A stretch of DNA of 64,000 bases. Source: Aldrovandia affinis (Eukaryota > Chordata > Actinopteri > Notacanthiformes > Halosauridae). The position numbers were made by a program, and so were the translations under genes. The stretch lies in NCBI GenBank assembly GCA_029706075.1, contig JAINUG010000088.1, positions 1,965,001 to 2,029,000 on the forward strand, written 5' to 3'. The notes beneath the pieces are model-generated. The model made no database searches and was not told where the DNA came from. It worked only from the letters and a program-made list of their open reading frames with translations. This document shows positions 1 to 64,000 of the stretch, in pieces. Numbering within the stretch: position 1 is the first letter of the stretch; each line of letters starts with the position of its first letter.

Positions 1-439
1 ATCAGCACGCTCATCCATTGCACAACCGCAGAGGCGGAGTTGACAGGAGCACTGACCTATCAAGAGGGACATGCATGGCCGTATCATGTATGTGAAAATT
101 TATGTTATCGTAGAATGAGCACTTTCCTATTTTCAAAAACCCGAGGAGAACTACCCGAGCCACACAGGGGGAGGGAGGAGCATACACCTCACTTCCAAAT
201 ATCAAACATAGCAAACAGTGTCTGCCAATAACCAAAGGAGGGGAAGGAGGTCAAAGTCAAACGTGGAACACGGAGGACATACGTACCTCCTTATGAGCCT
301 TGGAAAGTTCCGTAAGTGTCAGTTCAAATCCCTCCCCCCCTCAAGTCCAGCGCATCAGCAAGGTAATCCATTAGCTCATATAGGCCACTGTCTACGCATG
401 CATCCAAATACATAAACTACATCTTAGGAAATAGGCCAT
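1..439. other. Unassigned sequence at window start
   Basis: No exon, repeat family or low-complexity tract was recognised here. Short open frames on both strands have no visible domain and no splice context. Confidence 0.5.
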
Positions 440-454
440 CGAGATATGGCCACC

Positions 455-589
455 GTTCTTAGCTCAACCAGATGCATTAATAGACACCTGGCTGAGGGGC
501 TGGAGGGTTTTTGGGTCAAATCCTCAAAGGACACCGCTGTTATGCCCTTGAGCAAGGTAATTTACCGGCATTGCTTCAGTAAATATGTA
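455..589 (+). repeat. tRNA-derived SINE remnant, split by a Tc1 element
   Basis: Reads as a degraded tRNA-SINE: a box-B-like GGTCAAATCCT near 517 is followed by the CCCTTGAGCAAGGTAA and GCTTCAGTAAAT motifs. The better preserved minus-strand SINE at 63180-63403 carries the same motifs in the same order. The SINE breaks at 588-589 (TA), exactly where the Tc1 derivative 590-1115 begins. This makes the SINE the older element and the Tc1 copy the later insertion. The 5' border is approximate. Confidence 0.6.
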
Positions 590-1115
590 CAGTTAACTGC
601 CAAAATAAAGGAAACACTTGAGTAAATGAAGGGTTCTGGCAGCTCTGTTATGGTGTGGGGGTGCATTTTTCTGGAATGGTTTAGGTCAACTCATCCCCTT
701 ACAGGGCAAGGTAAACGACAATAAATACAAAGCCATTCTGAGTGATCACCAAGCACTTCTATCCTGATGGGAGTGGTCTCTTCCAGGATGACTCCATCCA
801 CAGGGAATGAGTGATCACTGAATGGTTTGATGAGCATGAGAACTATGTAAACCACATGCCATGGCCATCTCAGTCACCAGATCTCAGCCCAATTGAACAC
901 TTATAGGAGATTCTCAAGAGTTGCTGAGACACAGTTTTTCACCAAATGATGGAATTTCCCATGGAGGAATGGTGTTGCATCCCTCCAATAGAGTTCCAGA
1001 CACTTGCAGAATCTAAGCCAAGGTGCATTGAAGTTGTTCTTGTGGCTCGTAGTGGCCCAATGACCTATTAAGACACCTTACGTTGGTGTTTCCTTTATTT
1101 TGGCACCTGTAACTG
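590..1115 (+). mobile_element. Tc1/mariner deletion derivative (family A, copy 1)
   Basis: Terminal inverted repeats CAGTTAACTGCCAAAATAAA and, at the far end, the reverse complement of CAGTTACAGGTGCCAAAATA, flanked by TA at 588-589 and 1116-1117, the Tc1/mariner target duplication. The 526-bp body keeps only the second half of a transposase reading frame. It starts at the conserved GTTATGGTGTGGGGGTGCAT (the MVWG region) and runs through LFQDD-like and LSPIEHL-like segments, with many stops and frameshifts. It is non-autonomous. The copy at 37806-38333 has nearly the same length and organisation. Confidence 0.88.
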
Positions 1116-1117
1116 TA

Positions 1118-2079
1118 TGATGTAAATTGAAAGATACTTTCAGATACTTATAAATGGATGATATCAATTGTATGCCATTGTGAGCCAACCTGGTACTTGC
1201 TGAACATATAAACGGTGTGATAAAGAATGACCTCTGGAGTGTCTTATTTCTGATTGATAATCTGAATAATAATTTGATATTTCTGGGTCCTATTTATTGA
1301 AGTTTTATACAAATATTCAGGAGAGACATTTTCTGAGTCCTGATGCTTTTCCCCTCAACCTGTTAAACCAGATTTCCCAACAGTTACACATTAAGAGGTA
1401 CACATTCGCCTAGTCCCTCTTCTCCCACATGTCAGCTGTTTCAATCTGTGCCCGCCTCACACTTGTTTACACTTTCACCACAACTCTCCTGCTCCAAGCC
1501 TCCACTGCAGTCTCGTCCCGTTCTATCCTCCGTGGATAATCTATTCGTCTAATCTATGAATAGTCTCTTGTAGTCCTGATGCCTCTCCGTTGCCATTTTG
1601 CTTGCCTGAACCACAACATCGATGCAATGATGCTCTTTTATACTCTTTATTCTCCTGCATATTGCAAGGTTCTGATGATGATTTTGTCTCTCCACCCTTC
1701 TGTTAACTGATATGTGTAAGTTTGAATGTTCTCTCAAAGTTCCTTCGCTAAAAAAATGTTCACATGCCCAGAATTCTTGGCTGCATTCGATTGCTATATA
1801 CTCGTACCGGTGTCCAGGCAGGCTTGCTGCTCACCAGTCAGAATTCCTACTCCTACCACTCGTCTGGCGCCACTGGTGCCCCATCTGGTAATCCTGGCCT
1901 CCAGTTTCTCCCTCTGCTCCTCTGTCCCTTTCCCCAGTATCCCATTTAGAGCTGGCAGGCTCCACTCTGCTGCCTTGCAGTAAGCTGCCCTGCCCTCCAC
2001 AGCTCTTTAATGTGGGCTTACTGGCTGTAGGTTTCTACAAGTTTGCAGTTATTGCGGACTGCCATCTAATCTGCCCTGT
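1118..2079. other. Unassigned sequence; possible outer part of a decayed retroelement
   Basis: No clear gene. An imperfect copy of 1239-1304 recurs in direct orientation at 3118-3178, bracketing the DIRS-like coding remains. Short open frames around 1726-2000 have no recognisable domain. Confidence 0.4.
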
Positions 2080-2606
2080 AGGACATTGTGACCTGTTGTC
2101 CCTGCTAGGTCACTTAAATTATGCTATGTGCATACTCCCCCCTCGTCATTTGTCTCCTACTTCTGTCTCTGGAATTGTCCATCACCACCCTATGTGACTC
2201 TGTGACATTCGATTTTTCTGCTGGGAGGAACTCCACCTCTCACACCTCCTCCTCGAGCATTGGAACGGCGTGCCCTTTTCCTGTTCGCCGACATTGCTCC
2301 AGCCATGGGCACGTATTATGAGGGCTGTTTGTTCGCTGCCCTGTGGTCTGAGGAGTTGTCATCCCCCACATTCTCCCTTCCCCCATCCTGTCTGCACCAT
2401 CCTTTTTGTTGTTTGAATTGTATGCTGTGATTGCTGCCATGGTTCTTTAGGGGTCTGAAGGACAAAAAATTGCCTCTCCTCCACAGGCTCACCTGGATTT
2501 CCATTTGACACCAATTCGTCATACGTCTGCTCACATCCCCGGTCACTCCAACACCATCGCTGACTGTTTCTCTCATTTTCAGTTTCAGAAAATCAGAACA
2601 CTATGA
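2080..2606 (+). pseudogene. DIRS/Ngaro-like retrotransposon remnant (post-RT and RNase H region)
   Basis: Translating across frames recovers two segments typical of the DIRS order of tyrosine-recombinase retrotransposons. One is a DLLSLLGHLNYAM segment near 2089-2130, followed by a WNGVPF-like motif near 2260, in the region after the reverse transcriptase. The other is an RNase H tail: FELYAVIAAM near 2414-2445, TWISI near 2490, then an IPGHSNTIAD-like motif and HFQFQKIRTL near 2535-2606. Frameshifts and stops interrupt it throughout, so it is dead. No tyrosine recombinase domain was found nearby. The assignment rests on remembered family motifs and a search is needed to separate DIRS1-like from Ngaro-like. 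Confidence 0.6.
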
Positions 2607-5147
2607 TCATAAGCAACCCAGACTTCCACTCCAGTTCCACCTTATTTGGAAATAACGTTCCTGTAACTCACCCTCTTCACCCAATGCCAAAGACTTCATA
2701 AACCACCATACCACTGAATTCACCTGTCAGTCCGTACAAAACCCTCCTATCCCTGTTTCATAATTTCCCTCATAATGACCCACTCTTCATCAGGAGTCCA
2801 AAAAAATCTGAACCAGACACTGATTCCAAACACACGTCACCACCTTGTCCAAGTGGACAGGTGGTAAACATAAACATAACCCCACTGTGAAAATGGCCAG
2901 GTAGTTTTTCCAAATCTTGGTCTTTTGGGGGTTAACAACCTTGTCCTAAAGGCCAGGTGGGATCCTGCCTCCGGCCTACAAGCCCAAGATTAAAATAGAG
3001 ATTTAAACCAGAAGATTTAAAGATTTAAATCCTCCAAAATGCAACCTTCCTAAAAGGCAACGTCCTGCTTGTCATAATAAAACCTTCTGCTTTATATGCA
3101 TTTATGTTGTATGAGAATGTCTTATTAATGATGTGAATTATATTTTGGTATCTGAGTCCTATTTCTTAATGATAAGCTTCTCACAGGGAAAATAAACACA
3201 AGGCATTTCATCGGTCAAATTCCATAGTATTAGTCAGATCTGAATTTTACATAAAAGCAATTATATAAATATAGGCATAAAAATAAATTCAAAAAACATA
3301 AAAACAATACATAAGTTCTCAAATAAGCCCTTCTCTGTCAAATACTCTGAAGGTTAGGTTAATATATTCGGTGAAAATAGCAATTTTCCACTTCAAGGGA
3401 GGGTTGAGATATTGTTTACCAAAAAAGCTTGTCAGGAGCAATCCTGAATTAGCAATTTGCATGAAGCAGGAAATGCTAAAATGCAATCGACACACACTCC
3501 AGAGACAAAACCATCCATTAGAGCCACTCTATCTGAACCATTACCATGGCCCCAATGTCTCTCAGTGCCCGGCGAAGCGATAGGTCATGATGGGTCTGCA
3601 GGGTTCAGTATGAGAAAAAACCTGCAACTTTATTGCTGCAGCGTTTGACAACAACTCAGCAGGAATGAAAGATCAATTGTATTAGTGTTTCCTCAGACAG
3701 GGGAACTCATGTCCTTGCTTATTTTAGCAGACGGTGTAATTCTTATTGGAAAAATAATCAATCATTTACCTATATAAACCAATACAAAGCCTTTGCTGTC
3801 AATGGCAAAAAAAAAAAAAATTGGTGAGTTGCTCCATTCTGGGGTTCTCAAAGCCCTGTTCTCTCATCATTTGCATCAGCAGCATTACCTCTGCAGAGCT
3901 TGGGCATGCACCCGGAGGGGGACGTGGCCATTACATTGCTCATCGTCATTTTCGCATCTCACCTTCGCCAGCCTTTCTCCCTCCTCCCGCTTCACAACCC
4001 TCTCCTGCGTGGCGTCGGCCTGAAAGTGAGAACAGACAGTGACCTATCGCCTATGAGCGCCGTCATTCCGATCCCATCATCCCATTCACCGCCTGTCACC
4101 CCGCACTCTGCCCCCCCACCCCCGCCGACTGAGTGTGCTATTGTTCTAAGTAATGATACTGAGTGAACAATTGCATGAGGCTGAGTGAGAACTCTCAATG
4201 ACACGAGACTTCACAGCAGAGTTATACTGTAAATCAGGAGTAGTGCCCTCCCACTCTGGCTCGCACCCCTGACCTTTCTGGCCGTTCCCATCCGCACACA
4301 AACCCTTTTCTATTTTTTCGGTCCCGCTCTAACAGCATTTTCTCACCACTCCTGTGCATTCTTGCAGGATTTTATGACCACTCCTGCATGCACAAATGTT
4401 TTCTATTCAGGCCTTGCCTGTTCCCACCCCATTTGAATGATAAATATTGACAAACACATTTTTACCAACAATTAGGCTACCCATAAGCTGCTATAAATGC
4501 ACAACTGCGACTGAAATTGATCATTTTTAACCCTGTCCGTCAGTTGGACTGATTAAAATACAGTCAGTGGAAACCCTGGGTTTGTGATAAATGCTGTTTG
4601 TAAGCTGACTGCTTCCATCTGTCTGTGAATGAACAAGTCCATAAATAGGTTGAATGAGCTATATTAATAAACATGATTTTGAATGGAATTATCACACGGT
4701 TATCCTGCGCTCTGGATCTGACTACCAGCTCCCATCTGTAACAGTGTAAAAATGTTTCCCTCATGCAGGAACCCAATCCTGTTGCAGGGCTCTAATCATA
4801 AGGGTAAGTCTTGCACTGAGGAGCCTTAGTGTTGACAGACTTAGGCTCTGAATCTGTGCTTTGCTCTCGGTAGAGACAGTACTACTGCAATAATGATAAT
4901 ACCGACAACATTATTTCTTATCTCTTTTCCATAAATCTATCAGCTTTTTACATGCATCGCTGTCTTGTTCTACCTAGTGATGTGTCTTTCACTATCAACG
5001 AATATCCATAAGCCCAACTATCATTCATCCATCCATCAATAGTATTTATCATTCACCCACTCATTATTTTATCCACCCTGACTTCCACTCATCCATGCAT
5101 ATTCCCCATCTCAGTGTGTGGTGAGGGAATATCCCAGCATGCCTCAC
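2607..5147. other. Non-coding sequence, probably intron or flank
   Basis: Contains 3118-3178 (direct repeat of 1239-1304), a poly-A run near 3809-3823 and C-rich sequence at 4080-4130. I see no exon or intact repeat. A following rab exon, expected at lower coordinates on the minus strand, was searched for by eye and not found. Confidence 0.45.
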
Positions 5148-5213
5148 CTTGTTTCCAAGCAGCATCAGCACCACATTCTGCTGGGCATACTCGTGGATCT
5201 CTGTCAGCCAGGC
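5148..5213 (-). CDS. rab26/rab37: Internal exon of a Rab26/Rab37-type small GTPase
   Basis: On the minus strand a 66-nt open exon is preceded by a pyrimidine-rich acceptor (CTCTCCCCTTAG) and followed by a consensus donor (AAG/GTGAGG). It encodes 22 residues in phase 0, starting AWLTEIHEYAQ and ending MLLGNK. The NK is the start of the G4 guanine-recognition motif NKxD, so the next exon should supply the Asp. In this family the segment is the helix and strand before G4. Rab26 and Rab37 share the AWLTEIHEYAQ signature. The VVLMLLGNK part resembles Rab37 slightly more, but 22 residues cannot separate the two. These GTPases act in secretory-granule and vesicle trafficking. No other exon of the gene was identified, which implies long introns or exons outside the window. 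Confidence 0.88.
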
Positions 5214-6129
5214 CTAAGGGGAGAGAGGAGAGCACAGGCAGAGACATGAGAGACCAGAGAGACCTATGAAAGGTCTATGAGAGACCAGAGACAGAGAGCG
5301 AGAGATCTGTAAGTGATATGTAAGACACCAGAGAGAGAACAGAGATAGATCTGTAAAAGATAGATAAGACACCAGAAAGAGATCTGTGAAACCAGAGAGA
5401 GACCAGATATGGATCTGTGAAAGATCTGTGAAGACAAAACAAAGACCAGAAAAGATGTGTGAAAGGGATGGGAGAGGGATGATAGAGAAAGCCACTCACA
5501 CCTTCCCCAACTCAAGAATGATCATATCCAACCTGCTGCCCAGAAAAGATTTACACCCCCATGCAATCCAAAAGGTGAACGTAGTAATCTCCAGAGAGTG
5601 TGCCCTGCGGCCCAACGTTCATCCGGCCTACCATCCCACCCATGACCATGTATGTCTCTACAGAGAAACAGTGCATGTGTTTTCAAAGACTATTAAAAAC
5701 ATTGCCCTGGGACAAAATCCAGTCACTTCCCACATGAGCATCAGACAAGCCCCCAGCACACAGAGATCAGTCCCTCTGGATCTGCACACAGAACACCAGT
5801 CAGGAGGCCTCGACCAAAAGCAGAGTACTGCCCACCACAGTGCCCCCTGCAGTTCTCACCAATGGAGCCACCGCGACACATCCAGCACAGGATCCCTTAG
5901 CCACAGCTGGGACACAGTCAACCCAGACCTGGCCCACCTCCTGCACTCTGCAGCCCAGCCTCAGCCCAGCAGCAGGTCCAGCAGCCTGGAGGACTGAGCT
6001 ACACCCAGCCCCTCTGCAGACCAGCAGGCCCCGCCACCAGTGAGCTGGCAGACATACAGCATATGCTCAGCCTGATGCTCTCGCCTCATGGGCTAGGTAT
6101 AAGGTGTCACAGAACGTTTAAACATCTCT
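5214..6129. other. GA-rich intron start and open Pro/Ser-rich stretch
   Basis: 5220-5480 is an irregular GAGACCAGA-rich purine tract. A plus-strand frame stays open from 5386 to 5997, but its first third is simple sequence. The Pro/Ser/Gln-rich remainder (5730-6050) could be a decayed gag belonging to the gypsy remnant that follows. No zinc knuckle or other gag motif is visible, so this is only a guess. Confidence 0.35.
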
Positions 6130-6362
6130 GTGTTTGCAAAAGACCCTATACAATATTCAGCCACCACCACCCCTCTGTGCCAGCTGCTTAAAAAATACAT
6201 GCCTTTTGCCTGGACGCCAGCCTGCACAGAGGCCATCTGCCTCCTGAAAGCCCAGCAGACCTTGCCACCTGTGCTGGCGCACTTCAACCTATCCAGCCCC
6301 ACCATGGTCACCTGTGATGCCTCTGTTGCTGCTGTAGGAGCAGTGCTGTCCAGCAACTACAG
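6130..6362 (+). pseudogene. Gypsy RT/RNase H junction fragment
   Basis: An open stretch reads PLCQLLKKYMPFAWTP, then LPPVLAHFNLSSPTMVT, then CDASVAAVGAVLSS. This is the usual order at the boundary of reverse transcriptase and RNase H in Ty3/gypsy Pol, where the Asp of CDAS is a catalytic RNase H residue. The frame runs directly into L2-LINE-like sequence at about 6365, so the Pol gene is interrupted. The catalytic RT core upstream was not found. Confidence 0.75.
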
Positions 6363-6364
6363 GT

Positions 6365-7095
6365 CAGGAGGGTGTCCAGAGAAGTCTCATCTCCTACAGA
6401 ATGCCTTTGCCTCCCACTCCACAGAGACTGCTCTCCTTGCGGTCACTGAGGCTCAATCCCTCAGTTCCGTCCTCCCCAACCTGTCAGTCAGATCCTGCTC
6501 TCATCTCTGGATAAGACATGGTTCGAGTCCTACCTGGCTGACCGGTAAATGCTTAAAATGTCAAATGTAAATGCTCATGAAAATATAACAGGTTTGAGTT
6601 ACAGCTTCAGAGCTGCTCTTCCTGGCTCCCCGATGATTGATGACAATGTTGCCAGGAGTCTTGGAGTGACCTTGGACAACCACCTCGAGCCACTGTCCTG
6701 CTGATTGTCCCTCCACCGTCCGACCTCCAGGCCCTGCTCCAGCAATTCCTTGCAACAGACCCATTAAGGTCAAACACAGAGGAGCCGTCACCCCTCTACT
6801 CTCAGCTGCTCCCCATTGCACATGTCAAATCATTCAAGCCACTGTGTCTCCCCAGAGAAACTAACTGAGCTCCAGCACGACCCCTTGCAGAGCAGGACCC
6901 TGTGCTCAGACTCACAGCTCGTGTTCAACACTATATACCCCTCCTTACTCCATCTAAAAAAATAAAATAATAATAATAATAATAATTTTTACTAACCTTT
7001 TCCTTCCCAGTGTTATAGGTATTTATCAGGCATTGCTGTATTACTGACTGGCTAACTATGATTGTTCCTACCATGTATTTATGCACAAAGTCGCT
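6365..7095 (+). mobile_element. L2-clade LINE fragment nested in the gypsy remnant
   Basis: Contains STETALLAVTEA, a WFESYLADR-like segment, SLGVTLDN-like and PLLSAAPH-like segments in the same order as the longer LINE at 41740-43760, with large internal losses. The 3' portion (6921-7090), beginning GTGTTCAACACTATATACCC, matches 43508-43710 closely, including the AATAAT-rich stretch and CCATGTATTTATGCACAAAG. Both edges abut gypsy-type sequence, so this is a heavily deleted insertion or recombination product. Confidence 0.7.
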
Positions 7096-7259
7096 CTGGT
7101 TCCAGATGACTTGGTTCACCCCCCTTTTATCTGCTGTTAAGGATAAACTCACTGTGTCCTGTTGGAACAACACCTGTAAAGTTCCAGATGACTTCGCGTG
7201 GATAAACTCACCTGTTCTGTTCGCGGGTTCTGTACAGTGGTGCCAAGTGCACTCAGACC

Positions 7260-8320
7260 ACGTGTCCTCGCTATGGTAGTTGAGGGTCACTTGGGCATCA
7301 TCCGGGTGAAGCAGCGGTGTCGGGACCTGGTGTGGTGACCGGGCATTGATGTCATAGTCAAGGCCTGCAATGCCTGTCTCATCAGTGGCAAGATCACCAC
7401 CGCCCCCACTGCAGTGGTGACCAGCTGAGCAGCTAAGCCCTGGGAGCATCTGCAGCTGGACATCTGCGGTGAGCTAATGGCCTGAGGTGGCCTCTGTTGG
7501 ATCTGTGACGTCCTGTGCTGTCCTGGATTCCCTCTTTGCTCGCTGGGGTCTGCCTCTGGCTCTGATGACAGATAGCGGGCCTCAGTTCATCTCTGCTGGG
7601 TTCACCTCCTTCCTGGCAGACTGGGGCATTCGCCATATCTGCACTGCACACTACCACCCTCAGACTAATGGGGGTGTGGAGCGGCTAAATCAAACGTTGA
7701 AACATGGAATCAGAGCACACCTCGCTGATGGCTGCCCATTCTGTGTTTGCTCTGCTTCAAACACTGCTGCAATAGGGCCACAAAGCACACCACCACTGGT
7801 TGCTCATCAGCATCCTTCATGCTAGGATGGGAGCTACAGCTTCCCCTAGACAGGCTCCTGCCTCCCCTACTCCTGCCCACAGCACAGTCTCCTCTCACCG
7901 GCAGAGGATGAAACAGCACTATAACACATATAGGAGTAAAAGCGCCCAACATTGGCCCCTCAGATTGGGTCAGAATTTGACGACCCCATCGTGATCACAA
8001 ACACAACTCCTTTTGGTCATCACCCATACAGATCCACAGTCAGCTTGGGCCTGCCACCTTCCACCTTACTGATGGTTCCAGGTGGCATGCCAGCCATCTC
8101 CACAAGGTGTCAGCTCCACCAGCGTCAGCCACTGACATTCCTAACCCCCCAGCCTCATCTGCAGAGTGGCTGGATGCATCAGCTGCACTGCTGTCCACCA
8201 CTGGGGTTGGAGCCCCAGACATGCAGCTACCTGCAGAAGAACCTCATTCACGGCCTGTGCGGATACGGTCCCGGCCAGAACGTTTCATTGATTATGTCAC
8301 TGATTTTCACCCTTGATTGT
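7260..8320 (+). pseudogene. Gypsy integrase remnant
   Basis: After the LINE fragment the gypsy Pol resumes. 7265-7390 encodes the zinc-binding part: EGHLGIIRVKQRCRDLVW, then a TGA where Trp is usual, then a CNAC cysteine pair. Next comes the LQLDICGEL segment near 7450, which carries the first catalytic Asp. 7487-7740 encodes the core with TDSGPQF (second Asp), then HPQTNGGVERLNQTLK (catalytic Glu). 8100-8315 encodes a Pro-rich tail with SRPVRIRSRPERFIDYV, the usual end of this Pol type. Several stops and frameshifts make it non-functional. No chromodomain is seen, so it belongs to a different lineage from the dimer at 46-57 kb. Confidence 0.8.
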
Positions 8321-8453
8321 TAAAAAAAGAAGGAGAACAATGTTCATGTGTTGGTTGATTTATGTACTGTATCACTGGCGCACATGTTTTAGTTTAGTCT
8401 AGAGTTACTCTCTAGAGTTTTGTCATTTCTCTCTGTCTATCCATACAATAGAC

Positions 8454-8656
8454 CACAGGTGTCAAACTAATTCCATCGAGGGCCGAGTGTATGCAGGTTT
8501 TTGTTGAAACCAATGCACTACACCAGGTGATTTCACTAATTAGCTCACTTCTTCAACTAAGGAGGGAACCTAATTGAAATCACCTGGTGTAATGCATTGG
8601 TTACAACAGAAACCTGCACACACTCGGCCCTCGATGGAATGAGTTTGACACCCCTG
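8454..8656. mobile_element. Non-autonomous hAT element, 203 bp, with perfect 8-bp TSD
   Basis: The element is almost a perfect hairpin. The left arm CACAGGTGTCAAACTAATTC pairs with a right arm whose reverse complement starts CAGGGGTGTCAAACTCATTC, and the complementarity extends through the GAGGGCCGAGTGT region. It is flanked by the direct repeat CAATAGAC at 8446-8453 and 8657-8664. An 8-bp duplication with a CAGGGGTGTCAAACT end is typical of Charlie-like hAT elements. It lies between the gypsy integrase and that element's 3' LTR. Confidence 0.92.
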
Positions 8657-8782
8657 CAATAGACAGTGGTAAAATATTTCCCTACACCTGTTTGAGTACA
8701 TACTGTTGAGTGTCTCATGGTTCTGTATTCTGTGTGTAGTATATTTCTGTTGCAGGTCCTTTTCCTTGGAAGGGGGAAGAAA

Positions 8783-8935
8783 TGTTATGCCCTCTTACTG
8801 TGACATTTACGGTAATGCCGGAACATGGGGTTGCTAGGCAACGTGGTAGTGGGTGGAGCCATGCGCATGAGAGTTAGATGTGGCATACTGAAAAATAAAG
8901 CAAGAGCTTACTGAATGCAGACCTGGTGTCCAACA
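8783..8935 (+). repeat. 3' LTR of the gypsy remnant
   Basis: A polypurine tract AAGGGGGAAGAAA (8770-8782) is followed by TGTTATGCCC and the segment ends GGTGTCCAACA, giving TG...CA borders over 153 bp. An AATAAA signal is present at 8894-8899. Short LTRs of this type go with this class of gypsy element. No matching 5' LTR was seen. Confidence 0.7.
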
Positions 8936-9360
8936 AGAAAAATGGTTTGATAGAGATTGCAGAACCATTACAAAAAAGCTTAGAACATTATCAAGTCAAA
9001 AACATACCAGATAACTGGGATCTGCGCCTCAGTTATTGTGAGACCCTAAAACAATACAAGCATACACTCAGAACTAAAAAAGAACAACATGCCAATAATC
9101 TGACTGTAATCGAGGAGTCCCCTAACTCTAACAACTTCTGGGATAACTGGAACTCCCTCAATAAACCCCAACATGAAAACGTGCCTCACCTGTTTTCTTG
9201 GGATTGAATTGATTGCTGATTTAGGGTGAACACGATAACCAGCAGACTCTGTGACCCTACCCATGCTTTACTATATAAACTTATAGAAAGTGGTTTAGGG
9301 GGTAAAACCTATGATATAATCAAATCAATGTACACAGGAAAAAAATGCTATTAAAATGGG
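8936..9360 (+). pseudogene. Non-LTR retrotransposon ORF2 fragment
   Basis: A 93-codon open frame from 8926 includes YCETLKQYKHTLRTKK and NFWDNWNSL, the stretch usually found between endonuclease and reverse transcriptase in LINE ORF2. After the stop at 9205-9207, 9261-9345 encodes HALLYKLIESGLGGKTYDI followed by a KSMYTGKKC-like segment, an RT segment (thumb-proximal motif), with everything between missing. It differs from the L2-like copies in the window. The left edge directly abuts the gypsy LTR. Confidence 0.6.
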
Positions 9361-9655
9361 AAAAAACTATTTTTTTCCCCAGAGAGAGAGAGAGGTCTGA
9401 GATCAGTGATAGTTGTAAAGAATCAGAACCAATGAGACATGAGCAAGATAATTATAATTATGATTATATAAAAGGGAATTGTAAGCATTGCAATTATACA
9501 ACAACAAAAACAGATTTCATACCATCACAGTTACTGTATATGGCAATTTAAACTCATGTCCATGTCCAACTCAAGCCATGCTACTTCTTTCAGAGGATAA
9601 AAGCTGCTAAAATATTCAGATTCAGCTCATGGTATGATTGTGACACTGTCCTCTG
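9361..9655. other. Unassigned AT-rich sequence
   Basis: AT-rich with a short GA run at 9381-9393. No domain or repeat signature. Confidence 0.4.
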
Positions 9656-10018
9656 CACTCCATCACATTCATCCTCACTATGTCACATTCATTATCACTT
9701 TGTCACATTCATCCTCACTTTGTCACATTCATCCTCACTCCATCACATTCATCTTCACTCTGTCACATTCATCCCCACTGTGTCACATTCATTCTCACTC
9801 TGCAACATTCATCCTCACTCTGTCACATTCATTCTCACTCTGCCACATTCATCCTCAATGTGTCACATTCATTCTCACTCCATCACATTCATCCCCACTC
9901 TGTCACATTCATTCTCACTCTGCCACATTCATCCTCACTGTGTCACATTCATTCTCACTCTGCCACATTCATTCTCACTCCATCACATTCATCCTCACTC
10001 CATCACATTCATCCTCAG
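9656..10018. repeat. 20-bp minisatellite, about 18 copies
   Basis: Head-to-tail array of TCACATTCATYCTCACTYYG-like units with period 20. Variation is mainly at the second part of the unit (CTCTG, CTCCA, CTGTG) and in CATCC versus CATTC. Because 20 is not a multiple of 3 and the unit has no stop in any frame, all three plus frames stay open and read as CHIHSHSVTF-type repeats. These are not genes. Confidence 0.95.
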
Positions 10019-10417
10019 GTCACTGTCACCTGAAACCTGTCACTATTCTTGCTGTTTTCAAGTAAAACGATAGTGACAAGAGTTACTAATTTCAACCCGG
10101 GATTTTTCAAGATAAAAATATTGTGCACAACTGCTAATACTGGATAGACTTAGAACTGTTAGTGGATACACATTGTTAGTACTAGCAAATTTCACAGCAC
10201 TTTGTTTAAACATTTTTTGTCCATAATCTTTGTCAGGGCATTAGCAGACACGTGACAGACAGAAAAAAAAAAAAATGGCATACAAAGATGAATGGAGAAC
10301 AGAAGAACAGAGACATATACATGACTCTAACATATGTGAGAGAAGTGTGAGAAATTGGTGAGAAACAGATGAGAAATCAATATGCGATTCGAGAAAGAAT
10401 AATGAGGTTGGTTAGAG
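10019..10417. other. Unassigned sequence
   Basis: AT-rich, with a poly-A run at 10262-10275 and an imperfect GAGAA-rich stretch at 10290-10400. No gene seen. Confidence 0.4.
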
Positions 10418-10926
10418 CAGTGGTTCTCAATCTCAGTCCTGGGGGCCCCCTGTGCATGCTGGATTTCATTCCAACCATAATTGCAAACTCTGAATTGTAA
10501 CAAGCTGTTAATTGTTCTTAATTAGACACTTTTAATGCCTATTGAATTATTATTTACCCACTTAAGGCCATATTATCTCAGAAATAGCTATGCATGCCAT
10601 GAACAACAAATGTCCCATATTCATGTCGAACTTTTAATCAATCAGATCATTTAAAGCTCTCGTTTTCTGTTATGTGCTGTATGACACATGATGAACTTTT
10701 TTTACATGATGAACTTTTTTAATTGATCTAATTATACACTGGCAGATAAAATCAGTGGGGTCCTAATTGTTGAAAGTATGGACACCTGGTCACTGAAACT
10801 AAACCATTTGTGGAAAATGAAGAGTTCAATGACAAAGCAAATTATATTCCTCCATTGTGTGATAAAAGTGATAAAACTGAAACAGCATACACAGTGGGTT
10901 CCCAGGACTGAGTTTGAGAGCCACTG
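10418..10926. mobile_element. hAT element, 509 bp, with perfect 8-bp TSD
   Basis: The left end CAGTGGTTCTCAATCTCAGT and the reverse complement of the right end, CAGTGGCTCTCAAACTCAGT, form the terminal inverted repeat, which continues into CCTGGG. The direct repeat GGTTAGAG flanks it at 10410-10417 and 10927-10934. CAGTGGTTCTCAA ends and 8-bp duplications are typical of Charlie-type hAT elements. The AT-rich interior shows no transposase, so it is non-autonomous. Confidence 0.92.
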
Positions 10927-11775
10927 GGTTAGAGCACCGATCTTTCTCCAGTGTCTCATAGATCTCACACTGATTTCACATCTCTCACTGGCCTCTCACA
11001 TAGTATATGAGGTGAAAGATCGGTGAGGGACCAGCGAGAGATAAGCCAGAGATTGATGAGCGTTAAGAGAGAAAAGCCTTATGAAAAAGATGAGTTAGAC
11101 AAAGTCGGAAGAAGGAGAGAGAGGGGCGGAGGGATGTGAAAATAGGAAGAAAACAAGCTAAGGGATATGGGGAATAGAAGAGGAGGAGGCAGCAGAGAGA
11201 GAGAGTGATGAGGCATGACAGGCCAGAGCTGGGAGAGTAGTGTAAAGGCTGCAGGTAAATACAGTCCTGCAGCTGCTCTGGGCAGCTGAGAACAGCTTTA
11301 GGGAAGCAATATGACATAACAAGCAGGCCTCATCATCACCTGGCAATACTGAGGCGGATTAACAAGTAACAAGAGCATGGGGCTGGCATCTGTTACATCC
11401 CAGCAGCCTCATCCATCTAGAGCTAATAAGTTTTAAATGGAGCTGAACGCGGCGCATCTCAAGACACATGCTGGACCACAATATTATCCCTCATCTTGGC
11501 GCCCACTGCAAAACAGGATTGAAAACAAGCAAATTGAAACAATAACAGTTACGAAACATTGGCTTTCCGACCAATTGGAAATCAATCCCCAGTGCAATTA
11601 AGACAGGAGCTATTTCCCAGAAGTTTGACTGTAATTATACCTATTAAAGACATTATTATTCTATTGACTTTGGCCTGGGAACATTGAGCACGAGTCAGGG
11701 GAATTTTGATGCAGTGGAAAAATACAAACCTATAAAACTTTGGTTTTTAGTGGTTATCTGTGAGGTCATCACAGA
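10927..11775. other. Unassigned sequence, purine-rich in the first part
   Basis: 11040-11215 is GA-rich. The remainder is unique-looking non-coding sequence with no splice-bounded open frame I could defend. Confidence 0.4.
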
Positions 11776-12095
11776 GCAATCCTGTTCCAGAGTGATGGCA
11801 CATTAAGGAGCAGTTTGTATCAGCCAGGCCAACAGAGAGCACAGGCAGTGGATGCAGTGGATAGCACTGTCGCCGCACAGCAAGAAGGTCCCATGTTCGA
11901 ATCCCAGGCTGGGGCCTTTCAGTCCTGTCTCAGAGTGATGACACGTTAAGCGGCAGCTTATATCAGACAGGCTAATAGAGAACAGTTCTGTCTTACAATA
12001 ATAATGCTTTAAGGGGCTGCTGGTATCAACCAGAGCAGTTCTGTCTCAGAGTGATGACACGTTAAGAGGCAGCTTCTATCAGCTTGGGGATCCCA
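11776..12095. repeat. Diverged tandem repeat split by a tRNA-SINE-like segment
   Basis: The motif CAGAGTGATGACACGTTAAG followed by GCAGCTTNTATCAG occurs at about 11790 (diverged), 11931 and 12047. A still more diverged unit lies near 11990-12030. Spacing between later units is roughly 55-65 bp. Between the first and second units lies 11838-11921, which carries GTGGATAGCACTGTCGCC (box-A-like) and GTTCGAATCCC (box B), the common head of a fish tRNA-SINE. The SINE therefore appears to have landed in a pre-existing short tandem array. Confidence 0.55.
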
Positions 12096-13389
12096 AAGCA
12101 CTACCCCCATGAGGTGGAAGGTAGGTGCGTGCATCCATCAGTGACCCTCTGCCTCTGCGCTCCTCTGACCTCTCCAGGCCAGACAGATCTGTTGCCCGAG
12201 TCATGCTGCAGCTTCATTAAAACTAACGTTCTAACTACTTCTCAGGTGCCTGTTTCTTCCAACGGCAACTAGATCAATGCTAAATTCCCAAATCCGTACA
12301 GATGATGGCGGCATCCCTCACCCTTGATTTGTTAAACAGCTGCTCGCTGGCACAACCCGAGACAAAAGGCCCTTTTTCCTCAGGTTTAAGTGGCTCTGGC
12401 AAACAATTCCCTCTCTCGCTTTATGGCATTATCTTTTTATTGAACTTCACCATTCGTCCTGTTACGAGCTCTCCCTGCTCCCGAAACTTTCTCCTCAGCC
12501 ATCGTTCCTGAACCTACTGTCATTTTTTCTCTCTTGTAATGGAAAAAATATGTAATGCCCCCCCCGCCGCCTCTCCCTCGACCCCAGACCGATAGTCCAG
12601 CTGATTGTGAATTTCAGTTTAGCTGCAGTCGGTTTAGATGGGGAGGCACAGAGGAGCTTCATCACTGATATCTGGCCGAATGTCCTCATATGATAACCAA
12701 ATAATGTAGTGACAATGGGTAACTAGTGCCCCGTGTGAGGAGGTACTTGGTTCCATTTTTATCTAAATAATTTCAGACTGTTTGAATTAAGAAAAGTAGT
12801 AGTTTATTCACAAACCCTTACACTGTGGTTGAATTTGCAGTTTACCAAACATTACAGCTTATATGCATTTTGCATATAATTAAGCTAAATACAATATTGA
12901 ACTTTCTGATACAATAATCCCTATTAATCTTTAATAGCACTATTGTTAGCCTATTAATAATTATTATATCCTATAATAGTTTAAATGACTAACAATTTTT
13001 TGATCACTATTCAAGACCAATAAGTTGGTAATCTTCATTATTGTCAATTCACTATCCATAGCATAGCCTTGCTGTGCCCCATTGGGTGAGTAATACAATG
13101 TGTCCTATGCCCTGTGAAGTTGTTGTGTATACATCGCATCACTTGCAATTCTAACCCATATCACACATGTCAACCCATGACAAATGCATTCTGTATAATT
13201 TGGGTTTGACAACCCCACGTGTAATTAAACTCTCTGCGCATCGCAACTAGTTAGATAATTGAATCAACAATTCAGTATCTTTCCCACTCCAGTGACAGAG
13301 ATGGAAAACATGGCATGGCTCCAGACTACCTGGAAGCCTTGAATAAACATAGCTATAACAATTGTAGCCATGAAATTTCACAACTAATT
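12096..13389. other. Non-coding sequence
   Basis: 12100-12690 has balanced composition and could hold conserved non-coding sequence. 12720-13000 is AT-rich. No exon identified on either strand. Confidence 0.35.
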
Positions 13390-14117
13390 ATTGGGGAGTG
13401 AAACCAGCTACTCTCCTGGCTGGTTTTGAACCTCTTCAGGCAAGTTAGCATTGCTGCAAATAAAAGTAATGAACAAGCAGCTGAGCTACAAAAGCTTAAA
13501 GTGTTGACCAGTAATATGGTCTCAGAGAACCAGGTTCTCCAAAAGGAGCTCATAGCCACCACTAAGGAAGCTATGGCCCACCAGCATGCAACCGTACGCC
13601 ACCTGGTGGAGTTTCACTCTGCTAGATTGGACTTCACAGCTTGCCAACAAGAGTTAGCCAGGAATGTTACGTGCTAGCTCAAGATAAAAGAAGGACTGAG
13701 CTCAACCTTAGCCACACTGACAGACAGTGCAGAAAGTTAAGCAAGGGCTCGCACAAGCTCAAGCTGACATCAATTGGTGGAAGAGAGAAGCCATTGGTGT
13801 CCAGAAACACAGTGACACTTTCCCTGGTGTGACGCTGACCGTGGACCCTGAAGGGATCAACAGGGACGGGCAGACATCACTTGCACGTGACGCTAAACGG
13901 CAACTTCAAAAGACCGTTAGCCAGTGGGTGACCTAGTACAGTAGTGTTTCACCTCCCCCACTGTAATGCTACATAGAACTAGCAAGCACCTATTGCCCTC
14001 TCTCTTTCTCTTCCCTCCGTTCCCTACAAGGAATGGAGTGGAAAGCTCTGAGGAGAGACAAAACTCACTCTTTGGAGTAATCTCTCTCACAAGCTCTAGT
14101 ACCAGCGGTACCTAACT
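13390..14117 (+). pseudogene. Unrecognised coiled-coil-type ORF remnant
   Basis: A plus-strand reading frame from about 13426 encodes an Ala/Glu/Gln/Lys-rich helix-forming segment (AAELQKLKVLTSNMVSENQ and following). It meets a stop at 13675, then continues in the same style after a short shift (MQKVKQGLAQAQADINWWKR near 13727) to a stop at 13936. No zinc finger, enzyme motif or splice site is seen. It could be the gag or first ORF of an old retroelement, or a processed pseudogene. I do not recognise it. It appears to continue beyond the SINE at 14135. Confidence 0.4.
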
Positions 14118-14134
14118 CTGAGATAAAACTCTTT

Positions 14135-14411
14135 TTTAATTATTTTATTTATTTTATTTTTCCAATTTTACCCTGTTTTTATCCCAATTTGGTAGCTAAT
14201 TACCCGTGTGCTTAGTTAAATCCCCCTTCCCTTATAGTTCGCTGCCGTAGTCCTGTGAGTGTCGGCTTCCCTCCCCCCTCCCTGGGGCGGACAGCCAATT
14301 GCCGCCCCGATGGCACTCCCAACCAAAGCCAACTCTGGCGCGATGGGGAATCGAACCCCGGTCGCCATGGCCATCATCGGACGTTGAAACCACTAGACCA
14401 CGCAGGAAGCC
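14135..14411 (-). mobile_element. tRNA-derived SINE with 17-bp TSD
   Basis: On the minus strand the head reads GCGTGGTCTAGTGGTTTCAA (box A) and then GGGGTTCGATTCCCC (box B), as in a tRNA-derived Pol III promoter. The tail is T-rich on the plus strand (14135-14165), which is the poly-A end of a minus-strand SINE. The direct repeat CTGAGATAAAACTCTTT occurs at 14118-14134 and 14412-14428. The element interrupts an older sequence that reads across the joined target. Confidence 0.88.
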
Positions 14412-14428
14412 CTGAGATAAAACTCTTT

Positions 14429-15699
14429 GAATTGGAAGTTGATGAGTTTACCCCGGCAACCCTGTCAAAAACGGACTGTATCCACCACTGGATCAGTTTT
14501 ATTAGCCACACTTCTCTATTGTTCTGCAAAATAGCAAGTGAACTTCAACACGCACACAAGCTACCATCTATTGAGTCCAAATCCACCAACAAGCTGCAGG
14601 AATGACTCATCTTGCAGCTCATGAGGACAGATGAATCCCTCCCATGGGCAATGGAAAGACATCGCTACGGTTTTGTCACATCGGACACCTGCAAACAACC
14701 CTTCACCAGTGCCAGTAACTCAATCTGACTCAACCAGCCACGAGGACCTACCCACACAGTAAGACTGATACAAATATCCAGGCTAACTAGATTAGTGGAC
14801 TTATGTTTATTGTTTATTTTAAATGTATTCCAGAGTGTATTCATTGTGTTTCGTGTTTTACATATCTGTACCACACAGCTTGCTAGCCAGCTACAGTTAA
14901 CTAGCATCACATAGCTTGAATAGTAGTACCATCTATTAGTAATGTTTCTTTACGACTTTCTTTTAACCGAGATCTCTGCATGCGATCGTATGAACCATTC
15001 CACTAATGTCTAACAGTCCCTAATTGTCACTTGACTACTTAGCTAATCAATAGCTAAATAACTAAATTCGGTTCAGCGCCATGCGCGCATGTAGAGAAAC
15101 ACGTGTGTGTATCCGTGCATGTGCCAATGCGCACACACGCACACACACAAGGGAACGCATCCATTGTTCCCATCCTATATCCGTCCTACCATTACATCAC
15201 ATGCCGGTTTTCCTTTTATTTATCCTCTTTTCACCACCATACATTTAAAATTATTTTAATTTGATACATTTTTTAAATACATTTTGATATTATATATTGA
15301 AATTCATGAGTATAATTAATAGTAAAATATATAATCAGTCTTGGATACCCTTTTACAGGGCCCAACAACCCATTATAAATACATTATTTGGTTATCACAT
15401 GAGGACATATACTGTATGTATATTCCCTTCAGGTGCTTTGATGGGCCTGGGCATTACATGCAAAGCAGTGTACTTTGTGCATGTTAAAATTCCTCCCACT
15501 CAACTTCCTGCTGATTGAGTGGACCTGTTTGAAATGCACGTCGTGCCATTCTGTAGCTGCTTGTGATTGTGAGGTTTACGTTTTACCCATAAAATGTATG
15601 CTGCGTTTCAGATTTGAATAAAAGGCTTGTTATTTTTTTAATGCACTTTCATGATGTTCTTCTTAGTGTAGTGAAGCTTTCTTGAACACACCGAGGTCC
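14429..15699. other. Continuation of the old remnant, then AT-rich sequence
   Basis: 14429-14605 stays open in one plus frame (ELEVDEFTPATLSKTD and onwards), which may be the downstream part of the 13.4-kb remnant. After that the sequence is non-coding, with alternating GTGTGT/CACACA at 15100-15150. Confidence 0.35.
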
Positions 15700-16115
15700 T
15701 TCTGTAATGGTGTCGGGCGCATTTTCCTGGGATGGTTTGGGTGCACTCATAGACTAAGCTAAATGTCTGCACACTGTTTAAATGCTCCAACAAATTGTTT
15801 TATTAGAACAATGTTTTGGATCACAGGTTGGTCTTCTTCAAGTGGGGTGCGCTCATACAAGGCAAGGTCGTTACTTAATGGCACTGAGTGATCATCTTCA
15901 CCCCATGTTAAAGCATTTCTTTCCTGGAGAGAGTGTCTTTCAAGATGACAATGCCCCCATCCACAAAGCATTACTATATTCACCCAATGGTTTGAGGAGT
16001 ATGACTGATGTTATCCATATGTAATGGCCTTCTCAGTCAACAGATATGAACTCAATCGATCATTTGTGAGATATTATGGAGAGCTGAAGAGGGAGGGAAT
16101 TATTGAGCCAATTAA
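15700..16115 (+). pseudogene. Decayed Tc1-like transposase fragment (family A)
   Basis: Shows GTAATGGTGTCGGGCGCATTTTCCTGGGATGG (MVSGAFSWDG-like), LSDHLHPMLKHF and a FQDDNAPIHKA segment with the second catalytic Asp. After that comes a degraded SPDMNSIDHL-like stretch. It is broken by a roughly 100-bp unrelated segment at about 15765-15865 and by many frameshifts. No inverted repeats were found. It matches the transposase halves at 590-1115 and 37806-38333. Confidence 0.75.
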
Positions 16116-17040
16116 ACTGGGGGATGTTTAAGTGGCAAATTGAAAGACCCATGTTAGAAATTTGACCAGGACACACTACTCTTTACCATGGCATCTTTAA
16201 TGAACAAAGTGAGTCAGGACCTCGGCTTACCGTCTCATCCAAAAGACAGAAATCAACTAACTGCATGTACATATATATCTGCATTGTTGTGCACGCAAAG
16301 GTATTCATTAATGTGTGTGTACTAGCATGGATCAGGGGTTGTTTGCCTGCGCAAGTCTGTGTGATATTTTTGCTGTATCCAACTCTTTGTTTTTGCATGT
16401 GCATCAGGATATTTATGTATGTATGTGTGTATGTTAATTTGTCTGTGTGTGCGTGTGAGAGTGAGTGTATGTGTGTGTGTGAATATGTGTATGTGTGAGT
16501 TCAGAGGTGCATGAGTGTGTGGCAGGGTGTTCCTGTTTGTGCAATGAATGAAGACATGAATGTAAGTGGATGAGTAATCTAAGCTTCAGTGTTTGCAGGT
16601 GAGTCAGTCAAGTCTTCTGGAACGCTGACTGAATGAACTTTTTTATTTGGCTGCTTTTTTATTTTGTCTTTCATTACAGTTCTGGCTCCTCGTTAATGAG
16701 GTCAAGGATGTCTGGACGCTCTTGGAAATGAACCCTCATTCTCCTTCTCTGGCGTAATTCTCTTTAGTCATGCAATTGGTAGATGAAGGAGCTCCATTAG
16801 TCTGGAGGAGAGAGGGACACGAGATAGACCCACGGCCCCAGACAGGCCCCTCCTGGGCCTTGTGAGGACCAGGCAGACAGGGACCCCTAATTACAGACTC
16901 TTAATTCACTCTAATTGGGAGGGGTAATCATTAAGCATTGGGCCAGTCAACAGAGCAATGCATTTGTTAGTATTCATTAGCACTGGGAGCTCATGGCAAT
17001 TATCAAACTTCAGATCCTGAAAAATTAAAATGATGCTTTG
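16116..17040. other. TG-rich low complexity, then unassigned unique sequence
   Basis: 16265-16500 is an irregular TGTGTG/TATG tract. 16660-16990 is unique-looking, with TAATTACAGACTCTTAATTC and other TAAT-rich motifs, and could be a regulatory element. No exon is seen. Confidence 0.35.
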
Positions 17041-17160
17041 ATTTATTTATTTATTGATTTATAGTTTCTCATTTTTCATTTTTTCCAAATTTGGTTGGCA
17101 ATTATACCCTCTATTTATCTAAATTCACCCTCCCGCACAAGGTCGGTTATATCCTCCATC
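17041..17160 (-). repeat. SINE-tail-like fragment
   Basis: A TTTA-rich start followed by CCAAATTTGGTTGGCAATTA and ACCCTCTATTTATC resembles the 3' part of the minus-strand SINEs at 14135-14411 and 31080-31454. The tRNA head is absent or unrecognisable. Confidence 0.4.
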
Positions 17161-17471
17161 ATTCTCAACTGGTCTTTATTTTTATAGTCTTTATAGCTAA
17201 CAAAGCCATATTACTTGTGCGTTGGTCTCATCAGTGGTTATTCAAGATATATTTTCAACTGATGGCATGGTCTGGATTCCACCCACACACTGGAACACTG
17301 CCTCAACAGGATGAGCCAGCAACCCCTTGGCATAAGACTTTTTCCCTATAGGTTTGCTTAGGCAACGCTGTCTGAAATAGATGGTAGTTAGCTGTTGTAT
17401 CTTAACTGACATCGACCCTTGGCCTTAAATGGCTCCTATTCTAAATGTGTGCTCCTTTGAATCAATATCTT

Positions 17472-17498
17472 TGTGTGTGTGTGTGTGTGTGTGTGTGT
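17472..17498. repeat. (TG)n microsatellite
   Basis: Uninterrupted TG dinucleotide run. Confidence 0.98.
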
Positions 17499-20365
17499 CA
17501 GACAGCCAATGTGTGCAATATATCTTTTTTTTATACAACAATTGTTATTGTATAATGAACACACTTGGCGAATTGGTTGGTGTTTCATGAGAGAAATTCT
17601 TTAGCACAGAGTCTGATGATGTAGTCATAATCACAAGGGATTTGTTGGCTCTTGCTGCTTTTGGCGTTCATTGATTATGAGTCACTATTCATACGAGGTT
17701 ACATACTAGCAGGCTGAGAGACAAAGCAAAACGAATGACGTCCACTCGATCAAAACAGCTCGGGTTGCTCAGATTTCTCCATCACCGGCACCGCTTCGTC
17801 CTGACTCCCATAGGAGCAAATGCAGGCAGGCATTCTGAGACTGAAGGCTGTGGTGACTGGGGGAGGGGGTGCTGATGAATCACAGTGACCCTCACAAGTT
17901 TCAGAGAAAAGTATCAGTTGTAATTGCACACTGCCATTCAGCAATCCGCCCAAATAAAAACCAAGGCTGAGCATGGGCCTGTGCTGTTGGGAGCTCTTTG
18001 TGCTGCATCCGCCCTGACTCTGACCTCAGAAAACCTCCACAGGGCGACCTGGCAACCACAAATACAGAGACCTTACAGGCCACCTTTTCAGAAAGATGAG
18101 CACATTTTAAAAATAAAAAACCTTAAAACCAGACCAATTAAAATATTTATTTCCCCTCCCACGCGTCTGTCTGGGTGCTGAATGTCAGGGGTTCATGTAC
18201 GTTTGAGGAGCAGGGCTAGCAATTCAATTTTTTGACAATCTTTATTTGATGCAGATGTGTGTGTACAAGCATGGGTAGCAGATTATTTACCTGTGCATGT
18301 TCTTGTGTGATTTTTTTTGCCTTCAGCCAATCAGCTGAGGCAATGACAGAGCTCTGCCAGCAGGGGACAATAACAGCTCTTTGGGAAATCCTTCTACAGA
18401 GGATGTGCAAAGGGGATTGTCCCACCCTGGCCCACAAACAGACCAGAGAAAGGACATAGGGGCACATTGAATCATTTTGCTCTTTGCATTTTCCTTCCAA
18501 ACAGAAGAAAAAGAAAAACTGAAGCATCAACAAAAAAATTATTCAACTTCCCAAATGAAACTCCCAAAAATTAATCTGCCAATTTGGCTCTGGAATGTGT
18601 CCATTGTGATGTGCTGGGTAGCATCCTGTTTGTAAAAGGTGCAATACAAAAATAAAGATGAATTGATTGATAAGCAGAATCTGGATCAGGTGAAATGTTG
18701 CAAGATTTTGTAAGGGTAACAATGCTGGGTGCCTTGATGCAAAATAGGTACAATTAATGCAAACACAAACCCACATGAGCACATGTGCAGCCCTATTGTA
18801 CTCACATAAATGCACCACACACAGACACACATCTACTAGTACCTGGGCTGATTCAAAGAATTGAAACCCATGAATTGTCGGGCACAATCTGCAATCACTT
18901 CACAGTTAGGGTACTACTATTACTGCTAGTTCTACTACTTATATGAGCACTAAAAATGCTACTAATGCCACTGCTACAACAATAACAACATTGACCTTCC
19001 ATGAAACGATGCTGTGTGCTGTACACTTCTGTGTGCTGCCTGGATGATACATGGCAGCCATTTTGTACCAAATAGCTCGACACACATCAGCCGGGGTCAC
19101 AAGGCAGAGAGTCTTCATTTGTCAAAGTACGCACCACAGTACAAAATGTGTCTGTGTGATAAACGCATCATTCCGGATACGGAAAACAATTTCAAGGGGG
19201 CTTGCACTTGGGCTGTTGAGGACAATTCAGGTGTGGTGAGTAATCAAGATGCAAGTGGTGGAATCTACACAGAAGAAGGGGGAAAAATGAACAGACATTT
19301 TAATTAATCTCAGCCGTCCCCATCTCTCTCTGTCTGTGGCGGAAGGTGGTCATTAACTGTGATTAATGACTCATAAAATGAGTGTAAACCCTAAACACTG
19401 CCCTTTCAAGACCACAAATCTGGGTGGAAATTATTTAGGCCCGTAGAGGTGGTTTCATATTATGCCAGTAAAGAGCTTATGAAGCAAGTGGAAGAAAGAC
19501 AGTCACAAGCACTGGCATTCTCTCTCTCTCCTCCTCCCTCTCTCTCTTCCTTTCTCGCTTGTTCTCACTCACAGGATTCAAACTATGCTTTATTGGCATG
19601 CATTCACAATGCAGAGTACTGCCAAAGCATGGTTATAGATAGGAAATAAATGATACAACAACAATAACAGGGACACTAATTTACACATTAGTAGTAGGAC
19701 GATAATAAGATAAAAGGCACTGAGACAAAGCTCTCTCTCTCTCCATCTCACTGCAGCTGTCTGTATACAAACATATATTAACCATTTTCAGCAACAAGTT
19801 CCTTCAGTCCATGAAAGGACATTCACGTAACAGCATTTTGGCCCCTTGGCCTTTTCACAGTTGACCACACTGTTACTCATAGAGGTCTACAAATAGCTCT
19901 GAAAATGGGTCTTACTTTTACAATGAGAACCCGCCCCCCCAAGGAAAATGTTACAATATATGAATAAACATCAAGTGTGACACAGTCTTTCACAGAACTG
20001 TGTTAAATATATGACCATTTTTTCCCTAACTAACTAACTAACTAACTAACTGGAAGAAACCAAAGTTGTAAGTATTCAAAGCTGACTGGGCTTTGCATCT
20101 TATTTGTTTTTAGTGACAATGTGCGCCCAAGATTTATGTTTCTCCTTCAGCTTATTACAGAGTGGCGGCATCGATCCATTATTCACTGTGGCTTTGGCGC
20201 GACACGTTCTTTATGTCCAATTACAGGCTGTCTTATCTATGTGGTGCGCCTGTCTGAGGAAGTGCTGTTTACAGGTAGCTGTTAATAATTGATCCCTTTT
20301 GAATTGGGGTCCTGAACTTCATAGCTCAAGTCTTGCTCTGTGCTGGACACTATCAAAACATCTCA

Positions 20366-20367
<2 letters not shown>
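17499..20367. other. Non-coding sequence with minor repeats
   Basis: 18630-18675 (GCAATACAAAAATAAAGATG then AATTGATTGATAA) looks like the 3' tail of a LINE. 20028-20051 is a (CTAA)n tract. 20104-20300 is unique-looking, with a pyrimidine-rich stretch before an AG and a later CAG/GTAGCT, but the intervening frame resembles no protein I know. No defensible exon. Confidence 0.35.
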
Positions 20368-20370
<3 letters not shown>

Positions 20371-20423
<53 letters not shown>

Positions 20424-20428
20424 AGAAA
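20371..20428. repeat. (GA)n microsatellite
   Basis: Pure GA for about 46 bases, then GAAA-interrupted. Confidence 0.98.
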
Positions 20429-21101
20429 TGGAACACACACTGTTAAAAAACATTACAAAATAAATGTCATACTGTCATGACGGCTTGAGGGGTTTAGTTG
20501 ACTGCTTTGTTTGAGGAGATTATTAATCTATTTTAAACTTCAACCACCTATAGGCAGCTCAATATATGAAAACAATGATTCCAACTCACAGTCAAAAGAG
20601 AGAGACAGACAGAGATATAGATGGGGAGAGAGGTTGTGTTTAATCCATCTTAATTAGGGGTTAGGAGTCAGCCCTTCTGAGAGAAAATGTGATGTTTACA
20701 TAAAATGTGGAGCTGCGATTGGAACACCAGTGAAATGCCATCCGATTGAGCGTCAAAAAAAGATATAACCGAGATAACTGTATCGACTCCACAGGCCTTT
20801 CTGAGGTCAGAGACAGACCTGGAGCAGTTCTGAATGATCCATTCTGGCAAAACAGGCTTCTGCTGCAGCTGCTCGCTCAGCGCTAAAGGTTCACTAAAGA
20901 TGGGGGCTGCTGGGTGGCTCTTCCTGCTAAGGCACTGGGCTCCAGTGTTTGAATGCGCCCCATGGACTGGACTGTGTCGGTGCCGATTATGGCACCCCCG
21001 CCAGAGCGGCATCTAATTAGCCATAGTGTTGCCCAGGGACAGAGAGTTTCAATCAGCAAGTTAGTCCTCATCTCTTCGCACAAGAACGACTCCTCCTGGT
21101 C
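20429..21101. other. Unassigned sequence
   Basis: A minus-strand frame open from 21012 to 20668 has no recognisable domain or splice context. Otherwise nothing is seen. Confidence 0.4.
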
Positions 21102-21365
21102 CAGGGGTCGGCAACCCGTAACACTCAAAGAGCCATTTGGACCCGGTTTCCACGGAAAAGAAAACACTGGGAGCCGCATTTTCTGTCGACGGGGGGTGCT
21201 ACGCGAAAATAATTCTTGCGCCCCTCGGATTTTCTGTCGACGGGGTGGGGGTGCTACGCCAATTCAATTGGATACTTATTATTTATTTTCCCAAACCTCG
21301 CGGAGCCGCAACATAAGGCTGAAAGAGCCGCATGCGGCTCCGGAGCCGCAGGTTGCCGACCCCTG
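21102..21365. mobile_element. Non-autonomous hAT element, 264 bp, with perfect 8-bp TSD
   Basis: Starts CAGGGGTCGGCAACCCGTAA and ends with the reverse complement of CAGGGGTCGGCAACCTGCGG. TCCTGGTC duplicates at 21094-21101 and 21366-21373. The ends and the AAGAGCCGCATGCGGCTC palindrome are typical of a widespread hAT non-autonomous family. The interior holds an imperfect duplication, TTTTCTGTCGACGGGG followed by GTGCTACG, at about 21179 and 21229. No ORF. Confidence 0.92.
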
Positions 21366-21373
21366 TCCTGGTC

Positions 21374-22502
21374 GATCAAGCTCCTGCAGTCCGCCTGAAC
21401 CAGCTGCACATGAGCGTACGCCCTCTGACGAAGCGACTGCACAGCTCAGGTGAATAGATAGCAGCGGATTGAGACCAGTGATGTATGTGCTTGTTTGGAC
21501 ACTGCTGACGACTCTCAATGTTGTTTGGCTGGAGCCCATCATGGCCAAAAGGGCAGAGATAATTCCAGGTTCTGTGGCCAAGTGCAACAAAGCAGCCAAG
21601 TGCTGTGAGCCCTGGGGACAGAGTAACAAGATGCCACTTTCCCCCCTCTCCCCACCCTCGCAATGCGAGCAAAGCAGCTATTCAATATAACTTTATTCAC
21701 CACACAGGGGGCCTTTTAGATCTATGCTTTTAAAAAATACATACATGAATACATACATACAATGCATACATACATGTACACACTGAACATATGTGTACTT
21801 ACACCACATAAAGAACCCTATGAGAAATCTACAGTAGTAATACAGATATGTCCATTGGCACTGTAATGAAATAAATAATAATTATAAAATAGTATTTCAA
21901 ATGAAATATTTAGTTTGTCAAGAGAGCAATTGAACAACTACTGAATTAAATCTCAACTACAAGCTCGTGAACATTTAACAAAAATTTCACAACACTACGG
22001 GAGAGATAACACATCTCTCTGTGAGAACATGCTGTTGTACAAAATAACTTTCATCCACCTTTGTACAGGGAACCAGGTGGACATGACTGCACAAGGAAAG
22101 CCTTTTTATGTCTCTGGTTATTTCATTGTGAATATTAGCTAAATACTTTGTTGTATTGGACCGTCCCCATTGATTTGTTCCTCTTCATCTGACAAATCAC
22201 AATGCCACTGAATTATAGGCTACGTAAAGTATGTCACTGAAAAGTACATTTGTTCTACTTGTAGTAACAGAGCCTGCTACTCCCCCACCTTTCTGAATTA
22301 TGTCATACAAAACCATACAAAATCAGCTAACTGCTGAAAACATGTTAGATCACTGAATATTAATGTAATAGATGCATCAATATTTTACAACAAATACTTG
22401 CATTAAAGCTGTTTTGTCTTTGTTTCAAAAAATATGTGTACTCAGGTACATATATTTTGTGCTCAGATCTGGGGGTAGCAATGATATATAGAATATAGAT
22501 AT
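21374..22502. other. Unassigned AT-rich sequence
   Basis: 21735-21780 is an ATAC-rich simple tract. The rest is AT-rich with no gene or element end found. Confidence 0.4.
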
Positions 22503-23133
22503 TGTGGCAGCCCAAGGGGCTGGGCACAAGGAAATGGCTGCCTGGCCTACAACACATGGAAGCCTGAAAACACTACATTTCCCAGCAGGCCACAGGAACA
22601 CCTGAACGAAGTCAAAGTAACGGGACTAACGACCAGCTGAAGGCCATTTCAAGGCCTATTTAAAGGGCTGATTCCCACTACACTGGGGAGGAGTAGGAAA
22701 GTGTTGGTGAAGTGTTGGTGAGGAGTTGGTGAGGAGTTGGTGAGGAGTTGGTGAGGAGTTGGTGAGGAGTTGGTGAGGAGTTGGTGAAAAGAGAGAGAGT
22801 ACTGTGAAGTATTTGGAGAAAGAGTGATTGTTGGAGTGTTTTTGGTATATGAATTTGGATTGTTTGAGGACCCCCCTTTGGATTTGACTACGGACTGGAT
22901 TGCGGACTACGAACTGGATTTTGGATTTGGCTTTGGACTTTGACAACGAGAATAGGATTTGTGGACTTTGTGTTTGTATTCCCCTGAAGACCCCTCCCTT
23001 TGTTTTGTGTTGTCTAGAGTTTATTTATTAAATTATTGTTTTTGTTCTGAATACTGCCTCCTCTGTGTTTTTGAACTTGCCTACGCCCTCTGCAAGGTCC
23101 GTGAGTGTCGCCCAAACCCCCAGGGACACCACA
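22503..23133 (+). repeat. Solo LTR, 631 bp, with internal 11-bp tandem repeat
   Basis: Begins TGTGGCAGCCCAAGGGGCTG and ends CAGGGACACCACA, so the borders are TG...CA. The tetranucleotide ATAT flanks it at 22499-22502 and 23134-23137. A TATA-like CCTATTTAAAGGG is at 22658-22670 and a TTTATTAAATTATTG stretch near 23020-23035 may hold the polyadenylation signal. From about 22700 to 22790 the unit AGTTGGTGAGG is repeated about eight or nine times, just downstream of the TATA-like box. No internal retroelement sequence borders it, as expected after LTR-LTR recombination. Confidence 0.75.
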
Positions 23134-25157
23134 ATATTGAAGGAGATATTCTGTCAAGGATCGCGGTGTTTGGCTAAACACTGTACTTGTACATTGTAAT
23201 GTAATGTAATGTAATGTAAACCTCAGAAATCTAAATATCTATAATAAAGACTCCATGTTAAAGCAGAAAGAATTAAAGCAAAGAGTTAGAACAGAAAAAG
23301 ATGAGACAAGAATAATCTCCAGGCATGAGACAACCAAGCAGAATGACAAGTTGGCCAGCACCGATATGTGAGGAGAGAGAGAGAGAGAGTGAGAGTCAGA
23401 TAAAGATAAATAGAGAGAATGAGTTTTTTACAAAACATTTCACATATCATTTTTTTCCGTGTTAGAGCCAATATTTACATTTTTTGAGAGGGGACAGGGT
23501 GAAAAACGATTTCCTCTAACAAGTGCACCACAACATCTACAGGATTGTCACCCAAGCCGGTGATGACCAGAGCTAGGTGAGGTTATGGTGGTGCTGCGGT
23601 GGGGTAATGAGCAGGTTGGAGATGAATTAGCCTGGCACCAGTCCATTGGCTTTGTGATGAGTGTCGAGCAATCCCAGCGCTGCTTGAGAGTGCAAATAAT
23701 GGTGAGAGAGAGAAGGGAGAGATAATGTTCCAGGGTTTGTGTCCTGGGGCTGCGCAGGGAGACCAGTGGAGGCGGTGACAGCTGTGCAAGCTGAAGAGAC
23801 TGCAGGTAATGACATGCTGTAATGACACGCTAAATAACAAAACACAGACTCTCGCTGTCGAAGCAAATCAAATGCTTTGCCGAGGCTCTGTTTTCATCCA
23901 ATCTTAAGGCCCAGGCACAATAGCAATAACGATAAAATGGAACCATAAAAATCGAATGTAGCAGCCACACCACAGCCTGTTATGTCGATCAATTTATTCA
24001 AGTGCTGACTTTCTCCAAATATTTGTTTCTACTTGGATCTTGGGAATCAATTCTTTAATCTCTGTTTTTAGCTTTTCTCCTGTTTGGAATGGCCAATCAT
24101 ATTTGTGGGCCCATCCCATCACTGAAAAGGCCATAACTAAAATAACATTATAAAAAAGGTTATAATAAAGTTATTCCCTCCATTGCTTCAGGGCAGGGCT
24201 TAAGACAAGCCATTGGTTTTTTTCATCATCATTGTGTTGAAGGAGTACATTTCGTGCACAGCTGCTGCAGGCAGGCTGCACGTACCTGATGTACCAGAAG
24301 AGCCACTCTTGCATGATGACCTGATAAGGAAACCCTTTTGACTGAAAGTCTACCTCCCTCCCAGTGATGGAACTCATCAGTGAACTAAAGGCTAGTGCTT
24401 TAGCTGGTCACACCACTTTGAACCATAAAAAAGTAATAGTACTGAAAAGTTAGACACAATTTATCATTGGAGAACAGAAGAATAGTTGTCAAAGTGATCC
24501 CAACAATGGCACTTGATATAAGGTGGGGTGTTATATTTTTATAGTTATGGCTGTGGGGTGACCGGCAACACGGCTGAACTACTTACATATGTCTGTGATT
24601 AGACATGGTGCTATTGCTATCATTATCTTAACTGCACACAGCAAAGTACACCAAGTACAGGTGTTACAGCAATAAATTCCCCCTTTGCCTGGGAAACAAA
24701 TCACTCTATTACCCACAACCCCTCCTCCTTCAAATGTTTCTGGCAATCCAGCTTTGATTTCAGTTTTCCACATCCTACAAACGTGTTCAGTTTTAATGGA
24801 AAGCAGTGCCGAGCATTCTCACTTGCATGGTTAGCCGCCCTGAACAGAAAATAAAAGAAGAAAAAATGGATGGAAAAGCTGAGAAAATGCAGGCCTCGTC
24901 CGCCGGGATGCTGTGGAAGTGGAGTGAACACATTGGCTCATGCAGCCATACATACAGCACAGTGAAGCGAATGTACTGGCTCAACCACACACAGCACAGT
25001 GGAGCAAAGATGCTGGCTCAACCATACACACAAACAGAAAATTGCTTGTGACGCATAACACCTACATCTGAAATGTGCTGTCAGCATGTGAACCAAAGGG
25101 GCTGTCCTCTTTTGCCAACAAACACTCTGAAGCATGCAAACTCTGACTGAATCTGTG
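23134..25157. other. Non-coding sequence with simple repeats
   Basis: 23194-23219 is (TGTAA)n and 23373-23392 is GA-rich. 24085-24125 (TTTGGAATGGCCAATCATAT) resembles a SINE tail. The repeated phrase CAGCACAGTGGAGCAAAGATG/CAGCACAGTGAAGCGAATGT at 24955-25010 is a two-unit imperfect duplication. No exon found. Confidence 0.35.
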
Positions 25158-25159
25158 TA

Positions 25160-25160
<1 letters not shown>

Positions 25161-25238
<78 letters not shown>

Positions 25239-25251
25239 CATGCACAAACAC

Positions 25252-25289
<38 letters not shown>
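25161..25289. repeat. Interrupted (CA)n microsatellite
   Basis: About 129 bases of CA with a few AAACA and TGCATG interruptions. It produces spurious Cys/Val-rich minus-strand frames. Confidence 0.98.
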
Positions 25290-25297
<8 letters not shown>

Positions 25298-26023
25298 TCC
25301 ACAACACATATGCTTGTGCACAAACCCACACATACATCTTCATCATCTTACTTACAAGATGAGAAGATTGAGGCCAGCCTGCACTTTGATATATACATAC
25401 AACTATACATAAAAATCATCCAATAATCAAATTACCGTGATGGGGAGAAAAAGATTAATCATTTTAGAAGGAATGTGTTGTGAATGCAGTGTTACTACAC
25501 TGATCATTGCACTAACTATGATTAATCTTACCATGTTTAAAGGCACTTTTTGTAAGTTGCTCTGGATAAGAGCATCTGCTAAATACCATACATGTAAATA
25601 ATTTTTTTAGTAATGATTAGCAGCATCTGAGCAGCATCTGGCTGTGTCACGCACTTCCTCAGAATTGTACTGTTGATCACAAAGGCAGGGAGGGAGCATT
25701 TGTTTAAGGTCCTCAGAATTGTGTAAGAATTAGGGAGTGGGAATAGTACAATCTATCTGCCCTATCTCATATGAAGAGATAGTTTGGTCAGATATAAAGG
25801 TCCATTCATACTCAGACATATTGTGGATGGTCTGTATTTCACTTCACTCAAACATTTTAACATTTAATAAACAATTATTTGAAATACAATCTGTATTCAA
25901 CTAAGCAGTTCAAAGTAATTGAATAAATTCAGTAGACCAATACTTGTAAGGAGCGGTTCACTGAACATGAATGAGAGAGACCGTCTGTACATCCGTGTTT
26001 TTAAAAATAAACATATGTATGTA
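25290..26023. other. Unassigned sequence with a LINE/SINE tail relic
   Basis: 25550-25600 reads TGTAAGTTGCTCTGGATAAG then AGCATCTGCTAAATACC, the common L2-type 3' tail, without a recognisable body upstream. Otherwise nothing seen. Confidence 0.5.
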
Positions 26024-26300
26024 CACTACCGGTCAAAAGTTTGAGAACACCCCCATTTTCCAGTTTTTACTTAAATTTAAGCATTTCAAGTCCAGTGAAT
26101 ACCTGAAATGCTACAAAGGTAAGCGGTAAACTGCCAGGTAAAAAAAAAGGTTTAGGTTACCAAAAACTGAAAAATAATGTAAATTTCAGTTATAAAAAAG
26201 CCCTCATGGAAACTCAAAAGAATTTGCAATAAAAATTGTTTAAAAAAAGGCATGAAATTGCCATTGGCGAGGTATCATCGGAACAGTGAAGTTTGAATAA
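26024..26300 (+). mobile_element. Tc1-like 5' terminal fragment (family C)
   Basis: Starts at a TA with CACTACCGGTCAAAAGTTTG and continues AGAACACCCCC. The following non-coding segment (AAGTCCAGTGAATACC... AAGCGGTAAACTGCCAG) fits the leader of a fish Tc1 family. The matching right inverted repeat was not found, so this is a solo end. The right border is approximate. Confidence 0.6.
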
Positions 26301-28299
26301 AAATGGTCTATTCCCTGAATCCAGTAGCCTTAACAGTCAAATGCCCTTGTTTAAAGTTCAGCACTCTGAATACTGAGCACAAGTGATATTACATGTTAAA
26401 ACCCCTCACTTATCCTACATGTAAAATATATTTATTTGATTTAATATAATAATTACTACACAGGACACCAATTATCAATTAAATCACCGAATTCGTTGAT
26501 AGGCAGAGCAATCTGGTGGATCAACCTTCATCAAAATATACAACTCATACAATATACTATAAAATATAACAGCCGGTTTATTATTTACAACAGTTAGACA
26601 AGGACAAAATATTCAACGGCCAACCTACAGACATAGGTTTGCCTACCTTAACAAATACTAAATCCTAGACATAAAATTGACATGTAACAATCACAAAAGG
26701 AACTCCACCAAAATCTCCTTCGAGCCACCAACAGGTCACATTTTAGAGGGGGTGTTTGCCCCCTCCCTTCTTAGCCCATGCATGATTAATTTAAGATTTG
26801 GGGGAAGGTCCAAAGCAAGCCAGGTTCAGACCCCCTTTTCATATTTTTGTTTTGGTTCACTTAATACCACAAGATATCTTTTCAAGGTTGCCATTAATAT
26901 GCTCCTCTCATGTTGCGATATACAGAGATGTTGGTTGAGTTGATATCTTGAGAGGCATAATATGATCAAGAACAAGGGACAAGGCCAATCATACCATGTT
27001 GACCTTCATTTTCCAGCTCATAGTTAGAATCCTGGAGTTGTGGTGTGTGGCACTGGCTTCCTAAAGCTACATACCAAAGTGCCCTGGTCTCACTCACAGA
27101 GCAGTAAACCCATCAATGATGGCCCCACTGCCTGCGCAGGATGACTAAAAGGCACCTCCCCGACAGTAATATAGGGGATAAAGCTGATTATCTGATTGGC
27201 CATAATGAACCAAACCCTCAGCACACCCACAAATAATTTGTTCTTCTTAAACCAACCTCTTTTACAACTATGCCACAGGTGCACTACCATCTCTTGTCAA
27301 GAAACTACATGGAATGAACAAGGACATGTCTTAAAGCACCTCCATCCTGGATTAGCTCTACTGTCTATGCATTGCCCTTTGACAACAAAACTACAGCTGA
27401 GGATGTAAGGTCTTACACTCTGTGTACTTTTAGGGCCAAACGCATGAATACAGAAACAATTTACAAGCAATTCGGGGATGAGTTTTAACCTGCCAGTGAG
27501 TGACTAAGAGAATGAGAGAGAGGGAGAAAGAAAGAGAGAGAGAGCGTGCTCGAGAGAGAGAGAGACTGTGAGAGAATGAGTGACAAAAAAAGTGATTGAG
27601 AGAGTGAATGAGACAAAGAGAGCCAGGGAGAGGAACTATATAGAGAAGGAGAGCAAGAGTGAGAGGGAGAAAGGAATGCTTCTCCCTGCATGAGAGCGAG
27701 AATTAAACAGGTCTTTGCTCCAGTCCTGTTACATATTAATGTGCTCAACAATGTCTTGTTGTTAGTGATATAAGGAATAGATGTAATTATCCCAGAAACA
27801 GTGGTAAGAAAGGAGCCCAAATCATACAGATTAAATTCATTCATTTTTATGTACATGCAGTAATCACATCATACTTTGGAATCTGATCACATGACATCCG
27901 ATGCCATCCTTGTGTTTTTCCAGGCACTAAACGCTTAGTGCACACACTGTCTGTGCCACACACATATATATTCAGACCCTCTCTTCCTGAAGTCAAACAA
28001 TGTCATCTTCTGTCAATATCAACCCAAAGGGCCCATTTCCTGCTGAGTCACGCCACATTCAGCTCTGCTCTTTGCTCTCTTTACACACAGGGGAACAAAA
28101 CTCTGCTCCTTTCACTCTCTGCTGCTAATCTTTAGATCTGCATGCTGATATGGGCACAAATGATTCATTTCAGTTTCTCCACTCATTATATCGTTTTCAG
28201 TATTTCTTTGCATATGCTAAATAAGAGGAGGCAGTGTGGAGCATACAGTGATGCAGCACTAAGGAAAGAAAGATATTATTTACAGTGTTTGTGAGGAAG
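26301..28299. other. Non-coding sequence
   Basis: 27500-27660 is GA-rich simple sequence and makes an artefactual Ser/Leu-rich minus frame. A plus frame at 26677-26943 has no recognisable domain. No element ends seen. Confidence 0.35.
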
Positions 28300-28304
28300 T
28301 AGTT

Positions 28305-28370
28305 ACATTACATTTATTCATCTGGCAGATGCTTTTGCCCAAAGTGAAAGCCAAAGACTTCCGAGGCCAA
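28305..28370 (-). repeat. L2-type LINE/SINE tail relic
   Basis: TTACATTACATTTATTCATC followed by TGGCAGATGCTTTTGCCCAAAG is the reverse complement of the standard tail with the GCATCTGCCAGATG core. No body is seen. Confidence 0.55.
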
Positions 28371-30581
28371 ACAGCAAGCGAACTACAAGCACCAGAAGAG
28401 TAGGCAGTCAAGACTATAGATATTTTGTGCAATGCTAATCAGACTCAGCCAATAGTGAATTAAATGTGATATTAAGTATATAAACAATTAACATGATACC
28501 CTTAATACTAATCAATAAAACAAATCGAACAAATAAACGAACGAAGTGGTATCTGGAAGCACTGGTGTGAGTTAGAGTCTTATTGGTGCGAGTTCCAACC
28601 CCAGTTGCCACAGTACTCGCAGACAGAGATTATCTCTCCAGCCTGTAGGAATGAAAAATAAATTTTTTGAAACGGATTACAGGATGTGAAAGATAAAATC
28701 CATCTCTCGCCCCGGGGGGAGGTCGTCGCGGTAACTCAAATCTCCGGAGGCCCGTGGCGCTTCGCTCCGCTCGTCTCTTTGATGACTGGATGATTTCCTC
28801 ATTATAGTTTGCGTCCGTGAGAGGACCTCCAGAGGGGAGAGTGACATTAGCGCAGGGCGACAGGGCAGTGCCCTGGGTCACATGCAGCTAATGCTAAACC
28901 CATCGGTGGAACACTGTAGCACACATAGAGGACCACAGGATCTCAGCTGGATTTTCGAAACCTTGCAAAATCTCTCATTGTGAGAGACCTCTTTAAATGA
29001 GAAAACTAGAGGCATCATTAGTGGTTGTTTTACATTTGAAGGGGGCCGAAGTGCTCACATCGAACACAATTTAATTGAATAGGATTTCAATCTGGTTCCT
29101 TGAGTATTACAACAAACAGCTTAAAGGCTGATTGATCACTAGCTGCACATAAAGATTCCAGATCGGTTCATTAAGTCTTGTTTGTCTGTTGTAAGTTGCA
29201 TTAAGTGAGAAATGACTTGGCATAATTGTGAAATTACAATCAGCACCCTGCAACCTGTAGCTGTTAGCATTAGAAGACTCATTTGGATCAAAGCAGTTAG
29301 AATCATTTACCAGAATCAGGGGTCCACAGGGGCTGAAGCTTTTTTAACATTCCCACCATAAACTCGCCAGTAAGCCCTTCAATATAACATGCCACCAATC
29401 TTCCGCTAGCCACGGAGCACGTAAAATGGTGACTGTCATTTGGCTAAGCTGGATAGAAAGATGGTTTATTATGTTTTGGGTACACTGACAGCCAATTATG
29501 CGCTGTGGTGAAAGGTATTCAGCTCACACAAGGCCTTGGACCTTAGGAGAGAATGGAAGAAATCATTAGGAAGCAAATAGGAAACTATCGCCAATGGCAC
29601 AGGATAGGCCTGAGAGGGAAGAAACAAAAAAAGCCCTTTGGACTTTGATGGGGGGAACAATAATCTTCAAAAAAGTGAAAAATATGTGAAAAGCTAATCT
29701 TCTATCACTCGTGGAAGGTATGATTATTGAGGAGGATAATCTGTAAATGGACTTTAGGAGGAGGCAGCAGACTAGCTGCTGCCTTTGATCTATGACATAA
29801 ATGGGTCCTATTTTGCAAATGGTACTGGTATTAAAGAAATTGTTGGGCTGTCTCAATCCGAGTGAGTGCATCCACAGAACAGCTTAGTGGGATGGGTGAA
29901 GGGGCCGCCAATCATACGCTCTGGATGACACACGCCTCTGCTGTTCCTGGAATACAAGGCACAGGTGTTCCGGGAGTCTGTGAGACCGCATTCATCTCCA
30001 CGCATGGTAATTGTAACCATGTGATTTGCACTGAATGAAATGATTTTACAGAAATTATGCACACCTGCCTCCCTGAGCCATTTAGGTCCTTCTCCTAGAC
30101 TGACAGTGGAAGACGGTAGGGAGTGTGGGCTTTTCTTCTAAATGCGGCTGCTAAATCTTTGTGCTCCGGTAAGGGTGAACCCTTCAACCTTGTGATTGAA
30201 TCCGTCACAAAGACTGCTAACATGCTAACTCTAACCCGAGTTGGCCCAACAAACATAGATAGTTATAACCTGAGCTTCACTGTCACACCAACCAAACGTC
30301 TCTAGGGATCCTGCCATATAAATCAAAGCCTTTCAGACTATGTACTGCAAGTTTAAAGACAGAGCAAGTGTAATGAAGGTGTGGAGGATTTCTTTGATTT
30401 TAATGTCATTAGTTAGCAAACTACATTGCATAGCTGCATTGAAGCTTGTCCAAGGCTTTGTCTCATGGATGCCAGATTACTGTAACACAATACTGTCTGG
30501 CATTCCAAATAGCACTCTATTCAAACTTTGCCTGCTCTCCACAATGAATCAATAATGCTGCTGAAAAGATTTTAAAATATA
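28371..30581. other. Non-coding sequence with a CpG-richer patch
   Basis: 28700-28870 is clearly more G+C and CpG rich than its surroundings (GCCCCGGGGGGAGGTCGTCG and onwards). A minus-strand frame spans 28881-28630 but matches no family I know and lacks splice context. The rest is unremarkable. Confidence 0.35.
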
Positions 30582-31482
30582 CAGTACCAGTTAAAAGCTT
30601 GAGTACACCTTCCATCTAGATTATGGCTAATCGGGCACTCCTTCATTCTTCAGCAAGATAATGACCCAAAAGGAGGAACGTGAAGGACAACTCAAACTAA
30701 TGACCTGGCCTGCCCAGTGCCAAGACCTCAATCCCATAGAACCTTTATGGGACGAACTGGACAGAAGAGCCAAAGCAAAGCAACCCACAAGTGTCTCTGG
30801 GAATTGCTGCAGGAGAGCTGGGAAGACATGTCAGGTGATTTCCTGCTGAAACGTATTAACCCAATGGTCCGTGTTTGTGAGGCTGTTATCAAAGGGTGAC
30901 TATTTTGAGGAATCCAAGATTCAATTTTCAATTCAATTTTCTTGAACATTGCTTTGATGTTCCTTTTATTTATTGTTACATGTGGGTTTTTTTTCATTTT
31001 CAAGTATTTACAGAAACGTATACAATGTAAAACATCTCAATTATGAGATAAGCCTAGTTTCCAGCAGGTGTACTCAAACCTTTTTTATTTAAATTTTTTA
31101 AATTTGGTTTCTGATTTTCTCCCATTTTCTCCCAATTTCATTAGCCAATTACAGCCTCTATTTTTAATGTCAATCCCCCCCCCTTGTTTTGTGAGTTCGC
31201 TGCCGTAGCCCTGTGACCGGTAGTGACAAAGGCGAAGTATCGTCTCCACTGAGACGGCACTCGCCAGGCTGTCGACTGTAACTCCGGTACTACAGAGCCA
31301 CTCCTGTGCGCAGCGAACTTCCTGTTGGCTTCCCTTCCCCCTCGCTGGGGCGGACAGCCAATTGCCAGCCGGCTCTGGCATGGCTGGTGGAATCTAACCC
31401 CTGTCGCAGTGGCCAGGGTCGAACGTTGTAACCACTAGACCACCCGGAAGGCCTGGTGTACTCAAACTTTTGACTGGTACTG
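30582..31482 (+). mobile_element. Tc1-like deletion derivative (family B) split by a SINE
   Basis: Terminal repeats CAGTACCAGTTAAAAGCTTG and the reverse complement CAGTACCAGTCAAAAGTTTG, each followed by AGTACACC, sit between TA at 30580-30581 and TA at 31483-31484. Inside, 30645-30895 encodes a decayed C-terminal transposase: QQDNDPK-like, DLNPIEPLWDEL, then WEDMSGDFLLKRINPMVRVC. The N-terminal two thirds are missing. Without the SINE and its target duplication the element is about 513 bp. Confidence 0.85.
31080..31454 (-). mobile_element. tRNA-derived SINE with 13-bp TSD, nested in a Tc1 element
   Basis: Minus-strand head GGGTGGTCTAGTGGTTACAA (box A) and GGGGTTAGATTCCACC (weakened box B), poly-T at the plus-strand start. 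GGTGTACTCAAAC is duplicated at 31067-31079 and 31455-31467. The duplicated bases are part of the right inverted repeat of the Tc1 element, so insertion occurred into that repeat. Same family as 14135-14411 but with about 100 bp of extra sequence in the body. Confidence 0.88.
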
Positions 31483-31486
31483 TATA

Positions 31487-31690
31487 TATTACCCATATTT
31501 TTTCCAAATTTGAAATGCCCAATTGTGTTTGTGTTTTGGTGCTCATTGCTGCAACCCCCTCTGTCAATTCAGAGACAGACAGGCATATGGTCTCCTCCAA
31601 AACATGTGATGTCAACTGTTGCATCTTTTCACTCCACAGTCCACCAGTTAAACTCATGCAGACATTAAATCAGGGGAGGACACTTCATAT
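31487..31690 (-). repeat. SINE-like fragment
   Basis: TTTTTTCCAAATTTGAAATG followed by CCCAATTGTGTTTGTG and GCAACCCCCTCTGTCAATTC resembles the tail half of the tRNA-SINE family seen twice nearby. It lies directly outside the Tc1 right end. Low certainty. Confidence 0.35.
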
Positions 31691-33156
31691 GTAATCTGTG
31701 GGCACCAGATTGACTACACCATCAGGGTTGCTAGGTGCTTATGGTTTCAGGAAGCTGGCTTCCTTCTCATTCCCAAACATTTCAAAAACGAAAGCAGTTA
31801 GCACTGGCTTTCAGAAACATTAACCTAAATGATGGAACGACTCATCCCCGTGTCATCATAAATGTCAGAGACAGTCTCAGTTTTTAAATACAGTCTAAAA
31901 CCCATTAGTGTTAGCCTTTCTTATGGTTAAAACACCTTTTTTCCCCATAGTCTTTACCTCAAGCTATGTCACCATACTTTAGCTGCTACTGAGTTTCAAA
32001 CCATACCTCACTTTGGTGTGGGAGGCAGGGTTCCTGTCCCACCAATCCAACCACTGTGTCATGTACTTTGAAGACTTACCTGTACCACAAATATGAACAA
32101 TGCCTTACTATATAGAATTTTAATGTGTTCCATTAACATGTGGTGTTGAGTCGCGAAAGACAGTTATTTGCCTACAGATAAATTATCTGCTAAAACTCGC
32201 ATAATTTATATGAACTATGCTCTCAGTGCTCAGAAGTCCCAGAAGAAGCTGCTACGTTAAATAAAATGTGATTGATTAACGAGATTGATAGTCTCCCTTC
32301 AGCTAGCACTATTCCAAGCCTGTCAGTACTGCTGCAGTCCCCTGCACACGCTTGCCCTTAGTGTGTGCATCCTTGAGAGAAAGTTTGTCTAGCAGTAAGT
32401 GTCATTTTTCATGTAGGAGACACTTCTGCCATTGTCGCTTTTCCCCCAGTGGGCTCACCCATCTTCATTTTCACATTCAAGTGACACTGCGAAGGAATGT
32501 GTGTGTGTGTGTGAGAGAGAGTGAATGAGTGCATCTGTGTGAGTGTGTGTGCGAGAGAGAGAGAGTGAGTGTCTGTATGTGTGTGAGCGTGTGTGCGTGA
32601 GTGTGTGTGCCCCCCTGCCTTGCTGTGGTATCGGCATACACACACCTGACCCACAGCTGATACCTGTTTCTTGCAGTTAGTGGAAGTGGAAGATGACTGA
32701 TGAACTACACAATAAGCAATCGAGGGCCTTCGTAGGGTCACTGTGACTGTCTTAAACTTTTGGCTTTTGGCTGTCTAATTAAAAATTGTGAGCAATTTAT
32801 CAAAAAGAGTGATTTATTATGAAAAAATATATATTATTATCTGGGGTATTAATGATAAAACAGTAAAGAGCAATTGCAAACATAATAATTATTATACACT
32901 GATAAGAATAATTGAAAGTTGAATATAATAGAGTACATATTAATTAATACAATACATTCACCATTGTACAATAGCAATAATACATTTAACTCGTGTTTGA
33001 TTAAGGTGTGACAGAGGTAGAAGCCCAGTCAGGTTGAGTAAATGGTTTTGATAGACAGGAATGAGAGTCATTAAACCATCCAGCCCCCAGAGACAGCAGC
33101 TCAGGAGCTCTCAGCTCAGGAAATTAAATAGCTTCTATTCAATTCAACGTTTCAAT
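31691..33156. other. Non-coding sequence with a TG/GA simple tract
   Basis: 32500-32610 is a compound TG/GA repeat. 32820-32990 is very AT-rich. No gene seen. Confidence 0.4.
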
Positions 33157-34305
33157 TAAGGGTATGACGGTATACCACGATATTAAAATATGAAATAGTG
33201 CTATCATAAAATGTACGTAATACCGTGACAGTAAATCATGTGGCAAAAGCTATTTCCATGTGGGGAGAAAATATTTCAACCGTTACCCTACTAAAATGTC
33301 TAAATAACCCATATTAAATAATATAATACTGGACCTGGGGGTGTCTGCTAGTGTCATTTAATCCCACCACCTCTTTGGATGTTCTTGAATTTTTTAGTTT
33401 GTTTGTTTTGTTTGTTTTGCGCACGAGCAGAGCGCTCCCTCACATTCCCCAACCCTGGTAGGTAGCTGTTATTAGTTAGCTAGCTACATGATATAAATGC
33501 CCAGATAGCCCATTTCCCAGGGCAAAGAAAAGCAACAGGTGATTTTCTAACAGGTGAAGTCTACTGTTTTCGTTTACTACTAAACGGTGAAAGAGTTGAA
33601 CGAGACTGGTTAATGTTCTCTAATAAAACAAACAAAGTTTACTGCTTTGCGTGCAAACGTTTTGGTGGAGCCAAACAACACGATAGCCATTTAGTTGTAG
33701 GATATAGCAACTGGCAATGTCTGTCAAATGTATTAAAACTCCATGAGACAGGGACCGATCATATAGATGCTTACCTTGCCTGGAAGGAATTAGAATCATG
33801 GTTACTGGGAAAACGCATAAACGGTCATCTTCAAAACATTGCCTATATTAAAAAATAAAGCTTTCAAATTGATAATCACATAATGGCCAGATGAGGGAAC
33901 ACGTCAAACCTTGCATTCCACCTGCGTGAGCATCATCCTTCACATTATGCCACTTTTTGTTCACGTTATGGAAAAAGCTAAATATAGTACTAAATATAGC
34001 TAAATATAGTACTAGATCCGATAAGCTGATAATGCGAAATATTGCTTAATTCACAAAGTGAATGATTTAAACATACAATTACACTATTCATTTACTATTA
34101 CTATATTGAAGTTGCATTTTTTGTTAGATTTTTCAATTAAAATGTTATATAAATCTGCAAAGAGCTATGCAATAAACAGATCGAGTTGTAAACTTTGTGT
34201 GATACGTTTTTTTATCTTAAAAACTGATACCGTGATATACCGAAAACCATGATTTTGAGCAGTATGATTTTCATACCGTGAACATTTCATACCGTCACAG
34301 CCCTA
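33157..34305 (+). mobile_element. hAT-type element, 1149 bp, with 8-bp TSD
   Basis: Left end TAAGGGTATGACGGTATACC and the reverse complement of the right end TAGGGCTGTGACGGTATGAA form diverged terminal repeats. GTTTCAAT is duplicated at 33149-33156 and 34306-34313. Subterminal inverted copies of ATACCGTGATA occur on both sides. It contains one transposase exon-like ORF (33613-33858) but lacks the catalytic core, so it is an internally deleted copy. Confidence 0.85.
33613..33858 (+). pseudogene. hAT transposase N-terminal zinc-finger fragment
   Basis: An 81-residue frame with KVYCFACKRFGG, then GYSNWQCLSNVLKLHETGTDH and AYLAWKELE. This is the TTF-type zinc finger seen at the N-terminus of ZMYM/hAT transposases: the CxxC pair and the later Cys and His fit zinc ligands, and it binds transposon ends in known relatives. 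It ends in KK and a stop shortly after; the DDE and dimerisation regions are absent. Confidence 0.75.
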
Positions 34306-34623
34306 GTTTCAATGCTAAATAAAGTCTATCAAAGATCTACAGAGCCCTAAATCCTTCTCCTGCAGAGGTTCCCAAACTTGATCAAGACCCACAGGTGGGT
34401 TGTGGGAGGGGTTGACGTGGGTCGTGAGATGACAAAAATAACTTGCTGTATATAATACACATTCTATGGACATTCACACCAGTCATATGAAACACTGGAC
34501 CTTTTACTTGCACTGCACTAGTTGTTTAGACAATACATTAAAAATAATACATGAATGAATTCCGTTGATATATGAACAACGAAACATACATGAACAGCCA
34601 ATCTAGGCTCATCATATCCTAAT

Positions 34624-34745
34624 CTAAAGAGTATCCAGTATTGTATCTAGCCTAGACTTGAATAGGCCAAGTGTGTCTGCCTCAATTCCCTGACCAGGCA
34701 ATCTATTCCAGGCTACTTTAATAAGGGGATGGGTCACAGAAAATG
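34624..34745 (-). pseudogene. LINE ORF2 C-terminal scrap
   Basis: Minus-strand FSVTHPLIKVAWNRLPGQGI followed by FKSRLDTIL fits the WNxLP...FKxxLD end of many LINE ORF2 proteins, placed next to a (TAA)n tract. Too short for confident family assignment. Confidence 0.35.
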
Positions 34746-34754
34746 AATTCACCA

Positions 34755-34755
<1 letters not shown>

Positions 34756-34790
<35 letters not shown>

Positions 34791-34799
34791 TAATAATAT
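34756..34799. repeat. (TAA)n microsatellite
   Basis: ATAATAATAATAATAATAAT with one TAAATAA interruption. Confidence 0.95.
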
Positions 34800-34805
34800 G
34801 GTGCA

Positions 34806-35309
34806 ATGTCCAAATATTATATCATTATACTGTATAACAAACACATGGGGGGTGTAGACTATAAAAAAAGAGCCTGTTACAAGAGACACACAAAGTCACT
34901 AAAGTGGTACTATAAAATAATTTGGTACATGCTTGACATCGCTATCCTAAATGCTTGCATTTTTACAATAAAGCTCATAATACAAAGATGAAATTGCGCG
35001 GCTTCAGAGTCTCTATCAACAAACTTGATAGGAATAAACTACAGGAAAGCAGTAGAAACTCCAGCTCTAGACAATGGCAGAAGGTTCAATCAGGATTTGC
35101 CCCACACACTAAAGCAAATGGAAACTGCTAGTACTTGTAAGGTGCACGTTCAACGTGTTGACACAATTTTCATTTGTTCAGTATGTGAAATGCGTACGTG
35201 TCCTGATCCATGTTTTGGCTGCTTCTATTACCACAAGTTTGCTTATGATGATCCCAACAGACACAACAAACAAAAGGCATGCAAAAAATTGAAACCAATA
35301 ACAAAATGA
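34806..35309 (+). pseudogene. piggyBac-type transposase C-terminal remnant
   Basis: The frame begins right after the (TAA)n tract with YNKHMGGVD, the hallmark of piggyBac (DDE_Tnp_1_7) transposases that includes the last catalytic Asp. KRHTKSLKWYYKI and LDIAILNACI follow, as in the family. One TGA (34989-34991) interrupts; the same frame continues to a Cys-rich C-terminus (C-x2-C-x4-C-x3-C-x2-C around 35190-35225), the usual zinc-binding end. The N-terminal two thirds are missing and no terminal repeats were identified. Dead copy. Confidence 0.82.
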
Positions 35310-35474
35310 AAAATGAGATTAACTTGTGACATTAGAGAGAATGGTATGAACTCAATTCATTGAAATATAACTTTCAATTTCAAAATGATTACATGTAAAT
35401 GTAGATGTGACAAATAAATGTAAGATTGTAAGAATTTATCTATACATAATTTACACACATATTTTGTATATATA

Positions 35475-36718
35475 CACTATATGGCCAAAAGTCAGTGGAC
35501 ACCTGACCATCACACCTATATGAGCTTGTTGGACATCCCATTCTAAAACCATGGGCATTAATATGGAGTTGGACCCCCCTTTGCGGCTATTACAGCTGCC
35601 ACTCTTCTGGGAAGGCTTTCCACAAGTGTGGAGTGTGTCTGTGGGAATTTGTGCCCATTCAGCCAAAAGAGCATCTGTGAGGTCAGGCACTGATGTTGGA
35701 TGAGAAGGCCTGGCTCGCAATCAGCGTTCTAATTCCTCCCAAAGGTGTTCAATGGGGTTGAGGTCAGGGCTCTGTGCAGGCCAATCGAGTTCCTCCACAC
35801 CAAACTCGTCTAACCATGTCTTTATGGACCTCGCTTTGTGCACAGGGGCACAGTCATGTTGGAACAGCAAAGGGCCTTCCCCAAACTGTTGCCACAAAGT
35901 TGGAAGCGCCCAATTGGCTAAGATGTCTTCGTATCCTGTAGCATTAAGAATACTCTTCACTGGAACTAAGGGGCCTATCCCAAACCCTGAGAAACAGCCC
36001 CAGACCATTATCCCTCCTCCACCAAACTTTACAGTAGGCACTATGCATTCCGGAAAGTAGCATTCTCCTGGCATCCGTCAAACCCAGATTCGTCCATCAG
36101 ACTGCCAGATAGTGAAGCATGATTCATCACTCCAAAGAACACGTTTCCACTGCTCCAGAGTCCAGTTGCTGTATGCTTTACACCACTCCAGCTGACGCTT
36201 GGCATTGCGCATGGTGATGTGAGGCTCGTGTGCAGCTGCTCGGCCATGGAAACCCATTCCATGAAGCTCCCGACGCACAGTTGATGGTGTGCTGATGGTG
36301 CTTCCAGTTTGGTACTCTGTAGTGAGTGATGCAGCAGATGATAGGCGATTTTTACGCGCTATGCGCTTCAGCACTCGTCGGCCCCGCTCTGTGAGTTTGC
36401 ATGGTCTACCACTTCGTGGCCGAGCTGTTGTTGCTCCTAGGCGCTTCCACTTCACAATAATAGCACTTACAGTTGACCGGGGCACATCTAGTAGGGCAGA
36501 AATTTCACGAACTGACTTGTGGCAAAGGTGGAATCCTATGACAGTGCCACGTTTAAAGTCACTGAGCTCTTTATGAACCATTCTGAATTCTAAATGTTTG
36601 TCTGTGGAGATTGCATGGCTATCTGCTGGATTTTATGCACCTGTTGGCAATGGGTGTGGCTGAAACACCTGAACTCAATAATTAGTAGGGGTGTCCACTG
36701 AGTTTTGGCCATATAGTG
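35475..36718 (-). mobile_element. Nearly intact Tc1-like element, 1244 bp (family D)
   Basis: Ends CACTATATGGCCAAAAGTCA and the reverse complement CACTATATGGCCAAAACTCA, continuing GTGGACACC, with TA at 35473-35474 and 36719-36720. Length and layout (one transposase gene between short terminal repeats) fit an autonomous Tc1 element. Only a few lesions in the transposase set it apart from a working copy, so it is the youngest-looking Tc1 in the window. Confidence 0.93.
35520..36581 (-). pseudogene. Tc1-like transposase with two nonsense codons
   Basis: Starts MVHKELSDFKRG at 36581. Residues 10-110 form the paired-type helix-turn-helix DNA-binding region (REISALLDVPRSTVSAIIVK, then a GRPCKLTERGRR linker). 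The catalytic core has VLWSDESCF (first Asp), [11 protein letters not shown] (second Asp) and [14 protein letters not shown] (final Glu), i.e. a DD34E-type set. The frame is continuous except for TGA at 36080-36078 and TGA at 35723-35721. Both stand where an Arg CGA codon would fit. Beyond that the last 20 or so residues appear to shift frame near 35630. It cuts and pastes its own ends in functional relatives; this copy cannot make a full protein. Confidence 0.88.
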
Positions 36719-37348
36719 TATACAGTATATATATACAGTATATCTCAGTAATTTGTTAAAATGTTTAATTGATATGACATACCATATATCTCCACAAATT
36801 ATGTATTAATTAATGAAAGTAAATGAAAGTAAATTATGTACAAATACATATTTTCATAATTTGTATATGATGTTTTTCAATTGATAACACATAAAAATAA
36901 TGATACATATTATTACATGCACATGCCTATTGTTTCTCTTCCCATTTCCAATAAGAGGGAAGTGTTAGACTGAAGGTTGGCTGAGTGTGAATGAGTGTGT
37001 TATGTGGCTAGGCACACACTGTGTTTATATAGAATAATGCATTAAGCGGATATGGGCTAAGTGGGTCGTAAGCTTGCAAAGTTTATTAACCATCATTCAA
37101 CTGTACCTCTCACCAGAGTGACCACATGGGTTCTGAGAGTGACCATATGTCACTTTTTTCCCAGGATGATCCCAAATTGAATGTTTTCTTGGGAACAAGT
37201 GAAGTGTTCTCTACAATTGTAGTCTTGTGACTAAATGTCTCCTTATTTGATTTTCCCTTCTGACCTCGTTCCTGACACAAAGCTATGGGTAAACAACTGG
37301 AGGGAGCTCTGATGTATGGGCTGCAGTAAACCACCAGATCACACCACT
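36719..37348. other. Unassigned AT-rich sequence
   Basis: ATATAC-rich near 36715-36745, otherwise nothing recognisable. Confidence 0.4.
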
Positions 37349-37468
37349 GATATCATACCTATCCAATCTGTTTGGGGCGTGGCTAGCTGATATCATACCT
37401 ATCCAATCTGTTTGGGGTGTGGCTAGCAGATATCATACCTATCCAATCTGTTTGGGGCGTGGCTAGCA
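37349..37468. repeat. 40-bp tandem repeat, three copies
   Basis: GATATCATACCTATCCAATC followed by TGTTTGGGGCGTGGCTAGCN, period 40, at 37349, 37389 and 37429, with only one or two differences per copy (GCGT/GTGT, CTGA/CAGA). Confidence 0.95.
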
Positions 37469-37805
37469 GGTGAAGGCCATGTTGTCAGATGTAAATCGGG
37501 ATTGCCATTGGACATACCGCACTGTATGAAATAAAAAAAGTGATTGAACCATTCAAAGACTCCAATAATGTGTGCCAGTTCCTATACTGAATACCTACTG
37601 TACAAAAAAAACCTACTGTGTAATGTTTTTGAAAAGGTACCAGCTAACAATCATTTTGCTTATGGCACATTTTCTTAGTATAAAACTACTCATATTTTGA
37701 TCAACTCAAATCTGTCTGGAGTCCTTTGCCTTTCAGAATATATAGAAAAGTTCAATACTAGAAATTTCACATCCAAGTAATCAAAGTGCTCTCAATTACC
37801 ATATA
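37469..37805. other. Unassigned AT-rich sequence
   Basis: Nothing recognised between the 40-bp array and the next Tc1 element. Confidence 0.4.
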
Positions 37806-38333
37806 CAGGTAACTGCCAAAATAAAGGAAATACAGACATAAAGTGTCTTAATAAGGCATTGGGCCACCACAAGTCACTGGAACAGCTTCAATGCACCTTG
37901 GCAAAGATTTTGGTGGCTAGAACTCGATTGGAGGGATGCAACAACATTCTTCCTTGAGAAATTCCATAATTTGGTGTTTTGGTGATTGTGGTGGAAAACC
38001 TTGTCTCAGGCGCTGCTCTAGAATCTCCCATAAGTCTTCAATTGGGTTGCGATCTGATTAATTAGACAGTTATGGCATATGGTTTTACTTGTTTTTATGC
38101 TCATCAAACCATTCAGTAACCACTCGTGCCCTATGGATGTCGGCCTTGTCATCCTGGAAGAGACTACTCCCATCAGGATAGAATTGCTTCACCATAGGAT
38201 GAAGGTGATCACTCAGAATGGCTTTGTTTTTATTGACATTTACCTTGCCCTCTAAGAGGTTGAGTGAACCTAAACCATGCCAGGAAAACGCACTGCACAC
38301 CATAACAGTTTACTTTATTTTGGCAGTTACCTG
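37806..38333 (-). mobile_element. Tc1/mariner deletion derivative (family A, copy 2)
   Basis: Ends CAGGTAACTGCCAAAATAAA on both sides (inverted), flanked by TA at 37804-37805 and 38334-38335. The minus strand encodes the second half of the transposase: CSAFSWHGLGSL, KAILSDHLHPMVKQFYPDG, LFQDDKADIHRARVVTEWFD. It carries Lys where Asn is usual after the DD. The first half, with the DNA-binding domain and first catalytic Asp, has been lost. It matches copy 1 (590-1115) through the coding part but joins its 5' end to the body about 35 bp further in. Confidence 0.9.
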
Positions 38334-38335
38334 TA

Positions 38336-40090
38336 TATATTTTGTTCATGTGTATGTATATTGTACCCTACTGATGTTCTGTTAACAGTATGTTATTACC
38401 TTTAGGAATGGCTAGGACAACATTTTAATGTTTAAAACTGCAGTGCATTTTTCCAGCTTGTTAATGTGTACCCTTTTTATTGTGTTTGTCATGGAGACCT
38501 ACCATAATGCAATATGGCACCAATCATAAACCTGGAGATTAATATCACAGAGCACTATGCATGACAAAGTGCATACTATGGGCCTTATGCAAATTATTGG
38601 TTCAAAAGCATATTCACCCACTGGCACAAAGAAAGGAATGAGCCGTGTCCGAGACTAACTGCTCACAGGGTCAGAGCTTGTGGCGTATAGAAGCTCATAG
38701 TCTACCCCTGGGGCAGTATCACAGGCCCATTACCCACAATACAGCTCTGTAATGATGTCAGTACCAGGCAGAGGCAGTGGGGAACGTTATTAAAGAGATG
38801 CGTCGAGAACAGACCTCCAATCTTGCCGGGTCAGGGCGTACACATGCTGTGCCCACATTGTGATGGAAAGCCTGGAGGAAGCCACATTATTAACGCTGAG
38901 TTCCACTACAAAAGGAGAGGAGACACACATACGAAACCAAGAATTTCTACTCAAAATGCAAAAATGGTGGGGAAAAAAGAAGATTACAGGATAGCAAATA
39001 TGTATATTCACGAGACGGCTCCAAAAGTTTGTTGCAAAAATACAGTGTCTACTTGTTCTCAGTGCTGAGTTGCTCATCAGAGAAATTGGATTTCATAATT
39101 GTACGCCTGAGATGAGAGGGGGTACATTTTTAAACAAGAAAAACAAGACAGATGAGCATTCCCCAGCTCGGGAAATGCCTCTAAAATTCACTCCGGTCTT
39201 CAGCAAGACAGAACCATTTGTTCCTCCGAGAGTCAGTCAAACGTTGTTCAGCGCAGGCGACCAATTTGTCTTTCATGACGCTATCTAAAGAAACAACATT
39301 ATTTCCCTGGGATCCAATTTAGATCTCAGGCCCAGTGCAGAATCGTGGATTAAAATCATTTAAGTTTCAAAATGCCTCTCCACCATTAAAAAATCATATC
39401 TGACTCATATGCTGGATTTCAACCTGAGTTCACTTCAGGTACCCTTTACTTCAGGTAAAAACCATAACTTTCGGGTTCCATGTCCAGTGACACAATCAAC
39501 TGTGCAATCTAAACCAATTAAGAACTGTCTGACAATAACTCATATTCAGCTAACCTCCTAGATGGGAGAAAACAGGTGTGCACTGTGAATACTAAACAGC
39601 AGGGGCACTCAAACCTTTTTATTAAAGGTCCACATATGAATTTTACACAAAGTCAGAGGTCCAGCTAAATGCACTGACATCAATCAAAGTCTATACCTTC
39701 TGTAGGGGCTTTCTATTCAAATTGGTTCTATTAAGCCACTACTGAGACGGGATTAGGTGCTTCGACGCACATTCCAAACATTGAATTTCCAAACATAGTC
39801 CAAAAAGTTGCCGTCTTGATTCTGATTTATTAAATGAAAACATAAGTTTACAAACAAAGAAAAAATATATTCCAAAATGCACCAATATGCCAATATATTA
39901 TTGTATTTGTGTGTGTGTATGTGTGTGTGGTCAAAAGCTGTATGCTTTCCCACTCCCAACCTCTCCACAAACCTGACATTACCCCCAATATACACAGGTG
40001 CACTCAATCAAGCCTTCAGGATTCAGGAATTTCAAAATAAAGGTCCTGTCTACATATTGTGGTGTCCCTAGGGGTGGGCGACACCCTCGG
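38336..40090. other. Non-coding sequence
   Basis: 38640-39300 has balanced composition and may hold conserved non-coding sequence. 39600-39680 (CAGGGGCACTCAAACC start) resembles one end of a hAT element but no partner end was found. 39905-39930 is TG-rich. No exon seen. Confidence 0.35.
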
Positions 40091-41110
40091 ACATTTACAT
40101 TTTACATTTACATTTTAAGCATTTAGCAGACGCTCTTATCCAGAGCAACTTACAAGATGTGCATTAATACATGGTAAGAACAATAATAGTTTGCACATGA
40201 GGTCAGTGCAGTAATACAGCGATAGACATCGTTGTAGGCAGCTGCATACCATACCTGTAACAGTGGGAATAGGTATTATTTTTTAAATGAGAAGAACAAG
40301 AACTGTTGAGCAAGTCGGCAGGGGTGATGACAATTTAGCTAGATGGACAGAGTTCAGTGGTAGTGGAGTCTGAAGAGGTGGGTTTTGAGTCTCTTGCAGA
40401 AGATCGCAAGTAATTCCGCGGTCCTGACCGATTGCGGAAGGCCGTTCCAACAGCGAGGGATCAGGACAGAGAAGAGGCGAGAGGAGTGGCTGCCAGGCGC
40501 CCGGAGGGAAGGGACAGTCAGTTTACCAGAGGAGGTGGAGTGGAGGGGTCTGGGAGGGGTGTATGGAGTGATGAGTGACTGGAGGTAAGGGGGAGCAGTA
40601 CCTCTGGCCGCTTGAAAAGCAAGCACCAGTGATTTGAATCTGATGCGTGCTGCGATGGGGAGCCAGTGCAGAGAGGAGAGTAGAGGGGTGACGTGGGTGA
40701 ACTTTGGCTGGTTGAACACCAGACGAGCGGCAGCGTTCTGGACTAGTTGCAGTGGCTTGATGGCACAGGATGGAAGACCTGCCAGCAAGGAATTGCAGTA
40801 GTCCAGACGTGAGATCACCAGGGCCTGGAGTAGGAGTTGAGTGGCCTATTGGGTGAGAAACGGTCGGATCCTCCGGATGTTGTGGAGGGAGAATCGGCAG
40901 GTCCGAGTGATCGCTGCAATATGGCTCGAGAAGCACAGCTGGTTGTCCAGGGTTACTCCAAGACTCCTGGCAGACTGGGACGGAGACACTATGGAGCCTT
41001 CCACGGTGATTGATGCATCAATCATCGGGGAGCCCTTTGCAGGGAGGAAGAGCAGCTCTGTCTTCCCCAGGTTCAGCTTCAGGTGGTGGGTGGACATCCA
41101 AATTTGTGAA
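40091..41110 (-). mobile_element. 5'-truncated L2-clade LINE
   Basis: The plus-strand left edge carries the tail in reverse: ACATTTACATTTTACATTTA, then AAGCATTTAGCAGACGCTCT TATCCAGAGCAACTTACAAG. Minus frames encode the end of ORF2: HHLKLNLGKTELLFLPAKGS, SLGVTLDNQLCFSSHI, SRLDYCNSLLAGLP, LQLVQNAAARLVFNQPKF and SLHWLPIAARIRFKSLVLAF, ending HLFRLHYH. This is the post-catalytic RT thumb and C-terminal region of the L2/CR1 group. The catalytic RT core was lost by 5' truncation. One frameshift lies near 40830. Confidence 0.88.
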
Positions 41111-41739
41111 CTGACTAAAAAGACAGGGACAACGTTGCAGGCAGAAGTTCCAATTTTGAATTGTATTTTTTTCCATGTTTCTGACACATTGTTTGAAAAA
41201 CCAGATGAGCCTGCCTCTGTTGTCAACCTTTCAGTTGTGTCATCGAAATCCACTCGTAATGCATACTCCCCCTTCCCGCTGTTTATGACTTGAAAATGAT
41301 TAATTCCATTGGTCTACGATCAACATTGTCTTTTCTATTGTTTTGCAGTATATTTTGTTGTAATATTGTTATTTTCCAATTAAAACAATGCTAGCAAGTG
41401 TTAAATAAATAAATAAATACAAACAATCAAGCTGAGTGTTGCTGCCTTTTCCTATCACTCTTAATGGAATCTTAATGGAACAGAATGGACTCTTTTAATG
41501 CAGTTTTCTAAACTTTTACTTTTGGAAGGAGATATAAAAAATGTCATAACTTGGGTTCTGAAAGAGATATCTGAAAACCTTGAACGTATTTGAAAAGGTT
41601 GGACAAAAGGCTGTATATGTAAGTTCTAGTTATCTACTATTACAATAATACTACTAATACTACAACTACTACTAATAATAAATACTTTATTTTATTGATA
41701 ATAATATTGTTATGTTTGCAGCTAGTCTTACCAGGAGCC
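41111..41739. other. Spacer between two LINE copies
   Basis: Unrecognised sequence, AT-rich after 41280, with (TAAA)n at 41404-41419 and an ACTACTAATA-rich tract at 41630-41690. The two LINEs point away from each other across it. Confidence 0.45.
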
Positions 41740-43760
41740 TGTTTTACGAAGCAGTCCTCTATCCATTAAGCCTGCTCGTCTCCGACCCCCCAACCCCTGG
41801 CTAACTGACTACATTCGGGCTGACCATCTAAAACTGCGAGCAGCAGAAAGGAAATGGAGAAAATCCAAATCCCCTGTGGCTCTGACCGATTTCCACACAC
41901 TCCTGGCTACCTTTTCCTCTAACCTCTCCTCTGCTAAGTCTGCATTTTTCCTTTCCAAGAATCAATCTTCTGTTTCTAACCCTCAAAAACTCTACTCTAC
42001 GTTCTCCTCTCTCCTCACCCCTCCTCCTCCCCCACCCCCCTCCTCTCTAACCGTAGATGACTTTGCATCCTTCTTTCGCGAGAAGGCTGATGACATTCGC
42101 AACTCCTTCCCCCCATCCTCTCCCTCACCTAATTCTCCCTCACCCATCTCGCTACCTAAACCTCTCACTCCTCTGTCCTCCTTCTCGCCCCTCCCTGACT
42201 CAGACATCCTTCAACTTGTTCACTCCTACCGTCCCACCACCTGCCATCTCAATCCCATTCCTTCCCCCCTCTTCCAGTCCATTGCTATGGACATCTTCCC
42301 CTTTGTCTCCAATGTCATTAACTACTCTCTTTCCTCTGGCTCCGTCCCCTCTTCCCTCAAATGCGCTCATGTTGTCCCCCTCCTCAAAAACCCTCTCTGA
42401 ATCCTGCTGTCATTTCAAGCTACCAAACTGTCTCTCTCCTCCCATTCCTCTCCAAAACACTAGAGTGGGCTGTCCACAACCAACTGTCTGCTCATCTCCT
42501 ACAGAACGACCTGCTTGATCCTAACCAATCTGGGTTCAAAGCAGGCCACTCCACAGAGACTGCTCTCCTTGCGGTCACCGAGGCTCTTCACGTGGCTAAG
42601 TCCCAATCCCTCAGCTCCGTCCTCCTCCTCCTCGACCTGTTGGCGGCATTCGACACCGTGGACCACCAGATCCTGCTCTCATCTCTCGTCGAGATGGGAA
42701 TCTCTGGATCTGCATTGACATGGTTTGAGTCCTACCTGGCTGACCGGTCATACCAGGATCCCTCTCCTCTCCCCACACCCTCTCTACCGGAGTCCCGCAA
42801 GGCTCGGTGCTAGGCTCCATCCTATGCGTCAATCACCGTGGAAGGCTCCATAGTGTCTCCGTCCCAGTCTGCCAGGAGTCTTGGAGTGACCCTGGACAAC
42901 CAGCTGTGCTTCTCGAGCCACATTGCAGCAATCAGTCTGACCTGCCGATTATCCCTCCACAACATCCGGAGGATCTGACCGTTCCTCACCCAAGAGGCCA
43001 CACAACTCCTGGTCCAGGTCCTGGTGATCTCACATCTGGACTACTGCAATTCCTTGCTGGCAGGCCTACCGGCCTGTGCCATCAAGCCACTGCAACTAGT
43101 CCAGAATGCCGCCGCTCGTCTGGTGTTCAACCAGCCAAAGTTCACCCACGTCACCCCTCTACTCTCCTCTCTGCACTGGCTCCCCATCGCAGCATGCATC
43201 AGATTCAAATCACTGGTGCTTGCTTTTCAAGCGGCTAGAGGTACTGCTCCCCCATACCTCCAGCCACTCATCACTCCCTACACCCCAGCCAGACCCCTCC
43301 GCTCCACCTCCTCTGGCAAACTGACTGCCCCATCCCTCTGAGCGCCTGGCTCGCGGTCTCGCCTCTTCTCTGACCTGACCTCTCACTGGTGGAATGACCT
43401 TCCGCAATCGGTCAGGACCGCGGAATCACTTGCGAGACTCAAGACCCACCTTTTCGGACTCCACTACCACTGAGCTCTGTCCATCTAGCTAATTGTCATC
43501 ACCACTGCCTACGTGTTCAACACTGTATACCCCTCCTTACTCCATCTAAAAAAATTAATAAAAAAATAAACATTTTCTAACCTTTTCCTTCCCAGTGTTA
43601 CAGGTATGTTACGCAGATGCCTGCAATGATGTCTATCGCTGTATTACTGTACTGATCTCTTGCGCTAACTATGATTGTTCCTACCATGTATTTATGCACA
43701 TCTTGTAAGTCGCCCTGGATAAGAACGTCTGCTAAATGCTTAAAATCTTAAATGTAATGT
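41740..43760 (+). mobile_element. L2-clade LINE copy lacking the RT catalytic centre
   Basis: 41745-42400 encodes the segment before RT (PWLTDYIRADHLKLRAAERK, Pro/Ser-rich linker with DDFASFFREKADDIR). 42405-42760 encodes RT motifs: SSYQTVSLLPFLSKTLEWAV, NQSGFKAGHSTETALLAVTE, LDLLAAFDTVDHQIL and WFESYLADR. Near 42785-42835 SGVPQGSVLGSI jumps straight to VEGSIVSPSQSARSLGVTL, so the block holding the YADD-type catalytic motif is deleted. 42870-43470 is the C-terminal region as in the minus-strand copy. The 3' end has CTTGTAAGTCGCCCTGGATA AGAACGTCTGCTAAATGC and a TTAAATGTAATG tail. Several stops; dead. Confidence 0.88.
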
Positions 43761-44443
43761 GAAACAGTGCTCTGGATCTGTTCATATTGCATGTGACTGG
43801 CTGTGTTACAAACACCACCCCTTCTGTGTGCACGTGCTTATAGCTCAATCAGAAAAAACTGGGTTGACAGAGCTAGTTGATAACCACCAATGTTTATGTA
43901 GTGAATGTATTGCTGACCTCACAAAACAAATCTCCATATACTGTATATGGACAATAAATTGTATTGTATCATATTGTATCATGTTTCTGCAGGCAGTGTT
44001 GGAGGAAATTGACATATCCATAGGCTCAAGGATTCAGTTCTTCACACCATGACCTGTGTGCTGGTGCTGTCATAATAATGCATTGATTTTTGGGTTTTCC
44101 ATCAGCAACAGCATTTAATCACAGATGGCTGTAAGAGGCAGATACGACAAGTGAACAGGTCATGGGTGAGTAATCATTTTTGATGGATGGGAACGAGAAT
44201 CATCAGACATTTCTGGCCTGAACAACAGCAACCTCCTCTATTTATTAATTCCACACATAGGGCATGTTCCATCTCACAACAGAATCTCCATCATCTCAAG
44301 ACATCATTGAGATTCCTGACTCCCGAGAATCCAAACACATCATTGAGATTCCCGAATTTTGAGAATCCAAACACATCACAGAATTGACAGAGTCTCCAGA
44401 AACTCAAAACCCCTGTTTACACTTGTCTTTCTTATGCTACATA
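43761..44443. other. Unassigned sequence
   Basis: 43925-43990 (GACAATAAATTGTATTGTATCATA...) resembles a retroposon tail. An imperfect 35-bp direct repeat, TTGAGATTCC followed by GAGAATCCAAACACATCA, occurs at about 44308 and 44343. No gene. Confidence 0.4.
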
Positions 44444-45110
44444 CAGGTAACTGCCAAAATACATGTAAATGAAGGATACAAAGCATATTGAAAGTAGGTG
44501 CTTCCACACAGGTGTAGTTCCTGAGTGAATTAAGCAGTTAACATCCCATCAAGCTTGGGGTCATGTATAAAAAAGCTGGGCAGGCCCAGCTGCCCATTAT
44601 TTTGGGTACTGTGGCTGGAAGAAGGATATTTCACAAAGAGCAGTGGCTAAGGTCATGTTGGCATGAAAGTCTAAGGGAAGGACATCATCAACTAGGGGCA
44701 ACTGTGCTGGAAAGTGCATACTCCTCAACCGGGATGTCCGTGCATTGGTTCAAGATGCAAGGCAAAACAGACAAACAAATAGACTAACAATTAGTAGACT
44801 ATCAATCTAGGGCATGAGCAGGCATGCTCATCAAGAACAGTCCGTTGAGAAATTCACAGAGCGATACAATGCAGGTTTGCAAACATAAAGTTGTGCAAAA
44901 AACACAAGCAGTGCTCTACTGAGCAGTGGAAAAAAAGTAATATGGTCAGATGAGCCATCCTTCACCCTGTTCTCAACAAACGGACGAGTGCATGTATTCC
45001 AAGTAAAAAATAAATAATGCAGTGCTTTTCACTGTCTGGACTTACAAAACTCCAGCAAAATGCAAAAGCAAAATGTGCTGATTCACAGTGTTTAAATCAG
45101 GACTGAGTCT
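44444..45110 (+). pseudogene. Tc1-like fragment with N-terminal transposase part (family A)
   Basis: Left end CAGGTAACTGCCAAAATACA after TA (44442-44443). The body keeps the leader and the early transposase, decayed, then IWSDEPSFTLFSTNGRVHVF near 44937-45000 with the first catalytic Asp. The second half and the right inverted repeat are absent. It complements the two deletion derivatives, which retain only the second half. The right border is approximate. Confidence 0.7.
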
Positions 45111-46065
45111 AGCTGTGTAAATTTATGTGTCATTAAGAAGCTAGGCGGCCCTGGCAGTAAGGGTGTGGAAGGCTGGAAGCCAGCCAAAGCCCCTGGCCCC
45201 CATGTACCATCAGCACTGCCATAGAGCTCCAGAGAAAAAAGCCCAGTACTGCCACGCTAGCAGGACTGCAAAAATTGCCATTGGCAACAAAAGGATCTCT
45301 GAAATGTAACTCAGGTTGCTCATTTTCTCCTGTTAGTTTATTTGTTCCTTTGGGGGATCCTAGAGCTGGATTTATTTATTTTTTATTTCTGGTGAAACCG
45401 AGGCAGCGATGAGATACGCCATAAACTCACCCCAGGTAAATTTGATCCAGCGCTTGGAATTGACCAAATGTAAGTAAGCAGGGGCAAATGCATTTTTCAC
45501 AATGACATTTTTATCGAGACTTTAGAAAGCAAGTTTATCATACCCAAGAAACCCCCCCCAAAAAACAAACCACTTTGCTGCAGGTTGCCTTATGCAATAC
45601 AATTCACTGAATTATAACAGCTTTCTCAAGGCCAGCCTTGTATTTGCTATTCAAATGAGTGTCTTCCCTTGAGTTTCTGCATACTAATACACGGTGTGGC
45701 GTTCTTCTCTCAGTCAAGGAGATGGTTGAGTGCTGGCCTTGGAAAGCAGATTACACTTGTCGCGCTGAAGAGATGGAGCATTTGTGCTACAAATGGGTTT
45801 GCATGACATTGCCTCGAGGCATTGTGCTGTCATCATCTTAGCTTGGACATTTTTCCGATTTTAATTTGGATCCTGTTGTGCAGAGCCTCCTGGATGCCCT
45901 CATGAAGAATGGTATAGACCTTGTTGTATAGTTTTTTTTATGGTATTGAATTCACTATGACCACACAAGTGCAACCACCTGCATATACTGAGTGCATAAG
46001 GATAGCATAGTAACCAATCGTTACAGTTTTGTAATCACAACATTGAATTGAAAACTACTCCAAGT
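45111..46065. other. Non-coding sequence flanking the retrotransposon dimer
   Basis: 45620-45845 has balanced composition and an open plus frame (45659-45841) with no known domain. The five bases CAAGT at 46061-46065 form the left target duplication of the adjacent retrotransposon. Confidence 0.45.
46061..46065. other. Left target-site duplication of the dimer (CAAGT)
   Basis: Identical to 57263-57267 directly after the third LTR. A 5-bp duplication is standard for Ty3/gypsy integrase. Confidence 0.9.
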
Positions 46066-46751
46066 TGTAGTGTGGGTCGAGGAAGGAAGAGCCACTCGCA
46101 GATGTCACGAATATCTAAAAGCTAACTACAAGTAGTCAACCACTAAGTCTGCGAACAGATAAGGGAGCAGGGGGAAAAATGGATGGACAAAGAAAAAGAA
46201 ACTCCGGGCATAAAGTCCACGGAAAATAATAACAACCCAAAGGTTGTGGACTCTTCAAAAAAGAGGTAAGAAACTTAAATGATTTTAGAGACTTTAGCTC
46301 TGGGAGTTTTTTTAACCCAAAAACAAAAGAATGAATCTCGAAAAGGAAATGCCACCGGAGTGACAAGCAATAACCAAAGCTAGAAAGGAAATAATCCTCC
46401 TAGAACGGCAACCAGAGAGTGGCAACGCTAACCTTTTTAAAGAGATCCTAAATAGTACCTTCTCTCTTTAACTGAGAGACCACCAAGTGGAAAACTAATA
46501 CCTTAGTTCTAGTACCGGCTAGAGCGTAACAATGGTTTACACAGAAGCGTTTGAGATAAGAAAACGCAGCCCTTAAATAGTAGGCGGAATAAACACTGAC
46601 AATCCACAGCTGGCCACGACCGGGAAAACCCCAGACAAAAGACCAAATAAGGGAATTGCCAATGACAATGATTCCTCACACAAAACAAAGGGAACAGACC
46701 ATCACATGGTCAAGCGCCCTCCAGCGGCTGAACAAGGTAAAACCATGACAG
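46066..46751 (-). repeat. LTR1 (3'-most LTR), 686 bp
   Basis: In element orientation it begins TGTCATGGTTTTACCTTGTT and ends GACCCACACTACA. A polypurine tract (AAGGGGGGTCC) lies just upstream at 46752-46763. The TATA-like CTATTTAAGG is at 46580-46571. The self-complementary segment GCTTCTGTGTA is at 46548-46538, about 31 nt downstream of it. Confidence 0.95.
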
Positions 46752-46761
46752 GACCCCCCCC

Positions 46762-49700
46762 TTAAGGAGCGCCCCCAGCCGATCCCCCAGAACCATGCCG
46801 ATGGAAATCGCGAATAAGATCGGGGTCCAGAATATTCCTGGACGGAACCCAGCAGCGTTCCTCAGGGCCATAGCCCTCCCAATCTACTAAGTATTGTATG
46901 CCCCTGCCCACACGCCTACTAGAAATAATGCGACGCACCGTGTAAACCGGCTGGCCATCAATAAGTCGAGGAGGAGGCGGTGGTACATCAACCGGAGCCA
47001 AAGGGCTAGTCACAACCGGGCTTAATGCGGGAGGCGTGAAATGTGGGATGAACCCTCATGGATCGGGAAGTTGAAGGTGACGGTGACGGGATTGATTTTA
47101 CGGCTAATCTTGAAAGGCCCCACAAAACGAGAGGAGCAAGTTTACGCGATTCAACCCGCAACGGCAAATCGCGAGTGGAGAGCCACACCCGTTGCCCTAC
47201 ACGTATGACGGCGCCGGACGACGACGCCTGTCAGCGATAACCTTCTGGCGGGCAGAAGCCCGCAGGAGCGACTCGCGCACCTTTCTCCATGTAACCCGAC
47301 ACCGTCGGACAAATGACGCAGCAGACGGCACTCCCGTCTCTCTCTAGTTCAGGGAACAGAGGTGGTTGGAAACCGAACTGTGCCTCAAGGAGAGAGACCA
47401 GTGGACGCATTACGCAAGGTGTTATGCGCGTATTCAGCCCAGGCGAGATGTCGACTCCAAGAGGTCGGATTGGATGAAGCCAAACAGCGGCGTTCCTTCC
47501 ATAGATTGGTTAGTCCGCTCTGTCTGCCCATTGGACTCAGGATGAAATCCCAAGACAGACTTACGGACGCCCCAAAAAGGGAACAGAAAAGCGCCAAAAA
47601 TCGGGGCATAGCAAACTGAGGTCCGCGATCGGACACCACGTCCAGAGAAGACCATGGATACGGAACACATGATCAACCACCAACCGAGCGGTTTCGAGAG
47701 CGGACGGCAACTTGGGCAGAGGATAAAATGAGCCGCCTTGGAGAACCTATCCACTACCACCAGGATAACCGTGTGACCTTCAGATACCGGCAGACCGGTC
47801 ACAAAATCCATGGCGATGTGACTCCAAGGGCGACTAGGAATGGGCAGTGGCGAAGAAGACCAGATGGTGGAAGCCGAGACCCTTTATTCCGAGCACATAT
47901 GGAACAGGCCGAAACGCATTCACGCACATCACTCTCCATCTTAGGCCACCAGAACCTTCTGGCTAAGAACTCATGAGTCCTGTGAATACCGGATGACCCG
48001 TCAACCGGGAAAAATGACCCCATTGCAACACCTGAGCTCGCACTTTGATGGTACAAAAAGGCGATCCGGAGGACCACCACCGGATCGGTTCCAGACTTTG
48101 TGCCTTACGCACCACGGATTCAATACTCCAGGAAACTGGAGCCAGAATCTGAGCGGCGGGAACAATGGGCTCAGGAGAGTGATTCACCTCTGAACCGTCA
48201 AATAACCGAGAGAGTGCATCTGGTTTGATGTTTTTAGAACCAGGGCGGTATGTCAGAATAAAATTAAAGCGCGTAAAGAAAAGCGACCAGCGGGCCTGCC
48301 GTGAATTACGGCGCTTGGTGTCCTGAATGTACTCCAGGTTTTTATGATCGGTCCAGACCGTGAACGGATGTTCAGCCCCTCTAACCAATGACGCCACTCT
48401 TCGAGCGCCAGTTTTACTGCTAACAACTCTCTGTCCCCGACGTCATAATTTCTCTCCGCAGGGAAAGTCCCTGGGAGAAATAAGCACAGGGGTGGATCTT
48501 CTGATCCAGAGGAGAGCGTTGAGACAGTATCGCCCTACTCCAAGCTCCGAGGCGTCGACCTCTACCACAAAGGGGAGAGATGGATTAGGGGTGATGAGAA
48601 TGGGTTCGGAGGTGAACCTCCTTTTAACTCTAAAAATGCTGCCTCAGCTTTGGATGTCCATAAAAACCGAGAGGGAGCAGTTTTTTTTGTAAGAGCCGAA
48701 ATAGGAGCAACCACGGAGCTAAAATTGCGAATGAAACGCCGGTAAAAATTAGCGAACCCCAAAAATCGTTGGACCTGCTTAACCGATTCAGGGGTGGACC
48801 AATCCCTGACCGCTGACACCTTCCTGGGATCCATTTGGATACTCCCCTCCGCCACAATAAAACCCAGAAATGAAACGGAACTGGAGTGGAAAACATTTTT
48901 CGGCTTTGACGAACAGCCACGCCTCTAAGAGACACTTTAACACTCGTTTAACGTGTTCTTTGTGTTCAGAAAGATTTTTGAAAAATAAGAATGTCGTCTA
49001 AATAGACGAAACACAAATCTCCAGCATTTCTCTGAGCACGTCGTTCACAAAAGCCTGAAACACAGAGGGGGCGCTAGTGAGTCCAAAAGGCATGACCAGG
49101 TACTCATAGTGGCCGCTGTGAGTGTTAAAAGCGGTCTTCCACTCATCCCCCTCACGAATCCGCACCAAGTTGTAAGCATTGCGCAAGTCAAGCTTGGAAA
49201 ACACAGATGCTCCTTGGAGACGTTCAAAAGCGGAATTCATGAGGGGAAGCGGGTACGGTTCTTGACCGTGATATTATTAAGACCTCGATAATCAATACGG
49301 CCTTAATCCCCCATCTTTCTTCCCTACAAAGAAAAAACCCGCACCTGCAGGTGACGTAGATGGTCTAAAAAAGCCATTTTTTAAAGATTCCTTAATGTAC
49401 TCTCTCATGGCAGTGCTCTCAGGAGCCGAGAGAGAATACAGAGAACCGCGGGGAGGAATTGTACCCGGCTGTAGTTCGATAGCGCAATCATATTTTCTAT
49501 GCGGAGGTAAAGTGGTGGCCCTTTGTTTACTAAAAACCTCCTTGAGATTAGCATAAACATTAGGCACGCCACTGGGTAAAGGAAATACCTCCGCACTAAG
49601 GAGTTCCAAACTCTCTGATCGCGAACTAAAACTGGAGAAGTCATCGACCGGTTCTCTCCAGTCGGCCAGTGGATCCCAGTCTAAACTCCCCTCTCTCTCC

Positions 49701-50216
49701 TCTGACATAACGGGAGGCGTGTCTCCGTCCACAGAATCCTCTCTGTCTCATCCTCAGCTATTTGGGAGGGTGTGTCCTGATCCACGGAACATGTGTCAGA
49801 TTCGTCCGCGACCGAACTAACTCGCTCTCAATAGTCTGATAACAAGGAAGAAGTCCTGCTGACAATGATGGGCACACTGGGAACCCCACTGAATTATGAC
49901 CTCATTCTGACCACCCCAGTTAATGCGTGGCTTATGTTTGCTAAGCCAAGAATGACCTAATACCAGGGGTAGGTCGGCGAGTCAACTAAAAAGAATTTAA
50001 TGTGCTCGGTGTGATTTTTTAAAAGAACACGCATACACACATTTTCAGTCCTGTCGTGAATACTACCAGAACCCAGTGGCCGACCATCGAGTGCCGTAAT
50101 AAAACGTGGGCTGAGGAAGCGCGCACAGGTATCTGTGCGTCGAGCCCACTTGGCATCCATAAAACAGTCTACCGCCCTGAATCTAAAAGGCGTCAATCTT
50201 AACAGATTGTTCGTTC
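46762..50216 (-). pseudogene. Pol of dimer copy 1 (PR-RT-RH-IN-chromodomain), frameshifted
   Basis: Reading down the minus strand: protease near 50190-50160 (DSGAVDCFMDAKWA once a one-base shift is allowed), then GHSWLSKHKPRINWG. RT follows: [12 protein letters not shown] (49320-49292), [15 protein letters not shown] (about 49200-49155), [14 protein letters not shown] (about 49095-49055) and [10 protein letters not shown] with the catalytic YLDD at 49004-48993. RNase H has [11 protein letters not shown] (about 48365-48330) and [18 protein letters not shown]. Integrase has the GHP-H and CSIC zinc ligands (about 48010-47890), MDFVTGLP (47811), VSDRGPQFA (about 47637) and HPESNGQTER with the catalytic Glu (about 47540-47510). 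The chromodomain reads [10 protein letters not shown] to [13 protein letters not shown] (about 46945-46850), and the gene ends TAA at 46762. About a dozen frame breaks, nearly all small indels relative to copy 2. Confidence 0.88.
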
Positions 50217-50225
50217 CAACTCAAT

Positions 50226-51310
50226 TCAATGGGTAAAAAGGTTCGAAAGGATGTAGTCAAATGTCTCGCCAGTGCCTTTCGATCCACTAGTGAGACTGAC
50301 CTTTTCCCTTAAGTTTAGGACAGTTAATCTTATTGTGACCCGTCTGTCTGCAGTAGCGACAGTATTCTGGACCAGAGTCAACCCTTTTGTATTTTGAATG
50401 GATGAACTATCCAGTTGCATGAGTTCCTCCCCTCCTTCCCTAGAACTTGACGCTTCCAGGGACTCCCGTGACAGGGAAACCAAACGCGCCAGGCGTAGTT
50501 TTATTCCGGTTGTCCGTCTCTCTCTCTCACGCTCTCTGATACGATTGTCAATACGTATGGCGGTAGAAACCAAGGTTTCAAATGAATCAGGAGAATCAAG
50601 AGCCGCCAACGCGTCTTTAACTGACTCAGATAGGGCGTTCGTGAATAGCATACTGAGCGGACCCTCCGACCAGCCGGATTCACCAGCCAGCGATCTAAAT
50701 CGGATAGAAAACTCCGCTACGCTAAGCGACGACCCCTACGAATCCGAACCAGTCTTATAGCTGCCTCTTTACCAGAGATTTCATGATCAAATACCAGCTC
50801 CATCTCCTTCATAAGTTTATGGAGTCGTCTAAAATTGGTGCCTGCGATCGTATAAGCGGAACCGCCCATTCGAGAGCCGCACCAGTCAGGAGAGATAAGA
50901 TAAGTGAAACTCGTGCATTATTAGACTGATAACAGGACGGTTGAGCCCTATAAATAATCAAGCATTGTGAAATAAACCTCGACATTTGCCCGACTCTCCG
51001 TCATAACGTGGAGGAAGTTGAATTTTAGGTTCACGAGGAGGAGGAAGTGCTTGTGCAACAGTCTGAAGTAACTGAGCCCGGAAACCTGTACCGGGGTTTG
51101 TGTGCTACTACTTAGTTGCGAAAAATTATTTACTAAATCCCGCATGGAACTTTCCATCGCGAGCAATCTCGCATACATCTCCCTTTGTTGCTCACTGGCC
51201 TCTGTTAATTGGAAATGCAGTTGCCGGATGGCCTCCGCTTGACCAGCTAGCAATGTTTGTTGCGTAGCCACAGTTAGCTCGATATTCGTAGTTTTTGCTG
51301 GCTCAGTCAT
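50226..51310 (-). pseudogene. Gag of dimer copy 1
   Basis: Starts MTEPAKTTNIELTVATQQ at 51310, only 18 bases after the LTR. A Gln/Glu-rich helical N-terminus is followed by a capsid-like stretch with PPRYDGESG. The frame breaks near 50995 and in 50760-50650, then resumes with SVKDALAALDSPDSFETLVS. Near 50365-50315 a complete CCHC zinc knuckle CRYCRQTGHNKINC binds RNA in relatives. It ends LSNLFTH and TGA at 50228-50226. Pol continues in a different frame. In this copy the knuckle is intact, while copy 2 has lost one base inside it. Confidence 0.85.
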
Positions 51311-51315
51311 ATTTG

Positions 51316-51326
51316 GCTTCTGCGTA
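51316..51326 (-). other. Putative self-priming binding site, copy 1
   Basis: Element-strand sequence TACGCAGAAGC lies one base after LTR2. It pairs over all 11 positions (one G-U) with GCTTCTGTGTA in the LTR R/U5 region. No TGG-starting tRNA-complementary site is present next to the LTR. Confidence 0.65.
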
Positions 51327-51327
51327 C

Positions 51328-52008
51328 TGTAGTGTGGGTGAGGAAGGAAGAGCCACTCGCAGATGTCACGAATATCTAAAAGCTAACTACAAGTAGTCAA
51401 CCACTAAGTCTGCGAACAGATAAGGGAGCAGGGGAAAAATGGATGGACAAAGAAAAGAAACTCCGGGCATAAAGTCCACGGAAAATAATAACAACCCAAA
51501 GGTTGTGGACTCTTCAAAAAAAGAGGTAAGAAACTTAAATGATTTTAGAGACTTTAGCTCTGGGAGTTTTTTAACCCAAAAACAAAAGAATGAATCTCGA
51601 AAAGGAAATGCCACCGGAGTGACAAGCAATAACCAAAGCTAGAAAGGAAATAATCCTCCTAGAACGGCAACCAGAGAGTGGCAACGCTAACCTTTTAAAG
51701 AGATCCTAAATAGTACCTTCTCTCTTTAACTGAGAGACCACCAAGTGGAAAACTAATACCTTAGTTCTAGTACCGGCTAGAGCGTAACAATGGTTTACAC
51801 AGAAGCGTTTAAGATAAGAAAACGCAGCCCTTAAATAGTAGGCGGAATAAACACTGACAATCCACAGCTGGCCACGACCGGGAAACCCCAGACAAAAAAG
51901 ACCAAATAAGGAATTGCCAATGACAATGATTCCTCACACAAAACAAAGGGAACAGACCATCACATGGTCAAGCGCGCTCCAGCGGCTGAACAAGGTAAAA
52001 CCATGACA
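51328..52008 (-). repeat. LTR2 (shared central LTR), 681 bp
   Basis: Same borders as LTR1 and LTR3. It serves as 3' LTR of internal copy 2 and 5' LTR of internal copy 1. The self-complementary segment is at 51806-51796. It differs from the outer LTRs mostly by single-base indels. Confidence 0.95.
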
Positions 52009-52016
52009 GGACCCCC

Positions 52017-55000
52017 TTAAGGAGCGCCCCAGCCGATCCCCCAGAACCATGCCGATGGAAATCGCGAATAAGATCGGGGTCCAGAATATTCCTGGACGGA
52101 ACCCAGCAGCGTTCCTCAGGGCCATAGCCCTCCCAATCTACTAAGTATTGTATGCCCCCTGCCCACACGCCTACTAGAAATAATGCGACGCACCGTGTAA
52201 ACCGGCTGGCCATCAATAAGTCGAGGAGGAGGCGGTGGTACATCAACCGGAGCCAAAGGGCTAGTCACAACCGGCTTAATGCGGAGACGTGAAATGTGGG
52301 ATGAACCTCATGGATCGGGGAAGTTGAAGGCGAACGGTGACGGGATTGATTTTACGGCTAATCTTGAAAGGCCCCACAAAACGAGGAGCAAGTTTACGAT
52401 TCAACCCGCAACGGCAAATCGCGAGTGGAGAGCCACACCCGTTGCCCTACACGGTATGACGGCAGGGACGACGACGCCTGTCAGCGAGGCACCTTCTGGC
52501 GGGCAGAAGCCCGCAGGAGCGACTCGCGCACCTTTCTCCATGTAACCCGACACCGTCGGACAAATGACGCAGCAGACGGCACTCCCCATCGTCTCTCTAG
52601 TTCAGGGAACAGAGGTGGTTGGAAACCGAACTGTGCCTCAAAAGGAGAGAGACCAGTGGACGCATTACGCAAGGTGTTATGCGCGTATTCAGCCCAGGCG
52701 AGATGTCGACTCCAAGAGGTCGGATTGGATGAAGCCAAACAGCGAAGCGTTCCTTCCATAGATTGGTTAGTCCGCTCTGTCTGCCCATTGACTCAGGATG
52801 AAATCCCGAAGACAGACTTACGGACGCCCCCAAAAGGGAACAGAAAGCTCGCAAAATCGGGGTCGCAAACTGAGGTCCGCGATCGGACACCACGCCCAGA
52901 GGAAGACCATGGATACGGAACACATGATCAACCACCAACCGAGCGGTTTCGAGAGCGGACGGCACCGCTGGGCAGAGGGATAAAATGAGCCGCCTTGGAG
53001 AACCTATCCACTACCACCAGGATAACCGTGTGACCTTCAGATACCGGCAGACCGGTCACAAAATCCATGGCGATGTGACTCCAAGGACGACTAGGAATGG
53101 GCAGTGGCCGAAGAAGACCAGATGGTGGAAGCGAGACCCTTTATTCCGAGCACATATGGAACAGGCCGAAACGCATTCACGCACATCACTCTCCATCTTA
53201 GGCCACCAGAACCTTCTGGCTAAGAACTCATGAGTCCTGTGAATACCCGGATGACCCGTCAACCGGGAAAATGACCCCATTGCAACACCTGAGCTCGCAC
53301 TTTGGATGGTACAAAAGGCGATCCGGAGGACCACCACCCGGATCCGGTTCCAGACTTTGTGCCTTACGCACCACGGATTCAATACTCCAGGAAACTGGAG
53401 CCAGAATCTGAGCGGCGGAACAATGGGCTCAGGAGAGTGATTCACCTCTGAACCGTCAAATAACCGAGAGAGTGCATCTGGTTTGATGTTTTTAGAACCA
53501 GGGGCGGTATGTCAGAATAAAATTAAAGCGTAAGAAAAGAAAAGCGACCAGCGGGCCTGCCGTGAATTACGACGCTTGGTGTCCTGAATGTACTCCAGGT
53601 TTTTATGATCGGTCCAGACCGTGAACGGATGTTCAGCCCTCTAACCAATGACGCCACTCTTCGAGCGCCAGTTTTACTGCTAACAACTCTCTGTCCCCGA
53701 CGTCATAATTTCTCTCCGCAGGGGAAAGTCCCTGGGAGAAATAAGCACAGGGGTGGATCTTCTGATCCAGAGGAGAGCGTTGAGACAGTATCGCCCTACT
53801 CCAAGCTCCGAGGCGTCGACCTCTACCACAAAGGGGAGAGATGGATTAGGGGTGATGAGAATGGGTTCGAGGTGAACCTCCTTTTAACTCTAAAAATGCT
53901 GCCTCAGCTTTGGATGTCCATAAAAACCGAGAGGGAGCAGTTTTTTTGTAAGAGCCGAAATAGGAGCAACCACGGAGCTAAAATTGCGAATGAAACGCCC
54001 GGTAAAAATTAGCGAACCCCAAAATCGTTGGACCTGCTTAACCGATTCAGGGGTGGACCAATCCCTGACCGCTGACACCTTCCTGGGATCCATTTGGATA
54101 CTCCTCCGCCACAATAAAACCCAGAAATGAAACGGAACTGGAGTGGAAAACGATTTCTCGGCTTTGACGAACAGCCACGCCTCTAAGAGACACTTTAACA
54201 CTCGTTTAACGTGTTCTTTGTGTTCAGAAAGATTTTTGAAAAATAAGAATGTCGTCTAAATAGACGAAAACAAATCTCTCCAGCATTTCTCTGAGCACTC
54301 GTTCACAAAAGCCTGAAACACAGAGGGGGCGCTAGTGAGTCCAAAAGGCATGACCAGGTACTCATAGTGGCCGCCGCTGAGTGTTAAAGCGGTCTTCCAC
54401 TCATCCTCACGAATCCGCACCAAGTTGTAAGCATTGCGCGCAAGTCAAGCTTGGAAAACACAGATGCCTTGGAGACGTCAAAGCGGAATTCATGAGGGGA
54501 AGCGGGTACCGGTTCTTGACCGTGATATTATTAAGACCTCGATAATCAATACACGGCCTTAATCCCCCATCTTTCTTCCCTACAAAGAAAAACCCGCACC
54601 TGCAGGTGACGTAGATGGTCTAAAAAAGCCATTTTTAAAGATTCCTTAATGTACTCTCTCATGGCAGTGCTCTCCAGGAGCCGAGAGAGAATACAGAGAA
54701 CCGCGGGAGGAATTGTACCCGGCTGTAGTTCGATAGCGCAATCATATTTTCTATGCGGAGGTAAAGTGGTGGCCCTTTGTTTACTAAAAACCTCCTTGAG
54801 ATTAGCATAAACATTAGGCACGCCACTGGGTAAAGGAAATACCTCCGCACTAAGGAGTTCCAAACTCTCTGATCGCGAACTAAAACTGGAGAAGTCATCG
54901 ACCGGTTCTCTCCAGTCGGCCAGTGGATCCCAGTCTAAACTCCCTCTCTCTCCTCTGACATAACGGAGGGCGTGTCTCCGTCCACAGAATCCCTCTCTGT

Positions 55001-55473
55001 CTCATCCTCAGCTATTTGGGAGGGTGTGTCCTGATCCACGGAACATGTGTCAGATTCGTCCGCGACCGAACTAACCTCGCTCTCAATAGTCTGATAACAA
55101 GGGAAGAAGTCCTGCTGACAATGATGGGCACACTGGGAACCCCACTGAATTATGACCTCATTCTGACCACCCCAGTTAATGCGTGGCTTATGTTTGCTAA
55201 GCCAAGAATGACCTAATACCAGGGGTAGGTCGCGAGTCAACTAAAAGAATTTAATGTGCTCGGTGTGATTTTTTAAAAGAACACGATACACACATTTTCA
55301 GTCCTGTCGTGAATACTACCAGAACCCAGTGGCCGACCATCGAGTGCCGTAATAAAACGGGCTGAGGAAGAGCGCGCACAGGTATCTGTGCGTCCCCAGC
55401 CCACTTGGCATCCATAAAACAGTCTACCGCCCCTGAATCTAAAAGGCGTCAATCTTAACAGATTGTTCGTTTC
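52017..55473 (-). pseudogene. Pol of dimer copy 2, frameshifted
   Basis: Same domain order as copy 1: protease active-site region near 55440-55410, LGHSWLSKHKPRINWGGQNE (about 55222-55165), RT with YLDD at 54262-54251, RNase H at about 53890-53450, integrase with [11 protein letters not shown] (about 53170-53135), [11 protein letters not shown] (about 52895-52865) and [10 protein letters not shown] in place of HPESNGQTER. The chromodomain [13 protein letters not shown] is at about 52155-52110. A one-base loss near 52030 removes the normal stop alignment and lets one frame run into LTR2. Where copy 1 is broken copy 2 is often intact and the reverse, so their consensus would be far less damaged than either; I have not built it. 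Confidence 0.86.
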
Positions 55474-55482
55474 CAACTCAAT

Positions 55483-56562
55483 TCAATGGGTAAAAAGGTT
55501 CGAAAGGATGTAGTCAAATGTCTCGCCAGTGCCTTTCGATCCACTAGTGAGACTGACCTTTTCCCTAAGTTTAGGACAGTTAATCTTATGTGACCCGTCT
55601 GTCTGCAGTAGCGACAGTATTCTGGACGAGAGTCAACCCTTTTGTATTTTGAATGGATGAACTATCCAGTTGCATGGGTTCCTCCCCTCCTTCCCTAGAA
55701 CTTGACGCTTCAGGGACTCCGTAGACCGGGAAACCAAACGCGCCCAGGCGTAGTTTTATTCGGTTGTCCCGTCTCTCTCTCTCACGCTCTCTGATACGAT
55801 TGTCAATACGTATGGCGGTAGAAACCAAGGTTTCAAATGAATCAGGAGAATCAAGAGCCGCCAACGCGTCTTTAACTGACTCCAGATAGGCGTTCGTGAA
55901 TAGCATACTGAGCGGACCCTCCGACCAGCCGGATTCACCAGCCAGCGATCTAAATCGGATAGAAAACTCCGCTACGCTAAGCGACCCCTGACGAATCCGA
56001 ACCAGTCTTATAGCTGCCTCTTTACCAGAGATTTCATGATCAAATACCAGCTCCATCTCCTTCATAAGTTTATGGAGTCGTCTAAAATTGGTGCCTGCGA
56101 TCGTATAAGCGGAACCGCCCATTCGAGAGCCGCACCAGTCAGGAGAGATAAGATAAGTGAAACTCGTGCATTATTAGACTGATAACAGGACGGTTGAGCC
56201 CTATAAATAATCAAGCATTGTGAAATAAACCCTCGACATTTGCCCGACTCTCCGTCATAACGTGGAGGAAGTTGAATTTTAGGTTCACGAGGAGGAGGAA
56301 GTGCTTGTGCAACAGTCTGAAGTAACTGAGCCCCGGAAACCTGTACCGGGGTTTGTGTGCTACTTAGTTGCGAAAAATTATTTACTAAATCCCGCATGGA
56401 ACTTTCCATCGCGAGCAATCTCGCATACATCTCCCTTTGTTGCTCACTGGCCTCTGTTAATTGGAAATGCAGTTGCCGGATGGCCTCCGCTTGACCAGCT
56501 AGCAATGTTTGTTGCGTAGCCACAGTTAGCTCGATATTCGTAGTTTTTGCTGGCTCAGTCAT
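55483..56562 (-). pseudogene. Gag of dimer copy 2
   Basis: Starts MTEPAKTTNIELTVATQQ at 56562. The frame runs to about 56070, including PPREPKIQLPPRYDGESG and SLLTGAALEWA, then shifts to RLHKLMKEMELVFDHEISGK and SVAEFSIRFRSLAGESGWSE, a typical retrotransposon capsid signature. The zinc knuckle region at about 55610-55570 has the first three ligands, but a missing base puts the last Cys out of frame. It ends LFTH and TGA at 55485-55483 as in copy 1. A longer frame starting inside the LTR at 56622 has no supporting leader. Confidence 0.85.
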
Positions 56563-56567
56563 ATTTG

Positions 56568-56578
56568 GCTTCTGCGTA
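56568..56578 (-). other. Putative self-priming binding site, copy 2
   Basis: Identical to the copy-1 site (TACGCAGAAGC on the element strand), one base after LTR3 and six bases before the Gag ATG. Confidence 0.65.
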
Positions 56579-56579
56579 C

Positions 56580-57262
56580 TGTAGTGTGGGTCGAGGAAGG
56601 AAGAGCCACTCGCAGATGTCACGAATATCTAAAAGCTAACTACAAGTAGTCAACCACTAAGTCTGCGAACAGATAAGGGAGCAGGGGGAAAAATGGATGG
56701 ACAAAGAAAAAGAAACTCCGGGCATAAAGTCCACGGAAAATAATAACAACCCAAAGGTTGTGGACTCTTCAACGAAGAGGTAAGAAACTTAAATGATTTT
56801 AGAGACTTTAGCTCTGGGAGTTTTTAACCCAAAAACAAAAAGAATGAATCTCGAAAAGGAAATGCCACCGGAGTGACAAGCAATAACCAAAGCTAGAAAG
56901 GAAATAATCCTCCTAGAACGGCAACCAGAGAGTGGCAACGCTAACCTTTTAAAGAGATCCTAAATAGTACCTTCTCTCTTTAACTGAGAGACCACCAAGT
57001 GGAAAACTAATACCTTAGTTCTAGTACCGGCTAGAGCGTAACAATGGTTTACACAGAAGCGTTTAAGATAAGAAAACGCAGCCCTTAAATAGTAGGCGGA
57101 ATAAACACTGACAATCCACAGCTGGCCACGACCGGGAAAACCCCCGACAAAAGACCAAATAAGGGAATTGCCAATGACAATGATTCCTCACACAAAACAA
57201 AGGGAACAGACCATCACATGGTCAAGCGCCCTCCAGCGGCTGAACAAGGTAAAACCATGACA
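56580..57262 (-). repeat. LTR3 (5'-most LTR), 683 bp
   Basis: Begins TGTCATGGTTTTACCTTGTT at 57262 and ends at 56580. The TATA-like CTATTTAAGG is near 57092-57083 and the self-complementary segment GCTTCTGTGTA is at 57060-57050. This is the LTR that would drive transcription of the leading copy. Confidence 0.95.
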
Positions 57263-57267
57263 CAAGT

Positions 57268-57686
57268 GTCCCTTATGCAGAAAATATGTTATTGTGTATA
57301 TCATGCACATGGAAATCATTTTAAATGTATTGATCATTTTATGTACCATGAACATTTTTTACATTAATTCAATATACATATTTTTTTCCAATTAAAAAAT
57401 GCAATTCTTTATTTATTTATTTATTTTACTTATTTTATACCCATTTTTCCCCCCATTGATTTTGAATGGCCAATTGAATTTGTACAGCCGTCTTTATTGC
57501 TCCATCATTCTAATCCATTTGGCAGAGCACAGACTAGACCTGTGAATTTGCTGGGCATGCCATCCAGGAGGCCTGTTGAATCATTTTTGAATGCAAATCA
57601 TCCAAGTAGATATTTTGTGCTTATATATTAGACTGCAGTAAATAAATAACAGAATAAAATTGCCCACTGCAGAATTGGAATTGTGG
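57268..57686. other. AT-rich sequence with SINE-tail-like part
   Basis: 57405-57425 is (TTTA)n, followed by TTTTGAATGGCCAATTGAAT as in the tail part of the tRNA-SINE family. No head found. Confidence 0.4.
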
Positions 57687-57958
57687 GTAACAATTTACTT
57701 GAACTATATGCCATACAAACAGATGCGTTCATAAGCAAACAATGTGTCAAAACCAGTCATGGCAGAGTATTACAGCTCATGAACAATGTTATGTTGAACA
57801 CTCATAATGTTTTCAGTGATATTTTTTAATTGTACAGTGTACAGAGTATGACAGTGTTGTGACAGTCATAGATAGTTATAAACTGTAATATGCTGTCATG
57901 ACTGGCTTATAACAGCATTATGTAGGCTTTATGGCATATAGTTCCATTAAAATGTGAC
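57687..57958. mobile_element. Foldback/MITE-like element, 272 bp
   Basis: Left arm GTAACAATTTACTTGAACTA followed by TATGCCAT; the reverse complement of the right arm is GTCACATTTTAATGGAACTA followed by TATGCCAT. Internal arms also pair imperfectly (CCAGTCATGGCAG... with CTGTCATGACTGG). A second copy starts at 63809. No clear target duplication, so the superfamily is uncertain. Confidence 0.7.
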
Positions 57959-59439
57959 TAAATTGTTTGGGTTTGCTTTTGTTTGAGGTCCATCCGCAGA
58001 GGCACGTCATTTTATTGCTCCAGCTGTTGTCTAATCAATCCAGTGCATCAATACATGTCTTGCAATGCTTGTTCAGAGATTACCTGGCTCTAATAAGAGA
58101 CTTTATCATTTCATTTTTCCTGAAAGTCACCAGCCTGGATTCAATCAACATTCCTAAAGATGCCAATTCTTCATAAATACAGTTTGGCAAGTTCATAAAT
58201 CAATAAAACGAAACGTTTTTTTCCGCGATCACACTTTTAATTGTTTTTATTTTACTCCATGGATTCGTACAGATACACAGGATATTGAAGTCAAACATCC
58301 AAGAAAAAAACGTTCATTCAAGTTATTCTTAAGTTAAAGTTGAGGACAAATGTTGATCCAGGCTACTGTGCTGGCCAATCAGTGGCCGAGGAAGACCAAC
58401 ATCTTACATACCTCACCAATCAGTGAGATCCACCCAGCAACCTTGCTGGACCACTGGCAGATTGGGCATGTGGTGATCACCCCTACCCATCTCCTCCCAA
58501 ACCTCTGACAGGCCCCGGAGTTCGCCCACCTGCTACCATTGTTCCCGGAGCCTCAGGTATCGCTATTAACATTAATTAACACTCATTAAAGCCACGGGCT
58601 TGGCATTGTGCTCCGGTCAACACTGGCATGCATCTACTGCATGGCTGCCCATCTGTGCTCCATCAGCGAGGATGCCACGCCCCTCTAATCGGGGGTGACT
58701 GAATAAGGACACCAGAGCGTGACCACAAGACAAAGTTGGGGTTGGGAGGGGGGTGCAGAGAATTTCTGGCCTCTCTCTGTGATCTTCCTTCCCTCTCCCG
58801 CTTTGTGCATGGATGCCATAGAATTCATGTCACATCTTGTGCCTGAATTCTAAATCCCCTGCTGTGCTGTCAGGTGTATCATGTGTTTTGTTCTTCTAGA
58901 ACAGATAGTGACAGTATATGAAGCGTGAGGTGATACATATTGTCTTTTCAAATCTTCTTATTTAGGGGTTGGTGTTCCAATCAACAATGCACCATCTGAT
59001 TTAAAACCGCCTCATATCTCTGTTAAAACTATACATCGAAACAAATATCCTGCTAGAGCTTGGAAGAGCATGAGGGCTGAGATTACATGGCTTTGAGTGA
59101 AAACCTTGAACTGCACCAGCACAGAAAGACTGACATGAGGGGGGGAAGAATGGAAATGGATTGAGCAAAAATAGGTGGAGAGGGGAAAAAAGAGATAGAG
59201 AGAGAGAGAGATGCTCATGTACATATTCATTGTACTGTATACACTTAGTCAATAGTTGTAATATGTATTTCATGCAAATAAAGTATTTTGAATGGGAATT
59301 TAGTTGAGTAGAGAATCACTGAATGAGGAAAGTGAGTGTAGGAGTGCATAGGGAGGGGAAAGACATTTGAGGGACTTCTGAAATTCATGTCAAAATATTT
59401 GAAAGGAATTGAACTGAACGAGAACGAAGGGTAGTGGAA
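57959..59439. other. Non-coding sequence
   Basis: 58400-58880 has balanced composition, possibly conserved non-coding DNA. 59190-59212 is GA-rich. No splice-bounded open frame. Confidence 0.35.
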
Positions 59440-60312
59440 AACATTGTGAGAGAGGGTGAGTGAGAGAGAGCGAGAGACAGTGGAGAACAGTGTGAGAGAG
59501 GGTGAACAAGAGAGAGCGAGAGAGTGGAGAACAGTGTGAGAGAGGGTGAGTGAGAGAGAGCGAGAGAGTGGAGAACAGTGTGAGAGAGGGTGAACAAGAG
59601 AGAGCGAGAGAGTGGAGAACAGTGTGAGAGAGGGTGAACAAGAGAGAGCGAGAGAGTGGAGAACAGTGTGAGAGAGGGTGAGCAAGAGAGAGCGAGAGAG
59701 TGGAGAACAGTGTGAGAGAGGGTGAGCAAGAGAGAGCGAGAGAGTGGAGAACAGTGTGAGAGAGGGTGAGGAAGAGAGAGCGAGAGAGTGGAGAACAGTG
59801 TGAGAGAGGGTGAGCAAGAGAGAGCGAGAGAGTGGAGAACAGTGTGAGAGAGGGTGAGCGAGAGAGTGGAGAACAGAGAGGGTGAGCAAGAGAGAGCGAG
59901 AGAGTGGAGAACAGTGTGAGAGAGGTGAGCGAGAGAGTGGAGAACAGTGTGAGAGAGGGTGAGCAAGAGAGAGCGAGAGAGTGGAGAACAGTGTGAGAGA
60001 GGGTGAGCAAGAGAGAGCGAGAGAGTGGAGAACAGTGTGAGAGAGGGTGAGGAAGAGAAGCGAGAGAGTGGAGAACAGAGAGGGTGAGCAAGAGAGAGCG
60101 AGAGAGTGGAGAACAGTGTGAGAGAGGGTGAGAGAGTGGAGAACAGTGAGAGAGGGTGAGCAAGAGAGAGCGAGAGAGTGGAGAACAGTGTGAGAGAGGG
60201 TGAGCAAGAGAGAGCGAGAGAGTGGAGAACAGTGTGAGAGAGGGTGAGCAAGAGAGAGCGAGAGAGTGGAGAACAGTGTGAGAGAGGGTGAACGAGAGAG
60301 AGTGAGAGACAG
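59440..60312. repeat. 44-bp minisatellite, about 20 copies
   Basis: Unit GTGGAGAACAGTGTGAGAGA GGGTGAGCAAGAGAGAGCGA GAGA, period 44, with some shortened units of about 28-32 bp lacking AGTGTGAGA or GCAAGAGAGA (near 59855-59940, 60045-60150). The period is not a multiple of 3 and no frame contains a stop on the minus strand. Three overlapping Ser/Leu-rich frames of up to 364 codons result. These are artefacts of the repeat. Confidence 0.97.
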
Positions 60313-61093
60313 TGGAGAGTGAAGCGAAGGAGCAGCCACTGTCCTGCTTGTTGAATGTACAGCTGGGGCCCGACAGAGTGATTCATTGGTATTCTATTAA
60401 GACAAAAACGGCCTCTTTATAGGTCACCAGTCTGCGCTCTACCAACATCTAATACCTGTCAGAACCTAATCCCTCCTTTCCCTTTCATTTCAAGCTTGAG
60501 AGACCCGGGGAGTTCCTCACGCATGTTATTTTCATTACCCAGATAAATCCAGTCTGATGAAAAATCAATCCGCAGCGCAGTGGACCTGTCTGCTCGGACC
60601 AGGAGGAATGAGAACAGCATGGGGTCAGCCTGGATGCCTGAATTCTCTCTCTCTCTCTCTCTCTCTCCTCTCCTCTCTGTCTCTCTCTCTCACTTTGTCC
60701 CTCGCTGTGGCTGTGGGTTTGGATCAGCTGCGATTGATGACCAGCGGCTGCCTTAGCAACTTTGGGCCCCCCCACAAAGAAGGAAAAAGGGTTGAGTGTT
60801 TGTCAAGCCTGGTGGGAAGGGGAGTGAGCACTAGTTAAAAACAGTTTGTAATTAAAGGGAGAGTGGGGGATTACTTCAGGTAGACTATTACGGATGCAGG
60901 GCTGGTCATATGTACTTAGCTTGCTAGCAAACTAATAATCCATAATCCAGTTTCACAGCTAGCTACAGTATTGACATCGCCATACAACTCGGTAGCTAAC
61001 TTCCATAACTCAACTTCATAGTTGAGCATCATAGCTAATGCTAGTGTGCTATCCACGGTACTAACTGCACTGACATAGCTAATAACACATCTA
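60313..61093. other. Non-coding sequence with (CT)n
   Basis: 60642-60692 is CT-rich. 60500-60640 is unique-looking but matches no exon I know. The TA preceding the next Tc1 element is at 61092-61093. Confidence 0.4.
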
Positions 61094-62869
61094 CAGTGGG
61101 GAAAATAAGTATTTCACCCCCTGCTGATTTTGTGAGTTTGCCCCCTTACAAAGAAAGGAACGGTCTATAATTTTCATGGTAGGTTCATTTTAACAGTGAG
61201 AGACAGAATATTTAAAAAAATCCCAGAAAATTACATTATATGAATTTTAAACATTTATTTGTGTTTTTTGAGGAAAATAAGTATTTCACCCCTAGCAAAA
61301 CATGACTCAGTACTTGGTGGAGAAACCCTTGTTGGCAAGCACAGCGGTCAGACGTTTCTTGTAGTTGGTCACCAAGTTTGCGCAGATCCCAGGAGGGATT
61401 TTGGCCCACTCCTCTTTGCAGATCCTCTCCAAATCCTTAGGGTTTGTAGGTTGTCGCTTGGCAACTCGAAGCTTCAGCTCCCTCCACAGATTCTCTGAGG
61501 TAGGATTAAAAGGTCCGACAAAAACATTGAGAAACTGACTTTAGGCCACTCCATGACCTTAATGTGCTTCTTCTTGAGCCACTGAAGCAAGATTTTATAC
61601 AGACCAATTTTATTCAGGATGGAAAGATTTTGCCTTAGCCGTATGCTATATTTGGGTCATTGTCATGCTGGAACACCCATCCACGACCCATTTTCAGTGT
61701 CCTGGCTGAGGGAAGGAGGTTCTCACCCAAGATTTCCCGGTACATGGCCCCATTCATCCTCCCTCGATCCGGTGAAGTCATCCTGTCCCCTTAGCAGAGA
61801 AACAGCCCCAAAGTGTGGACAATGAATAATGAATATTCATAGCATTTTCCACCGTTCCAGGTTTTTAGCTATTTAGATCTCAGATGCTTGACCAAGTGAT
61901 GGGGATGGTGAAAAATTTACTATTTTTCTGTGGGGTCCAAGGCAGACCAAACTATTTTTTTTCTTCCTCCAAACACGGTGAGTGAAATTGAGATAAATTG
62001 ATGCCAAAGAGCACGGACCTCGATTTTAGTCTCATCTGACCACAGCACTTTCTCCCAAGCCTCCTCTGAATCATCCAGGTGCTCATTGGCAAACTTCAGA
62101 TGGGCCTGTACATGTGCCTTCTTGAGCCTGTACATGTGCCTTCTTGAGGGGGACCTTGCGGGCACTACAGGATTTCAATCCATTACGGCGTAGTGTGTTA
62201 CCAATGGTCATCTTGGTGACTGTGGTCCCAGCTGCCTTGAGATCATCAACAAGCTCCAGCCGTGTAGTTCTGGGTTGTTCCCTCACCTTTCTCATGATCA
62301 GGTTCACTCCACGAGGTGAGATCTTGCGTGGAGCCCCAGACCGAGGGAGATTGATAGTCAATTGGTGTTTCTTCCATTTTCTAATTATCGCACCAACAGT
62401 TGACTCCTTCTCACCAAGCTGCTTACCAATGGTCTTGTAGCCCATTCCAGTCTTGTGCAGGTCTACAATTTTGTCCCTGATGTCCTTAGACAATTCTTTG
62501 GTCTTGCCCATTGTGGAGAGGTTGGAATCTGATTCATTGATTGATTCTGTGGACAGGTGTCTTTTATACAGGTAACAAGTACTTAATTAGGAGTACTAAT
62601 TAAGTACTAATTGAGTAAGACCAAGTGTGCCTCCTGGTCACATAACCGGTCTGTGGGAGCCAGAATTCTTGCTGGTTGGTAGGGGGTGAAATACTTATTT
62701 TCCTCAATAAAACACAAATAAATGTTTAAAATTCATATAATGTGATTTTCTGGGATTTTTAAAAATATTCTGTCTCTCACTGTTAAAATGAACCTACCAT
62801 GAAAATTATAGACCGTTCCTTTCTTTGTAAGGGGGAAAACTCACAAAATCAGCAGGGGGTGAAATACTT
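61094..62869 (-). mobile_element. Tc1-like element with long inverted repeats (family E), right tip lost
   Basis: Left arm 61094-61290 starts CAGTGGGGAAAATAAGTATT and is mirrored by 62680-62869 with high identity. Each arm carries two copies of AAGTATTTCACC, the inner/outer direct-repeat layout of IR/DR Tc1 elements. The outermost bases of the right arm (AAGTATTTTCCCCACTG expected in mirror) are missing: after GGTGAAATACTTC the sequence diverges. No right TA duplication can therefore be assigned. Confidence 0.88.
61500..62511 (-). pseudogene. Tc1-like transposase broken by a 22-bp tandem duplication
   Basis: Starts [20 protein letters not shown] at 62511. The DNA-binding region follows: [20 protein letters not shown] (helix-turn-helix), then [20 protein letters not shown]. 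At 62105-62148 the 22-base unit CCTGTACATGTGCCTTCTTG AG is present twice in tandem. Because 22 is not a multiple of 3, the frame shifts there. The core resumes with [11 protein letters not shown] and WEKVLWSDETKIE (first catalytic Asp near 62035). It then degrades: extra bases separate KIE from the following FG-like segment, and the remainder to about 61500 has several stops. Inactive. Confidence 0.88.
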
Positions 62870-63179
62870 CATCCAAAGGTGACCACTCTACGAGAACCAG
62901 TAGAACCAGCCTTTACAGGACTGTAATTTTAACCTAAATTAACATAAATTAATCCTACTGTCCCAGTCCATTTTTCCTGACCCCTGTGAAACAATTATTA
63001 AATGTTCCAGCAAAGCGTATTCTGATTCATTTTCAGTCAGCCAGTGCCATGGGTTCTTCAGGTAGCAAAAAAATGCTCTCAACTATCCTTCTGTAGGCAG
63101 CAAATATGACCAGCAAATTTGTAGCCAGTGGTAAATGTACTATATTCCGAGTTGTTGAAGGAACTGGTCTCTTTCCATT
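62870..63179. other. Unassigned sequence
   Basis: No element or gene recognised between the Tc1 right arm and the SINE. Confidence 0.4.
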
Positions 63180-63403
63180 TACATTACATTTTAGGCATTT
63201 AGCAGACGCTCTTATCCAGAGTGACTTACACAGTTAACATTTCTTTACATACAATCCATTTATACAGCTGGATATTTTACTGAAGCAATTCAGGTTAAGT
63301 ACCTTGCTCAAGGGTACAACAGCAGTGCCCCACCTGGGAATTGAACCTGCAACCTTTGAGTTACAAGGCCAGCTCCCTAACCATTACACCACACTGCCAG
63401 CCT
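63180..63403 (-). mobile_element. tRNA-derived SINE with L2-type tail
   Basis: Minus-strand head GGCAGTGTGGTGTAATGGTT (box A) and GCAGGTTCAATTCCCAGG (box B), then TTGTACCCTTGAGCAAGGTA and TTGCTTCAGTAAAATATCCA. It ends with TAAGTCACTCTGGATAAGAG and CGTCTGCTAAATGCC, the same tail motif as the L2 LINEs in this window. A shared tail means the L2 reverse transcriptase could mobilise it, as known for fish L2/SINE pairs. Confidence 0.88.
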
Positions 63404-63808
63404 TTCCCTGGGCTAAGGATTATTTTACTGTTATTTTAATGGTGTGGGCAGTCAAATCCACAATGAGAAAGGCCTTCCTGCTTTCCAGCAGTTCCAAAAC
63501 AGATCGCTGCACTCCAACTGTGCCACCAACAGTTTTAATCCCTGCTCGAGTGATCAGGTAAAGCTGATTAACTTGATTTTGATCTTGATTCACTAATATT
63601 ATGTTTTGTTTAAGCCACATTCATTCATGATGTGTGACCTCACAGTGCAGGGACTCTTTACCATGGATCTTGGACTACACTAAATGCTTGGGGTTAGGAA
63701 AATGGGTGGGAGAGCTGATTTTGAATCAGTCATGGAGAGTAGAAAGTACTTTGAGGTAAATAGAAGTTTGACCTCGTAGGTATTAAGAAGGAGTCTGAAC
63801 TTATTGCA
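63404..63808. other. Unassigned sequence
   Basis: No exon or element recognised. Confidence 0.4.
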
Positions 63809-64000
63809 GTAACACTTTACTTGAACTATATGCCAGGAAGCCGACATAAACTTCTGTCATAAGCACAACATAACAATTGTCATTACCAGTCATGACAGTG
63901 AATTACAGCTTATGACAAATGTAATAACACTATGCCATTGTTATACACTTCCCTTTATAACCCAAACAATCCCTATGCATCATGTGATGTAACATGGATG
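63809..64000. mobile_element. Second copy of the foldback element, cut by window end
   Basis: GTAACACTTTACTTGAACTA followed by TATGCCA matches the left arm at 57687, and ACCAGTCATGACAGTGAATT ACAGCTTATGA matches its interior. The right arm is outside the window or degraded. Confidence 0.65.

Follow-up and report, generated by a model that had tools for sequence, protein, structure and literature searches.

How did two internal regions of one retrotransposon come to lie on either side of a single shared long terminal repeat (LTR), within what looks like the footprint of one insertion? The window, the whole stretch of 64,000 nucleotides analysed here, corresponds to positions 1965001-2029000 of contig C2444 in an assembly of 1.22 Gb and 2576 contigs. 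It contains, head to tail, an array of the form LTR-INT-LTR-INT-LTR (INT, internal region) that occupies 46066-57262 and is bounded by CAAGT. The parts of the array, in window coordinates, are as follows.

46061..46065, no strand: left target site duplication CAAGT, the sequence directly outside LTR1
46066..46750, minus strand: LTR1, the 3′ LTR of unit 1 on the coding strand (self-comparison, alignment)
46751..51327, minus strand: INT1, internal region of unit 1 (alignment, open reading frames (ORFs), Pfam)
51328..52008, minus strand: LTR2, the shared middle LTR, a mosaic that combines derived states of LTR1 type with others of LTR3 type (LTR alignment)
52009..56579, minus strand: INT2, internal region of unit 2 (alignment, ORFs, Pfam)
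56580..57262, minus strand: LTR3, the 5′ LTR of unit 2 on the coding strand (self-comparison, alignment)
57263..57267, no strand: right target site duplication CAAGT, the sequence directly outside LTR3

In a self-comparison of the window, 46066-52008 aligned with 51328-57262 as a direct repeat of 6.0 kb at 97.3% identity, and LTR1 aligned with LTR3 at 98.8% identity. LTR1, LTR2 and LTR3 are 685, 681 and 683 bp long, respectively, and all three start with TGTAGT and end with ATGACA on the plus strand. The sequences that flank LTR2, TTCTGCGTAC and GGACCCCC, are also the internal edges of single copies elsewhere; because of this match, neither host DNA nor a target duplication is present at LTR2. 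Each of the five other intact copies that were read carries a 5-bp duplication of its own (CTTTT, ATCGG, CACGT, TTTTT and GGTTT), which gives 5 bp as the duplication length of the family. The locus thus displays the features of a three-LTR tandem, namely two internal regions with one LTR in common, no intervening host DNA and a single outer duplication. The self-comparison and the LTR boundaries bear out the order of parts given in a preliminary description of this DNA, and its claim of CAAGT on both outer sides with no host DNA between the copies also holds, CAAGT being absent at LTR2. The word 'intact' in that description is apt for the structure and not for the coding content, as the longest ORF in either internal region as read spans 206 amino acids (194 on the coding strand).

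The sequence identifies the element as a Ty3/gypsy LTR retrotransposon coded on the minus strand. TG..CA LTR ends together with a 5-bp duplication are found at the dimer and at all five other intact single copies read. The following coding pieces were recognized.

47434-47883, minus strand: integrase core piece in INT1, weak (PF00665, E 0.047, below cut-off)
47963-48442, minus strand: RNase H piece in INT1 (PF17917, E 4.6e-08)
50948-51382, minus strand: start of the gag ORF in INT1 (no clear Pfam match)
53056-53511, minus strand: integrase zinc domain piece in INT2 (PF17921, E 1.9e-16)
56062-56628, minus strand: gag piece in INT2 (PF16297, DUF4939, E 3.2e-09)

Matches below the cut-off included a gag-like domain (PF03732, E 0.0024), rve pieces (E 0.047 and 0.0079) and RVT_1 (E 0.18). 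Once both units are superimposed, the gag-like, RNase H, integrase zinc and weak rve pieces fall in the order of a Ty3/gypsy element. No TGG for a primer binding site occurs at the internal edge beside the 5′ LTR, and no word beginning within the initial 12 bases of that edge showed an 8-11-nt complement to the LTR, as in self-priming. UnaL2-type LINE tails and Tc1-like transposases are also present and, from their usual host ranges, point to a fish.

Among the best 40 of 205 internal matches, which fall at 39 loci, two rows belong to this locus and no other pair lies about 5.3 kb apart, a spacing criterion that misses units lacking the searched piece, such as the first unit on contig C646. 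That contig was considered as a second three-LTR dimer, having three LTRs and an outer GTTTT duplication, and was rejected: a second copy of about 1.29 kb of left host flank separates its units, the first of which is truncated. C646 therefore represents a different kind of array, a segmental tandem duplication. It demonstrates that segmental duplication is known in the family and so lends some plausibility to an origin of the present array by tandem duplication together with host DNA. However, no host flank is repeated here as it is on C646, and LTR2 is one LTR with neither host DNA nor a duplication beside it, which also argues against two adjacent independent insertions. Recombination between nearby insertions would be expected to leave two unlike outer 5-bp sequences, whereas those observed are identical. 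We regard this whole group of origins as extremely improbable.

To place the two units relative to other family members, the LTRs were read at 11 loci including the window (20 LTRs, full or partial, from the best 40 of 877 LTR matches). The comparison set comprised 14 LTRs from nine loci, that is, five intact copies and four solo LTRs, with the C646 LTRs excluded. Two columns carry a state that all three LTRs of the array have and none of the 14 others does. Likewise, INT1 and INT2 agree with each other and differ from every other copy present at 12 internal columns, nine of them away from gaps; at least four other rows are available at each of these columns, some copies being missing in some pieces. 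By gap-friendly scoring, LTR1 and LTR3 differ by four substitutions in 682 bp and LTR1 and LTR2 by two. The same scoring gives two for LTR2 and LTR3, with some differences turned into gaps; site by site, these two LTRs differ at columns 196, 197, 571 and 656. The substitution divergence between INT1 and INT2 is 0.35%, compared with 0.14% and 0.37% between copies at separate loci (C1823-C2367 and C2367-C402, respectively). Because some separate loci are equally alike, the likeness of INT1 and INT2 was judged insufficient, on its own, to establish local duplication.

The middle LTR preserves information on the order of events. With the 14 other LTRs used to set polarity, two derived features are common to LTR1 and LTR2, namely a double change at columns 196/197 and the state at column 571, the latter read with MAFFT gap placement and then checked; a derived state at column 491 is common to LTR2 and LTR3. 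LTR2 thus resembles LTR3 at column 491, the left site, and LTR1 at column 571, the right one, as a single crossover between the two sites predicts. At columns 196/197, which lie within an A run of an indel-rich LTR, LTR2 is LTR1-like again, to the left of the LTR3-like site 491. This pair is out of order, so one crossover is insufficient and either a conversion tract or a reversion of LTR3 to the family state is needed. The mosaic reading thus draws on three informative LTR events, a thin basis. Together with the shared private changes, the mosaic LTR2 makes a single insertion with later LTR-LTR exchange, plus an extra conversion, a better explanation than insertion of a concatemer.

These observations suggest that a single Ty3/gypsy insertion was enlarged by LTR-LTR exchange between chromatids, with gene conversion in one LTR, a reading to which we assign a probability of roughly 0.6. 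One element would have inserted once, creating the CAAGT duplication, and its two LTRs would have gathered a few mutations. An exchange between the right-hand LTR on one chromatid and the left-hand LTR on its sister or homologue would then have yielded a chromosome with LTR-INT-LTR-INT-LTR and, as the reciprocal product, a solo LTR. A gene-conversion tract, either later or simultaneous, would have touched one LTR. Solo LTRs are products of LTR-LTR recombination, and the family contains them: of the four examined, three are flanked by a perfect 5-bp duplication and the fourth by one with a single mismatch. Their existence is counted in support of LTR exchange. The preliminary description had left the choice between one insertion with unequal LTR crossing-over and integration of a concatemer. 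A single insertion is likely, and the private substitutions and mosaic LTR2 make exchange the likeliest route from it, the concatemer being less supported.

The timing can be inferred only coarsely. At vertebrate rates between 1e-8 and 1e-9 substitutions per site per year, the LTR1-LTR3 divergence corresponds roughly to 0.3-3 million years, an estimate good only to an order of magnitude. The INT1-INT2 divergence was set aside as a clock, given 16 substitutions, just eight of them at isolated sites, in indel-rich sequence. The evidence that LTR1-LTR3 and the internal regions diverged at unequal rates was unconvincing (P = 0.046, or 0.13 with the double change counted once; seven isolated internal differences used).

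A ready-made dimer, formed as a concatemer or from read-through RNA of a one-LTR circle, could instead have inserted at once, or a cDNA or one-LTR circle could have recombined into a resident LTR. Both versions account for the single duplication, and a study of rice tandems deems dimer insertion and exchange both possible (PMC11899658). The LTRs of a dimer inserted at once start identical, however, and derived states shared by LTR1 with LTR2 and by LTR2 with LTR3 would need several later conversions. The cDNA version accounts for the finding that the INT1-INT2 differences are partly alleles found elsewhere (four of eight sites), but the 12 private internal substitutions demand that the incoming cDNA came from the same small sublineage. 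We consider this pair of routes unlikely.

Those differences merit closer description. INT1 and INT2 differ at eight isolated sites, with the minority state in INT1 at seven and in INT2 at one, and four of the eight minority states recur among five other loci that were compared. For three of the seven INT1 sites, the chance of such recurrence under random error is 4e-06, or 1e-04 with a tripled rate, in a test chosen post hoc. The recurrence argues against one sequence having been read twice. Nor would new mutation after plain duplication predict the pattern, which might reflect conversion by other family copies, the presence of two alleles, or a different origin for the second unit. The last of these is hinted at by the same four sites: the second unit may derive from a sister family member whose cDNA or one-LTR circle recombined into the resident LTR, leaving no second duplication. 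We hold this to be improbable. If true, the array would exemplify tandem insertion without integrase in the germ line of an animal.

That the assembly represents real DNA is itself something we infer. One real element could appear as two, a concern already raised in the preliminary description, if the assembler traversed the LTR-INT loop twice or stitched two alleles together, and the indels lend weight to this explanation. By gap-friendly scoring, INT1 and INT2 differ by 16 substitutions and about 92 indels in 4511 bp (20.4 indels/kb); by MAFFT with stiffer gaps, the counts become 65 indels and 95 mismatches, most of the latter clustered in runs, such that the split between indels and mismatches varies with gap scoring. 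The differences are chiefly length changes of 1-3 bp in short runs, most indels being of 1-2 bp. In a gap-friendly count of 93 indels, 61 lie within single-base runs and 69 repeat the adjacent unit. Such short-run changes suggest consensus error. Against the five other intact copies, INT1 or INT2 shows 15.2 indels/kb, whereas those five show 6.9/kb among themselves, one-third of the INT1-INT2 density. Summed over these comparisons, INT1 has 195 gaps and the copies aligned with it 102, while for INT2 the corresponding figures are 223 and 108, so bases are mostly absent from the copies in the window rather than from the five compared copies. LTR2 has 8-16 indels relative to each of 19 other LTRs (9 relative to LTR1 and 10 to LTR3), whereas LTR1 has 1-5 relative to 15 of 19 and LTR3 2-6 relative to 16 of 19. 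The locus therefore has an under-polished look, with most indels held by LTR2 and both internal regions and the outer LTRs nearly clean, and the broken frames of both units should not be taken as decay. A mixed consensus would, moreover, yield a mosaic LTR2 as well.

Several observations weigh against an assembly origin. Four of the eight isolated internal differences carry minority states known from another locus, although two alleles would still fit them. Indel-rich LTRs also occur at copies that are not dimers, namely C1819 and C402, whose left LTRs show 10-18 and 5-13 indels, respectively. The array occurs at one of the 39 loci represented by the best 40 of 205 internal matches. A search with 1 kb of each flank returned no allelic contig, and both flanks are unduplicated, each with one full-length place in the assembly; the right flank has 66 additional weak partial matches. 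On balance, an assembly artefact is somewhat unlikely, and exchange between the LTRs of a single insertion is the reading that we carry forward.

Comparable arrays are known from other organisms. The preliminary description held that such dimers are seldom described, a claim that several reports do not support. A rice pangenome contains 266 tandem LTR-retrotransposons, and kangaroo and Drosophila cases are cited alongside them (PMC11899658); in humans, a HERV-K tandem provirus is described or listed at 7p22.1 (PMC11807958, PMC3228705). A limited literature search returned no title reporting a three-LTR tandem in fish, a weak indication that none is on record.

In the rice study, TLI1, TLI2 and the IDENTAM set resemble the present locus in having two internal regions, three LTRs of which the middle one is shared, and one short target duplication. 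The units of TLI2 are near-identical (99%), gypsy elements are prominent, and the mechanism is left undecided between exchange and dimer insertion. The rice tandems differ in being plant elements and in that TLI1 was spanned whole by four long reads, whereas the present locus was read from one assembly; their copy number differs among accessions (PMC11899658). In kangaroo centromeres, as cited in that study, tandem retroelements likewise share internal LTRs, and LTR-LTR recombination between chromatids or homologues was proposed; tandem insertions of transposable elements in Drosophila are said to be relatively frequent. Both cases involve other families and other hosts (cited in PMC11899658).

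The closest vertebrate parallels are the HERV-K(HML-2) tandem provirus at human 7p22.1 (K108L/R) and the tandem alleles at 6q14.1, which combine three LTRs and two internal regions at one site and coexist with one-unit alleles in the human population (PMC11807958, PMC3228705). By contrast with our element, HERV-K is a retrovirus with env, not Ty3/gypsy, and its variation was studied with long reads from 222 people (PMC11807958). By analogy with rice and HERV-K, the present locus, if real, may be polymorphic between individuals. It would then be a clean animal case in which the order of insertion, LTR divergence and exchange is readable from a handful of sites. It works as the rice and HERV-K tandems do, and is a Ty3/gypsy example of them in another animal rather than a new class.

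Indels were not distributed evenly across the head-to-tail gypsy dimer. Across positions 46751-56579 of the window, which comprise the two internal regions and the middle LTR, indels were two to three times as dense as in comparisons among five intact single copies of the family elsewhere in the same assembly. The outer LTRs, unlike the middle LTR and the internal regions, were nearly clean of indels. This pattern suggests a local polishing failure at 46751-56579.

Other repeats in the window include the following.

6103-6570 and 7478-7825, plus strand: residual pieces of a further LTR-type element (PF17919, with PF00665 narrowly missing the cut-off)
9663-10017: minisatellite, 20-bp unit, ~18 copies
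35721-36632 and 62083-62586, minus strand: fragments of Tc1/Sleeping Beauty-like transposases (PF01498, PF25787, PF13358), with one in-frame stop interrupting the first
40113-43341, both strands: LINE fragments
40113-40165, minus strand: UnaL2-type 3′ tail within the LINE region
42322-42813: reverse transcriptase (PF00078) within the LINE fragments
59433-60318: minisatellite, 44-bp unit, ~20 copies; a 132-bp period fits too

The LINE ORFs lie on opposite strands (40354-41313, minus, versus 41726-43341, plus), with translations similar by eye; the Pfam search returned no match for the pieces at 40354-40845 and 41726-42400.

Three LTRs of the same gypsy family also occur on another contig of the assembly (C646:1382200-1396652). 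An LTR-LTR dimer was ruled out there, because sequence comparison revealed that ~1.29 kb of the left host flank recurs between the units and that both internal regions carry a ~1.35 kb insert. Judged from its sequence, the C646 locus is a tandem segmental duplication.
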